64,000 bases of DNA from Pseudofabraea citricarpa. Lineage: Eukaryota; Ascomycota; Leotiomycetes; Helotiales; Dermateaceae. Made by a program: the position numbers and the translations under genes. The first letter of the stretch is position 1. Each line of letters starts with the position of its first letter. Shown here in pieces: positions 1 to 64,000 of this stretch. The notes beneath the pieces were generated by a model. The model saw nothing but the letters and a program-made list of their open reading frames with translations, had not been told where the DNA came from and did not search any database. The stretch lies in the NCBI GenBank assembly GCA_029641185.1, contig JAPWGK010000001.1, positions 4,008,178-4,072,177 of the forward strand, in the 5' to 3' direction.

Positions 1-180
1 TTTGAGGCGTTAGTCAAGATTCAGCTACGATTCTGTGCTGAGGCTTATTCGAGAATGGCTCAAGTTCAACAATACTTGGATGCGGATACAAGAGAACAGT
101 ATGCCCAAGGGCATTTGGATAGCAGAGTGGAACAGGTCTTGCAGGAAATTCGGGAATTGAGCATTAGTGGAACTGTTTGA
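1..180 (+). CDS. C-terminal end of a probable BAR-domain protein (Rvs161/Hob3-like), cut by window start
   Basis: An open frame enters from the left edge and runs 59 codons to a TGA at 178-180. The peptide is helical and charged, with the stretches LRFCAEAYSRM and QQYLDADTREQYAQ, and ends in EIRELSISGTV. A helical tail closing on an 'LSI' motif is what I expect from the Rvs161/Hob3/BIN3 group of BAR proteins, which bind curved membranes at endocytic sites together with actin. That family call is from memory of the tail only, because the BAR core lies outside the window. It is not a tandem copy of the other BAR gene at 37963-39509, whose C-terminus is proline-rich and quite different. Confidence 0.5.
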   Translation, partial: FEALVKIQLRFCAEAYSRMAQVQQYLDADTREQYAQGHLDSRVEQVLQEIRELSISGTV

Positions 181-499
181 AAACGGACATGCAATGTTAG
201 GAGTCTGGCGTCTGTAGAGAAAAATAATGTTTACGAGTCAAAATGTTCGAGAGGGAAGTCCTGGTCGCACTCCCACTCACAGGTGTCTTTAGACGCGCGC
301 TTGAGGATCTGCGTATTCATATTCCAACTGTTTTACTCGACTTGTCATTTAATCAGAAGCATTTCCCAACCTGCAGGCTCTGTTCCAATGCAGTTATCTA
401 AGGCTAAGTTTTACGTCTGTAACATGGATTTCTATCTTGGCCTAACAAATAACCCAGGTTGACATGGTGGCCTAGCAGATGACTACTCTCGTAACTTGG
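181..499. other. Intergenic, convergent gene ends
   Basis: This stretch lies between the end of the partial BAR gene (+) and the end of the small membrane protein gene (-). It should hold both 3' untranslated regions. I see no gene, RNA or repeat in it. Confidence 0.5.
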
Positions 500-1036
500 T
501 TAGATTTCCTCGAACATTTTCTTCACCCAGTACATTGTTCCCTTGGGTTTTTCTTCCTTCGTCAATTTACCCCAATCCATGTTTCTCGGGTCGCTCCATT
601 CTTTCAAGTGTACATAGGATGGATCCTGCTCTATGTAGAGACGGAAGTGATCCAGCACGGTGTGATTCAGATCTTTGAAGTGTCCAGATCTTATACCCAA
701 TTTCCACAAACGATGGTATTCGCACACAAATTCGTAGAACTTTTTTGGATAGTCGAGATTTTTTTCGTCCACTTGTGGTTCTCCTCCGCTTGTATTTGAA
801 GTTATCCCTTCTTCGCCGACTTTCTGTTCTTGGGTGCTCGATGCTGGTAGCATCCTTATTGTGCCCACCCGACATGGGAATAGGAAGCAATGTTGCCAGT
901 AGTATTTCTTCCAAATTGAAAGTGCTATTATGCAAGTGAGGATGAAAACGGAGAGGCTGGTGAGTACCGAGGCGATGAATGATGTATTACTCCCGCTGCC
1001 GCTGGGACAGATGAGATATTGAGCATTGGCGGCCAT
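500..1036 (-). CDS. Hypothetical protein with one transmembrane segment
   Basis: A single unspliced frame of 178 codons. The N-terminus is short and Ser/Gly/Asn-rich (about residues 1-20), followed by one clear membrane segment of about 23 residues (roughly 21-43) and a KKYYWQH turn. A polar cytosolic-type tail rich in Glu, Lys and Trp/Tyr follows. There is no cleavable signal peptide before the membrane segment. The C-terminal half has a helical, charged pattern with several aromatic residues but no motif I can name. I do not recognise the family. The start is the first Met of the frame. It could be a lineage-specific membrane protein; coding status rests on ORF length and the well-formed membrane segment. 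Confidence 0.5.
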   Translation of the reverse strand: MAANAQYLICPSGSGSNTSFIASVLTSLSVFILTCIIALSIWKKYYWQHCFLFPCRVGTIRMLPASSTQEQKVGEEGITSNTSGGEPQVDEKNLDYPKKFYEFVCEYHRLWKLGIRSGHFKDLNHTVLDHFRLYIEQDPSYVHLKEWSDPRNMDWGKLTKEEKPKGTMYWVKKMFEEI

Positions 1037-1652
1037 GATTGATTTTTGATGATCCGGATCTTGTCGTTCTAACGAGGGAGTTCGAGATGGGTCTTTATAC
1101 TTATTTTCAACACCGTTAGGGATAACTTTTGAGAAGTGTAAACATTAAATTTCTACTAATTTAATGTATTTAGTTAAGTACCTACCTGGGTAGGTTTCCA
1201 AGGTTCATTTATCCAATCACATAAGAACCGTTGTGTCTAAATAGCAAGCACGTGCTTGCCTTGTGTTAGCTTAATGATTAGTAAAATGCTAGTTAGTAAG
1301 CCAAGTACGCCAAATATCAGTTCTGTTAAACGCAGTTGAAGAAATTTTTGTTCTCAATAGTTGTATCTCAAAATATATGTTAATCAGTCAGAGGAATTAA
1401 AATACCCAGGTTTCGTAAGTCGGTAGATGATCAGTTATCCATGCGTTGTGATTCGATCATTTGAAATACTCAGTTGAGTCAGCTCTCAAAGAATGAGTCA
1501 ACCACTTCTTAGGGGCAATATTTCAATCACGCACTATGTGCAAACAAGAGATCTCTTCTAGAAAACAAAAAAACAAATAAAAATCTTCCACTTACCATCT
1601 TCGAGCAGAACATCCCAAATTTCCTTCAGCCTCGCCAAAAGAAAAAAAAAAG
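1037..1652. other. Intergenic region between divergent genes
   Basis: AT-rich spacer between the membrane-protein gene (-) and the peptidyl-tRNA hydrolase gene (+), so it probably carries both promoters. It contains a CACGTG at about 1251. I see no coding feature. Confidence 0.4.
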
Positions 1653-2393
1653 ATGACGCAGGGACCAAGCGAAGACTCCCAAGAGCCTTGGGAAATTTCG
1701 CCGCGACGACAGCGACGAAAGAAATCGTCGTCCAAGACCTCCCAACCAGAAACACAAGATGCCTCAGCGGTGATAACGACAGTGATAGTACGGATACCGA
1801 CCTTTTCTCCTCGTCCTACTCCTTCAATGGCGCAACCCACCCGACTCCTCGTGTGCTCGATTGGCAACCCAGCACCATACCTCAGCACCTTCCACTCAGC
1901 GGGCCATGTGGTGCTGAACTCGCTGCGCACGTCGCTCTCGCAGCCGGCATTCATGAAGTCGCGCGCTCACGGCAACGGGCAACTCTCAGCCGGCTCCGAG
2001 TACACGCTCTGGCAATCGTCGTCGATGATGAACATCTCGGGCGTGGGCGTGGCAGCCGCCTGGCGCCAGTTCACACGCGACACCCCGAGCGACATGGCGA
2101 CGAAGTTGGTCATTGTGCATGATGAGCTAGAGCTGCCTCTCGGCCAGGTCAAGACGAAGAAGGGCGAGCTGAGCGTCAAGGGTCACAATGGGTTGAAGAG
2201 CTGCAAGGAACAGCTGAGGGATGTCGACTGGTGGAGGATTGGCGTCGGTATTGGAAGACCTGTCAGTCGAGAGCCGGCTCAGGTCGCTAATTATGTTCTG
2301 AAGAAAATGGGGCCAGTCGAGAGGGTGAAGATTGAAGGGTCTGCCTTAAAGGTCGAGGCTGAGTTGAGGAGATTGGCTGCTGCTGGGCCTTGA
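1653..2393 (+). CDS. Peptidyl-tRNA hydrolase, bacterial (Pth/PTH1) type
   Basis: Recycles peptidyl-tRNA by cleaving the ester bond between peptide and tRNA. The frame is 246 codons without introns. The catalytic part begins near Met59: the GNP motif (Asn72) is followed by the catalytic His (His81 in FHSAGH), then the Asp of IVHDELELP, and Asn in GHNGLK. All four positions expected of the PTH1 fold are present. About 58 residues precede the domain, Ser/Arg/Lys-rich (RRQRRKKSSSK); this could be a targeting or disordered extension. Met59 at 1827 is an alternative start giving a compact protein of about 188 residues, close to the bacterial length. In fungi this enzyme often serves mitochondria; the location here is an inference. 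Confidence 0.85.
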   Translation: MTQGPSEDSQEPWEISPRRQRRKKSSSKTSQPETQDASAVITTVIVRIPTFSPRPTPSMAQPTRLLVCSIGNPAPYLSTFHSAGHVVLNSLRTSLSQPAFMKSRAHGNGQLSAGSEYTLWQSSSMMNISGVGVAAAWRQFTRDTPSDMATKLVIVHDELELPLGQVKTKKGELSVKGHNGLKSCKEQLRDVDWWRIGVGIGRPVSREPAQVANYVLKKMGPVERVKIEGSALKVEAELRRLAAAGP

Positions 2394-2812
2394 GTATGGC
2401 CGTCACACACGATAGAGGAACACACGATAGACGACTGAACACAAGATGAATCATACAGGAGCGGTGGATACAGTGCGACACCTCGATCGAGACCAAGGGA
2501 CAGCACCACATACAACTTGCAGGAGAGAGCGATGCTACGTCGGATCTATACTACTATAGAAAGCAGGTTCTCAACACAGAACGCATCTAAAGATACGAAA
2601 GCAGCCCGGGTGGGTGATTGGGCATACAAAATCCAGAGATAAGGCTGGATATAATCTGTACTATATATTGTACAATGCTGTATTATATTTCATCAAACCT
2701 GTAGAATAACTCCGTGGCCATGCTTCGATACCAAAAACAAACTGAATGAAAAAAGAACCTCCTCAAACAGTCCTCCCAAAACGTATCTATCCCCCCATGC
2801 AAAATGCCCATT
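2394..2812. other. Intergenic, convergent 3' ends
   Basis: Spacer between the stop codons of the peptidyl-tRNA hydrolase gene (+) and the Ytp1-like gene (-). No gene seen; probably the two 3' untranslated regions. Confidence 0.4.
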
Positions 2813-4432
2813 CTATACATGCGTCTCATTGTTCTTGCCCAGCGTGCTCGGGCTCTCCGGTTCGTCATCGCTCATCAAACCCTCCAACTCAAACTCCTCC
2901 GCATCTCGGATCTGCCTCGAGTCGGATCCTCGGGTGTGCCCGTTCATCCTGGGTAACCGCTCTGGTCTCTCAACATCCTTGGGTGGTACGGCTGGAGCTT
3001 CGGAATTGACCGCGTAGAGGTGGAGGAGCATGTTGGTGAAGAGAAAGATGAGGAACGCGAAACTATACAGGACAAGTATATAAGAGACGTGGGTAATTCC
3101 AGCATCAGAGATCATCTGCATTTGTTCCTCGGTTGCTCCCATGAAAAGGAATCCGGATGCATACAACAACTATTCAAAAGTCAGTAAAATACAATAGCCA
3201 GATTGACCACAACTCACAAATGGTGGGACATATTGGAAGCTGTTGACATCTCCATCTTCGGAGACATTGGCAGCATCCCGCAGAACGAAGGCAACCTCAA
3301 TGATTCTAGTCAAACCCGCTGCCATCAAAGTGTAACCGAACACAGTGTGAACCATGGTGCTCAGCATCAAATGCTGAGGGTGACCAGACATGGCCCAACC
3401 AGTAATGAAGATGACGAATCCAGGAATGAAGTTTCTCTTTGGTGATCCGTCCCTCTTTCTGCTCAGCCACACGCCTGCCAAACCAGCACACCACCAGATT
3501 ATACCCATTGTCGTGTGCTGAATGTCGTTGGCAACCCATGCACCTCCCCAGCGATGCTCGGTGAACGTGTTGACGCAACCCCAAGCCGCAATCATGGTCG
3601 AGTCGAAGAATTCCTGAGACCGCCCCGTCTTCTTCAGCCATACCTGGCCCACCAACATCAAGAGGGTCATGATAATGCCATATCCGATAAATGCACTTCC
3701 CATGATGAAATGAGCAAGGCATTGGCCGAGATGGTCATCACGACAGAAACCCAGAGCTGTGATGCCTCCGAACAACATCTGCACCCAAGACAGAACTGGC
3801 ATCAGTTTTCCGACCACCCCGTGTCCAACCACAGCAATTCGTCGAACTTTCCCGTGAACCCCCTTAGTCAAGTGCATTCGCAGATAGCTCCCAAGCACAA
3901 CCTGCACCACCAGCATGAGCATGAGCCAATTGGCGAACTTGCTGTGAACATTTTTGGCAAAGACGCGGCCTTGGTGAAGGTGGCCCAGGAAGTAGGCTGG
4001 TACGGCGATGGCGGTTCCCAGGATTTGCACAGGTACATGCCATCGGTTTCTCACCATCTAGTTGTCCACAGTCAGTAGAGTCTTGGAGAGGCGCAGAGGG
4101 GTTGGTCGCATACCCCGAGGACCATTCCCGTGGGAAAGATGATGCCGAAGGACAGCATCATCAAGAGGATGTGAATCCATAGTATCGAGTCCTACACGTC
4201 GTCGGTCATCAGCAGCTGTTCCGCGCATGCCGTGTCTCTGGCATCATCTGGCATTGTCGCAACGTACCATGGGCTCGACGCTCATCGCTTCTCCGTCAGG
4301 TATCTTCTCCATGTCGTGGCCGTGTGCAGAAGCGTGTCTGACCAGAAGAAGAGATATGGCAGCGAGGCCCAAGACTCGCTGTCCGGATGCTACTGGGCTC
4401 CTGTGGCTCATGGTGCTGCTGAATCGTGCCAT
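2813..4432 (-). CDS. Ytp1-like multi-pass membrane protein
   Basis: Four exons join in frame: 4268-4432, 4114-4191, 3218-4057 and 2813-3169, giving 479 residues. Introns have GTACGT, GTATGC and GTGAGT donors. The start gives a signal-like hydrophobic segment (residues 18-32, LGLAAISLLLV) before a His-containing loop (HASAHGHDM). The first membrane bundle (DUF2427/cytochrome b561-like) carries His pairs such as YFLGHLHQG and the WIHILLMM helix. It is followed by about six further helices of the Ytp1 C-terminal domain, including WAMSGHPQHLM and HTVFGYTLMAAG. The tail after residue about 420 is acidic and cytosolic-type. The family occurs across ascomycetes; its biochemical role is unknown, and redox or haem function is only suggested by the histidines. 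The first exon and the intron joins are firm. Confidence 0.85.
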
Positions 4433-5036
4433 GTTTCAAGATTGCGGTGGGACGAGTGGGACAAACCCCGGGCCTGGGAGGGAGGGAAACGTCTGAGCGG
4501 GACGACGCTTGAGTGGCGACGTTGCAGCTCGATCGAATGGGAATCCGCGGATTGCGAAAAGATCGGGTTGGGCGGAGCGGACAGAATGAATATTTAATAA
4601 GTAACGACTGGAATGTGTTTTGAGAAAGTCCAGCAGATACACACAGCGTACAGCACGCACGGTACCGTACCACCAAATCCTTTAGGGCTGTTTAGTGATC
4701 TTGCTCGTGCGCTACAGACTTTCCCTTCCGGCGTCTCCAGTCGCGAAATTGACATTCGTAATGCGCAGACACGGCCTCCCGTCGCTAAAAACAGCCTGTG
4801 GCTGGCCCGAACCACCAAGCTACCACCCCCTATCCCTATTTACACCAGTAAGCATGGCTTCTACCGGTATTAATATTCACTGAGTTGCAAGCTATGAACA
4901 GTTGAACCAGTGCTTGTTCTTGTTCAACAGGCTACCCTACTTTGCTATATATCTGGATGCCGAAAAGGCTGTAGATGGGATCCATGGATGACATATGCCC
5001 ACCTCCTGAGCTATCTATCTACCCTCCTGCTCATTC
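4433..5036. other. Intergenic, promoter side of the Ytp1-like gene
   Basis: Contains the upstream region of the Ytp1-like gene and the 3' side of the amidotransferase gene. Short open frames here have no family look. No RNA gene or repeat seen. Confidence 0.4.
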
Positions 5037-5806
5037 TCACTCCCTCACCCACGTCAAGATTCTCTTCCACAGACTGATACCATCGTGAGGCTTCTCAAAC
5101 TCTTTTCTGACGAGGTCCAAGTCCGCCTCGTTTACTTTCATATAGTTCTTCGTTGCACTTGGCAGCATTTTCTTGCCAAATGCCTCGGTCATTTCGGGAT
5201 GGCCTTGGAATGTGAGTACAGTGTTGTTGGCATTCACGAAGGATTGGTTATCTTCAGCGAGTGCGATCAGTCCCTTTCCAGCCTGCTTGATTTCTCTTGC
5301 ATGGTACTCGAGAATATCATATGATGTAGTGGATGACAGGACGGGCGAGAAGAACTTTGAACCTGCTTCTGTCAAAGGAATCGTATGTACTCCCAGCTGT
5401 AATATCTCGTCAGTCATCCATTCTCGAATTTACACGAGGAGCATACCTGGGCCTTCTCCATCGGACCAACGATTCCTCCCAGAGATACCGAAATCGTCTG
5501 ATGACCCCAGCAAATTCCCAGCAGTTTCTGAGCTGGGTAATCAGTGATGGTGCTTCTCACAAACTCCTGCATCTTTAGGACCCATGGTTCGTTGCTCATG
5601 GGGTCAGTACCTCCACCGCTGAGCACAATGAGGTCGTATTTGGACTGTTCCGGATAGGTCTGGGCAACAATGGGGTCATATACGTCGATGACGGCCGCAG
5701 GTTCGATGGCATGGATGGCATTTGTGAAGCACTGCTCGACATCTGCATGCATTGACGATGCACCGTTCATGAGAACAGCAACCTTGAGTGAGGGAACGAC
5801 TGTCAT
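5037..5806 (-). CDS. Class I glutamine amidotransferase-like protein
   Basis: Two exons of 360 bases each (5447-5806 and 5037-5396) separated by a 50-bp intron with a GTATGC donor and ACAG acceptor; the product is 239 residues. It has the full catalytic triad of the GATase1 fold: nucleophile Cys99 in LGICWGHQ, His186 and Glu188 in FQGHPEMT. The oxyanion loop VLSGGGTDP lies near residue 62. It is a stand-alone domain, like the yeast YLR126C-type proteins, without a fused synthase, so the ammonia acceptor or substrate is not known; related enzymes can be peptidases or defence hydrolases. The start at 5806 is the Met directly before the first beta strand (SLKVAVLMNG); a longer frame upstream adds a stretch with no family look. 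Confidence 0.82.
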
Positions 5807-7829
5807 TTTAGCGATAATAATGAAGATGACGCTTGAACAGCGGTTTTCATTTAAAAGGATGGGCTCGAATTCCACTTCTGCTCTTGTTGGCCCGCGGATA
5901 CCGTCTCAGCCGTCGGGACCTGTGCCGCTGGAGGTGATGATTTCGAATGGCCTTCGTTATCCCATCTATCTTGCATCATGGCATGGGAGTGGAGTGCCGC
6001 CGAGAGTGGGGTAGTGCCCGTTAATGTTTGGTCGCGGGACAGGTCAGATAAGCGGGATGACTTGTTGCCCGTTATTCTGCTAGCAAGATCGTTAGATTTC
6101 CTTGTTGACATATCAGATAAAGAGTACCCGTGTGCTCAGTGTTTTTTCTGTGCTTAGATGCAACTTTGTGTTCTTGCGATTTGGGTCATATGGTCTGGGT
6201 GTCAAATAAGTTCTTGATGCTATTGACCTACTGCAAGAAGGAAAAGAAGAAGAAGAAGAAATGCCATGGGATTTCTAAGCAACAAGATACTCGGTGCATT
6301 TATATTTCCTCCAAGTGTCTCCAGCGATATCCCTTTCAAAATCTTGTTCTGAGAATGTTAAAATATCTCATAAAATGAAATTATCTTTGCATGAAGCACC
6401 TCTGAACCACTCTTCATCCATGGTTGTTGCAATACATGTCTTCTGGTCTTAGATTCATGTGAAATGGCTAGTTGCTTGTCTTGTATTTCAAACCTTGATA
6501 TTTGAAATCAAATGGCTTTTTCCCCCGCCTAGATTCATGATTAACTCTAGTCTTCTTTAATTAGAGAAGTTGGTTTATTCTCGGTCCTCATGTTATCCTG
6601 TTAGTAGCAGAATATTTCTTTACCCTGAAGCTCAGTCCTATCTATCGCGTTTTCCATTTACTTTTCTCCTGAGTCCACACTTCTACCGGTTAGAGGCGCC
6701 TTTCAAGCTTCCTGCACAATCGAAAATGCAGCCCAATGATCAAAGTTTCGCGAGCAATTGATGACTCCGTTTCGAAGACAAAGAATGTAAGAGTAAATAA
6801 CGATTGGTATATTCTACCAATGTTAATGGCATAGCACGTAGCATCTGCATACGGGCGATAGAACGTGCATTGGATATATAAGAGCAAGCTAGTGCTGCGA
6901 ATCAACCAGCACGCCATTTCAGAAGAAACAATTTGTAATCGGAAATCGGTCAAGTACGCCATATAAATTTTAAGTTAAGTGCTCTCTTCCTTGAAATCGA
7001 TAAGCCCTTGCCGTAAAACTCGAGAGAGTTCAGATGCCCTTAATCATGAATCGCGTCGGGATTCTTGATTTTCAGCCGTAAGTCCAGGATTACTTGATTG
7101 TTTCTCCAACACTTTTTTCCACCTGCCTAATGCTGCTGAGTTAGACAATTTATCAGGAGATTCCAACTTGAGGGAACAGGGTTATACCGAGTGATCGGTC
7201 AACCCGGGCATGGGTGGGTTTTTGGGGAAATATCGGCCATGGATTGGCATCGCTAGTAGTACCGGTTGAACAGACAGATGCAAGTGCATCCAATTCTGGT
7301 TCTACTCGCGAGCCAAGCTATCTCAAAATGCATGCTTTTATAAACATGGCACCCAATATTCTAGAAGTTCTGAAAGGGGATTGCTGTTCCGTCCTTCTGC
7401 GCCGTCAGAATTTTCTGTGCTTTCCTAGAAATGTCATGGCGTCGTAGCTTTCCTCTATTTGATCTAGAAAAATTGTCGCTTCGTCGGGTAACATTTTCAG
7501 CTTCCCCGCGAGCTCGGTTTGTACTTTTTCGATCGACGGCACGACCTATGATTGGTTCTCAATTAAACTTTTGAACGTGCCTGCAAGCTTGAGCCTTGTG
7601 GGATTTCTAGCTCCGCGTAAGGTTTTCTCTTTGATCCGGTTGTCGTGCGCACAGCTTCATAAGTAGCCTATGTGGCCTATGTCGCGTGGTCGCGGGAACC
7701 ATCTCAAGTTCTTTGCGACATCCTCGTCAATCGAAATCGCAACAACCCCAATCAAAATTTCTCAGCAGCATTTCTAGCACCAAAACTAGAATTAGGTTAA
7801 ACACTTCTCACAACCAGGAAGAAATAATT
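5807..7829. other. Two-kilobase gene-free stretch
   Basis: No convincing gene. Small open frames on both strands lack family features. A purine run of GAAGAAGAA type sits at about 6237-6262. The right end is the promoter region of the LaeA-like methyltransferase gene. Confidence 0.4.
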
Positions 7830-9387
7830 ATGCCGCCAAAAGGAGTCCAGGTCACTGCGAGTGATGACGTTTTGGAAGCCGAAGTGGGCAGACACTATTG
7901 CTTCGAGATGCGATGTGCCACTAATCAAGCTGATAGGCAGATGATTACAGTGATCGTGATTCAGCATTCGCTGTATGTTACGCACTTATCTTTCATTGAA
8001 AGGGACTAACATGAGCAGAGCATTGGGGCTAGCTCCACGACCTCAATTGGTTCAAGTATTCTCAAGTACCGGTAAGTTCGATTTCGGAGAGGGACAAAAT
8101 AGTATCCGTAAGAAAGTAACCTAACATCCTGTAGCGAAGAGAATGGTCGGACCTACCATGCCTATAAAGAAGGAAGTAAGTCTACTTTTCTTGATTAAAA
8201 GATGAGTAGTTAATGATGATTTGCAGAATACCCACTTCCAAATGATGAAGTAAGTTGGTTCATGGCTGGAGTGACATTGGCTAATATTGCAAAAGGGTGA
8301 AAAGGATCGTTTAGGTTTGGAGACAAGTTGCACTGTGATAGCGCATTTCTAACTTGAACAGATCTTCAACATCATCTTTACATTCTGACTTACGGCAACA
8401 AGCTTTTCCTTGCCCCAATTCCCAAAGAGAAGAATCTCCACAGAGTTTTAGATGTTGGCACAGGCACTGGTATATGGGCAATTGATTTTGGTAGGTCAGA
8501 ATCAGTTTATGTGGAATTTTGCATGCTAACAAGTTAGCCGATGAGCACCCCGAATCTAAAGTAAGTCATTTGAGCCAGTTCTCAAGCATTTCTGATTGTT
8601 TTCAAGGTTCTTGGAGTAGACCTCAGTCCTATTCAACCCTTATTCCTCCCACCCAATCTGTCATTTGAAATAGACGATCTTGAAGAGCCTTGGAACTTTG
8701 GTCACAAGTTCGATTTCATCTATTCTAGAATGTTGACCGGCTCATTCACCGACTGGCCTCACTTTTTTGAGCAGAGTTTGGCGTAAGTTGGATGCTTGCT
8801 TGATCGAGTTATGTCTAACGTTCCGCTTAGAAATCTCGAGCCTGGTGGATATCTTGAGGTTTCAGATCTCACCTTCCCAGCTTTGGTGGATGACGATACC
8901 TTTCCTGAGAATTCTGCTCTCAAGAAGTGGGGAGAACAGGGTGTGGAGGCATCTATCAAGTTGGGTCGTCCAATAAATAGCGCAGAGCGATACAAGGAAC
9001 AAATGGTCGAGGCTGGTTTCACTGATGTTGTGGAAGTGAAGAACAAATGGCCCACTAATCGCTGGCCAAAGGATCGTCATATGAAAGAGCTTGGTAAGAA
9101 CACCTCTTTTTGCAGGTTGAATAAGAATTTGCCTTTACTGATGCGGTTTCTAGGTATGTGGAATCATGAAAATATTGCCGGTTCGCTTTCTGGTCTTACG
9201 ATGGCCATGTATACCAGGGGTCTGGGCTGGACATCCGAGCAGGTAGAAGTCTTTTGCGCCGAGGTTAGAAAGGAGATGAGGGACACCAAAATTCATGCAT
9301 ATTTCGACATGTAAGTTATCACGATGGTGATCAAATGTCTGCTGATGATTGTTCAGATACACAATTTATGGAAGGAAACCAGAGTAG
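7830..9387 (+). CDS. LaeA-like SAM-dependent methyltransferase, 12 exons
   Basis: Rebuilt exons: 7830-7883, 7937-7972, 8019-8071, 8135-8175, 8227-8249, 8296-8314, 8362-8490, 8538-8560, 8607-8782, 8831-9093, 9154-9310 and 9357-9387; total 334 residues, in frame throughout. The order is typical of the fungal LaeA-like group: an acidic Asp/Ser-rich N-terminus, then YREENGRTYHAYKEGKY, then the LPNDE turn. The SAM-binding motif I is VLDVGTGTGIWAID (Asp106 to Gly112), motif II is GVDLSPIQP, and the later EPGGYLEV motif is also present. Members methylate unknown acceptors; LaeA itself is a regulator of secondary metabolism, but most paralogues are uncharacterised. The first intron (7884-7936, donor GTGGGC) is the weakest join but has an ACTAATC branch site. 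Next to it lie a Zn2Cys6 regulator and a broken transporter. Confidence 0.85.
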
Positions 9388-9850
9388 GATTAATCTTGGA
9401 ATGAGGTTTCAACAGCAAATCCAAGTTCTCGTACGGCAGAGATGGTACAAACTCCATAAACCAAGAAGATACTCTTCAATGTTATACTACCGAACCCCCA
9501 TGTTTCACATACTTTGTAGATTTGTAGGAATGAAGAGGCAACAGAAACAGCCTTTTATATTTTCATACTTATCAGATATCTGCGTCACAACCGTGAGATG
9601 ATCGGATTTATATTTTCCTATTCTAAAGCATTAGCGTACTAGATGGATATAACGTGTTAGATCAAGTCAAAAATGGGCCAGCCACGCCACGTGATGGGCT
9701 ATGCCAGTGTGGCGTCAGCATTTGATGATTATTCAGCGCCAAGACAACATATCATACCTGGAAATCTTGGAAGTCTTTCTTATTACTATAGCACTACAGA
9801 CAACAAATGCACTGTAAATACACTATTATAAGAGTATAAACAAGAATACA
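9388..9850. other. Intergenic, promoter of the zinc-finger regulator
   Basis: Holds the 3' end of the methyltransferase gene and the promoter of the next gene. A TATA-like CTATTATAAG lies about 20-30 bases before the ATG at 9851. A CACGTG is present at about 9689. No coding feature. Confidence 0.45.
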
Positions 9851-11613
9851 ATGAGTCGTTTCGATTCAGACAACATCAACAATCTGAGGTGCGATGCCTG
9901 CAATAAATCTTACGAGCGACGTAAGCTCATCTCCTCTCCACTGCTTATTTCTCCCACTGACAACAATCCAAACACAGGTGATCTACTTATGCGCCATCGC
10001 AGGCGCTGCCAAGGCCCCCAGAAGTTATTCAACCGCCGCAAAGCCTGCAATGCATGTGTTCAAGCAAAGACAAAGTGCTGCTACACTCAGCCCACGTGCA
10101 CTCGCTGTACCAAGCGAGGAACACGATGTGTGTATGCTTCCTCTTCAGCATCCTCGAATAGAGGTCAATCAGAACAAAGGAGCGAGGCACCTACCACAGG
10201 CACGATCCAATCAAACTTGCAACCTTCTTTCGCCCAGAGTGAGAACTTTGCAACTATGACCGAATCGTATGATATGGAACTTCCTGCCTGGGACTTATCT
10301 GGATCTCCTTTCTCTCTGGGAAATTTCGACATGAATCTAGCCGATTTGCTTAACCCCACAGTTATACTTCCAGAGTCTACTTCCACACAATCAGCTAGTC
10401 TTCGAGAAAGCCCGGATTTTACGCTCTCTAGCGAGGCTCGTAGCCCAAATTCTCTCTCTCGTGATGCAAGCTTACTTTCCTCCTCGACACCTCGGGTTAC
10501 TCCAAAACCTGCATCAATTGTTCAACCTAACGAGACTGGAAGCTCTGCTGTGAGCCCTCCATCGGCCTCCCACGCTCATATTCGCTTGCTAAACGAGTAT
10601 CCTTTATTTCTAATGAAGGATGGTTCCGCTTCCCCATTTCTACATCATTCACTGTATAGCGATGCAATTCCTGACATCACTTTCTTGCCACTAACCTCGA
10701 TGGCAATCTGCTGTGGCAGTGGCATAAATCTTTCAGACCGCTCTCGATTTTTCCGGCGAGCTATGGACGCTGAGCGGCAAAGATTAATTGGGGACTTTGT
10801 GAGTACCATTGATACCTGATCTTTCTTTGACTAATTATCAATATTTACGTTAGCCTTCTTACCAGTGTATGCAACAGTGGGATGCTTTACATGCCATGCT
10901 GATTTATGAGGACTTGGAGCTCAGAGAATGTATCTGGGATGAACTCGAACTCTGGAAACATAATCCGCGGGGTAAAGGACTCCGTTCACCATTTCTTTTA
11001 AAGGTAAAATTTTGATGTCCCTTTCTACTTCTGCTGCAGGAGTCTTGTTTGGACATTTTTGGTGGGCAATAGACTTACATTTTCGCTACAGATGATACAA
11101 TGCTACGTTCAATCATATCCCGAGATCCGCAACCCCGATATCAATGTTTTCTCAGACCCACAATCAGTCGTAAACTCTTCCAACACGTCGACTTGGGCCC
11201 GGTGGGTTAAAACGGAGACTGCAAGGAGGACCATCTTTTTCGCCAATATTCTCAATTTCTACAGCAATCGCAATCATACGACAGGAAAACAATTACCGTA
11301 TTACGAACCACTTGATGATGAACTTATTCTTAATATGCCATTACCATGTAACCAATCCGCTTGGTTAGCCTCTAATGAGGATGATTGGAAATCTGCAATA
11401 CAGAATCCCTCATTATCTTTGATATCTCGCCGCTCGTCTAGCGTCAATGGTCTCGAAGGAACAACACATTATTCTGGGGATACTTTGAAGACCATCTTTT
11501 CTCAATTTAATAAGGATGGCATTCAAGTTGAACTTGGGAAAAGTGTTGGTTTCAGCGATTCTATTAAGCTAAGAAACCTTATAATTCTTTGCGCCAGCGA
11601 GCAATATATTTGA
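9851..11613 (+). CDS. Zinc-finger transcription factor, C2HC finger followed by Zn2Cys6 cluster
   Basis: Exons 9851-9920, 9978-10798, 10854-11003 and 11092-11613 give 520 residues. The N-terminus holds two metal sites in tandem. First is a C2H2-like finger with Cys as last ligand (Cys14, Cys17, His30, Cys34; RRDLLMRHRRRC), split by the first intron. Then comes a perfect binuclear cluster at Cys47, 50, 57, 64, 67 and 74. A Ser/Thr-rich linker (about 85-230) follows, then a helical C-terminal half. I cannot see the usual fungal_trans motif clearly. It stands between a LaeA-like methyltransferase and a DHA2 efflux transporter, which suggests local control, but no biosynthetic backbone gene is nearby. 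The last intron's acceptor is inferred from the in-frame join LLK-MIQCYVQ. Confidence 0.78.
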
Positions 11614-12197
11614 TTACAAGCAGCTTGCTGAACAGCAATTAGGCACATTATTATAAAAGCTTGTACAACTTGTATGTTCCAGAATACTTAATAATTCAAA
11701 TTCCCTTGTGGTATCAATTTTGTTTCGAGTAGCTTTAAATCGACATCTTCATACACTCGTCGGTTAATTTTCAGCTAACTACAAAATGGTTAGTCTTTAT
11801 TGTTGACCCCTCTTATATTCTCAACGTTCATATATAAATATCTTGGAATTTTTCTGGTTTGGATAGCAATGAGAAGCGTGAAATGAAAGAAGATGAATGA
11901 CAATCTTAGCTTCGGTAATAACTGTCAAAAATAATACGCCTAATTATTACTAGGCAAAGTATGATCAAAATTGTGATTTATTGGTTGAAGAGACCATGAT
12001 ATCTTAATTGGGCTAATTGAAGATTTGCTGAGCAGATGGAGATGAAATACCACTAAATCTATACAGAACCTCCGAATTAAAGCTACCTATCTACACTGCC
12101 ACTAACTAGCAAATATGAGCTGCGGTTTAGCTCCTCCCTTGTCAATCGAGTTATTCTAACTATGTATATGATTGCTGAAGATCCAACAGTTTCTATT
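11614..12197. other. Intergenic between convergent genes
   Basis: AT-rich spacer between the regulator (+) and the transporter (-). If the transporter's frameshift is not corrected, its frame would run on to 12083 in this stretch, with a C-terminus unlike its family. Nothing else seen. Confidence 0.4.
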
Positions 12198-13872
12198 TCA
12201 CACTTTGGATTTGCTTTTCCAATGGCTTTTAGCCACAAATATAAGACTGAGAAACAAGCCAAGCCCTGCCAAACCAACGGAAAACCATAAAGCTCCACGG
12301 TAACCAAGAAGCCTGTCCGATGTTGTTGATCCACCTCTATTAATATTGGTTTCGATAGTACCAGCAAACCAAGACCAAGCGATATACTATAGTTAATGAC
12401 GGTCATAACTATGCTTGCACCCATACCCTGGTACTGTTGAGGCACAGCGTTCGAAAATATGATTGTAGCGGCGGGGAACGATGTGTCCATACCGACAGTG
12501 ATGATAAGGACGCCGAAGAAATAGTATGTCCAGTAATTCGAGTGCGGGGGGCGAGTAGCTGCCAGGATGGATCCAGTGAGGTAGGCGACCTGTCCGACAA
12601 CCATGATCCACGAAGCGGGAATCTTACCAAGTAGCCTGCCCACGGCCAGAGCTGAGATCAAACCAGAAGGAATGATGGGTAAAAACCACGCTGCTATTTG
12701 AAGAGGAGTACTACCACCAATATCCACAGCGACTTGTCCAATGTAGAAGACCTGTTGAGCATTAACCACTGTTTTTTGGGGCAAGGATGAAACTGACCCA
12801 TATACCAAAGCAAGCCCAGCCTGTTGCCGTGCATGCAAAAACAAACGCTATATCCGAATTGAAGGCAGCGAGGGGTAGGATTGGTGATTTTGCCCAATAT
12901 ATTTCAATGGAAAAGAATGCGACACCGAAAAGGACACCGAGAATCAGGCAAACATAGATGTAGGGCTGCTGCCAACCAGCAACTACGGCCTGGTTCCATG
13001 CGAAGTTGAATAATACCAGCGCCGAAACCCCAGTCAATCCTCCTGGAATGTCCAATTCCTCAAGCTTTTGACGAAGTGGCCGATTTTGCTTTGGTTGCAC
13101 AGGCAGAGGAGGGATTGTCCAAGCAGCGAAGACGGCTACACCTGCAAGAGCAATTGCCTGACTCCAGTAAATCCATGGCCACCAAGCGAGAGCAAAGAGA
13201 CCTCCGAATAAGAATCCAGCGATGGCGCCAAAAGGGGCGGCTCCGCCAAACCATGCAAAAGACATATTTTTACGCGGTCCGGGGGAGTAAGACTGGCCCA
13301 AAATTGCAAGACCGTTGGGCAAGGTCAGTGCTGGACCCATGCCTTGGAAGACCCGAGCAAAGATAAAAAGAACATGCGAAGAGTAAACTGAAAGACCGGC
13401 CACGAGTGACCATAATGAGTACCAGCTCATACCGATGACAAACAATCTCTTGTTACCAAACTCATCTCCCAATCGGCCGCCAATGAGAATAAATGTTCCA
13501 ATGGTCAAACTATAGCCAGCTACAAGCCAAGATAGTTGACCTTGGTTGGTAATACCGAAAGATTCTCCAATGATACCTACTGTCGCCAGGGTGTTTCCTA
13601 AACCAACTTGATTGGTGAACATAGCGGTGCAAAGTGTCCCAACGAAGAGTATCTGTCGTGGTGTCGACAGGGAATCCGCTGGGTACAAATTTCCTTCTTT
13701 TTGGGATTGCTCGTTGGACTCAACATCTGAAGATTTCAATGTTAGCTAAGAATGAAGGTAATAGTCTAGATTAGATTATCTATCTGGGTTTTCTACCTTG
13801 CTGTTGTGGTAATTGAGATGGCGTGCTGATTTCGGATTTCATAGCCAAACCTATCTCGGGTGAGGATGTCAT
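12198..13872 (-). pseudogene. DHA2-type (14-TM) drug-efflux MFS transporter with a one-base frameshift near 12364
   Basis: Exons 13797-13872, 12798-13726 and 12198-12751, about 519 residues if the frame is repaired. Motifs expected of DHA2 proton antiporters are present: LIGGRLGDEFGNKR (loop 2-3), RVFQGMGPALTLPNG, and YSPGPRKNMSFAWFGG. Relatives are aminotriazole-resistance-type transporters. The reading frame is intact through ISLGLGL, then the family's C-terminus (an AGTIETN stretch, GYRGALWFSVGLAGLGLF, terminal Lys/Ser tail and TGA at 12198-12200) continues in another frame. One base appears to be missing around 12362-12366. Unrepaired, translation goes on to 12083 with unrelated residues. 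Either a recent loss-of-function indel or an assembly error. It lies beside, and convergent with, the zinc-finger gene. Confidence 0.78.
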
Positions 13873-16800
13873 TGTAGCGGTCAAGACTATGTAGAATAGA
13901 GAGCAAGCTGTGATGAACAAAAGAGATGACGAAGGGAAGCAAAGATTCTTATAAATAATTCAAAGTGCCTAGATAGCATTTTTGATTTTTAAGAATCTGT
14001 TTATAAGCATCCAACGAACTCCAGTATCTACGGAGTATGTGTACCAGTACTAGCTTTACAATTTCGGAGCAGAATGGTCGTCACGTGTCAGTTTTAGGCC
14101 CCTGTTTACTCAAATGATAATTCACAGCATATGTAGGGCTCATCAGATTACTAAGTTATTTGACTCGTAATTCTCTTGAGACGCTTTATGGATTTGTGTC
14201 AGGTAATCAGATTCCAGCTCTATAGGTTAAATAATTGAAGATCAAATGACAACCCGGAGCGAGGTTGACAACCGGAGATGGATGGACGCACCACGACCAC
14301 GACTCCGAAACGCCACCTCGCTACATATTCCGACCCAAAATATGTACTGATATACTAGACATAATCAATCATTATTATTATGGCCGGCATAATATTCACG
14401 ATTGTAGTGATGACACCTTGCATATCCACACTGATCACAACAAATAACTTGTGAAAAGTACTTTGGTTTTGGATAGTCTGTGCTAATATGGGTTCTAACG
14501 GGAACCGCTGTGAGATGAGCTTATCATTTCCAAAATCTTTCGTATAATATGTAAACATGATAGAACTTCTTCTTAGTCATGTTTCAAAGTTGAAGACAAT
14601 AGTGCCGGCTGCTGTGCACAAATGTTTCCGGAATAAGCCATACGACTTATACAATTGTACTCGGTTATAATTTGACAACTTGCAGTAGAGTCAGATGGAA
14701 ATGGCAGAGGCAGAAGCATATTATTCAAAAGCGTTAGATTTTCGTAAAAAAAAACAACGCGAGCTATGAGAGATACTAGGGTTCTTGATTCAGGAATTGA
14801 ACCTGAAACCCCCTTTGACTGACAATACTTCCACCACGTTGTCCACACGATCTGCTATATAATTTACTACTTAATGCATGGTATTCCTTTCTAGATATAC
14901 TCTTTTTTGTTCCAAGTGTGTTGGTGGAAGATGAAGTGCCATGAATTTAATCATATTGTAGAGTTCTGGTATGCGGAACAGACCCAATGACTAAATCAGA
15001 TCTTCAGGTTGATAGAAGCAAAGCTGAAAGAACTTTCTTGGGATGGTACAATTTACAGGAAGCTTTGGATATAACAAGCAACTAGAACTTGGGTTCCACC
15101 AATAATTTGAGCTCTTAAACATACAATTTCCAATGCCCACCCTAAAATATGCGTGTCGGTATTATCTATGATCTCTGAGCTCGAATCACTATAGCGTAGA
15201 CTCTTTATTCAATAAATCCAAGGAGCAATTTATTGAAGCATGGCATTCGCATTGTTGCCCGTTATCAGGTCTTGCTTTTTGGATAATTTTCGAATCCCAA
15301 AGGACTTATGTCATATCGCTAAATTAATCAGCTAAAGTCAAATGACTTGCGACCATGGATGTTCCGTGTTCTGCCCAATCAAATATTATTGGCAGAATGT
15401 CTTCACCCTGCCGAGTAAAAATATTCCCGGATATGCTATATTCTTTAATTGCAATTGCCTTCAACGGTAGTAGTATACTTGGAGAAATCCATGAGCACAG
15501 ATGCAAGGCAAAGGTCTCGTTATCAGCATCGCAGCATCAAAAGTCACCTAGCCTATCAGTGAATTTCGATAACAAGGGGTTAAAAATTCTATGGGAATCC
15601 ATACAGCCATGATAGTCTTCCCTTGAATCATTGGGTCACAGCCTTTTCTATGGAATTGAGAGGTAATTTTATGTTCGCTGGAAATTTCTGATCTGTTGCT
15701 TGAACTTTGGCTAATCAGAACGAACAGGAAATAGGAGAATAAAAGGATCTAGCAATAGCATTCGAAGTCAGGAGACTCGAATTTAAGAAAATAGATTTGC
15801 AAAACACTATGGACTCTGCGGTCTCCGCGGCGCGGTGGAGAATTAGAAACCGAAATGCCTAAGGGGAACCATATTCTTGGCAGGCATTGCCAATTGCAAG
15901 GTCTCGCTAGCCACGATTGCTTCGCCTCACATAAGATCAATGCGAAACACAAACACGTGATGACAAGAGACGATCATTGAACAGGCAGTTCTTTTTATTT
16001 AGTAGACGTGAGTTTGCTAGGAGAGCTTTGCACCTGGGTATATTTCAACTTAGTAAGCGATTCGGTGGCTTCTGTGGTAAATTCTAAAGCTTGTTTGCAT
16101 TGCGTAGACATGACGTCGCTAGATAATTTCCTTGCAGTGTCGATTCCAGGTCGCTTGGTTCAATTCTAACTTGCTCGTTAGTGAAACATCGTCGCCTGAT
16201 AAGTAATGATCGATGCTGTCATTGTGGATTGTCAGCATGATGGTTGCTCGTGTCCCGATTTGGGACTCTACAGTCCAAGGTTTTGCCTTGTATGGAAACA
16301 AGACTTTTTTGAAAGGCCGATGAACGTTAATGGTTACAGTATGCCTTGCTTGACCGCTTATCGTATACATCGTTTACTCCTAAGGTTTCTTTAGCGAAGA
16401 GAAGGATTCGTTGAAACATGTTCAATATAGAGTTTAATTAATAGAAAGCATGAATTTGTTTTGTCGCTTAGCTTAAACTTACATAAAATGCCGGACTAGG
16501 CGGAAGTTAGCGAGACAGAAGCTTGGTACAACCTCACGAGACCTATACTTGAAGCTGACCCCAGAATTTATAGGGCAAACTTCTGCACGGAACCAGAGCT
16601 TTTTATTACGAGGTTGATTCCTTCGAATCTTTTGGTTTATGTTTGACAGCCTAAGTTCATCTCAAAAGCCACCCTATGTTTGATCCTCCAGCATTGGCAA
16701 CTGTCAAGCTCAGCTATGGTTCCTACGATGAGTCAATTCATTGTATAAGAATGCTACAGCTGCGCTTGAAATGACTTCCTCACCATCACCAACACTGCAT

Positions 16801-16912
16801 TCCATTCTTTTTACGCAACCTCGACGGTATCAACATTCTTTACAAACGACTTGTCGTTTATACATTCTTTTAGCATTACGCTTAACCATTCTTTCTATAC
16901 AACACTTTCAAA
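13873..16912. other. Three-kilobase gene-free AT-rich stretch
   Basis: I find no exon set that makes a recognisable protein. Open frames at 15355-15612 and 16119-16370 have no family character. An isolated tRNA-like T-arm is at 14790-14806 (minus). The right end is the promoter of the secreted protein gene; the left end is the promoter of the DHA2 transporter. No TA-for-CA bias strong enough to call point-mutated repeats here. Confidence 0.4.
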
Positions 16913-18265
16913 ATGGCCATCTTTTCACTCAAGACTGTTCTTTCTACAGCTCTTTTAGTTGCACATTCTGCTTTGGCTATTCCAACTCCAGTTGAGCATG
17001 AACCTTTGGCAGCTCGCGCCACTGTTACTGAAACACCCGCCGCAACCATCACACCTGAAATCATTGACCATGGACCTCTTGATGAAGCTTCCCTCGAAGA
17101 ATTGATCAAAAACAAGACAAGCACCATTTTGGACAAGATTCTACCAAGACAGAACACTGGCACTTCCATCAATGGCGGATTTCTTTCGTATATGAAAGGT
17201 CTTGACATGCCAGGCAACAACCCAAAATGTCCAGAATTCTTAGTCGAAGGACCTATACTTGGTCTTCAAGCTGCGATGGGAAGTACAAACATTCGAAGCT
17301 TTCATTTGACAAGTATCGCTGGCAACTCCACCGATATCAAGGGTCTTGTAAGACAACGTGAATATTTTTATTTGGTTAATGCTAACACTGTAAAGGAAAA
17401 TATCGTGGATCCTCCTCCTGGCCCATTCGAATTTGGAGCAAACGAGCGTGTTACTGAATTCGTTGTCTACGAAGGAGGTGAACAGGTCATGGGGTTTACA
17501 TTCAAGACCGATGCTGGTAAAGAATACAAGGCCCTATCTGAAGGTGCCGAAAATCCTGCGAACAATGTCGTATTGAACTCCATTCCGGTGGGCTCTGGTA
17601 TTATTGCTAGAATTCGTGGAACAAACTGCGATGTTGGCGTTCTTGGTGCTTTTGGAATCGATTTCCTTGACGAACTAGCTTCGATTGCAATTACCAACAC
17701 AACCTATTCTGGTTTCACCAACAATATTGCACCTGCAGGAGATGGTTCATTCCTCAATGTTGGGTCGCAAGTTCTTGATAATCGCAACGGAAGCGTTCAA
17801 CAACAGATGACTCTCACCACAGCCGATGCAATTACTCAGAGTCGAACTATTACTACTACAAGTAGCTGGTTTGTAGGAGGTGGAGTCACGGCGAAAGCCT
17901 CTGCTGGTCTCCCATTTATTGGAAAGACTGAATTGGAGACAACCGCTAATTGGCAAGTTGCTGGTGGTAGTGTAAGTTTAATTTCCCAATTCAATGAAAG
18001 ACTGTACTGACTGAGGCAGGATGATGCCGAACTTACTTCACAAACATCGACTCGGACTGCAACCTTCCAACTGAACTGTCCTGCTAAGAAATATTGTGTG
18101 GGCGCTGCCGTGTTTCAAGTTTTTAAGCTTGATATCAACATGGAAGCTACTTTCACCGCTGAGACGAAGAGTGGGAACAAATACAGCTGGGTTCAGAAGG
18201 GAACCTATAAAGGCAGTGACAGTCTTTCGATGAAGTTGACTGTCGATGAGGTTGACAACGTTTGA
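16913..18265 (+). CDS. Secreted protein with jacalin-like lectin region and aerolysin/ETX-MTX2-like fold
   Basis: Two exons (16913-17971, 18020-18265) give 434 residues. Residues 1-22 are a clear signal peptide ending ALA, followed by a propeptide-like Pro/Thr/Glu stretch (to about 80, with LPRQ as a possible processing point). The middle (about 100-265) has alternating beta pattern and Gly-rich turns as in jacalin-type lectin domains (RVTEFVVYEGGEQV, GVLGAFG). The last third shows the long amphipathic strands with Ser/Thr alternation typical of aerolysin-like pore formers (about 280-434). Such two-part proteins (natterin type) bind sugars or membranes and can form pores; whether this one does is inference. 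No other toxin genes accompany it, but a small secreted Cys-rich protein lies 300 bp downstream on the other strand. Confidence 0.68.
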
Positions 18266-18577
18266 TAAGTTTATTGAGATGGGAGTTTTGGGGTTTTATC
18301 TCTTTGGGACACGTTCTTCTCTTCTGGGGTACATTTTTATGATAGATGATAGATCAGGCTGATGAACAACTTCAAACATTTGGAATATATGAATACAAAT
18401 TTTCATTTTGATTGCTCGAATTTTTGAACTGGCAGTCATTTAAATAGTATGGGAAGTAGGCTTATTAGTGATGAGATCTAGATTATTAAATTGACTCTAT
18501 ATTCTAAGATCACAACAGCTATTTTGCTTACGTTACTTTCCCCCATATTTGTTCTATACCCAAAATAACTAGCGTAC
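18266..18577. other. Intergenic, convergent 3' ends
   Basis: Spacer between the aerolysin-like gene (+) and the Cys-rich secreted protein gene (-). AT-rich, no feature seen. Confidence 0.4.
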
Positions 18578-19048
18578 CTAAGCACCAGGAGTGAGTCTGC
18601 ACAACGGCCTGCCTCGCTCTAATGTGTTTGCATCACAAGTGAGTCTACTATCCTCGATACAGGTCAACTGTGCTCCGCCTATATTTAAACAATTAGTTTT
18701 TGAATACTGCCGAAAAAAATGAACTTTGATATATGATTTAAGGTTTATGAAAGTAGTAGGTTAATTCCACTAATGGAAACCAATGGAAACTACTGAATTT
18801 TACTCACAGTTGTTTACCCCAGCAGGGACGCAACGCCCGCTCTGTCCATTGTTGTTGCAGACGTCCTGCTTCAAACTGGTGTTGGCCACACAGCATGCTC
18901 CGGTAGGGACTGGGCGGTTATCGTTGACACCTTGGCGCTCAAGTAGACGCACATCTCGGCGAATTGCTGACATTCCCGGAGCTTCGATGGCTACAGCAGT
19001 GACGGTAGCGATGAGACAAAACATAGCGGTGGAAATTGGAAACTGCAT
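18578..19048 (-). CDS. Small secreted cysteine-rich protein (eight Cys), effector-like
   Basis: Two exons, 18808-19048 and 18578-18678, joined across a 129-bp intron (donor GTGAGT, acceptor TATAG), give 113 residues. The first about 20 residues are a signal peptide (MQFPISTAMFCLIATVTAVA), followed by a short basic linker with RRD and LERQ as likely Kex2-type processing sites. The mature part has eight Cys: a CC pair (ACCVAN), then VC, RC, NC, TC, TC and LC, enough for four disulfides. The spacing is not that of hydrophobins (their second CC pair is absent). A TATATAAA on the coding strand lies around 19210-19217. The reading frame without the intron ends early at 18800. Function is unknown; size, secretion and Cys content fit apoplastic effectors or antimicrobial proteins. 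Confidence 0.72.
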
Positions 19049-20017
19049 TTTGGCAAGAACACTTTGGTAGGTAAATGATATAGATGTAGCGTAAGAGATG
19101 TGAAGAAAAGAATTAGGATCAAATTGATATCCGACCGGCGGCTTGAAGAATGAATAGAATTGTGATGGGTAAAGATTCAGAAAGGCGAAATAGAAGGAGG
19201 AACACCAGATTTATATACTTTTTTCATTCTACCTGGAGGTTTGCGTGCATAGAATGGCATGCTGGATGAAATTTATAAGCGGCTGCATTCCTCTTGGCAA
19301 TACAACGTCAGATGAATCTGGAAGGGAAATCATGCAGGGATGCTTAAATGCTGTCCTCGCCTCGAGAGAAGTCTTTCAAAAAGAGGAATTTGTCTGGAAG
19401 AAGAGGATATATAGTGGGTCTGAAGCTGAGATCAATTGTGTATGGCTGGAGTTACATACCTTGAAACTGTTCCCTGCCACAGTATCATCGCTTGTCGGCT
19501 AGAGCTGAACGTCCAGCGTTCTCATAACCGAGCTGTTACAACAACCGAGTGATACGCTGGCTATTCCAAAGCTTTGACATTTGCACAAAATTCCGATACC
19601 AACTTGCACAGAGAAGATAGGTACTAATATATTATTAACGTCCTGAACCTCTGTGTATTTTATGCTACGTGAGATTATCATTGAAAAATCGAAGCTGTTT
19701 TCAAAAACGTGGTGTTCAAAGTATAGAAATTTGAAAGAAGAAAACAAAAAAAAAAAAGGAGAAGAACTACTCATATTGGCTTGAAACGTTTCAATTCCAC
19801 CCATAGCAACACTCCAGTCAATTTAAACTATAAACCTTAACAGTCTTATAGCCAGCTATCTAAACCAACGAAGACGGAAAGAACAAATCTAGCGGACTGA
19901 TCTGAATTTACAATAAATCAAAGTTCAAAATCTATTCATATAATGGCCACAGGAAAGTATTAGGCGGGAACAAAATTTGCCTCTTGAAGAAGCCATCCGC
20001 ACAAAAGCTGAATTCAC
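19049..20017. other. Intergenic region
   Basis: Promoter of the Cys-rich protein at the left; otherwise no supported gene. Short frames at 19245-19502 (+) and 19499-19804 (-, containing a poly-Lys/Phe artefact from an A-run at about 19746-19758) have no family look. Confidence 0.4.
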
Positions 20018-20490
20018 TTACACCGCTGCAACTAGTTTGATGGGAGCCTCTTGGCGTCAAACCTGGTTTTGGGTGTCTTGGCAACTTACCAACATATGTG
20101 AGCTGTATCCCAGACCAAGGTGTAGGAATTATTCCCAAAGGTGACTTGAAGCATTGTACACCAATGAATAATCGAAAAGATGGATAAAGATGACCCAACA
20201 AAATCATCATTTGGCCTGGGGAAGCAGCATACATGTGCCAAGTGCTACCGGCTATAAATATATTGCCGATCGGTACCTGAAGTACAACCGAATTCTGAAC
20301 TTGGGATCTGCACCCTTCCTTGGTCAAATTTGGAGTCGTGAATAACTTCAATATTCAACTGATCGGTCGACGTCTCTGAATCACGAGGAGCAAGTGAATA
20401 TAGCCCAAATTTTTCGCTCAAAATTGCCGCAACTGTAACATGATTTGGCTGTCTTCTTATCGGTGAACTGAAGTTGTTAAGCAATACCAA
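20018..20490 (-). pseudogene. Possible broken gene, unknown product
   Basis: Two overlapping frames on the minus strand look like one protein interrupted by a one-base shift around 20270-20330. The upstream frame (to 20245) includes LSEKFGLYSLAPRD and LNIEVIHDSKFDQGR. The downstream frame includes VPIGNIFIAGSTWHMY, MMILLGHLYPSFRLF and IPTPWSGIQLTYV. A good intron (donor GTAAGT at 20089 downwards, TTGCAG acceptor at 20026) would end the protein a few codons later at 20018. Residue composition is protein-like, but I do not recognise the family. It could also be a chance pair of frames. If real, it would be the second frameshifted gene in this accessory stretch. Confidence 0.3.
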
Positions 20491-20694
20491 GTCTTAGAAC
20501 TCTCCTGACATCTCCTTGGCAAGACGCATCCCGTCATGGCACGGCACCTTGGCACCTCCGCATCTCTGCTAGCTATCGCGGGGTTGAATTTCCAATCCAC
20601 TTATCTATCTCCCCATGGGGTTGCGTGGGAAACGAAGTATAAAGTTGGCATCTCTGCCTTCTACTGACGATCAACAAATCTACACAGTCTCAAA

Positions 20695-22497
20695 ATGACC
20701 GACAGAAAATCCAACGAAGACTCCAAAATGGTCATCGAGCATGTCGATACCAACGTTGACGATTTGAAAGAAACCCGCCTGGATCGTGATTACGCAGGCG
20801 CAGTAGCAAAAACTGATCCTGCTAAAATCAAGCTTGTGCGAAAACTTGATATGCGTATCTTGCCTACCCTCTTTGTCATGTACTTTCTCAATTATGTAGA
20901 CAGTAAGTTTTCTAAATCTGTTGCAGTCTTATCTAACGCTATTCAAGGGAATGCTATCGCCCAAGCTCGCCTCAACGGTCTCGAGGAGGATCTCAACATG
21001 GATCCTGAGTCAAGCCAATTCAATACGACAGTTTCTATCCTATTTGTTGGATATGTCTTGATGCAAGTTCCTAGCAATATGCTCATCACAAAAGTTCGTC
21101 CAGCTTGGTATATGAGTGGATGGATGGCGGTTTGGGCAGTTGTTTCTGCTTGCACTGCTCTTGTGCAGAATTATGCAGGATTGGTTGTTTGCCGATTCCT
21201 ACTTGGCATTACTGAAGCTCCAGTCAGTTGTTCAACGAAAATTATGTCCATAACTATGCTAACCGTGATAGTTCTACCCTGGTGCGACTTATGTCCTCTC
21301 AATCTTCTATACCCGCAAAGAGATCGCTTCTCGAATTGCAGCACTTTACCTTGCCCAGATTACTGCCACTGGATTTTCCTCACTGATTGCTGCGGGAATT
21401 TTCGAAGGATTGCATGGTAAAGCTGGTATTTCAGGATGGAGATGGTAAGTTCTTCTTCTTTGAAAGCCAGCATTGATCATCAGGCATTGGGCATTCCAGT
21501 TCTGCAAGTTGCTATGACTGAATGGGATGCATCCAACTCCTGTAGTGGACTTCTTAAAAGACCCTCGTCTAGTGCTTCACACTTCTCATTTTTTTTCTGA
21601 CGAAAATAGGCTCTTCATTCTTGAAGGAGTCATCACTTTTGTAGTCGCGATATTCGGTTTCTGGTTGCTCCCGGATACACCCAGCACAACACGATGGCTT
21701 TCTCCAGCTGAACGCGAACTTGCTCACGGGCGCATGGTTCGTGATAATGTTAGCAATAGTGATGAGGATGTCCCAGCAATGGAAGGTCTCAAGCAGGCTT
21801 GCAGAGATTACAAGACATGGATATTTGTTCTTATGCAGTGTTTTCATCTTTCTGCATGTTCGTTTAATAGTTTCTTCCCAACGTAAGTTTTCCTGTCTTG
21901 TGTTGACCTAGCTGACAGTTGTAGCGTCGTCAAAACACTTGGTTTCAGCACGACAATTACTCTTGTCATGACATGTCCACCTTTCCTTCTAGCAGGATTG
22001 GCTGGGCTAGGAATGGGATGGTCGTCGGGACGATTTCACGAACGTACATGGCATACCACAGCTGGTCTTTCAATTGCAATCGTCGGGTTTGCTATTGCAG
22101 CTGGGACATTGAATACTGCAGGACGATATGTTGCTTGTTTTATCTTTCCAATCGGAGCATATTCGGTCAATTCCGTGATCATGTGATGGGCATCATCGAC
22201 ATTGTCGCAGACGAAGGAGAAGAAAGCGGTAAGTTCCTCGGCTCGATTTTTGATTAAGCTGATAAGTAATAGGTTGTACTCGCAATGACGAACGTTGGTG
22301 GTCAGATTGGGTATATCTATGGCGCATATCTTTGGCCTGGTAGTGACTCTCCTCGTTATGTGATTGGTTTCAGTGCTTCAGCAGCTTTTGCTTTGGGATC
22401 TATTGGATGTGCTTGGTGGATGAGATTTGTTTTGAAGAAAGAGAATGAGAAGATCAGGGCGTCGGCGGCTGAATCGGTTAACTTTTATGGGTATTAA
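20695..22497 (+). pseudogene. Dal5-type (allantoate permease family) MFS transporter with in-frame TGA at 22184-22186
   Basis: Six exons (20695-20902, 20948-21222, 21272-21444, 21610-21882, 21925-22228, 22273-22497) join in one frame of about 485 codons. Family marks: LDMRILPTLFVMYFLNYVDR, then NAIAQARL, GYVLMQVPSNMLITKVRP, RFLLGITEAPFYPG, an FLPDTP-like WLLPDTPSTTRWLSP loop, and a C-terminal NVGGQIGYIYGAYLWP. Members take up anions such as allantoate, nicotinate or other small acids. The frame is broken by a single TGA where the family normally has Gly (VI-x-stop-WASSTLSQ), and the downstream helices and splice sites are otherwise kept. Translation would stop after about 10 helices. An alternative 28-base intron removing the stop is too short and would delete conserved residues. 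TATAAAG lies about 55 bases before the ATG. Confidence 0.8.
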
Positions 22498-23438
22498 CTA
22501 GCACGTAGGGAAAGCATTTGCTGGAAATTGACCTATACTCAGTATTAGAATTAATCCACGTACCTCCAGTCTGCATTTATCGTTGGGAACCTTTACGCGT
22601 AACTTGTATTTAGTATCAAAGCGGTTGCTTGGGCTTAGAAAGTTTACCCCTCTCTTATACTCTTCCCTGCTAATACCTGGCCATCAAAGGTTTAAGAAAG
22701 TGATATCATTCAGAATAAGAGAGAATAAAAAACAGACCTTTTTAGGACACAGTGTTAGAGGAAGTTATAGTTTCAAAATTGAACTAGCATGAACCTTAGA
22801 AAGAGAAGTAAGTTGTGTCTTTTCTAGGCCAGTGTAAGAAAAATTAGGGCTTACAGAAGGTTGGAAATTATAGATATTGGTTAAGGCGGTGGTAGAATTG
22901 AGGGCCGTTAAGAGTTTATCTTGCTAAACTTTACTATAATATTTTACTTATTTTACGTACAAGTACCCTCCCACTGGAAAAACAACGGTATCAAGCGAGC
23001 TTACACTGTAGGGAAAAGCTAAGAAAGCTAAGACAGACACATTGAGCGATTTAAAGCAAAGCATTGAGAATTGAGACTGGGTTCCTGTGTATAATAGGAT
23101 AAAATGAAATGCTTAGTTACCCCGTAATAGAAAGAGTCAATCTCTTGACATTCGCTTAGAATAGGCGACCACCGTACTTTACCACCAGATTCATATCGAC
23201 CCCCGTTCATTCACTCTGACTATTACCAAAATCATTTCCGGCTGTTGGAGGAACATTCACGTGGACACGTGATGCGCTAGTGCCTACCTAGGTACATAAG
23301 GCCTCCTCCTGTAGTACACCTCTTTCTTCCTCAGACAAATAACCTTCGAACAAGAGCATTCAATTTACTAGAGTGAATGTGTGGTGTCTATCGACCTATT
23401 GACTACAATCAACCGACACCGGCAATTATCCCTGAAAT
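22498..23438. other. Intergenic region
   Basis: AT-rich spacer between two plus-strand genes, with no supported coding feature. The right end is the promoter of the F-box gene and holds the paired CACGTG boxes listed separately. Confidence 0.4.
23258..23271. promoter_or_regulatory. Two CACGTG boxes, eight bases apart
   Basis: CACGTG occurs at 23258-23263 and again at 23266-23271, about 170 bases before the F-box gene's ATG. CACGTG is the core bound by bHLH factors such as Cbf1/Pho4-type proteins. That they act on the F-box gene is inference from position. Confidence 0.4.
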
Positions 23439-24889
23439 ATGACAACCAACAAGTTACTATGTTTTCCTGTCGAGCTCTTAACCCGTATCTTCCAAGGATG
23501 TGATAGCTTTTCCGACCTCGTTGCATTGGCTTCTTCCTGCAAGATTCTCAACGCAGTCTGGTCGTCCCAGGCTCCAGATCTGATTTGGAAGCTTGCTTCA
23601 ACGCGCATAATGGCTTTTGATAGTGCTCTCATGGCTGTAAGATCTCTTGGGTGGTTACTAGTGTGTGTTCTCACGATTTATAGGTCAGGGCTACGGCCAT
23701 TGTAGTGAATTCTCGGAACGATGGAGTCGAACCGCCTCATCCATTTCCGATAAGGCAATTAAGCGGGCGGGAGAACAAACCATTGCCCGGAGAGATGAAG
23801 GCAGTCTTCGATTTTGAGCATCTGGTTAAGTGCGTTGAATGGATGATGTTTCATTGGAAAATGGATCATCAGCCAGAAGACGAATATGGAGAGCTCCTCT
23901 TGAAACTAAAAGCGCCTGGGCAATGGACCAACAAGACTACGTACGAGACCTGGAAGGAGAGGCTATACAGGGGACTTTACCATATTCTACTTGCTGGGGC
24001 GGTTTGTTCCAGGCCATACAATGCCCCATTCGTCCTTGCAGAAAAAGAAGGTCGTACGGGTTTTCTTGAACGCTGTAGTCGTTGTGCTCTCTTTGCTCGG
24101 GGTCCCTTGATTCTTACCCCCGAAGACTTTGATTATCTAAGAACATTCCCGGTTTATAACTTCAACGTTCCTCATGACAGTGAAGTTGGGCGATGGAGAG
24201 ACAAGGAATTCGAGACTATTTTTGGTCCACTTTCAGAATGGCTGATCGAGGATGGTGCAAAGAGGGGGCTCGAGGAGAACTTAAAACCTGTCATGATACC
24301 AGATGTCAACGACGCTGGGGGATGGGACTTCGATAATGCCGGGTCATTTGATGGATGTCAAGTGGGATTAATTCGCGAGATCAAGAGTCTCATTGGTGCC
24401 TATGAGCACTTCTCGCGGAAGTTCTCTCGCCGGGACTATTCTATACCAGGATTATCGACCAAATCAGAGCCTATTCTGGATTTCCCAGAGCAAAAACGAG
24501 TGACGGCTGTCGTATTTGGGCACTTCCATTTAGATGAGATATCCATGCCAAAGCGTATCGAAGAATCCGAAAATATGTTTCTGATTGCAAGGCCAACGTT
24601 GGGAACCCCAGGAGCAAGAACCATCAACATCCGCGCGGTTCAACACCAGTTACATCGAACGGGGCCAGAATTTGAGGACGATTATCGGCCCACGCCACCC
24701 GAATTTCAGCTATTCTCCTTTCTCCTGAGGAGATATTTGAATTTGAAATTGGAAGCAAGGAATTTTCACGAATCCTTCCATATGATCTATATGGTTCAGC
24801 TTATTGGGGGGGAACTTTCCCAAGTTCCATATATAGCGCTTCCTTCCTACGAGTTGTTAGTCATGTACCGTGCTCCTGTGTTTTCATAA
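23439..24889 (+). CDS. F-box protein
   Basis: Two exons (23439-23636, 23684-24889) joined over a 48-bp intron give 467 residues. The F-box is at the very N-terminus (about residues 7-50): FPVELLTRIFQGCDSFSDL followed by ALASSCKILNAVW, the pattern that binds Skp1 in SCF ubiquitin ligases. The rest is a long domain without leucine-rich or WD repeats; it has a CSRCALFARGP patch (about 190-200 region), Trp/Asp-rich segments and a C-terminal RRYLNLKLEAR helix. The substrate-binding part is not one I recognise; many filamentous ascomycetes have large families of such proteins. The intron is needed because the first frame ends at 23705. Neighbours give no hint of target. Confidence 0.75.
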
Positions 24890-25888
24890 AGAGTGGACGA
24901 ATACAAAAGTTAGATGTAAACACCCAAATCAAATATAATAAAACCAAGGCCACTAAATAACTCATTTTATGACAATGGTAATTCCTTAAACGGAACCAAA
25001 TTGTCGATAGCAATCCACGTGTAATTATCAAGTCGAGTATATGCTTGTGAGCAAATATCAATTCGCCGTAGCTGGCTTTCTTCGTTATAAGCAACATCTT
25101 GAAAGTAACATTAAGGTCAGTTCTTCAAAAACTATAGGAGCAGATAGATAATTCTAGAATCGATTCCTAGGCACTTACAGAATACAAGCTGCCACCTCCA
25201 GACCAATTTTGCCCCCTTCAGCACGCACGATGTCACGGGACATGGCACGCTAGACAGACGCTAGCCACCATACAGTCTACGGCTAGGCGTAAACCAATAC
25301 ATCATCACACATGCCACACACGCTGTAGCCTGCATAATAGTATTCCGGACCCATTAGTTAGAAAAGTCGATGATTTACATCGAAGTGGGGATTGGAAACT
25401 TAGTTATCCATGCACAATACAATTCGAGAATTCAAGTCACCCAACTCTACTGGCGTTACAACGCACGCCGACGAAGCGAAGCGAGTAGGAGAGCCAAGGA
25501 CCACGCCTCGCCATCAATAAACCTTCTGTTTTCATTCATCTTCTTGTTGTCATCGCCGCTGTGAGGCTTGAATAAGTTGCGTGAGTTCATCGCCAGGGTG
25601 GTTGGAGAGAGAACAGTTCCTGTAGCGGAGGAAAGGACATGCAGGACAGTACAGAATTTTTGATCAAGCACGGTTGCTTGTCTTCAAAGCCGACTATACT
25701 CGGAACCGGATAACCTAGGACTCTTTCTCTCCTTTGGAGTGTGTTGCTCGCTTAATCTTGGTATTATCAGAACGAAGGAATGAACCATGCCAAGTACAGT
25801 CACACGCAGCTTCACTCCAGAGTATCGAGGCGCATACTTAAATACAGGGTTTCATTATGTGCGACATTAAATTAGGTATCTCTCAAGA
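24890..25888. other. Intergenic, convergent 3' ends
   Basis: Spacer of about one kilobase between the F-box gene (+) and the inositol phosphatase gene (-). No gene, RNA or strong repeat seen. Confidence 0.4.
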
Positions 25889-28800
25889 TCAGTCATACTC
25901 TCTACCACGGAGGAACAATTCCAATATATCGCGCCTCCGATCCTCCATCAACTTACGCTCTTTATCTTTACCCGGCGTTGTTGCTTTGAATATGATGGGA
26001 GCGAAAATTTCAGCGTACCTTCGATCCATAGCTTGTCGTCGAACAATGGCCGGATCTGATGGTAGAGGTGGAGGCTTGCCACGGAAACTTAGTGATCGAC
26101 GGACTTGCTCCATACTACTTCTTGCAGATGAAGCGATGCTAGCCGCGTACGAATTTGTTACTGGTGCAAGTTCGCTAGCTACCTTAGCTAGCATGGATGT
26201 CAGGAATACAAATGAGATATTGTGATTGGGTGACCCGGAGAGAACGTCAAGAATTCGTGATTTCTGTTCTTCGGCGTCAATGATTTCTTTGGGATCTCTG
26301 GCCAACCTTTCTTGCTCAATATTTAACCAAAGTGATTCAGGCACAATTCCATCGGTAATGCTACCCAGAAATAGAATAAGTATTTCAGCCATAATCTCAA
26401 GACGTTTGACTGCAGGAATCTCGACGGGGAGACACTCGGTGAGATTCTTGTCGGTTTCCAATGCAATGATAACCTCGGACTTTCGCACATCTCGAGAGTT
26501 TTTATCTTTGAATACCCAGTCTAATTCATCAAAGGGCCATCCTGCTGCCTCTCTGGGAGGATGAGCACCATCAATTATGTTTTCTTCGGCAGTAACACGT
26601 TCGACGAGTGATTCAACCGCTTCGGTAAGCTTGAAGAGCTCTCGGGGTGCTGACCACCGGACTTCCTGGCCACGATTAACGTAGTCACCCTTGGAATTTG
26701 GCCGCAAAGCTCGGACACCGCCCTCGGGTATGCGTATCAACTCTTCAACGGACCTTCCAAAGCAAGACTGAAGCCAGAAGCCTCTGACAGGGACAAAATG
26801 GTCTCTTCCATCAATGACGCGTAGAACAAGAACATCATCCAAGGAGACCTGGCCTGAGTTGAGTCCTCTGACAAGCGAAATCTCGTTCACAAGAACTTCC
26901 AAGGAAACATTTATAGCATCGCCAGGCTCAAGAACCATTTCACGATCCATATCCTGTGGGGCGTCATCTATTTCATGGCTGAGAAACTTCACTGTAAGCC
27001 ATTCAGGAGATATACGGTCGACTCCAGTAGGACTTGGCCTGTTTACAAAGGCAAATTTGGCTGACACTTGGCCAGTATTGGCAATGGTAAGAAATCTAAC
27101 TTTCCGTCGTTGAAATCCAACTTCTCCGAATTCTATGCCTTCGTCACCAAGAGCCGTGGCCGTTTTTGTCGAACTGTTTTGTGATTCGGAGATCTCGTCT
27201 GCGTCTTGTGAGTGATCAATAACGATGGTAATTCCAGGACGACCCTCGTTTTCGGCACGATCTAACTCTTTCGCTACCTCTGCTTGTATCTTTGATTTTA
27301 GTTCCGGCACTACAGCGTCGTATTCTAGTGTAAAGACGGCATCGAGCGGCTTGTGATCAGAAGATAAAACTCTTTGGTGTGAAGTATATACATCGAGATG
27401 GATGCGATCCACGAATCCTTCCTTGGTAATTACCTCTTCGGGCTGAACTTCATTCAGATCGTCCTCGTATTCGTCATAGTCTCCTGTCGGTGTAGTTTCT
27501 TCTGCACCATCTGTGTCGGGATCGTAATCAAACAAGACACTCTCATCGTCTCCAGCCAGATCTATACCTCTGGCTTTCATCTCTTCATCTTTAATTCGAG
27601 CAAGTTCTTCTTCTTGTGATTTGCCATCGTATTCCATCTTGTCTCTGCGTGTTCGGAAAAGAATGCGATCACACCAACTTGGTGCTCGTTTCTTTTCGCT
27701 ACTATCAAACATGGCCATACTCCCGACATCGTACTTGTATGTCGGTAAAAAGGTGATGGGTCCTTCTCTCCAGCCCTCATGGAAAGCTTTGCGCGACCTT
27801 TGTACCTTCGCTAATTGGTCATGTGGTAATAAAGAATCGAGTGTAGCTTGTAAAGATGCAGGATCTGAATGTGGATCTTGAACAAAGTCTTCTGGATCTG
27901 GAAGAGTGGTTGATGAGGCACTGTCTTGTCCTTGCTCAGAAGTGCTCGTCCGTGGTTTAGATTCCGTATCAGAATCATCCTCACTATCAACATGATGAAC
28001 GATAATCTCGCTCGCAGCATCGTCCAGTTCGGAGTCAATTGTCTTGCGAGATTCTGTTTCGGGTTTGTATTCTCCTTTGGTATGAAGCATAAGTAGGCGG
28101 CGGATATCATCTCCTGGCAGACCTTCCAATCTGAAATTTAGATCACCGAACCAAAATGCAAAGTCCTCGTCCCCAATAATCTCATGCCTGTCGTCCAGAA
28201 CACCAGCCCAGCTTATAGGATCGAAATGAGTCCTCGTTTGAATTTGCGTTACGTCCCAACAGCGGCGATCGAGATGGGCAGGGTCGGTTCCCGAGGCCAG
28301 ATGAGAGTTGACAAAGACCATGCGTGTCGTCTCGCCCAATACTATCCTCGTTGTGACAGCACCTTTGTTCCCTAGATAACCCATAATCCCTGTGCCGACA
28401 GATACGGTACTAACAGAGCTAATAGTGGGTGCCACCGAAGGAGATGCGAATATAAAAAGGAGTAGACCAGAAAGTTGCTGCTCTGCGATCGGTTGGTAAC
28501 CCGTAGGTAAGGCGTCCAGTAATACCTTCCGCCATTTGGTCGCTGGTCCGGTATCAGTATACACCCTGCCAATGTACTCCTTTGCGGAAGCCAACTCAAC
28601 CACTTCTTGCAGGCCCAGAACGTATAGACCAATCTCGTCGCCGCCTGCAATGGTGCCCTCGTCACCTCGAGGAATTGTCGGCTCTTTCTTCGTGCGTCTG
28701 GCCTCCTGCTGCTCTATGGTTTCAATATATTCCTGGCTGTGGTTGGCGTCGATTGCATCAGAGACTCTGAAGCCTGCCAACTTCTTGTCGATTCCTTTCC

Positions 28801-29008
28801 CATCTACAAACCATCCACCCAGGTCTTTCTCTGTACCCGGACACGCGGCGACGTTCCATGTTCCAATTTTGACCTTGATCTTCTGTGGCCGAGTGTATTC
28901 TGCGCGACGAGCATACACAGCTTTAGATAGAGAATGAGGTGTCGATGTTAGGGCAGGTTCTTCGACGGCGGCTTCAGCATGAGCTGCATCTGGAGAATCC
29001 GAGGACAT
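25889..29008 (-). CDS. OCRL/INPP5B-like inositol polyphosphate 5-phosphatase
   Basis: A single intronless frame of 1039 residues. The catalytic IPPc domain spans about 45-560 with its motifs in order: TWNVAACPGTEKD, GLQEVVEL, YLGNKGAVTTR, NSHLASG, WFGDLNFRL, TYKYDVGS, PSWCDRILFR and the terminal SDHKPLDAVF. Two acidic Ser/Asp-rich insertions interrupt it (about 330-380 and 480-530). An ASH-like beta domain follows (about 600-730; FLTIANTGQVSAKFAFVNRP, EWLTVKF), then a RhoGAP-like helical domain (about 800-1039, including LLFLGSITDGIVPESLW-type helices) that lacks an obvious catalytic Arg finger. The arrangement matches OCRL, which removes the 5-phosphate of PI(4,5)P2 on Golgi/endosomal membranes. 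It shares a divergent 745-bp promoter with the Dcp1 gene. Confidence 0.88.
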   Translation of the reverse strand: MSSDSPDAAHAEAAVEEPALTSTPHSLSKAVYARRAEYTRPQKIKVKIGTWNVAACPGTEKDLGGWFVDGKGIDKKLAGFRVSDAIDANHSQEYIETIEQQEARRTKKEPTIPRGDEGTIAGGDEIGLYVLGLQEVVELASAKEYIGRVYTDTGPATKWRKVLLDALPTGYQPIAEQQLSGLLLFIFASPSVAPTISSVSTVSVGTGIMGYLGNKGAVTTRIVLGETTRMVFVNSHLASGTDPAHLDRRCWDVTQIQTRTHFDPISWAGVLDDRHEIIGDEDFAFWFGDLNFRLEGLPGDDIRRLLMLHTKGEYKPETESRKTIDSELDDAASEIIVHHVDSEDDSDTESKPRTSTSEQGQDSASSTTLPDPEDFVQDPHSDPASLQATLDSLLPHDQLAKVQRSRKAFHEGWREGPITFLPTYKYDVGSMAMFDSSEKKRAPSWCDRILFRTRRDKMEYDGKSQEEELARIKDEEMKARGIDLAGDDESVLFDYDPDTDGAEETTPTGDYDEYEDDLNEVQPEEVITKEGFVDRIHLDVYTSHQRVLSSDHKPLDAVFTLEYDAVVPELKSKIQAEVAKELDRAENEGRPGITIVIDHSQDADEISESQNSSTKTATALGDEGIEFGEVGFQRRKVRFLTIANTGQVSAKFAFVNRPSPTGVDRISPEWLTVKFLSHEIDDAPQDMDREMVLEPGDAINVSLEVLVNEISLVRGLNSGQVSLDDVLVLRVIDGRDHFVPVRGFWLQSCFGRSVEELIRIPEGGVRALRPNSKGDYVNRGQEVRWSAPRELFKLTEAVESLVERVTAEENIIDGAHPPREAAGWPFDELDWVFKDKNSRDVRKSEVIIALETDKNLTECLPVEIPAVKRLEIMAEILILFLGSITDGIVPESLWLNIEQERLARDPKEIIDAEEQKSRILDVLSGSPNHNISFVFLTSMLAKVASELAPVTNSYAASIASSARSSMEQVRRSLSFRGKPPPLPSDPAIVRRQAMDRRYAEIFAPIIFKATTPGKDKERKLMEDRRRDILELFLRGREYD

Positions 29009-29753
29009 GGCGCATGCGTCGAAGTCTGTGTACTTTTGTGGCGGGGTGAAGGTCAGACTGAGGGGGTAGAGATAGCTTCACAACCTGGTGTTATTGGGAT
29101 TGTGGCATGGCGAGAGCAGACACAGGCGCATTCGTATTGTGTTGCTCAGCTGTAATTCTTATCGTGTGAGACTTGGGTTTTGGCGATGTGAGGCAGTGCA
29201 GACAGAGGGACGTGAATGAGGAATGGGAATGACGTAGTAGGATGACCTTTGGTTGAGCCAGGCCAGACCACGGGAGAAATCAATATTGAACATGCATAAC
29301 CAAGTCCTAATCTGAGCTGTCAACATGGACGCGACAGCTTTGACTTTTTTAGCCAGCCTTTGGAGAAAGAAGCAAATCCCGGCGATTGAGAGACTGGGTT
29401 GTGCTTCAGGTCAGGAGGTGCAAAAGATCAGATCACGAGGCTACGGTAATCCGAGAGACCCATACCTATCACGTGAGACGCAAAGACGAGGCTGAACATC
29501 GCCATCCCCTCAACACCAACCACCAACCACCAACCACCACCTCCACCACTGACAGAGCCTTGTCGCATCTCACTTCAACTCCTCATAACCACAACCTCAC
29601 ACCAACCATAGTTATCGCGTCTCACTTGCCTCAGCAGCACCTTCACCGATCGATAGTTCTACCGACTCCTCAGCCCTGTCTCCTATAGCGTGTCGACGCG
29701 CCATCCCCCATATCACGACGTCAAGCAATACCATCTGAAGTTAGCCAAACATC
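29009..29753. promoter_or_regulatory. Divergent promoter region between the 5-phosphatase and Dcp1 genes
   Basis: Both flanking genes start away from this stretch. The Dcp1 side is C-rich with ACCACCAACC-type repeats (about 29515-29545), as often seen in fungal 5' leaders. A CACGTG-like TCACGTGAG lies at about 29469. No coding feature. Confidence 0.5.
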
Positions 29754-30440
29754 ATGACTCCCCGAAAGACGAGCCGGCGCCAGCAGCAGCACTTCCATGC
29801 TCAACCTACCCCCCTCGTCCAGCAATCCGACTTTGATGAGTCCGACGTGCCTCAAGTCACACAAGAATCCCATGCCCGACCAGCCCGTACCAACACCGAG
29901 CTCAATCTGTCAGTCCTACGCCGTTACAATCCCTCGATACAATCCATTCTCTCAATTGCCGCCAGTGCTGTAGTCTACAACTTCAACCCACCAGAATCAT
30001 GGGAAAAGGCTGGTATTGAGGGGACCTTGTTCGTCTGCGAGGAGGCACCCGATCCAGTCTCTGGCGGTCTGCGCTTTTGTGTCGTCATCCTGAACCGTCG
30101 TGGTCTGAACAACCTGATACTAGAACTCAGCGAGGTCGTACATATTGAACTGGCTGGTGAGTATGTTGTTGTGCACCAAGGCGGGAGTAGCGGAGAGGAT
30201 CAACCGACAAAGACAATTGGATTGTGGATGCATCCAGACAAAGATGATACCAGAGAAGTCAACGGGACTCTTATATCACAATGCTGGGAGAGGGTCATGG
30301 AATCGAAGCCCGATGAAACAGTAACAGCTTCGGATAGGCGAGAAGGTTCCTCGAGTGCAGAAAGCTGGAATATGGTCCCAGAGCAACCACCATTAGGCAG
30401 GAAATTGAGCCTTCGTGACTTGTTCGCGCAGATACGATAG
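29754..30440 (+). CDS. Dcp1-like mRNA decapping activator
   Basis: One exon, 228 residues. After a basic, Gln-rich, disordered leader (about 1-45) comes the Dcp1 EVH1-like domain (about 48-185): ELNLSVLRRYNPSIQSILS, SAVVYNF, then the strand WEKAGIEGTLFVCE, then RFCVVILNRRGLNNL and the IGLWMH strand. These are the marks of Dcp1, the small subunit that binds and activates Dcp2 in removal of the 5' cap of mRNA in cytoplasmic P-bodies. The C-terminal about 45 residues are Ser/Glu-rich and end in a short basic helix (KLSLRDLFAQIR). No trimerisation domain like that of animal Dcp1 is seen. The family call is firm. Confidence 0.87.
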   Translation: MTPRKTSRRQQQHFHAQPTPLVQQSDFDESDVPQVTQESHARPARTNTELNLSVLRRYNPSIQSILSIAASAVVYNFNPPESWEKAGIEGTLFVCEEAPDPVSGGLRFCVVILNRRGLNNLILELSEVVHIELAGEYVVVHQGGSSGEDQPTKTIGLWMHPDKDDTREVNGTLISQCWERVMESKPDETVTASDRREGSSSAESWNMVPEQPPLGRKLSLRDLFAQIR

Positions 30441-30688
30441 ATTGGATGGCTTTTGGAATTTGCATTTACAGCGAGAGGTGCGATGCGGCGTACACGGATA
30501 CATTTTAACAACCCCCATATATGGTTGCAGGGAAAAGCAGGCACAATTCCATGCCTTTTTATGGACATTAGAAAGCTCCAACTTCTACTCCACAACACTT
30601 TAATAGACTCTTTGTCCTTTCTTCCATGGAGTCCACAGCATATCACCCGGTTATGCAACTCTTCCATGCCACATGTCCCATAATCCCA

Positions 30689-32449
30689 TCACTTGGATGA
30701 AGTCAAAATGATATCTACTGCCTGCTCGGCCATCGCGTAAATACACGCCTGTGGTGCTGCAGAGATTGGCGTCGGAAGCACACTGGCATCTACAATCCGA
30801 AGTCCCTGTACCCCGAATACTCGGAAATCGGTATCAACAACCTTTCCCATAGATGCGGTTCCTGCATGGTGCCCGATAGATCTGCTAGCTTATTAGAAAA
30901 ATTTCATGTCGCGGATATCCATACTGACATGTTCTTTTCACAGAAATACTTATCAATTTCTTCGTCGCTAGATAACGATGTAAGAGGATCATGACCTTCT
31001 GGTAAGGTCTGTCCGGTGGCTATCTCTTGGCCAGTAGATGTTTCTGCTAGAAGCTTCACCATGGTTTTTGTGCCATGTCGAATTCTGTACTTGTCAGCTT
31101 CGGTAGAATTGTAATTTGGATCTATAACAAGAGCTGCAGCGGGATCTGCCGATTCCAAAGTGATTGTTCCCCTCGATGTCGGCAGAGTACAAATAACATT
31201 CGTTTGAATATGAGTACCATCTAATGGTATGACTGGATTGGTCATGTTGACGCATACATATTGCACAATAGTCCAACTATGGCATCGGTCTTGAGAAGTC
31301 AAACTTTTAAAGAATGAAGATTCCTTCGGAATTTCATCTGCAATCAATGCAGCCGCCAACTCTTCTTTAGGTGCCGTCTGTGATACAATCCAGTCGATAG
31401 GATTTCCAAACGCAAACGAAGGGTCTTTCCACGCTGGAGAACCGATCGACGCGCCGTTTTCAGGATGTTTGAGCTTCCAAAACAATCGTAACGCTATGTG
31501 GTCCCAGTGATTCTTGCCGACCTCAGGATTATCGAGTTTCAGTTCAATACCATGTCGCTTGAGTTCTTCAGCTGGACCAATTCCAGAAAGCATCAAGATT
31601 TTTGGAGTGTGAATCGCCCCAGCAGAAAGGATGACTTCTCTCTTCGCCGTGAACTGTTTCCCGTTAATTAATTCAACACCTTTAGCAACTAAGTTGTCAT
31701 CTTCCCTCTCAAGCAGAACTCGTTTGACCATGGTTGCCGACATGACATGTACTCCATTTAGGGGATAAACACTGCTGGCGATGACTCTCATCCCTTTATC
31801 TCTTGCTTCTACGTTCTCAGCCAGGCCAAGAGGAGAACCCGAATTGAGGTTAGGGATTTTCTGAACGCCCAGAGATTCCCATGCACGCTTTATTGGTTCC
31901 CGCAATGGATAATTACGACCCGATGAAGTGATGGAGGATATTGGGACGGGGCCATCATAGCCATGATTCTCTTCGTCCCTTGAATCCCCCTCATGATGCT
32001 CAGTCTTCCGGAAATACGGAAGCAGTCCTGCATAACTCCATCTCTGGTCTCCCACCAACTTCGCCCAATCATCATAATCCTTAGCATCTCCGCGTGTCCA
32101 TTCACCTAGTCATCTATCAATTCTGATCCCTGGTCTCTGCTCTCGCAGCGACATGTAGTTACTCACCGAAATTTATCACCGAGCCGCCACCGATTGCTTT
32201 GCCTCCTGCGATGTATACACGGCTCCCACCGAGATGTTTCTGCGGCACCGTCTCAAGATTCCAATCCACCTCTGTTCCGCGCAGCAGAGCGGCCGTGAGT
32301 GGATTTGGAACTAGGGGGTTGTCAGAAGCGTCCGATCCGGCTTCGATGAGGAGGATGGACAAGGAGGGATCTCGCTCGTGAAGGCGAGACGCGAGGACCG
32401 TTCCCGCTATTCCGGCTCCGACGATGATGAAATCAAACGAATCAGCCAT
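30689..32449 (-). CDS. GMC-family FAD oxidoreductase (choline dehydrogenase/alcohol oxidase-like)
   Basis: Exons 32167-32449, 30929-32105 and 30689-30881 give 550 residues. The N-terminal FAD site is FIIVGAGIAGTVLASRL (Gly11, Gly13, Gly16), followed by an acidic LIEAGSD, the GGSRVYIAGGKAIGGGSVIN signature and later the second GMC signature (GAIHTPKILMLSGIGP). The last exon carries GHHAGTASMG with the usual first active-site His (491/492) and the closing RIVDASVLPTPIS. Members oxidise alcohols or sugars with oxygen or other acceptors; substrate unknown. There is no signal peptide, so it is probably intracellular. An oddity: where the family normally has the second His/Asn after PIS, this one reads AAPQ. 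Neighbours are Dcp1 (+, convergent) and a methyltransferase; no clear pathway. Confidence 0.87.
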
Positions 32450-33971
32450 TTGTTTTCCTGCTTCTCTTCTTCTCCTGGGTTGTCAGATGCGTGCCGGTTT
32501 TTAGCCAAGTGGGAATGCGGATTTGTAGTATTATATCATGTGCCAACAGAATAGCACTAGCTTGTGTGGTGCTTATGGTTTCTTATTCCGGATTCGGGAA
32601 GCGGGGTGAAGCCTAATTGCCAGATTCCAGATGGTGCAACTTTACATTGTTTGAAGTAATTGGCTGAGCAAATTTGTTTTGCCCTCATTTGTGTTTTCTG
32701 GGGTTGTGAAAAGCTACATGGCGCTGTTGAAAGTTCAATGGATACGTGGAATTAGCGTATCTCCGAGATGGTGCTATCATAAGGCAGCCAGCCCGACGGT
32801 ATTGATACGCCAGGATCAAAAAAGAGAAAGGTTGGATAAGACGCGCGAAGGAATAGAGATTGTTCTGCATCGTCTGTCATTTAGCCGAACAGTTCCTGGG
32901 CAATTCGTCATTCGAACGCGGGTCTATCTATAAACAAATCCAGAAATATTAGCATCTTATTGCGCATTTCTAGTAAAAGACCAATGCATCACCTGGCTGG
33001 TCCCAGTACCCAGTACCAGCACTGCATTTATCCCATTCTGTAGACAATCGCAGAAAGGATGCAGCTGATGAAATGTGCTTTTTTCGTGGATGTATTTCCT
33101 AAAGATTATGTTTCTTGAATTAGATATTTACCAATCTGCTATGCGCAATGATATAATCGAGTTCTTGTGCGAGTGATAGAGAGACCGGCCTCTGCCCCTT
33201 GATAATGGGATGTTCGCTTTTCATATTATATAATACAACTGGACTGGTCTTAAGCGTGCAGTTTTCTGTGTCTGCGGTATGGATGCCCTGGCTATCAAGA
33301 AGACATAGAACGACATACATTGTTTGTATTGACGCGCAAGCTGAAACTTCTTTCCGTAACATCTCTTGAATTCTCAAAACCCGATGAATAAATTATTATT
33401 CTCGGTCGCTTGACAAACGCCCCAAAAAGACTTCTCTGCGGTCGCTTAACTTATTACCTCCAGTCAGCATGCGCATGGCTGCACATGGCCAAACGTGAAG
33501 TTCAAGCATTGCCAAGAGCCAAGAGACGATAGATTAGATGGACGGTAACACATTAACATAAATGATCCTGGTTTTGAGGATAACCTCCTGATTTCCAGTC
33601 CCGTCTGACAATAAAATTCTTGAGCTGAGGATACCAAGTGAGATACCTGTGTTCTTTTGGGTCCTGAGTGGATTGGATTTTTGTGTCAAGGTCTCACTGT
33701 CACGTATAGATGAATGCCTCGAACCGCAGTAACAACCCTCGACGAGGGCACGACTGCAAGGTCTTGATACATAAAGTTTCGATTACCCCTGAAATCACGG
33801 CCATGGCATAGAATCAACATCAGAGTCATGCTAGGCAAAAGGAAGAATAAACAGCATTTAAGCATCTTCACATCCGACGCTTGTAGACACAGTCGGACAA
33901 CTTTGCCAGCTTAAAAAACATGATTTATCCAGAAACACAACCACTTGCAGCAATCAACGACTCGAATCCAC
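32450..33971. other. Intergenic region
   Basis: One and a half kilobases holding the promoter of the GMC oxidoreductase at the left. Small frames at 32679-32933 and 33120-33377 have no family character. No repeat or RNA seen. Confidence 0.4.
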
Positions 33972-34724
33972 TCAAGCCGGTTTAGAAAAGCGCATGAGCA
34001 GAAAAACCGGCCTGTCAAAGCCCGCCTCAGTCGCCAACCCATTCTCGAGACTCTCTTTTGTCGGGCGCCACTCATAGAACTTATCCAGAATAAAGCCAGC
34101 CCCGAGGAACAAGTCCAGGTAAGAGGTCATGCTCCTATGTTGCTTGAGGACCCCGTCAGCCAGCCAATGCGTGATTCGTGGCCCATCCCTGAAGTAGTCG
34201 TACAGAGGCCAGACAGCTTTCGTCTCGTCTTGGTCCTTACCAAGCGGGATCTTGACGAATTCTTGATGGGTACCCGCTGTGAAGCTAGGGTGCTCGATCT
34301 CGACGGCGAATTTGCCGCCGGGCTTCAAGGCTGCGAAGACTTGGGAGATGACTCGTTGGAGGTCGACGATGTAATGGAGGGCGAGAACACAGATGGCGAA
34401 ATCTACATGCACTCCATCTAGATCCAACGTCTCGAGATTGGCTTGCTTGTAAGTGATCTTCTCGTCGGCGGGAAACGACGCAGCTTTGGCGAGCATGTTA
34501 GATGAGATTTCGAGTCCCAGAATGGATTTGGCATTCTGTGAAGACGCGTAGCGTGAGAACCACCCGAAGCCGCTTGCCAGATCAAGGACATCGAGATCGG
34601 CGAGCGGTGGAAGCATAGCTTGCAGGGCTGGCCATTCTGGCATGCCTGGAAGACCCTGTTGGGATCGTGGAAGTGAGCTATAACCTTCGAAGAAGGCCGC
34701 GGTATCGTAAATGTTCTGGGCCAT
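33972..34724 (-). CDS. Class I SAM-dependent methyltransferase
   Basis: A single frame of 250 residues. Motif I of the Rossmann fold is LDVLDLASGFGWFSRYA (about 42-58), then an acidic LGLEISSNM strand (motif II), VDFAICVLALHYIVD (motif post-II) and LKPGGKFAVEIEHPSF (motif III). This is the Methyltransf_11/25 type. The N-terminus (ENIYDTAAFFEGYSSLPRSQQ-like stretch) has the YDxxAxxFxxY start usual for small-molecule methyltransferases of this group. Substrate unknown; the C-terminal part (RPTKESLENG) is often seen in SAM methyltransferases of fungi and bacteria and may reflect transfer, but I cannot test that. It has no clustered partner genes. Start chosen at the first Met (34724) just before that motif. 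Confidence 0.83.
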   Translation of the reverse strand: MAQNIYDTAAFFEGYSSLPRSQQGLPGMPEWPALQAMLPPLADLDVLDLASGFGWFSRYASSQNAKSILGLEISSNMLAKAASFPADEKITYKQANLETLDLDGVHVDFAICVLALHYIVDLQRVISQVFAALKPGGKFAVEIEHPSFTAGTHQEFVKIPLGKDQDETKAVWPLYDYFRDGPRITHWLADGVLKQHRSMTSYLDLFLGAGFILDKFYEWRPTKESLENGLATEAGFDRPVFLLMRFSKPA

Positions 34725-36932
34725 TTTTGTAGTCTTCTGGTAGCTACACTTACGGTGGTGGGAACTTTGAGGTTAAAACAAATTTGCTGGGTGGCTATTT
34801 TTCTCTATTTAGAGAGGACATTAGAATTGCTTTCCTCTTGATCCCTTGCCCGAGTTATAGTCCAAGCAGGCCTCTTATCAAACTAGTTGCAATTCAGCTC
34901 GCCGATAAGGATATCCAATGTCGTGCTTTGATGCGGGATTGCATGCAATTGGTGAGTCAGACCGACCATTAACCCAATCTGAGCTGTCGCTTAGAGCTGT
35001 AAGCTAGAATCGCGATAAAGCACAAATTTTGCCAAAACCCAGAAGGCCAGCTTACCCCGCAATAGCTAATCGCTTGATGTTACTGTACGACGCGTGGGTA
35101 TTGCAGTGCCATCGCTTGGATCCTGCATGATGGATAAACTCGATATCCAAGGTTGCTGCCCATGCGAATATGCTATAACTCTGTGTTCCCAATTGGCTAG
35201 AACCAGCAATAAACATTGTACATGTAATACTCGACGCAGGCATTTGAATAGCAGGTTTCAAGTTATCATGAAGCTGTGACTTGGCGTGTCATGACTCAAC
35301 GAACCCTATCTCGGTGCAGTCAGCCATAGGCAGCTTCACAGTGCTGAGATAATGGCGGACGATGCATGGTCCTTCCATGTCAGTGAACTATGCTCTTGGC
35401 TAAACTGCTAAGCAACAAGACTTGTACCCATATCAAAGAGCGAAGTTGAACATGTTCAATGTCGGCCATTCCGTCGCATAGTAAACCAGCCCATGGAGCT
35501 CAAATTCGGAGACTGCTATACTTTCAAAGCAAGGTTGCCCTATTACAACCGAAATTAGAGATTCCATCAAGACAAGTGGGATTTGGAGGAGAATGAGAAT
35601 TCAACAAGGTCGGCTAATCAACTATACTTGTTATCTCTGTGGTTGCTTGAATATATGGGTCTTAACCGTGACAAATATTTGTGCATACATTCGGCTGCAA
35701 ATCGAATTACTGTAAAGAAACATTTGCTTTCTCTAGCGGAGCCTGCACACGAGTCGCTTGTATTAAAGAAAGCGAGAACAAGAAGAAAAACAAGTTCGAG
35801 ATGTAATTGGAAAAGCTTTGTTTGTCAGTTGCAACGGACTCTTTTCCTCATTCGCAATAGCAATTTTGCAAGATTCTCCGGGACTACCGGTACGAAGCAA
35901 CAGAGACATCTCGGCTCACCTGCTATCACTGGATAACGAAGGCTTACATACGACTTTCTTTCTCTATCCAGAGCAAGTCATTCAGGCTTTCGATTCACCG
36001 ACTTTACACGGCAACACTGGTTGTTCTTCCAGCCCCTCTCACCACCCCGTCGTCGACAACGCAGTCAGGAAGCGCTGGCAGTGACCGGATGAAAAGGAAT
36101 GCTCCTCTTCCAATACTTTAAGAGATGTGTCGCATGATGTTGCGAATAAGCTCCCGAAGGTTCCGGAAGGATTAGCTTGACGGCAACGACTGGCTCGATG
36201 GACGGCGGTGTTCGGTCTGGCGGAAGGTCCCAGAATGCTTATCTCTGAATAAGGCATGGAAGAAAAGAAGCAAGATGACTTCATCGTCGGGCATGACTGA
36301 AACTGCTCTGGGTCCTCTCGCCAGCAACCCCCTATTCGAAGTGCGTCACGTGACGGTGATAACTCTTCTCTTGGTTGATAGCACTGTACTACACAGCCCC
36401 AATGTCTCTCACCTTTGGTGGTTCAAGTGCGAGGTCCTGGCGATGGTGGGCCAGATCAAACGAACATGCTATGATCTACAAAGCTTTATTTCGCGATGCA
36501 TCGTTGACTCGTGGGAGGGGCGGGATGGGGAGCATGATCGATCCACTTGCCGAAGGGATGAAGAGAAGGGCCGGCCATCCATCGTCCAATGCTGCTTCAA
36601 TGCTTGGGACCTTGGGTACTTCACTCTCCGCAATCACGGGACGGAGGGTGATGTAGACTGTGGAGTCTGAAGGCGATCAAACCGAGCGTCACGTCTAAAA
36701 TTATCTGGACTGACATATCTTTTTGGCTTTGGCGCGACCGGTTTCAGAGCGATCTGTTGTCTGTCGAATCTTGGGTGCGTGGAGTGGAGGGGAAGATCAG
36801 GCGCTTCGAGGGGGAAGATGTCAAAAAGATGTTGGTGATTATCAGGGAATATCGTATCGCCGGATGGACTTTGCCGCGTCACTTAAGATAGGTACACGCA
36901 GGGCAGGGTAGGATACGATAGGCGCGCGGGCT

Positions 36933-36968
36933 GTTGAGAGGTTGAGAGATTGAGAGGTTGAGGGGTTC
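36933..36968. repeat. Imperfect GTTGAGAG tandem repeat
   Basis: About four imperfect copies of GTTGAGAG/ATTGAGAG/GTTGAGGG follow each other. A local simple repeat in the upstream region of the BAR gene; no function evident. Confidence 0.7.
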
Positions 36969-37009
36969 GAAGGAGAGGGTTGTAGCGCATAACATAGCAT
37001 ACAGTGGTA

Positions 37010-37031
37010 GGTGTAGGGTAGGTGTAGGGTA
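37010..37031. repeat. Two exact tandem copies of GGTGTAGGGTA
   Basis: The 11-base unit at 37010-37020 is repeated exactly at 37021-37031, and a partial third copy follows. The unit contains TAGGGT but is not an ordered telomere array. Confidence 0.7.
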
Positions 37032-37962
37032 GTGTAGTACTATACTGTAGGACTGTAGGGGGGAGGTACAGTGTTCGGGTTCCTGGGAGTGGCGTCAATT
37101 TGACTGGTGTAGGGCCGTCGGGCCTTTCCATACAGTACAGTAGCGGTGCGACAGTGTCAGTTGGTGGTCGCTCGGTGGTCACTCGCTGGTGCATCGCATC
37201 GCTGTAAGCATCCGCCCAGGGCTGCTGCTTCAGGGGGTTCCTTTGAAAATAATAGTGTTCTTTGTGTTGCTGTTCCGCTATCTTGGGCTCTCTCCCTCCC
37301 TCACCAATAGTCAGTCACCTCTCCTCTTTATCTTCACTGTCTCTCCACGTTCCCCCCCCTTCTTTTGCCTCCCTCCCACTGTCTTCCCCCCCCTTGCAAC
37401 AAAGGCGCTGCCGTCGTCACCTCACAACCAACAATACAAACAAGCATAATAGTTGACTATATTTCCTTGACAACCATCAATACTATTCCAACTCGGATCC
37501 TCTTCTACCCTACCATACACAATAAACAGGAAATCTCGCACACTCGCACTACACTACTTCTGCGCTATCTCGCCTTCTCGCCATCTCCCCATCTTCCAAG
37601 CTTTAATTAATCTCGCTCGCTCGCTGCTCTACCTGCCATTCCTGCGCAACGACCTACTTATCCTGTGCTCCCGCCAGCCTCCTCCGTCCGTCTCCTCCTC
37701 CTCCTCCTCCTCCCTCCTGCGTTGCTCCCCACTGTCGCTTCCAACGCCTCACCACCACCACTACCACCTCCACCACCACCACCCATTCGCCGGACCCCTT
37801 GAGGAACCCGGGAATCCAACCTTCTGTCCTCTTGGATAAATACCTTCTTCGTCTTGCACACCATCGCCACAAACCCTCCGCTTCCTACCGTCTCCCTCAA
37901 AACCCCAAGAACCCCACACCTGCCCACGTCAACAGACCCGGTGAGGTCAATCCGTTGCCAAC

Positions 37963-39509
37963 ATGAATATCAACAAGAAGCTCGACCGCATCAAGCAATG
38001 GACCAACGAGAAGATGGGCGCCGAGGCCAAAACGGGCGTCTCCGAGGAGTTCAAAGCTCTCGAGATGGAGATGACCCTCAGACATGAAGGTGTGTACACC
38101 GCTGCCTCTGCATCTGCATTCCCGCATGCTAACCCAACTCAGGAATGGAGAAGCTGCAGAAATCCATGACCATCTACATCAAGTCCCTATCCAAACGCAA
38201 CGAGATTGAAGACAAGGAGAAGATCCTACCGGTGGGGTACTTGGGCCAGACGATGATACACCATGGCGAGGACTTTGAACCCGATTCTGAGTTCGGAAAT
38301 TGCTTAATTGGTATGTTGGGAAGTTGTGGGAAATGGGATCACGCTGACTAGGAGCAGGAATGGGGAGGACCAACGAGCGAATTGCCCGCACACAGGAGAC
38401 CTATGTCGCCAATGCCACGACGGGCTGGCTGGAGTCGCTGGAACGTTCCTTGGCCATGATGAAGGAATACCAGGTAGGTGATCTGCCTCAAGCAGAGGGA
38501 CCCCGCTGATTTGGATAGGCTGCGCGAAAGAAGCTCGAGAACCGGCGATTGGCATACGACGCCTCCTTGTCCAAGATGACCAAGGCAAAGAAGGAGGATT
38601 TCCGAGTGGAGGAAGAGTTGCGATCGCAGAAGGCCAAGTATGAAGAATCGAGCGAGGATGTGCTCCGACGAATGCAGGATATCAAGGAAGCCGAGGCCGA
38701 AAGTGTTGCAGATTTGGGTGCATTCTTGGATTCTGAGCTGGAATACTATGACAGATGTCGGGATGAGCTTCTGAGATTAAAGAGAGATTGGCCTGCTGGG
38801 TACGTCATGATGCACAGGGAATTATTGACCATCGCTAACATAAACCAGACAAACATCCTCTCCGCAGAGAGACGGTCGACGTCCAATTGCTAGATCTCGT
38901 TCGAACACGGCGCATTCTTACCACGAGAGATTTGCCGCCTACGAGGAACCCCCAACCCCTGAGCCCGAGCCACCAGTGCGACCATCAATCCGTTCCACCG
39001 GCCGAGTAGCTTCGTCCTCTCGCCTTGACACCCGTCAGGACAGCCGCCTCGATACTCATGACGAATATCCACAGTCAGAATCTCCCTCTCGCCCCGGTTT
39101 CTCTAGATCCTCTACCTTCCAAGGTCCCACCACCATCTATCGCGAGACGACTCCCGTATCTGGACACCGCAAGCCTTCTGCCGCCAATGAACGAGAGGTA
39201 TCTAATGTTCGTGCCAATTTGAGACCACCTACACGAGTGACCACCAATGATGTATTTGGTGATCCATCAGACGATTCCACTCTGAATAGTGGCTCCCCAG
39301 ATCGCTCATATGGCGAGAGATCAGTCAGTCCAGCTACAAGTCACGGCAGTGTCGCCAGCAGATCTGCGAGTTATGCGACCTTGAGCAATGCCAATGCGAA
39401 TGCCAGAAAAGGACCGCCACCTCCCCCACCGTCGCGAGCAAAGAAGCCACCGCCACCACCACCTATGAAGAGAGCAGAAATTAGCTCAAATAGCGTCTCA
39501 CGATACTGA
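37963..39509 (+). CDS. BAR-domain protein with proline-rich tail (endophilin-like)
   Basis: Five exons (37963-38089, 38143-38310, 38358-38473, 38519-38799, 38849-39509) give 450 residues. Residues about 1-250 are the BAR coil: a start with NINKKLDRIKQWTNEKMG, then ERIARTQETYVANA, SLERSLAMMKEYQAARKKLENRR, and DRCRDELLRLKRDWP. Such dimers sense and bend membranes during endocytosis or at eisosome-like sites. After residue about 255 the chain is disordered, Ser/Arg-rich, and carries two proline runs (GPPPPPPSRAKK and KKPPPPPPMK) near the C-terminus that could bind SH3 domains; there is no SH3 domain of its own. The acceptor of the second intron could also be seven bases earlier, giving Gly-Ala-Gly in frame. 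Confidence 0.83.
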
Positions 39510-40131
39510 AACACTTTTTGGGTGATGAAAAAGTGTGCACTGCGCAGAAAAGCTTTGAAAAATGCATGGTTCATGTTTGATTATTTTCCTGGTGGCATGG
39601 TTTCATTTTTTTTTGTCTTCTTAACGGGGTATGCGAGCAATACAGATGGACTGTTATACCCGCATAGGTCCGTTCTTGGTTGTCGGATGGTCTTTTGTTG
39701 GGGGTGTTTGGAGTGGATGATGTGAAGGAGTTTCGAGTGACGTAGGTTTTGTTCATAGAAAGTGAGGAAATTGGAGGTACAATTGTGAGGTTGAATTTGT
39801 TAGCGCACACATCTATCCGCTATTGAAGTTAAACCTCCTTGCTGGCATTTGATCTTTACTAACTGGGTTCGAGGCGTCATCACTGTTTAATTGCCCGCCC
39901 AGAGGCATTTGATAGAAGAAAGAAAACAATAACAATAGATGATTGCTATCTGGGAGGCTGGCTGGGAACCCCACTACATGCCCACACTCACGTGCTGCTA
40001 CCACTGCCAAGCGTCAGCCTTACCTGAGCTCGCTCCTTGAAGATCTATTTCATCACCTTCCTAACATCGATATGCTCCCCCCTGCTAGTGACGAGAATTG
40101 CGGTGCTTGGCCATTTCGTTAAGGTTGCACA
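39510..40131. other. Intergenic region
   Basis: Spacer between two plus-strand genes: 3' end of the BAR gene and promoter of the next gene. No coding feature or repeat seen. Confidence 0.4.
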
Positions 40132-42707
40132 ATGGAAGTTATTGGCGCCGTAGCGTCGGTTGCGCAACTTGCTGCCACAGCCTACACGCTCTCGAAGACG
40201 CTGTACGAAGTAGGGGATACCTTGAGCAATGCCTCTGAAGATGTCAGGAGTCTGGCTCATGATCTCTCCCTCTTTTCACAATCTCTCATCCAACTACAGA
40301 GACTTCTGGAGCTAAACAAGTCGGCCTATTCCGTCAATGTGTATCTGCTCACCGAGAAAATTATCCGGGATTGCACATCGATTCACAACAAGATAGCGAA
40401 GCTCATCGAGAAGCTAGCGAAAACCACAACCAAAGCTAGGCTGCAATGGCTATACAAGGAGAAACGTGTCAGGGAGCTTTTGAGAAGGCTCCGAGACATG
40501 AAGTTAACACTCCTCGGGATTCTCTCCACCTTGCAGCTGGATCTGCAGTTGAGTCAGTTGAACATCAATACCGAGAGTGCCATTGAACGTGGAGAGAAGG
40601 AGAAGTATATCAACGCCGATGCATCTGACTTTCTTGAATGGCGGAAAGCACAAGAAGCCTCAGCTACTGCAAACAAACCACCGGCAAAGTCGAAGGCCTT
40701 CTCACGTGCCTATTCGAATCCCGATGTCTTCACGCAGAGTTACTCGGTCGACGTTTCTGGCACCACGATTGACGGGAATGACGATGAAGATTCACGAAGC
40801 GTGAAGACCATGGCTTCAATGCGGACTTTTCATACTGCCAGGTCAATACAACCACCGACTTCTCCCCAGGCAGAGAAGCTAGATCCCGCGAAAGAGCAGG
40901 CTTGGAGATTGGAAATGGTGACGTTAGCAATGTCTCATTTGAAAATGAAAGAGCAAGATGCGAAGGCATGGGCGGAGAATCTAGATGTTCCTCAAGTTAT
41001 GAATGCACAGCAAAAAACGGGCGGGTTCTTGCAGGCTTCCCTGTCTGAAACACTTGAACTTGAGGACACCGCTAGCTCAGGAGATGATCAAATTCCTGGT
41101 AAAGCCAAGAAGGAATTAGCATCAAGCAGACAAAGTGAACCTGTTTTGGGAACCGACACAGCTTCGAAAAGTCCGACGTGGCCTAGTGGATCGGCTTCAA
41201 AGCGGCTGGAAAATGATGGCGCTATAATCCTTCCTGAAAGACCTGCTTCCCAGACGAGCCCTACAACCATACCAGAATATGGCTTAGATCCGATGAGCTT
41301 ACCTATGAGTAAACACGGAAGTAGTGTATACAAAGAACATCGTCGTAAATCCCGAAATTCTACAGGCAAGCACGAGGCAGCTAAGCCCTTAACCCTGGAC
41401 ATCTTCGAAGATCGCTGCGTACCTACCGGCGCACCGCTTCTTGCAAAAAAGAAGAAAAAAGTCCCATATGCCTCTAACTCAAGTGACAGGATTGGGAGTG
41501 CAGGGAGCAGTATGTTCAATTCTCATCGCCGTACGCCAGATGAATACGATGGTTATAGCTCTAGCGATCAATCATCAACCGTGCCAGCATTTCCTCCTGT
41601 GGGACAGTACTCATCTTTTGAAAACTCAAATGGTCGAAAGGAAAATGTCACGTTTGGTAAATCCCCTTCGGAACAAGCATCGGTTGACAATGTGGATGAG
41701 CTTGAACTCTATGGTTATGGGAGCTTGGAAGAAGGCGATCTACAATATGATATGGGATATTATGAACCCAGCAGCCCTGCTTTTAACCAGACAGGCATAG
41801 CTGCTTCTGGGAATGAAGTCAAATCGGGAACTTCACCAGCTTTCAGCCCTGTCAGCCCGTCATATTCTCCAGTCTCCAACCCTGATATCCCCGTGGCAAC
41901 ACCGCTCAATCAAAAAGAGTTCCCAACCACTTTGCAGCTTGAACAGCTTTGGTGGAGGGCATTCAAGGAGTTGGAAACGATGCCAGCCGACGTCATTTCG
42001 GATGGGATTAATGACTGCTTCGAAGACGATGACTGGGTTATTAGAGTGAAACGTATGACCGGTAAGATAAATGAACAGCTTTTAGAACTTCAAAGCCAAA
42101 GAAAGGTGGATGAATCAGCGGGTGTTGCCATGCCTTGGTCAAAAGTGTACAAAATTCTGGATATTGCAAGAACCGTGGAGGAGAATTTGTCTTTCAAGAC
42201 GGCCGTTATTGGATGGTACAGTCTCTCTATGGTAATCACTGTAAGTCGGCCCACCACTGTGAACTGCGTAGATTAGGTACTTACCACTAGCAGGAACTTT
42301 TGAAGCAAGAGCAAACCTCCGAAAAGGATCCGTTTGAAGCACTTTTTGGTATTGCAGGCATGATCGCTCGTTATGCTGTGATGGAAAACATATACCATCA
42401 GTGGGAAGGAATGAGTCTCAAGAAGGAGTATGAAGAAGCCTTGATCCAACTGTGTATCAAAATTCTCGGTTACTGTGCTCAGGCGTCAGACTTGTTGAGA
42501 TCTGGCAATTGGCAGAGTTTCTTTGATAAGTTGGATCCTCTGGTAGCTGGAATCTATGAGGCTGATGCAGCTTGTCGGAACTTTATAATCATTGTCGAGA
42601 CTGTGTCGGATGCGAGCGATGAAATTTCTTCATCTGATGACGGATCTGACTCTGAGGTTGAATATCTACCTGAAGTTACGACGAAGAGACGAAAGCTCGT
42701 CGCTTAA
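40132..42707 (+). CDS. Protein with PigL_N-like (fungal STAND N-terminal) and C-terminal NACHT_N-like domains, no NTPase
   Basis: Two exons (40132-42240, 42294-42707), 840 residues. Residues 1-150 look like the helical N-terminal domain found on many fungal STAND proteins (PigL_N type): MEVIGAVASVAQLAATAY, then TLYEVGDTLSNASEDVRSL. The middle (about 170-600) is low-complexity, Ser/Pro/Glu-rich with phosphorylation-like sites. The last about 220 residues resemble the NACHT_N region that normally precedes a NACHT NTPase: WWRAFKELETMP, FKTAVIGWYSLSMVI, then IARYAVMENIY, and EYEEALIQLCIKILGY. No P-loop, NACHT, ankyrin, WD or TPR part is present. So the order is two domains, each usually found at the front of NOD-like receptors, at opposite ends of a protein that has no engine. 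Role unknown; could be an adaptor or decoy in heterokaryon or immune signalling. Confidence 0.65.
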
Positions 42708-42999
42708 GTACTATCGAAAGCTAGATTTACTTCCAGGGTTTGTTGTCGTCTGCGCTCCAGAGGCAAATAGGGAACTGTTGAGGTTCAAGGATGCTTGGGT
42801 ATGATGGCACGATAACATGAAGCAATGGATTCTCACAATTGGATTTTTGATGTACTCGAGAGACTAATTGGCATTTCGTTCTGCAACGTCATTCTAAGCC
42901 GGAAATCCCCGTTAGCATTTGTTTAGAAAGCCATGCTCAATAGATGGTATCATTGTTAGCATAGTCTTGGCTGGATATCTTGCGTTTCCTACTGGAAAA

Positions 43000-43990
43000 T
43001 CACGCTTTCAAATTTATCCTTATCTTCTTCAGATCCTCGACGCTCAATCCCAATTCCCTGGTCAAATACCAAATAACACCATTGTGCATCTCATACCCAT
43101 CTAGCTGCACTTTCTCACTTGGCTCATACTTACCATTCAAAGAGTTGACTACTTTCAGGATGTTCTGCCCTCTTACTCCACACATTTCAGCAAAACCAGG
43201 AGTCTCCAACCCGTGACCAATCTCCTGCGCCGCATCGCCTGGCAACTGAGCAATCAGCTGCTTGACGAGATGTTCACGAAACGGCTCGACTCCGATTCGC
43301 GTCAAGGCGTAATCATGTGAGATTTCCTCAGCCGGTGCATTTGCCAGGCCTAAGATGAGTGCTGAGAGGATTCCGGTACGGTCTTTGCCAGCTATTGATT
43401 TGGTAAGATTTGAAATTGTGTTTCTTGAGATAGGGAATACACGAACCGGTACAGTGATATAAGACCCCCCCTCGGCCATCTCGCAGATGCTCAAAAACCG
43501 CCTTGAATACACGACGATGCGTGTCTAGAATACTCGAGTATGACTTGATATACGCATCTGCTCCGTCATTGGCAGCGAACTCTTCCGGTCTCACCACAAC
43601 ACTCAACAACCCTCTCCCCTTCTCTCTCTCGTCCTCATCCTCGCTGTCAAACAAGCTCGGAATCCAAATCGTCTCTATCCCTGGAATCGCCGGGCTCGCG
43701 TACTTTGACCGCTCGCTTCGGCTGCGCAGGTCGAAGATGGTCGTGATGCCGTATTCGTCACGCAGTTTGACGAGCTCGCTGCCGGGGATCTGAGACAGCG
43801 AGCCAGAGCGGAAAATTCTATAGGGCGAGAGGACTCCCGGGGACGAAAGCGTGCGCAGGTTTAGTGCCCTTGAGAGGGGCAGGAATGGAAAAGCGGATAG
43901 GATCTGTGATGTCTGGTCAGAGGGGATCTCGGTTGCGATAGGGGTGTCGAGGAGAGCCTTGAGAGTTGTGATATCGATGGGATTTGACAT
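43000..43990 (-). CDS. Protein tyrosine/serine phosphatase (Y_phosphatase3 type)
   Basis: Exons 43447-43990 and 43000-43391 give 311 residues; the 55-bp intron (donor GTTCGT) falls inside the active-site loop. The signature CX5R loop is complete after splicing: HCTAGKDRTG with Cys180 and Arg186. Before it stand a substrate-facing stretch YRIFRSGSLSQIPGSEL and the aspartate-bearing FDLRSRSERSK. This is the atypical dual-specificity/phosphoinositide-phosphatase group common in fungi and bacteria. The second half is all helical. The in-frame Met at 43990 is the best start; a frame 50 codons longer upstream looks untranslated. The gene ends about 290 bp from the preceding plus-strand gene (convergent). 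Substrate unknown. Confidence 0.82.
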
Positions 43991-44618
43991 GATGCGGTGC
44001 GGTTCCTTTTCGTGTGCGGGTTCAAGTGTATTGATGGAGGGGGAAATTCTGGGGAAGTGTGGGATGTAGATCTTTAGATCTGTAGGGCTGTTGATGGCTA
44101 TTAATACATTGGCCAGACGGGGCGATATATAGCCGATCATTATTGTCAGATCTTAGATCTCCTATCCTACGCGCTGCTGCTTCTGTCCAATAAAGATAGA
44201 TTGGTTGGCTGGCTTGTATGTGGTAAGTTAAGAGGGCTGCAGATTACTAATCCTGGCTTAAAGCTGCACCAGCTGGTGTACAATTGACATTGACTATAGC
44301 TCATTTTGGAAATATCTAATATCTCGTTTTCCCAGATTTCATCTTGCTACAAATCAGAAGAAGCAGATGATGTCGTGATACTTAATTATTGCAGTGTACA
44401 TTGGATCTAATTTGTAAACTGGGAAGATTTCCAGCCGCCTTCACTCGCTGTGAGTCAACCGGCGATGGCGTCAATGGCGCGCCAAGACCAATCCAGCCGA
44501 AAGGAAAACAACATAGCTAGTAGAGAACCCAGTACAGACCAGAAATATATTAAAGGCAGCCGAAACCAGGAGAACCATCAACTTAGCATCTCATATCGAA
44601 CTTGTTTGAGCCGTATTT
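43991..44618. promoter_or_regulatory. Divergent promoter region between phosphatase and acetyltransferase genes
   Basis: The two flanking genes start away from this 628-base stretch. A TATTAAA-like box is at about 44547. No other gene seen. Confidence 0.4.
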
Positions 44619-45376
44619 ATGTCTTTACTCTCAATCACACTTCTCCACGCCACGCCAGAAGATTACAAAACCCTGGCACGGCTGGAGCAGATTGTTTTTA
44701 AAGACGATGCCTGGAGTGCTGTGGCGTATGGAGCGGATCGTAATTCGGACGAGGCGATTGAGTCTACCGTAGCTGACTTGATACGCCGCCATAAGAATCA
44801 GCCAGACTCGGGTAGTGATGGTGGCTCATGGCAGAAGATTACCAAAGCTGTTCTTGCCCCCGGAGATGAGATTGTGGGGTATGCGGAGTGGAGCTACAAT
44901 TACGGGAAGGAAGTAAAGAGAGAGGAACGCGAGGACGAGGAAAGTGAGGGGAGTGGGTGGCCGCCTGGTGCCAATGTCAAGTTTTGTGAGGATGCTTACC
45001 TTGTCGCCGATGAGTGGATGAAGTCGTCTTGTGATGGCAAACCATTTATGAGTATATCTGCCGTGCAAGCTTCGAGATGAGTTGTAATAACTGATACTTG
45101 ACCATAGAACTCCGGACGCTCTCCGTCTTGCCACAATATCAACGTCACGGCATTGGGACTTTACTGGTTAAGGAATTCTTGCGAGATGTTGATGAATTGG
45201 GGGTGCAAGCTGTACTGGGAGCATCAAAAGAAGGAGAGGGCCTCTATAGAAGGGTTGGGTTTGCAGAGGTGGTTGTTATGGAGTTGGATTTGAGGAAGTA
45301 CAGTGATGGAAGCGAGGGAGCACTGGACTTGGGAGTTGAAAAGCACCTCGTTATGAGGAGATCACCTTCTGAGTAA
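44619..45376 (+). CDS. GNAT-family N-acetyltransferase
   Basis: Exons 44619-45051 and 45108-45376 give 233 residues. The acetyl-CoA site follows the intron: LRTLSVLPQYQRHGIGTLLVKEFL, with the Q/RxxGxG/A motif (QRHGIG), then a Cys-free VQAVLGASKEGEGLYRRVGF, the usual strand 6-helix-strand 7 end (GLYRRVGF). The N-terminal half has the substrate-side strands and an acidic, Ser/Gly-rich insert around 70-125. The GNAT fold acetylates amines of small molecules or proteins; no substrate can be read here. The C-terminus is short after the GF motif. It stands just outside the cluster described below and converges on the cluster's regulator gene; whether it belongs to it is open. Confidence 0.8.
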
Positions 45377-45779
45377 AGAAGGTTCTTAAAACTATGGCTA
45401 TAATTATTTTACAAAGATACAAGTTTGCCTAAAGCACTGCTCCATCTCGCTTAATATCTTGTGCTGTTATATTACAAGTGCACATGTTGTTAAACCTCTC
45501 CTTTCAGCTGTTTGCGCCGTGACAGTTCTTCAGATCTAGATAGACCCCTCTCTAACAGATTTGAGATTTAAGCGACGGACTCCCCTTTCTGACAGCTATT
45601 CTGGACTTTTTGAGTTAGCCGGCGGGTTTAAATTAGAAACTATGTGACATTTTATGGCAATTGGAGGCCATGCAACAGCTGGACTGTAGATTTTGGTGGA
45701 TCCGGAGCGCAATATGCAAATATAATCATGCTTAGATATATGTTGGGAACAAGTACATTAAATATAACATTTGTCAATT
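45377..45779. other. Intergenic, convergent 3' ends
   Basis: Spacer between the acetyltransferase (+) and the Zn2Cys6 regulator (-). AT-rich, no feature. It is a plausible left boundary of the subtelomeric cluster. Confidence 0.4.
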
Positions 45780-48474
45780 TCAGCTACTGCTAAAGCTATT
45801 CGAGCTTGAATCAGGTGTACCGGTCATAGCACTATCGAAGTTTACAGCCATGTCATGATGCATAACATTAACAGACTCTGCGGCCATCTTTATTTGGTCT
45901 GTTAAGAAAATATGTCAGTCTGGTGGCCAAATTTGGGGCCAGTAGAAAAATAACTTACCTCTCATACCACCTAGTGCCTCAAAAGCAATGGAGTAATTCC
46001 TGAGAGCCTCTAGGATCAAGTGCAAACCCTCACTCAATTGATTTATGAGCTTTCCAGCTGGAGATTCTAGCCCACCTTCCACACTTCCCCCAAATCCCAG
46101 CGCGCGTGTCTTATAGCAGAGCATGACCATAGCATAACTACTCTGCATTGCACAGCAAGCAAAGATAGGCATGGTTCGAGGAACCTCAGGCACAAAAGAA
46201 CCGGGAGTTGAGTATTCGGGATGTGCAAGGCTATTGGGATTTGGAAACGGTAATGTTTGAAATGAGCGTGCGATATTGAAAGCTGATTTCATGCAGACTT
46301 TGGCGGAGAAATGGCTGCTGAATGGCAAGAGACCGCAGCCAACTTTTGCAGATGGAGATGACATTGCTGTCGTGTATGCAGATGGTGGCGTGACCATGGT
46401 CATGTCGATAACTGCTTGTACTGTCTGATGGAATTTGCCACTACATGGGCAGACTTGTGTGACTTTGTTTGTTGATGGGTCGTCTCCAGAGGCCTCAAGA
46501 TCGCAATGTTTCTTGTTAAATACTGGAATGTTTGAGAAGGCGCAGTAGCGATGCAGTTTAATTCTGGCACTATTTTGCATCAGCTTCGTTGTCAGGACCG
46601 GGCATACTTGAATCACCTGTTTAGCTTGATTTTTGCCATCCCTCTTAATGCTTGTGAGACTTTGAGCTCAAACCAGTCTAAATCAAGCGGCGGACTTGAT
46701 TCAAGAGTCCATTGATCAGCATCATTCACCAGCGGTTCTATTAGCCCTTCTAAGTCGAGCATTCGATCCCAGATCTCGCTATAGTTTGTTTTGCTTTTTA
46801 AAGTTTTTTCCAGATCGAGCACGAACTGAGTTGCTGATACAATGACTTGCTGAGCCTGAAAGAAAACTGTCCATGCCTATCAAGAAGTCAATCGCGTGCA
46901 TTCTCTACGTTGCCAATATACTTACACCTGGATCGGCTGCAAATGTTGGACCTGGCGTCACAAATCGTGGATCATAGAGAAATATCGTTGGAGACTTTAT
47001 GATATATCAGATGGTGTTGCTAGAGCTTTTAGTCGGTGATGGGGTACTTACTGCGTTACTCAGGATAGAGCCTTGGCACACAAGAATGTACTGGATGAAA
47101 CTTGTCAGGATCGAGATAGCCAGAGGAAAAGCCGGAAACTTACAGTCATCCACCAAGCTCGCCTATCTGCCTCGGCGTATTCCGTCTTTTCGGAGCTTCT
47201 TGAATGAAGATTTAGCCCCATCGCTGCTATTAAGGCTTGACCCGCACGAGTACGAAGTTTGGAAATGTTCCCCCGCTGCGCATATTCGTACGTGCCAAGG
47301 ATGAGCAATGCTAGTATAGTTTCGTTCTCAATCGGGCCTTGACTATGGAATGGCTTCCGTGGGAGCAGAGATGGGCCATGTGTTAGTGCATCACCAGGAT
47401 TCGTCGTGGAATAGAGAAGCTCCGACTCTGTTTCGATAGCTTCAACAGCTGACCGGGCATATGATTGAGCTTGGCCACGTCGTAGTAGTACTGATGCCGT
47501 ATTCTGGGGATCATGATCATCCGGATGTGGAATTAAAGCTAAAGTAGCTGACATTGCCAGTGCAATCGGGGAAGATGGTATGTATTCGGGATCATCATTG
47601 CCATTGTTGTAGTTTCTAGTCTTGGTCTTTAGTTTGTCCACAACTTGTTGTGGCTCGGGTGGCGGTAGGACCGGAAAATATGGGTGAATGAATACATAAT
47701 AAGCATTCAAGCTAGAATGATGTCAATAAACAATGGTTTGACTTGAACTGAATTCGTCTTACATGTCTTCATCACTCCCATAAGTCCTTACCATCGGTTG
47801 AGTTTGTTCAGACCGGTGTGCCTTCTTACAAACTTCAGGAGAGCCGTAACCACTATCTGTGGTCTCGAAATTGTTGGAAAAGATGGTATCAAAAATGAAG
47901 TCTGCGTCATCAGTGCTTGAATCTTGCAAATTCAGTCCTGCCCCAGGCTGTGCCAGGAAAAAGGGCTGTGGAAGAGAGTTTTCTGAACCTTATTGTTAGA
48001 CCATAATTCTTGAGTGGAGTAAATGTAGTACCAATTGCTGGTTGACAAAGTTCCAAAAGATCACAGTGGTCCAGATTGATACCAGAATCGCTTGGTGACG
48101 AGTTTCTAAATTCAACTTGGCTGGTCGTATCGGTCTTCGGCTTGCGTATTCTTGCACCGCCACGTCTACTTTGAGTATATGTGCAGACTTTGTCCTTTGT
48201 TAGACACTATCAATCAATTAATATTTTGCATGGAAAGAGAGCCAAGATATACAGAGCAACGCACGTTAGAGCAAGTAGGTTTTCCATCACAACGAGTCCT
48301 CGAAGCTCGACTTTGACAATCAGCTATCATCAGCTTTAAGGCATATTACATTGCTTACCATGAAAGGCAGGCAAGCTTAACAGGTGGCTTATCAAACTTC
48401 TTCCTGGCTTTTCCGGAGTTGGAGCTCATTGTTACGGTCTGCACAGACTGCGGGGCTTCTTTATCAAATTCCAT
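45780..48474 (-). CDS. Zn2Cys6 transcription factor of the subtelomeric cluster
   Basis: Ten exons, rebuilt from the minus strand: 48359-48474, 48265-48310, 48032-48194, 47763-47988, 47144-47711, 47052-47090, 46926-46994, 46617-46876, 45959-46569 and 45780-45898; 738 residues, in frame to the TGA. DNA-binding part: ACLSCRASRTRCDGKPTC then VCTY, a Zn2Cys6 cluster with Cys36, 39, 46, 52 and 58, followed by a basic RRGGARIRKPK. The fifth Cys does not sit where the family has it; a later donor in intron 2 would add a Cys with odd spacing. A fungal_trans-like region begins at NAYYVFIHPYFPVLPPPE (about 186-200), continuing through YAEADRRAWWM. It faces the biosynthetic genes and is a natural candidate for their regulator. 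A motif shared with those genes lies 359 bp upstream. Confidence 0.8.
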
Positions 48475-49560
48475 GTCTGAACAGATAACGGCCAACGTCT
48501 TCTCGGTCTCTCATGGGCTGCGGCTCAAGAGAGCCTTATTCAGAGATAAGAGAGAGATGGGGCTCTGTCGCTAGAATCAATCTTTGCCAGTCGAAGGTAT
48601 TAGATAAACGCCGAGAATCGCTGCCAAAAGCGATTTATCAATAACTACCACAGGTGGAAAACTGGGTCAAGATTGAGGAAGGCGATGCTCAACAAGATAA
48701 ATGCTTTCTTTTGTGGTTTGTAAAATAGACACGAAGCAGGCGTCGCGCGTCAGTGAAAATCTCCTGATGAATAGAGTTCAGCCCAATCACGAACCCTGTA
48801 TCTGACGATCCAAAGCCCGATTCCGGGATTTGAAAGTGGAGTCAGTCAGAGTCAATCACGACTCAGCAGCAAGCTCTATTGATGACAAATCCATCACGTG
48901 CTGAATGGCAGTTGAGGCAGTCTCGTTCGGCAGTGGCATAAGTTCGCTGGCATTGGTTAGAAAGCACGCAAGTTGGGCTGATATGGAGCCTGCTATTGTG
49001 AATTTCGCATTCCTGAATATTTGCGTACTCGCTACAATGAAAGGCGAGTAGGATCTGGGTACTTCTCAATGGATTTCATATTATGGAGCCTCGTGCAGGT
49101 TTCTTTCTGACCAAGAACTTAAAACACACCGTTCGGCATTAGTTCGTCGTCTTTCATCATCGTATAACCTTAATTTCGATACTCTTCGCCACTGTAGAAT
49201 CATAGGCAGTATAAAAGAGAATTGAAAAGAAGTATACAGGACTTGAGGAAAGCAAGCTTCTTACCGGTTTATAGACAGGTGGTACTGTACTATCAGGTCT
49301 GGAATTATAATTGCGAATAGGGTGGTGTCAGCGGGCTTGTCATTGTGTCGGCGGCGCCGAAGTCTAGAATATCACCTACCGTAAGGCTGAGAAGTCTATT
49401 TTTTGGCCAAGTTCACTACCGGGTTTTCTCCGCAGAAGGATTCGTAGATTTTTGCGGTCTTGTCAATACCTCCTCGAAGTTCATTCGCGAAGCTTTTTTC
49501 TAGTATATGCTTACAAGAACACATAGTACTAAAGCCATCAGTATTTAGTACTAAGACACC
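48475..49560. other. Intergenic, promoter of the cluster regulator
   Basis: No supported gene. Contains the motif CCGGGATTTGAA at 48833-48844 listed below. A short frame at 48863-49069 (-) has many Cys but no signal peptide and is not convincing. Confidence 0.45.
48833..48844 (+). promoter_or_regulatory. Cluster motif CCGGGATTTGAA, copy 1
   Basis: Exact 12-base sequence, 359 bp upstream of the regulator's ATG. The same 12 bases occur upstream of the PLP-enzyme and aspartate kinase genes. It contains CGG, the half-site type usually bound by Zn2Cys6 proteins; binding is inferred. Confidence 0.55.
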
Positions 49561-51111
49561 TTAAAGTATAGCCTTTGCGTCGCTAGCCGTCGAGATATCG
49601 AACTCTTGCTTGCACTAGAGACCATTAGCAAGGCACTGCTGTCCAGAATGCATAAATCGACATACTGCTTCTACAAAGTCGTAATTGAAAACCCAATCCA
49701 TGCCACCTGCCGCCTTTAAGAGCTCGAATTTAGCGACACTTGGATCCATAGCCTCCTTCATCTTTTGATCACGATGACGCTGCTCGGTTCCATTGGGCAG
49801 GGCCTTGTACAGGCCAGTCTGCAGAGCGATGGCTTTTATTCTCTCGGTCCGCGGTTTGCGAATTCTCTCGTATGCATGCAGAACGTCGGGAATTCCGTCT
49901 ACAGAGCTGGCATACCCGATGCATTCAGCAAGACACCCTCCATCTTCGATTGCTGTTGAGGCACCCTAGCATTATATTAGCGATGGTCTTGGGGTTTATG
50001 CAATAGAGCCTTTAATATACCTGGGCAATGTGAGGCACCATTGCATGAGCAGCATCGCCAAGCAATGTCACCTTACCGCTTGGACTAACCCAGGTATCGA
50101 GGTCAGGAAGATACGCTATTCTCCAGAGCGATACATCATTAGGATCTACCATGTTGATGAAAGATTTTAGCCTGGGCTCGAAATCTTGAAGATATGCTGT
50201 CATAGCAGCCTTGTTTCCTCTTGAAAGACTATCGGCAAAGGATTCCTTGGATGGAAGAATCGTCTCATCTTTCTCAGCCGCATTCATAACTGTAAGTGTG
50301 ATAGTAAATAGATCGTTGTGCCCATCTGAACCACCAACTATATTTCGCCCAGGTGCAAACCAAGTATTTACAGTATCTTTGTCCATAGAAGATGCCGTTA
50401 TAGGATTATTTCTGACCAGCTCGCCTGGGACAAATGTTTGAAAAGCGAGACTTTCTGGGATTGGCTCGACATCTCGTCCGATCACCACGGAGCGAACGGC
50501 TGATCTGATGCCTGTAAAATCACATCGTTAATAGGTGATGCATAAGATATTCTCTCATTGGCGACCCAACTCACCATCGCCTCCAACTATAAGATCAGCA
50601 TCCAGCTTCTCACCAGAAGCCAACATGATAGATGCTGAACTTTCGTCGAAACTTTCGATTATGGATGAAAGTCTCACGTCGACTCCGAGATTCACAGCAG
50701 CATCGTATAGAATACGCTGAATATTAGTTCTAGAAAGTCCAAGCATACTATCTCCAGGTAAGTCATGAGTCAAAAAGTTTAGCGAGTAGCTTATATCATA
50801 ACATACTCGTAGCCAAATGTGCTTTTTGTGCCCTCGAAGCTGATACTATCAAGGACCTCGCCAGTATCGTAACGGTATGTGGTATGATGGATAGGGAGAG
50901 CAGCAACTTTCTCCAGCTCATCATAAAGACCAAAATGGCCCATCACACGCAATGCATTGGGTGATACCAGTATTCGCCCGCCGATGTCTCTCAACTCAGC
51001 AAAGCGCTCAAGTACTGTCACGTGGTGACCCTTGCGTCGCAAGCCCACTGCAGCTGTAAGTCCTGCGATACCAGCGCCAACAATTATGATTCGAAATTGA
51101 TTTACTGTCAT
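49561..51111 (-). CDS. FAD-dependent aromatic-type monooxygenase (salicylate hydroxylase-like)
   Basis: Five exons (50807-51111, 50575-50747, 50021-50511, 49666-49965, 49561-49614) give 440 residues. The N-terminal dinucleotide fold is IIIVGAGIAGLTAAVGL (Gly12, Gly14, Gly17), ending with the acidic TVLERF. Residues 150-160 carry the DG motif (IVGGDGIRSAVR), and VTLLGDAAHAMVPHIAQGA includes Asp312, which contacts the FAD ribityl chain. These are the three marks of group A flavin monooxygenases, which hydroxylate with NAD(P)H and oxygen. The acceptor could be an aromatic ring or an enolic/amine carbon. It is collinear with the PLP-enzyme, aspartate kinase and acetyltransferase genes, so it is probably a tailoring enzyme, but it lacks a clear copy of the cluster motif. 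Confidence 0.85.
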
Positions 51112-51925
51112 GGTTGCGAGTTACTGAAAATGAGAGAATAGAACACTTCAGAGTGTAATCAAATTGGGCAAATCTTTCAGGTTATGAAGCAGGATATATG
51201 TACCCATCCTGATTCCTGTATCATATTGAATGAGGAAAATATGGGGGGCTCCAAGACAGAAATGACTCCACTGTGAAGATATTCATTGGGATTTTCGACG
51301 TCCACCATACCTCTGTAACACGCTGATCTATGGGGACTCACATAGTATACAAACCGGTTACATTTTAGAACCGTCTTCCGAAGTGGACACATCGGACATT
51401 CGGGTCCCGAGTTCTCAGGTTTTAGCGCCGGACTTTCTAAACCACATCGAAGCAGCTTTGCAATGGTTTTTGTTTTCTTACAGAAGATCCAATTGGTAAA
51501 GAGTAGTCTAGGCGATGGGTTTTATCAAAGCTTATAGTCTTCGACGTAATTCTGGCTCTTCTCTTGTCGCGTCGGTTATTCAAGTCAGCTTTAAATATAC
51601 ACTTACAGTTAGGCCCAGATTGGCAGTTTCATAGGTTTATCCTTTGATGTGAGCAAAGAAAATGGATGAGAAGTTTCTCGTCCGACTTCATTTATCTCAA
51701 TCAATATATGTCAGTGAAAAGCGCGAATAGACAGCTATTTTTCTATGACTCGTTTAAATTTTCTTTCTACTCAAGCTACGTCGCTTTCTCCGAAATGTAC
51801 ATGCCCCGGGTATATTCAGCTAAAACTGTGTTGCAAATACTACCATATCACAGAAACAAAGAACAAAGGATGTACTTGTCTTAACATATCGCGATATCCA
51901 TCCTTGACAAACACCGAATCTAATT
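51112..51925. other. Intergenic, promoter of the monooxygenase gene
   Basis: No supported coding feature. A partial match to the cluster motif (GGGATTTTCG at about 51288) is present but not exact. Confidence 0.4.
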
Positions 51926-53373
51926 TTATTTTACGCTCGCTTGGATGCCAGCGCCCTCGAATGCCTGCTGAAAGTCGTGGATTATGTCGTCGATGTGCTC
52001 CAAGCCCAAACTCACTCTGATTAAATCGGGAGTGACACCTGCTTGAATCTTCTCCTCGTCTGGAAGTTGTTGATGTGTTGTGCGCCAAGGATGAATGATC
52101 AATGTCTTTGCATCGCCAACATTGGCGAGATGACTGCAAAGCTTAAGATTGTCTACTACTGCACTGACCTGCTCAATAGTGCCATCAACCCCAAACGTCA
52201 ACACACCGCCAAATCCATTCTTGAGATTGGCCTTGGCGTATTCGTGATCTGGATGTGATTTTAACCCAGGGTATAGCACCCACTTGACCGAAGGATGAGA
52301 TTCGAGCCATTGCGCAAAAGCGAGCGCATTTTGATTGTGGCGCTCACCACGGAGGCTAAGTGTTTCTAGACCCATAAGGAACAGCCAAGCATTAAAAGGA
52401 CTCATGCAAGGGCCTAAGTCACGCATCGCATCCATTCTCACCTTTGCTGCGAGAGACTTGAAGCCATACGTGTCCCAAAACTTCATGCCATGGTATCCAT
52501 CTGCTTCCTCTGTGAAGCCTGGAAACTTCCCACTCTTTGACCAATCAAACTTACCACCGTCGATTACAATTCCTCCCATGCTAGTACCATGACCACCAAT
52601 CCATTTGGTGGCACTGTGTGTAATGATATCTGCACCGAGAGAGAATGGCCTTTGAACGTATCCACCCATTCCAAAGGTATTGTCGCAAATAAGAGGGATT
52701 CCTGCGTCATGAGCCACTTTGGCGATGGCTGCAATATCTGGGACATTGTGCTTTGGGTTTCCAATGGTCTCGATGTATACCGCTCGGGTTTTGTCATCAA
52801 TGGCCGCCGCGATATCTTGAGGATTTTGTCCTTCTACCCATTTGACGGTGATATTGAACTTTTTAAGGTAGACTCGAAACTGGTTGTAGGTACCACCATA
52901 TAACCAACTGGTACTCACAAGATTGTAGCCTGACTCCATGACCGATGTAATAGCCATGAACTGATGACGAGGTCGTTATTAATGTCTTGTACGAGGCTTT
53001 TGTAGCTTGAGTTGGGGATGCTTACCTGAGCAGCGTGACCAGATGCTGTTGCAACAGCACCAACACCCCCTTCAAGCATCGACATACGGTTTTCAAAAAT
53101 CGAGATTGTCGGATTACCCATTCGGGTATAAACATAGCCATCTTTGGCCCATGCAAATTTGCTTGCTCCGTCTGCAGCATCCATGAAATTGTATGAGCAA
53201 GTCTGAAAAAGCGGGACAGCTCTAGATCCATTGATAGGGTCAGGCTCTTGTCCACCATGAGCTTGAATTGTTTCGAACTCCGGCTCTCTACATTTGAGTT
53301 AGCTGGAGAATCCAAATCACTTTCTTCTATGTGCTTACTTTGTGATTCCCCGTAGGGATCCGGATGCAGGCAT
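51926..53373 (-). CDS. O-acetylhomoserine sulfhydrylase-type PLP enzyme (Cys/Met metabolism family)
   Basis: Exons 53339-53373, 53026-53287 and 51926-52960 give 443 residues. The family core is complete: [14 protein letters not shown] near the start, then [14 protein letters not shown], the [10 protein letters not shown] motif with Lys218 carrying PLP, and R/W residues of FGGVLTFG. Standard enzymes add sulfide to O-acetylhomoserine to make homocysteine. Near relatives such as Fub7 of fusaric acid biosynthesis instead join a carbon nucleophile to the same C4 intermediate. Sequence by eye does not decide between the two. It stands next to aspartate kinase and homoserine acetyltransferase, which would make its substrate; that arrangement points to the second role. 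A cluster motif copy lies 400 bp upstream. Confidence 0.88.
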
Positions 53374-54094
53374 AATGAGAGATTGGAATCTTTCAGCAGA
53401 AGAGAGTTTTCAAAAGTTCTTCTTTGGCTACAAGAAACTTGATCGATGTTTATCTGCAAGTGAATCTAGAATTATTTTGATATGCTCTTGAAGTGACTTG
53501 GAGATATAGCACTTGATATATTCCCTGCTTTTCTTATCAATACAGCCAAGTTGCCAATGTCTGGAACTTTGAATATTAAGGTCAAATACCGATATCTTCG
53601 TCTAGATATGACAAATCCCTAAGATGAGATTTACCTCGGAGAAATGTAGGCATTCCACATTTACCCCACCTGATAATGTGCTCATGATGTCTCTGATTGT
53701 CTAACAACTTCATGCACGAGTTTCACTTGGTTATGATGGGTGCATAGAGTGGTACTGTGGTTCTAGATTCATTCAAATCCCGGATTTTGGATCTGCCTTG
53801 CATGAAAGCCGAGTAAGCAACATGCTCATTTTTCACTCCGACGGAGCTCCGTATTTATCCAAGGCAAAGATATCACATTGGTATGATCAAAGACGCCTAC
53901 AGTTTACTAGTGTAGATATGATCACCATTGAAATTGTGATAGGTACTTTCCAGTCAATTTGTCTCCCCGTGTACAAATACCAAACAGAATATGCCAGAAG
54001 CCACATGATACCCGCCCACTCAAATAATACTCCAGACTCTTGATGCCAATGGAACAAACAAAGATTGAAAACTGCTTAGACATTTAAATATGTC
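53374..54094. other. Intergenic, promoter of the PLP-enzyme gene
   Basis: Contains cluster motif copy 2 (53772-53783). No gene seen; the 3' end of the aspartate kinase gene lies at the right. Confidence 0.45.
53772..53783 (-). promoter_or_regulatory. Cluster motif CCGGGATTTGAA, copy 2
   Basis: Exact match on the minus strand (TTCAAATCCCGG on the plus strand), about 400 bp upstream of the PLP-enzyme gene, which is itself on the minus strand. Confidence 0.55.
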
Positions 54095-56009
54095 TCAAAA
54101 TAGCCATGGACCTTAAGTAGTCAGTTTCTGTGTTAACTTCAATAATGGAACTGACCTTGCATGAGACTGCTTGACCCATTAGTAGTGATATGTTTTGTAT
54201 GCTGCGGTATCCTCAAAACATTCAAATGAACAATCTCTAGAGCTAGTAGAGCATCCGATGCCCTGACAACACACCTGATAATCTATAAGCAGTTTGAATT
54301 GAAACATACTTGGTAGAATACTCACGAAATATTGATCTCGCTAGCACCCTGGCTAATAAGATAGATGTTCACTCCAGCTTCAGCCAGCTTGGAGAATACC
54401 TCGCCTATTGAATGAGTTAGAGAACTGTTTCTAGAATAAGGTAGTAAGCTTACCGGCAATGCCAACCATGTTTCTCATCCTGTGACCGATCACCGAGATG
54501 ATAGCCATTTCTTTCAAAATTTCCACTTTTCCAAGCTTTCCAAGGTTTGATGATAGTTGACTGATCTGAGCGAGATTGTCAATAGCCGGTATAGCAAGAC
54601 TTATCGACTGTTCGCTAGTAGTAATCAAGTCAGCAACGACATTAAGTCGATCAAGTGCTTGGAACACGTGTGATAAGAATCCGTGTGATTTCAACTGCCC
54701 ATCTGATTGAATATTTACTAGTAAAATGGAATCTTTAGAGGTAAGTGCAGTTGGCGTCTTGCGGTATTGTAGCTCCCCATAATATCCATTGGCAGCCATA
54801 AATGAGGGCACTGAACTGCTCAAGGACTTGGTAGAGAAAGGTGTTTGAGTAGGCGAGCTGTCAGGAGAGCTTGAAGATGGATATATGATTGTGCCACGCC
54901 CACCGGGATTTTTGACGTTCTTAAGCCTCAATGGAATATTGGCTCGGCGAATTTGCTGCATTGTCAACGGATGGATAACTTCGCTCCCGTAATATGTAAG
55001 TTCCGTCGCCTCTTCCAGCGTGATAGTCTCCAACAAGCGAGCCGATGGAACCTTTTTGGGATCTGCCGTGAAAATTCCATCCACCTCTTTCCAAATTTGA
55101 AGCTCAGCAGCCAAGAGGCCAGAAGCACACATAGAAGCACAGAAATCAGAGTATCCACGGCCAACACTTTGAATCATTGAATATGGCATCATGCCAAAGA
55201 ACCCTGAAATGGCCTGATTAGAAAGTGGTATCATTACAAGAGCAGTACTAACTTACCTGTTATGACTGGCACACTGTCCCGACATGCCTCCAATTTCAAT
55301 CCAATTTCTTCTGCCAACCCATCAAAGAATTGTGGACCAAGATTATCATATGCCGATTTTTGAACAGAATAGTCGCTGGTGTAAACTTCAGAGACAATAT
55401 CAATCAAAGATACAACTTGTGCGTGGATTCCCTAGCGAGGTTAATAAAATTTCAAAGCATTTAATAACTATAAACCAACCTTGACTAAAAGAGAAGTGAC
55501 AACAAGCAGACAAGCAAGCTTTTCTCCGGTGGCTAGTATTCGATCCTTGGATCTAGGAGAGAGTTCGCCAATTGTCTGCAGCTGTCAGCACTTTACATCG
55601 CAAAAGGATTTCTAAGACCCACCTGAGCTGCTATAAGAAACGCACGTAACTCGTCACATTCTTTAATTATATCTACTTCCAGCTCATCGCATATTTGAGA
55701 TTGGTGTATAGAGTTTACACTTATCCGTATCTCCTTGCTGGCTTTCACGTGTTGGTCTTGGATTGTTGAAATTGTAGCCTCCAGATTGTCTAAAGAACCA
55801 GCCATGGCAGAATCAATCGCCCGAAGAAGCAAACTCGTAGTTCCCATTGACTTCGTAGTTCCCGAAATTGCTGAGCATACAACAGCAATGTTGTTCTCTT
55901 TCAAGTACTGCGGAACGATCGTTATGGTGATGGTTTCTAACAGTTTTCCCAGGCTGGTTCCTCCATACTTTTGCACTATCCATGGCCTGTCCTTGATTGC
56001 TCCTGGCAT
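54095..56009 (-). CDS. Aspartate kinase (aspartokinase)
   Basis: Seven exons (55623-56009, 55480-55575, 55257-55431, 54454-55203, 54326-54404, 54156-54274, 54095-54111) give 540 residues, the usual fungal Hom3 length. Markers: VQKYGGTSLGK (residues 12-22), then GRGYSDFCA, WKEVDGIFTADPK, TYYGSEVIHP, and two ACT-type regulatory domains after residue about 390 (SILLVNIQSD, MAIISVIGHRM). It phosphorylates Asp to aspartyl phosphate, first step to homoserine, threonine and methionine; primary copies are inhibited by threonine through the ACT domains. As an extra, cluster-borne copy it would supply homoserine, as FUB3 does in fusaric acid biosynthesis. I cannot tell whether it escapes feedback. Cluster motif copy 3 lies about 125 bp upstream. 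Confidence 0.85.
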
Positions 56010-56639
56010 TGTGATTTCGGCTGCACTGTTTCTTTACTACCCACGACTTCGTTTTCGAAGAAACAGCCGCCCATGTACATGTATATCATGTTCCCGTGAT
56101 AGGGATTCTCGTATACTCGGCATTTGAAAGACCCGGGATTTGAATATCTTTAGGTCGGAACGAGGAAAGAAACTGTGCCACGCTGGCACGTACCTAGAGA
56201 GGAAGTTTTCACGGAATCTATTTGTGGCAGGAATATCCCGACTTTCAGAAGTAGGTGGGAGATGTCTTTTATCCAAGGTTCGGCCTACTTGTGTAAGATT
56301 GTAAGACGCCAAGAATCTTACATACATTAGTACACGGAGCTTCGGCCCGGGGTAGGTAGTGGAAGGAATACCAGGATTACATCAAATGACCGGATACTGA
56401 AAGTCTTACAGCTTTTTCAAAAGAGGAGAAGAAAAAAGAACGAGGAAGAAAAAAGCTTTTCATTATACTCCAAGGTGATAATTTCGATTCTTACGGGAAA
56501 TGTTTTTTTGCCCCATGGGGCTCAACTGTCTTGTACGATTGCATCAAGTGGAAACTTAATTGCGTGTTATATTCTTTCTGGTTTTAAAACTCGCTAGGTA
56601 GCTAGCTATCTTTGATATATGAAAATCGTTGTATATTTG
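56010..56639. other. Intergenic, promoter of the aspartate kinase gene
   Basis: Contains cluster motif copy 3 (56133-56144). The 3' end of the homoserine acetyltransferase gene is at the right. No gene seen. Confidence 0.45.
56133..56144 (+). promoter_or_regulatory. Cluster motif CCGGGATTTGAA, copy 3
   Basis: Exact match about 125 bp upstream of the aspartate kinase ATG (gene on the minus strand). Confidence 0.55.
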
Positions 56640-58064
56640 TCACCAACTAGATTCAACCTCACCAAAGACACTATCTTTAACAGTTTTTACATCGCTCTGG
56701 CTTGGTATCGCTGGGCAGTCATATACCCAGCTGAGGTGTTTCTTAAGATGCTGTGTAATAAGATGATCAAGGCTTGAGAATGCAAGAAGGAAACCATCAT
56801 GTCCCTCAGCCGAGTCTATCATAACAAGTTGTGCATCAGGTAAAGTATCAGCTAGAACACGTTGCTGTCTGTGACTGAACAATATATCTGACTCCACACC
56901 AATTACAAGTGAGTGCGGCGGTACGATACTGAAGACTGTCTGAAGTTTTGTCAAATAGTCCTCTTCCGTGTCTCCAGATTGCATTTCGTCCCGGCCGCGC
57001 AGGACATCATGCCTGTCCATTTTGTGCGTAATATGTATGTAACAGTTTGCATCGAACCGGCGAATAAACTTTTGCCCTTGATAATTGAGGTAGCTTTGAA
57101 CCGAGAAACTGGAAGATGGCGAAAAGGTCATGCGGGATTCTGTTGCTAGTGATTCGAGCTCAGGCGGAGGCGAAGGAAGATGGCGCGGACTTGGCTTCCC
57201 AGGTATTGGGCTTTGCATATTCCTTCTACTAAAACGTCTGTCAAAAGATAACTCAGAACGGTAGGTGAGCATTGCAATCATCCTAGCAGCGGAAAGACCC
57301 GCGATTGGCTGAGTTGCTGGCGTTGGCATGTAATAGCCGTTCTTAAATCTAGAATCTGCGGCAATGCATTGTCTTTGAGTTTCTGCCCATGCTATTCCCC
57401 AAGCACTGTGATCTGCTGATGTTGCAATTGGTATTATAGATTTGATGTAGCCTTTGAGAGTGCATAGCGGCCATTCGAGAGTCGCCATACCACCCATAGA
57501 TCCACCAATAACAGAAACGACACTTTTGACACCTAAAGTATCTAATATCAATTTATGTAACCTGGTTCTGTCAGCAACAAGACTGTATATCTCATATCTA
57601 AAACTGACCGAACATCATCTCGTATAGTAGTTTGTGGGAAATCAGGACCATATGGGTTTCCGGTAGCTGGATTTATGCTTAATGGTGACGTTGAACCATA
57701 TGGCGAGCCCAGGACATTGCCACAAAACACAAAATATCGTGACGTATCGAAGGCTTTTTCATCTCCAAGTAATGGCCCCCACCAATCTTCTACATCACTG
57801 CTTCCCGAAAGAGCGTGGCATATGACCAAACAGTTTGATCCCTCAGCATTCAGCTTTCCCCAGGTTTTGTAACCAACATTGACGTTATGAAGTGTAACAT
57901 CAGATTCGAGGGTGAAGGTATCGATTATTGCAAATCTCTGCTCATCTACAAAATCATAATACTCGCAAGAGTAAGTTGGAGTGTTCTGGAGTCCTGAAAA
58001 GTCAGTCAGTCAAACTATACTTTATTCTCTTTCTTATGAACTCACTAATCGACATTTCTTTCAT
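56640..58064 (-). CDS. Homoserine O-acetyltransferase (alpha/beta hydrolase, MetX/Met2 type)
   Basis: Exons 58046-58064 (six codons only), 57609-57993 and 56640-57561 give 441 residues. The hydrolase fold is complete: LVICHALSGSSDV near the oxyanion hole, nucleophile Ser156 in IGGSMGGM, Asp360 in VESDILF and His389 in SAEGHDGFL. Acetyl-CoA plus homoserine gives O-acetylhomoserine, the substrate of the neighbouring PLP enzyme. The start is set by the tiny first exon, whose GTGAGT donor joins in frame to LQNTPTYSCEYY; a second Met three codons on is equally possible. It shares a divergent 366-bp promoter with the nitrilase gene, which suggests they are switched on together. It corresponds to FUB5 in the fusaric acid cluster. 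Confidence 0.86.
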
Positions 58065-58430
58065 CAGATATTGCTGCGATTTTTAAATGAATATGCAGTA
58101 AAATCTTTCAGCATTAGTTTTGGTCTCACTGATTATCGCTTCAGAAGCTATAGCCTGTCTATTACCACTCATCCCCGAATTATCAGGTGGTGTCAGCTTC
58201 AATTCCCGGTGGTGTCACGTGAAATTGGCTCTCGGGATTTGCTCAATGCCTTCAATGCCCGGGTCTGGATTGCTATCGGGGGGACTCGGTGTGTAACAAT
58301 GTACATGAATCGATGACAGTCAAGATAGGATTTAAATTATGGAGCTCCGATAAGGTTATGGCAAGAGTGAAATAGCAGCAGCAAACGTTTGGAACTTTCC
58401 ATTTTTTCCGTCCTGGTTAACTCAACTACA
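58065..58430. promoter_or_regulatory. Divergent promoter, homoserine acetyltransferase and nitrilase
   Basis: 366 bases between two start codons. Holds the nine-base motif core at 58233-58241. GGTGGTGTCA occurs twice, at about 58186 and 58208, the second copy running into a CACGTG. Confidence 0.55.
58233..58241 (+). promoter_or_regulatory. Cluster motif core CGGGATTTG, copy 4 (shortened)
   Basis: Nine of the twelve bases of the cluster motif. It lies 169 bp from the acetyltransferase ATG and 190 bp from the nitrilase ATG, so it could serve both. Confidence 0.42.
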
Positions 58431-59784
58431 ATGGCACGAGCTCGTGAAAGCGTCAAGATTGCCGCAATACAGGCTGCACCAGTTGCTTTCAATCTAGATC
58501 AAAGTCTTCAAAAAGTAGAGGAGTTTACGGCAAAAGCCGCTCTACAAGGTGCTGAATTGGTTGTTTTTCCGTGAGTAAATAGCTACGCATTGCATTACTT
58601 CAGAGGTGGCGCTGATGAAGATAATCCTTTCAAGAGAAGCATTCTTGTCAGCATATCCATGGCGATACGCTTTCGATGCTACGGTTGGAACTCGTGAGCC
58701 GCGAGGTAAATTTTGAGATAGATGGGTCTTCTCCGATAATGATGTTGCTTATTGCTGAACAAAAAAAAACGAATAGGACGAGTATGGTATGCAAAATATC
58801 ATGACTCTGCTGTGGCGATCCCATCCCCGGAGTTTGACGTACTTCGAGGAACTGCAGAGAAGCACAATGTGTGTATTTCAATTGGCATCATTGAAAAGCA
58901 AGGCGGAACGCTTTACTGCACTGCGGTTATCATCGGAAAAGATGGAACGCTTCTTAACAAGCATAGAAAAGTAATGGAATCCTATGCTTTTACTTAAACC
59001 GCTGACAATAATAGCTTATTCCAACAGGGGTCGAGAGGCTCGTCTGGGGTAGAGGGGCAGGTGATTCTTTGAAAGTTGTTGATGCAGGATTTGGCAAAAT
59101 GGGAGGACTTATTTGCTGGGAAAATTATATGCCTGCAGCTCGGATGGCCCTCTATCAGCTTGGAGTTGAGTATGTGTTTGAACTTGTCTAATGTAGCGGA
59201 TGCTTACAATGATGTGACAGGATTTATATTGCACCAAATGCAGATGATCTCCCAGCTTGGACAGCTTCCATGCAACACATAGCAAAGGAAGGACGATGCT
59301 TCGTTATCAACGTCAATCAATTTTGCAAAGTATACTGACCCAACTACTACCTTGATAGATGCTAATGTAACAAGGTCTCTGACTTTCCAGTGGATTATCC
59401 ACCTTTTACGAGCGAACACCACGATAGAAAGGCTGACGGGTCCAAGTGGGAACCTGAAGATATTCTAAACCATGGTGGTTCATGTATAGTAGGCCCACTT
59501 GGTACTTTTCTTGTAGACCCTGTGTGGGACAAAGAAGAAATTATTTATGCCACGCTGCGGTTGTCGGAATTGACAGAGGCCAGAGTAAGACCGGGACCAC
59601 CCAAAAAGGCGTATCAAAGGCTAACAATCAACTGTAGATGGACTTCGATCCAGTTGGCAGCTACTCCCGGCCTGATATCTTGTAAGTTTAAGCTGAGTAT
59701 ATCTCCTGGCATGAACTAATAATCTCAAGCAATTTGACTGTAAACACGAAGCCCGCAATAAACGTCGCGTTCGAACAATCATAA
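58431..59784 (+). CDS. Nitrilase (carbon-nitrogen hydrolase)
   Basis: Eight exons (58431-58570, 58635-58705, 58777-58970, 59015-59169, 59221-59329, 59375-59584, 59638-59681, 59730-59784) give 325 residues. The Glu-Lys-Cys triad is complete: Glu48 in VVFPEAFLSAYPW, Lys135 in HRKLIPTG, Cys169 in GGLICWENYMP. The SAYPW and ICWENYMP forms are those of true nitrilases, not amidases or ureases. It would turn a nitrile into an acid plus ammonia. No nitrile step is known in fusaric acid synthesis. With an O-acetylhomoserine enzyme beside it, one idea is hydrolysis of a cyano-amino acid formed from cyanide; another is a true pathway intermediate. The last two exons are small but join in frame to a TAA. 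It is the only plus-strand gene of the cluster. Confidence 0.85.
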
Positions 59785-60100
59785 GTAATGTGTAAATATC
59801 CACAATATATTGTGAGATCCAAGAATGGAGGTGGTTAAGATGACGTGGATGATTTATACAAAAGGCTGGAATGTTTGGCAACCAGGAAAGCAATTGCCAC
59901 TTGGACCAGACTGTGCCACATGCACTCAGTTAAAACCGGTACAAAAATGCAATACTCATTCACTCGCTTCAAAGAATTCAATGTGATTAGAAGACCTCTA
60001 AAATTTAAAATGTTTTTATTGAATAATTCTTGTATAATTTATTTATCCGAGCAAACCCCAATCTCTAATCTATTGTTTCTATTTGTTTATCGCATTTGTA
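59785..60100. other. Intergenic, convergent 3' ends
   Basis: 316 bases between the nitrilase stop and the NRPS-like stop. AT-rich; no feature seen. Confidence 0.4.
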
Positions 60101-62511
60101 TCAACACGGTTCTTCACGCGGCTCAATCAGTACCTCATTCACAGCAACATGCTGAGGCTGCCCCAGCGCATATATAATCGAGGCTGCTACGTCCTCCGGG
60201 TCCAAGACTTTAGCTCCCGTTGGTTCACCGTACTTCTTAATAGCCTCCGCATCTGTTGACATTCCTAGCAATTCCGTGGCCGTGTTTCCAGGCTGCACGC
60301 TGGTGACACGCAAACCAGTATCAGCAGTCTCAAGACGTAGTGCTTGTAGTGTAGCCTCAACAAAAAACTTGCTCGCAGAATACACTCCCAAGCCAGTAAA
60401 CACCTTTCGCCCCGCATCCGATGATATGGCTACAATATGCCCGCTGCCACGAGCTAGCATACCAGGGACGGTAGATGACAAACAGTGCAACAAACCCTTG
60501 CAGTTGACATCGACCGTGCGGTCCCATTCTTCAACTTGTACATTCGCCATCATGGTAAAGTACATAACACCAGCGCAGGAGACTAGGATGTCAATGGGTC
60601 CTAACTCCTCAGTGGCTCTCTGCATAAGACTCTCAACTTGCGTCCGATCTGTGACATCAGTCTGGTGAATAATGACTTTGCCATTGTGAGGGGCGAGCTT
60701 CTGCTTCACCTTCTCAAGAGACTCGATGCGTCGGGCAGCTAGAGCAACATGTGCCCCTGCTCGTGCTAGAGCTGTTGCGACTGCAGCACCAATACCAGAG
60801 GATGCACCTGTTACCACTGCTACACGTCCACTAAATGGCCCCTTCTGCAAAATTGACGTAGAGCCGTTGGACTGGTTTCGGCGTGGTGGCCGTGGCAACC
60901 AACCTCTGGCATACCAGTGACGAGAGTATGTTTCTAACAGCTTACTGTCAACCTTTGGGCGTTGAATGCTTTCAAGAGCAGACTTAGTTGCATTGTCACC
61001 GAGGATAGTGATGTATCGTAAGAAATCAACGGTCGGCATTCCACCACGAAGAATATCAACAGTGAAAGCACCATCGCCACCTTTAGCCGAGCCTCTTTTC
61101 TCGGTCCAAAGAGCAACCCACGCATCCCAATCAAGTTGCTGGGTCGGATAGCCGAGTTCAGAAAGGCCATCGAAAATTGATTTTGTGTCCACGGGATCAG
61201 GATCTCCGATGTGGAATACTCGCTGCTTAGTGTGATTTTGGTTGGAAATCGTAATAATTGCTTTACTGACGAAGTCGACCGGAGTCATTTCAGCTCGCCA
61301 ATGATCAATGTTAGGGGCATAACCAATTTGCAGTGACTCCACAAATAATGCAGTCATGAGGTCCCAGGCGTTCGTTGAGCCTGACGTGCTGTGACCGCTG
61401 ATAGTGCCTGCTCGTAATATGCTCACTGGCAATCCACGACGACCTGCTTCGTGAACAAGCTGCTCTGCCGCCCATTTTGTCTGACCATAACCATCAACCA
61501 GCTTTTCGGGTACAGCATCCACATCAATCATGGATTCTTCCGGCCAGCTATCATTAGACGGTGGGAGCACACCATTTGTGGAAATGTACTGCAACGTAGC
61601 GCCGCTTTGGCAAGCCAGACGCAGAATTTCTCTGGTTCCACCGACATTGGCACCTCGCAAAGCAGCATAAGGATATACAAGGTTGACAGTTGCTCCAGCG
61701 TGAATGATGACTTGAATTCGGGTCGCGAGTTCATCGAAATCATCGGGGGAAAGACCAAATCGTTTCTGGGCCAAATTCCCGGGGAGGACCTCGATGCGAT
61801 CAATGATGGAGTCTTTCCATAATCCCAAATCGAGGAGATTCCTACGGATCCTTGCAATACCGCCAGGCTGATCATCCCCGGCAGGCTCATTGAAACGCAC
61901 GAGGCACACAACACGAGCAGATGTGCTTTCTAGAATGTCGCTGAGTAGGAAAGCGCCCAAGAAACCAGTGGCACCAGTCAGGAGTATAGTGTCAGCTTCT
62001 TTCAGAGGACACATCACAGCACCTGATGGTTGGATGTCTGGAGGTAGAATTGAGTCGGCCCGCAATATTGCTGGCAAGTCTGCTTGCACTGCTGCAGTAT
62101 GTCCATCACGAGCAGAGCAGACAGCTTCTAGATGACCTTGAAGCGTGGGATTCACAACTAGAGAGGCTAGAGGCACTGTAAACCCGTGGGCCTTTGAAAG
62201 TCTAGCAGCAAGATCTGCTAGCGTCAAAGAATGTCCACCGAGGTCAAAAAAATTATGTTCGATCGTCACGGCACCAGCTGGTATGTGAAGGGATGCGGCC
62301 CAAGTGGCAGCAATATCTTCAATGGTTATCTCGGTGTTTTGAGCAGCCTTCGTATCACTGCCGAGAGGAGTAGTTACCCCCGACTTGCTTGCCCCAGGAG
62401 GAGGCAGGCGTTTGAAGTCGGCCTTTCCAGAAACTTCATGAGTGGGAAGCTCATCAAGTTCCACCCAAAGAGCTGGAATCATGTACTGTGCGAGACTTTC
62501 AGAGAGTGTTC
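60101..62511 (-). pseudogene. NRPS-like reductase, carrier-reductase-dehydrogenase part only; adenylation domain missing
   Basis: A single open frame of 793 codons from Met at 62482, with homology running about 10 codons further upstream to 62511. The start falls in the last part of an adenylation domain (YMIPALWVELDELP, then SGKADFKRLP, the A10 motif). Then come a carrier domain (FFDLGGHSL, Ser85), a thioester reductase (ILLTGATGFLG, 166-176; YGQTK, Tyr332/Lys336) and a second, classical short-chain dehydrogenase (VTGASSGIG, 557-565; YSASK, Tyr701/Lys705). This carrier-R-SDR order is that of fungal ATRR-type NRPS-like enzymes. Intact relatives carry a 500-550-residue A domain before this, which loads an acid and reduces it to aldehyde or alcohol. 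Nothing of it can be found upstream: the sequence stops at a run of ten A and enters AT-rich DNA. It could still be expressed as a carrier-reductase protein. Confidence 0.83.
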
Positions 62512-62521
62512 TTTTTTTTTT
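62512..62521. repeat. Ten-T run at the breakpoint of the NRPS-like gene
   Basis: Ten T on the plus strand, hence A10 on the coding strand, exactly at the edge between coding homology and AT-rich DNA. It could be the poly(A) end of a retroposed element that inserted here, or chance. Confidence 0.5.
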
Positions 62522-63693
62522 CCAGGTCTTATACTTAGTATTAGATTACCGTTTCTTGTGATAATCACTTGTGAATTAACGTTATATCTTGAAGAACAAG
62601 CATAATAAGGAACAGCATAAAGGCGGAGCTTCTATCTTACGGAGAATAATAATCTAGACCTAGTCTACTACAAATATTTGAGCTTACTTTAGATCGTATA
62701 GCTATTTATCACGACAGAATCCTATGGATATATTATTAACTATGATATTTATTTGAAGTTAACCTATTATTTTAAATCAAAGTTTATTCTAACCTAAAAG
62801 AACTAATATTTATAATTCCTGTAACTAACAAATTATATTTAACGATAATTCTAGATAAGTCGTCGCTTACGGCCGTCGCTTCTAGTTTATCGCTAGTAAA
62901 CTACTTGTAAGATAAACGAATAAGAACAAAGAAATAACCTCGATAATTCGATAATACTACTAAGCTAAGTCCGTTGGTTTCCCAAAACTGGTACTTATCC
63001 CAAATACCACGTAAAATACCACGTAGAGGTAGACTTTTGTTTAAGTAGCTACCTTTAGCTAGGGCCCGTGTAAAGGCGGTAGGATCGAACCACGATAACT
63101 AATATTACTACCTTAATCGTAACGAAAGTATTATCTAAGATAGAGGCCGAACTCTATCGGCGAGACCAAAAGATCCTGTATCTAAGTTTATTATTATAGG
63201 ACCCCTCGCCCTACACGAATAAGTACCTATCTCCGAGACCGAAAGTATATGATTTATTAGTATTAATATATTTATCGCAAGGCTTTGACTTACTATTATT
63301 AGTAGATTTATAATTAGCTATACTAAATTTACTATGTTTATAATTTATATAGTATAATTTGCTACCGTTCCTCTACTCCGTCGAGCTTAGCTTATTATTC
63401 TTATCCTAAACCGATAATATCGTGATAAAGGGTATACCTTTAGTAGTAGTATCTTCCGGCGCGTATATAATATAAGTAGTATTATACTATAATACCAAGG
63501 ATATTATCCCGTTAATTTCTTGTATTACTATTATTAGCAAAGTATCTAGAGTAGCAAGGTATAATACTACTAGCGTAGTAGCTATAACCGGAACGATATA
63601 ATAAGCTAAAGGGCTTATAATTACGTCGGTTCGCGGAGACTTTAATAAATACTCGGGCGATTAGGAGTAATACCGTTATAATAGCGTAGCAGG
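62522..63693. repeat. AT-rich subtelomeric DNA with the look of repeat-induced point mutation
   Basis: From here on TA is very common, CA and TG are scarce, while CG dinucleotides persist (for example in 63061-63240). That is the expected trace of CpA to TpA mutation of a duplicated sequence. No complete frame remains. Short direct repeats such as AAATACCACGT (twice, about 62999-63023) survive. It is probably a decayed subtelomeric repeat or transposon. It separates the broken NRPS-like gene from the telomere. Confidence 0.6.
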
Positions 63694-63913
63694 TTATATC
63701 TCTATGCCTTTGCCTTTGTTTATGACCAGAGTCTCCCTCGCGTCTAATTCCCTCTCCCTGGTATTTAACTCTTCTTCCCTCCTTTTTAATCGTGCTAACT
63801 CCTTCTCCCGTATTATAAGATCTCTCTCTTTCTCTTCTATTATTTTTACTCTTATTACCAGGTCTCTCTCCGCTACTACTAACTCCCCCTCTCTGCCTGC
63901 AAAGGGTCTAGCG
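63694..63913 (-). pseudogene. Coiled-coil coding fragment abutting the telomere
   Basis: On the minus strand an open frame runs out of the telomere repeats for about 73 codons to a TAA at 63694-63696. It is rich in Glu, Arg and Lys in heptad pattern (AERDLVIRVKIIEEKERD, REKELARLKRREEELNTRER). It has no Met. ATA codons are many, as if partly point-mutated. The frame stays open in the repeats themselves (reading Asn-Pro), so the true beginning has been lost at the chromosome end. It may be the tail of a transposon protein or a subtelomeric gene. Confidence 0.5.
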
Positions 63914-64000
63914 TTAGGGTTAGGGTTAGGGTTAGGGTTAGGGTTAGGGTTAGGGTTAGGGTTAGGGTTAGGGTTAGGGTTAGGGTTAGGGTTAGGGTTA
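63914..64000 (+). repeat. Telomere, 14.5 copies of TTAGGG
   Basis: Perfect TTAGGG repeats from 63914 to the end of the window (87 bases), oriented with the G-rich strand running to the right. This marks the chromosome's right end. The base sequence just before (GGGTCTAGCG) is degenerate and not repeat-like. Confidence 0.98.

Follow-up and report, generated by a model that had tools for sequence, protein, structure and literature searches.

Why should a fungal chromosome end bring together enzymes that make and consume O-acetylhomoserine with a nitrilase, and what could such a gene group be for? The question is raised by a locus of Pseudofabraea citricarpa, in which the original prediction saw a subtelomeric cluster of seven genes resembling the amino-acid half of fusaric acid (FUB) biosynthesis, with a product that would probably be a different homoserine-derived compound.

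Gene content and chromosomal position

The window, by which we mean the whole stretch of 64,000 nucleotides analysed (C1:4,008,178-4,072,177), stops at the end of contig C1 (4,072,177 bases) and closes with telomere-type repeats, confirming the subtelomeric position. Gene models and Pfam matches place all seven gene families where they had been claimed (Table 1). Six have intact frames whose GT-AG introns measure 43-71 bases, whereas the seventh, the NRPS-like reductase, is a neighbour truncated at its 5' end. The cluster gene models, from the regulator (TF) to the nitrilase (NIT), span 45,780-59,784; in TF, the Fungal_trans match (PF04082) is barely at the cut-off (23 of 23 bits).

The absence of a polyketide synthase (PKS), also part of the original prediction, is borne out by an ORF-level look at positions 1-45,000. 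Of the 19 stop-to-stop ORFs reaching 180 aa or more there, none was of PKS size, and the first 368 residues of the sole ORF above 1,000 aa match a phosphatase domain (Exo_endo_phos2); Pfam was run on 9 of these 19 ORFs, so the annotation is not exhaustive. At the same level of inspection, no frame of PKS or NRPS size was seen in the window besides the truncated reductase, and no transporter is present among the modelled genes.

Table 1 Positions, within the 64,000-nucleotide window, of genes, promoter elements and chromosome-end sequences
Feature	Position	Strand	Basis
TF, Zn2Cys6 + fungal_trans regulator, 10 exons, 742 aa	45780..48474	-	gene model; PF00172 29.4 bits, PF04082
12-base motif CCGGGATTTGAA upstream of TF	48823..48834	+	
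FMO, FAD_binding_3 monooxygenase, 4 exons, 439 aa	49615..51111	-	gene model; PF01494
PLP, O-acetylhomoserine-type PLP enzyme, 3 exons, 443 aa	51926..53373	-	gene model; PF01053; TIGR01326
12-base motif CCGGGATTTGAA upstream of PLP	53772..53783	-	
AK, aspartate kinase, 6 exons, 540 aa, kinase + ACT domains	54139..56009	-	gene model; PF00696, PF22468
12-base motif CCGGGATTTGAA upstream of AK	56133..56144	+	
HAT, homoserine O-acetyltransferase, 3 exons, 441 aa	56640..58064	-	gene model; PF00561
Divergent HAT/NIT promoter, 366 bases	58065..58430	.	
CCGGGAATTGAA, 1 mismatch to motif, in HAT/NIT promoter	58198-58209	-	
CGGGATTTG in HAT/NIT promoter	58233-58241	+	
NIT, NIT4-like nitrilase, 8 exons, 325 aa	58431..59784	+	gene model; PF00795
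ATRR 3' remnant (T, R, SDR; A domain absent), not a cluster member	60101..62512	-	domain and protein matches
Subtelomeric sequence in common with the C23 end	62514..63898	.	93.5-94% identity; begins where ATRR homology ends
Telomere repeat	63903..64000	.	telomere-type repeats

The truncated reductase

The reductase had been likened to FUB8, a comparison that does not survive. Its open frame (60,101-62,545) belongs to an orthologue of the conserved fungal glycine-betaine reductase ATRR/NPS10, being 70-85% identical over the retained part to the best 120 listed matches, but only the 3' part is left, with T-R-R in place of the A-T-R-R domain order. When the A domain of Phlyctema served as query, the last 34 aa alone proved orthologous at the window (88%), and relocation of a detached A domain to another place in the genome can be rejected, given that the longer of 54 matches reach at most 33% identity and the short ones at most 48% over ~60 residues. 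The cut coincides with the onset of the shared subtelomeric DNA. Orthology with ATRR and truncation at the subtelomere thus rule the gene out as a reductase of the cluster or an analogue of FUB8; one survey places glycine-betaine reductase in primary metabolism.

Extra gene copies and the supply of O-acetylhomoserine

The aspartate kinase (AK) scores above its family cut-off (TIGR00657, 313.4 bits vs 208.7), and the homoserine O-acetyltransferase (HAT) above that of NF001209 (357.5 bits vs 331) and under that of TIGR01392 (415.1 vs 500). The best PDB match of HAT is a deacetylcephalosporin C acetyltransferase, a likeness taken here as fungal kinship and not as function. Further copies of all three O-acetylhomoserine enzymes occur elsewhere in the genome, with AK on C7, HAT on C5 (plus a 36% relative on C1) and the PLP enzyme (PLP) on C8, C15, C14 and C22; measured against composite paralogue proteins, the window genes are 43% (AK), 51% (HAT) and 57-58% (PLP) identical to them. 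These genes are consequently not single-copy, which excludes that the cluster consists of the primary methionine/threonine genes, and such identities exclude a recent duplication of primary genes as well. With further copies of each enzyme present, the proposal of a dedicated, clustered supply line for O-acetylhomoserine therefore stands.

The PLP enzyme and its subfamily

PLP matches the O-acetylhomoserine sulfhydrylase family over its full length and above the curated cut-off (TIGR01326, 600.7 bits vs 495.1). In a tree with Met17 and Fub7, built without the Parahypoxylon PLP (P0135, 722 aa), its patchily distributed subfamily forms a separate clade (support 100/100, branch 0.58), whereas Fub7 groups with Met17-type enzymes. 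Moreover, identity to Fub7 reaches 70% for the C8 copy of this fungus versus 52% for the window PLP, which is thus no orthologue of Fub7, contrary to what the cluster's likeness to FUB had implied. To our knowledge, no activity has been described for this subfamily.

The nitrilase

The best solved match of NIT is plant NIT4 (287 bits vs 174 for the next match; 42% identity). Its catalytic residues E48, K135, E142 and C169, equivalent to E76, K163, E170 and C197 of AtNIT4, are all kept, as is the lid lock pair R67/D295 (Arg95/Asp317 in AtNIT4), whose significance in NIT4 nitrilases is treated in a passage of PMC6637149. This pair discriminates only weakly, since it is also kept by a bacterial sequence (Afipia), by one further aligned sequence that falls outside the fungal group, and by the fungus's own C24 nitrilase, and two NIT4 pocket residues, Leu169 and Ser224, are replaced by V141 and D196 in NIT. 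For two characterised fungal NIT4-type nitrilases, beta-cyanoalanine is given as the best substrate in a section of PMC7503981.

A shared promoter motif

The motif CCGGGATTTGAA, initially spotted by eye, precedes TF, PLP and AK, and related sequences lie in the divergent promoter between HAT and NIT; 3 of its 11 exact sites in the genome are at the cluster. In chance tests on random sets of five regions, a 12-mer was present in at least three regions for 14 of 3000 sets, and a 9-mer in at least four regions for 19 of 3000, although for a 10-mer the same test is weak (183 of 3000). Judged from these promoter sequences, the cluster genes are apparently co-regulated. A scan of upstream regions found no site within three mismatches ahead of the FAD monooxygenase (FMO), and for this reason its membership is doubtful, even though it is present, as predicted, between TF and PLP. 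The nearest solved chains to FMO are an FAD-binding protein, a '4-hydroxybenzoate decarboxylase' and a 'decarboxylative vanillate 1-hydroxylase'. At the other eight genomic motif sites, no pathway link was seen among the ORFs of all eight stretches; the one ORF put through Pfam, from a single stretch, matches PF00291.

PLP and nitrilase in relatives

Seven taxa occur in both the PLP and the nitrilase listings, and in five of them, spread over four classes, both relatives lie on contigs of equal size (the longest measuring 546,617 bases in Tricladium, 99,514 in Rasamsonia, 20,183 in Lepidopterella, 277,843 in Dendryphion and 5,748,124 in Parahypoxylon, where the contig is so large that the match says little); for the other two, no single contig is shown. 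This contig sharing, together with the motif in the joint HAT/NIT promoter, makes NIT probably a member of the cluster, as originally proposed. Nevertheless, PLP and NIT may not have one common history, to judge from identities: the Tricladium PLP is 90% identical to that of the window, but the nitrilase on its contig is just 67% identical to NIT, which is below the value for many Leotiomycetes nitrilases (up to 80%, Coleophoma) from species without a PLP relative among the matches listed. The Hypoxylaceae are a family with listed relatives of both PLP and NIT; the main text of a survey of this family (PMC8403587) does not mention nitrilase, homoserine or aspartokinase.

Proposed function and alternative explanations

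We tentatively favour, at somewhat short of an even chance, a regulated cluster of TF, PLP, AK, HAT and NIT, with FMO uncertain, that serves cyanide capture and nitrogen recovery via O-acetylhomoserine. Its own AK and HAT would make O-acetylhomoserine from aspartate, the two steps in between, those of aspartate-semialdehyde dehydrogenase and homoserine dehydrogenase, presumably being contributed by ordinary genes, and PLP would swap the acetate for a nucleophile. Cyanide, suggested by the partner gene being a nitrilase, would be the most economical nucleophile: O-acetylhomoserine and HCN would yield gamma-cyano-alpha-aminobutyrate, which NIT would hydrolyse to glutamate/glutamine. It is in this form that we infer the substrate, nucleophile, direction and product of the pathway, and the role of FMO is left unexplained by it.

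Such a route would be a counterpart of plant beta-cyanoalanine synthase and NIT4, in that a PLP enzyme is paired with a NIT4-like nitrilase whose lock residues are kept. It would differ in its acceptor, O-acetylhomoserine, which is one carbon longer, and in a PLP enzyme that, unlike the plant synthase, belongs to the Cys/Met-metabolism (Met17) family. An O-acetylhomoserine sulfhydrylase making gamma-cyano-alpha-aminobutyrate has been reported (Omura 2003, cited in a passage of PMC9317851) and also appears in a table of PMC13257105; the former passage gives the gamma-cyano-alpha-aminobutyrate synthase of Bacillus stearothermophilus the same family name and reaction as we propose for the window PLP. 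That enzyme is bacterial, unlike the fungal PLP. We know of no kinase, acetyltransferase or nitrilase linked to it.

It is possible, though not probable, that the locus represents a previously undescribed fungal cyanide-fixing cluster, homoserine-based and independent of the plant route, with a PLP-NIT core in four Pezizomycotina classes; no described cluster of such make-up was found in the open-licence literature, judged by titles and abstract openings. If true, gamma-cyano-alpha-aminobutyrate would be the natural substrate for a fungal nitrilase family, and the cluster in any case offers a concrete candidate, namely the product of the adjoining PLP enzyme.

A serious alternative, albeit on the doubtful side, is biosynthesis of a gamma-substituted amino acid, whereby PLP would join a carbon or nitrogen nucleophile, NIT hydrolyse an intermediate nitrile and FMO decorate the product. 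Fub7, CndF and LolC are PLP enzymes that join such nucleophiles to the homoserine skeleton, and the loline cluster (LolC, LolA, LolF) combines a gamma-substituting O-acetylhomoserine PLP enzyme with an aspartate-kinase-like gene, as the window cluster would. Clustered precursor supply under an own Zn2Cys6 regulator near a telomere, as found here, is typical of secondary metabolism, and the adjoining monooxygenase and scattered distribution also fit; against this stand the position of PLP outside the Fub7 group and the lack, noted above, of a transporter and of PKS- or NRPS-size frames. The loline cluster further carries decarboxylase, 2OG oxygenase and P450 genes, none of which is found among the modelled window genes.

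A duplicated methionine/homocysteine supply module, with sulfide or methanethiol as nucleophile and the nitrilase adjoining by chance, seems unlikely. The sulfhydrylase score of PLP would suit it, as would the closer likeness of NIT to nitrilases from species for which no PLP relative is listed than to its Tricladium counterpart. Against it stand the separate, long-branched PLP subfamily, the shared contigs of PLP and nitrilase relatives in five taxa from four classes, and the motif within the divergent HAT/NIT promoter. Breakdown of homoserine or O-acetylhomoserine as a nutrient, by gamma-elimination to 2-oxobutyrate, is very improbable: HAT and PLP would be capable of it in principle, and the use of homoserine is known among fungi (a passage of PMC2725324, which holds no gene list for it), yet a breakdown route has no need of AK, an enzyme making precursors of homoserine, and the nitrilase would go unexplained.

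A degenerate or variant FUB cluster retains scarcely any probability, for although AK, HAT and PLP share families with FUB3, FUB5 and FUB7 (FUB gene list in a section of PMC6738028), the PLP tree already contradicts this explanation, as does the identification of the reductase as ATRR. The prediction that the pathway is not that of FUB is thereby upheld, membership being ruled out by the PLP tree and identities, while its likeness to FUB fails as homology. What the two have in common, at family level, is an own AK, HAT and O-acetylhomoserine PLP enzyme with a C6 regulator in one cluster; unlike FUB, the window has a nitrilase and a PLP enzyme of a different subfamily, and neither a PKS nor a hydrolase, an FMN oxidase or a CAR-type reductase was seen there. 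Since both of its most FUB-specific members proved to be something else, the locus advises caution in reading any combination of AK, HAT, O-acetylhomoserine PLP and NRPS-like genes as FUB-like.

Gene content and further copies

Contig C1, whose final 64 kb make up the window, comprises 4,072,177 bases of a 43.99 Mb genome in 43 contigs, and the names given by the original prediction to six genes near its end were matched by Pfam and NCBIfam. These gene models are predictions from DNA alone, spliced manually with GT-AG introns 43-71 bases long, and all six frames are intact. Further copies of AK, HAT and PLP, for which a search had been proposed, were also found: a second AK on contig C7 (43% identity over 508 aa), a second HAT on C5 (51% over 417 aa, with a 36% relative on C1), and PLP relatives on C8 (57%), C15 (58%), C14 and C22, plus weaker matches. 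The clustered AK, HAT and PLP are therefore extra and old, being neither the sole set nor fresh duplicates.

Predicted cluster genes and terminal repeats (positions in the window)
Feature	Position	Strand	Product	Domains and family scores
Zn2Cys6 regulator (TF)	45,780-48,474	-	742 aa	Zn_clus; Fungal_trans (exactly at cut-off)
FAD monooxygenase (FMO)	49,615-51,111	-	439 aa	FAD_binding_3
O-acetylhomoserine-type PLP enzyme (PLP)	51,926-53,373	-	443 aa	Cys_Met_Meta_PP; TIGR01326 600.7 bits (cut-off 495.1)
Aspartate kinase (AK)	54,139-56,009	-	540 aa	AA_kinase, ACT; TIGR00657 313.4 bits (cut-off 208.7)
Homoserine O-acetyltransferase (HAT)	56,640-58,064	-	441 aa	MetX-type; NF001209 357.5 bits (cut-off 331); TIGR01392 415.1 bits (NCBIfam; under cut-off of 500)
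NIT4-like nitrilase (NIT)	58,431-59,784	+	325 aa	CN_hydrolase
Telomere-type repeats (window end)	63,903-64,000

A shared promoter motif

The window holds five copies of the word CGGGATTTG, where 0.57 would be expected: four lie upstream of TF, PLP, AK and HAT/NIT, and the fifth is outside the cluster (29373-29381, minus strand). TF, PLP and AK each have an exact copy of the 12-mer CCGGGATTTGAA upstream, and HAT/NIT a copy with one mismatch. Since the motif was first spotted by eye, the random test took five non-ORF regions of the same lengths, from a pool of 57 stretches (45,547 bases), and accepted any word in common: a 12-mer was shared by at least three regions in 14 of 3000 sets, a 9-mer by at least four in 19, and a 10-mer by at least three in 183. 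These results support TF, PLP, AK, HAT and NIT as one putative regulon, while the membership of FMO is doubtful because no copy of CCGGGATTTGAA with up to three mismatches lies upstream of it. Genome-wide there are 11 exact sites, three of them at the cluster, compared with five for the reversed control pattern. One of the eight others (C2:1022900-1025300) lies just ahead of a PALP-family gene (PF00291) that by eye is serine/threonine-dehydratase-like.

The PLP enzyme subfamily

The original prediction likened the PLP enzyme to Fub7, its counterpart in the Fusarium fusaric acid (FUB) cluster, a likeness that did not survive the tree. The window enzyme is less similar to Fub7 (52% identity) than to the fungus's own C8 enzyme (57%), and Fub7 and C8 share 70%. 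In the tree (27 rows, midpoint root, long branches for C14 and Fub7), it forms a clade with 17 listed relatives (100/100, branch 0.58), opposite a group of Fub7, the C8, C15 and C14 enzymes and ascomycete Met17-type rows (100/100). Residues such as A49, D51, M227 and W291 are subfamily-specific in the alignment. Among the matches listed the subfamily is scattered, occurring in Tricladium, Cadophora, Rasamsonia, Paecilomyces, Lepidopterella, Dendryphion, Hypocenomyce, Fusarium solani, Nothophoma, Grosmannia, Daldinia, Hypoxylon, Nemania, Seiridium and others.

The nitrilase and its probable linkage to PLP

The best solved match of NIT is NIT4 (287 bits versus 174 for the next; 42% identity), and all four catalytic residues are present in the alignment. 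A passage of PMC6637149 describes an Arg/Asp pair that locks the lid loop in β-cyanoalanine-specific NIT4; the window pair is R67 and D295, with equivalents kept in 38/40 and 39/40 fungal rows. The residues are consistent with a short amino-acid nitrile as substrate and are no proof of it, because the C24 nitrilase of this fungus, an Afipia row and one further row from outside the fungal group have the pair as well, and the pocket differs at two more positions (V141, D196). For two characterised fungal NIT4-type enzymes, β-cyanoalanine is given as the best substrate in part of PMC7503981, which also mentions several hundred close homologues of one of them, NitAb, in Ascomycota.

Linkage was assessed from the longest contig per entry in the best 120 rows each for PLP and NIT, where each row is a 90% cluster and absences therefore mean little. 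The PLP subfamily occurs in at least 17 named taxa, seven of which are also among the NIT matches listed, and in five of these seven the two contigs are equally long: Tricladium varicosporioides (Leotiomycetes; 546,617), Rasamsonia emersonii (Eurotiomycetes; 99,514), Lepidopterella palustris and Dendryphion nanum (Dothideomycetes; 20,183 and 277,843) and Parahypoxylon ruwenzoriense (Sordariomycetes; 5,748,124). We infer that equal figures within a species denote one contig carrying both genes; the 20-kb and 99-kb cases carry the most weight, and little can be read from the 5.7-Mb case. The figures differ in Paecilomyces variotii (144,558 versus 56,375; different strains, as far as row names are given) and Xylariaceae sp. 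AK1471 (145,885 versus 4,789,445).

The Tricladium PLP is the closest to that of the window among the matches listed (90%), yet the nitrilase on its contig shares just 67% identity with the window NIT, a mismatch that counts against a single shared history. Closer nitrilases are those of Coleophoma (80%), Scytalidium and Acephala (78%) and Lachnellula (77%), none with a PLP relative listed. In the NIT tree, built from 45 rows and with 14 of its 42 inner branches open, the window and Tricladium enzymes fall inside one Leotiomycetes group (100/97), their order unresolved, and the other PLP-linked nitrilases fall among rows of their own classes; exceptions to taxonomy occur elsewhere, e.g. Rasamsonia apart from Paecilomyces.

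A reductase truncated by the subtelomere

An NRPS-like reductase was originally counted as a cluster member, but it is the remnant of a glycine-betaine reductase (ATRR). Its open frame (60,101-62,545) has matches of 70-85% identity over 97-100% of length (best 120 of 2061 matches listed; 7999 candidates scored), the best being from the leotiomycete Phlyctema vagabunda (Helotiales, Dermateaceae; 85%), to whose class this fungus too probably belongs; among those listed, one carries the name Glycine betaine reductase ATRR and several are called "nonribosomal peptide synthetase 10". Part of a Hypoxylaceae survey reports an A-T-R-R gene in each genome, classed as primary metabolism (PMC8403587).

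A search of the whole genome with the A domain of Phlyctema (54 matches) showed that this domain is missing at the window: only its last 34 residues have an orthologous match there (88%), long matches elsewhere reach at most 33% identity and short pieces at most 48% over about 60 residues. Homology ends at about 62,512, the remaining frame being without a stop, and 62,514-63,898 shares 93.5-94% DNA identity with the end of C23, a contig that starts in telomere repeats. Across 60101-63898, a subtelomere cuts the only ATRR orthologue found in the genome. The simplest account would be a chromosome break within ATRR, healed by another chromosome's subtelomere; an intact copy seems absent from this fungus, and the remnant is no evidence for the chemistry of the cluster. 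Separately, a 7,359-aa open frame with several A-domain matches (C2:82052-99715) is a large NRPS-like gene. Among the matches listed, the Coleophoma NIT relative and ATRR give the same contig figure (1,661,738 bases), so the NIT-ATRR neighbourhood may be old.

A proposed pathway

AK and HAT would together raise the supply of O-acetylhomoserine, whose acetate PLP would replace, as its family does. With cyanide as nucleophile the product would be γ-cyano-α-aminobutyrate, which NIT could convert to glutamate/glutamine. Cyanide is proposed because NIT needs a nitrile and cyanide would link PLP to NIT without a further enzyme; formation of γ-cyano-α-aminobutyrate from cyanide by the O-acetylhomoserine sulfhydrylase of Bacillus stearothermophilus is reported in portions of PMC9317851 and PMC13257105. 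A dedicated O-acetylhomoserine pathway that includes NIT, whatever the nucleophile, is probable, whereas the whole cyanide scheme is tentative, its chances somewhat below even and slightly lowered by the Tricladium mismatch and the possibly old NIT-ATRR neighbourhood. No description of such a cluster was found in titles and abstract openings of open-licence literature. FUB likewise contains a clustered O-acetylhomoserine supply line, from which the window differs by its other PLP enzyme and the nitrilase.

Other genes in the window

The nearest solved chains to FMO include "4-hydroxybenzoate decarboxylase" and "decarboxylative vanillate 1-hydroxylase"; one speculation is that it might help to use the aromatic moiety of cyanogenic glucosides. 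A GNAT acetyltransferase gene adjoins TF (44619-45376, plus strand), and a Y_phosphatase3 tyrosine phosphatase family gene marks the region's inner edge (43000-44152, minus). The window also holds a GMC oxidoreductase gene (30907-32109, minus), of a family that takes in plant hydroxynitrile lyases, yet GMC enzymes are common in fungi. Finally, a 374-aa ORF (16886-18007, plus) without a Pfam match at E 0.001 has, by eye, a signal-like N-terminus.
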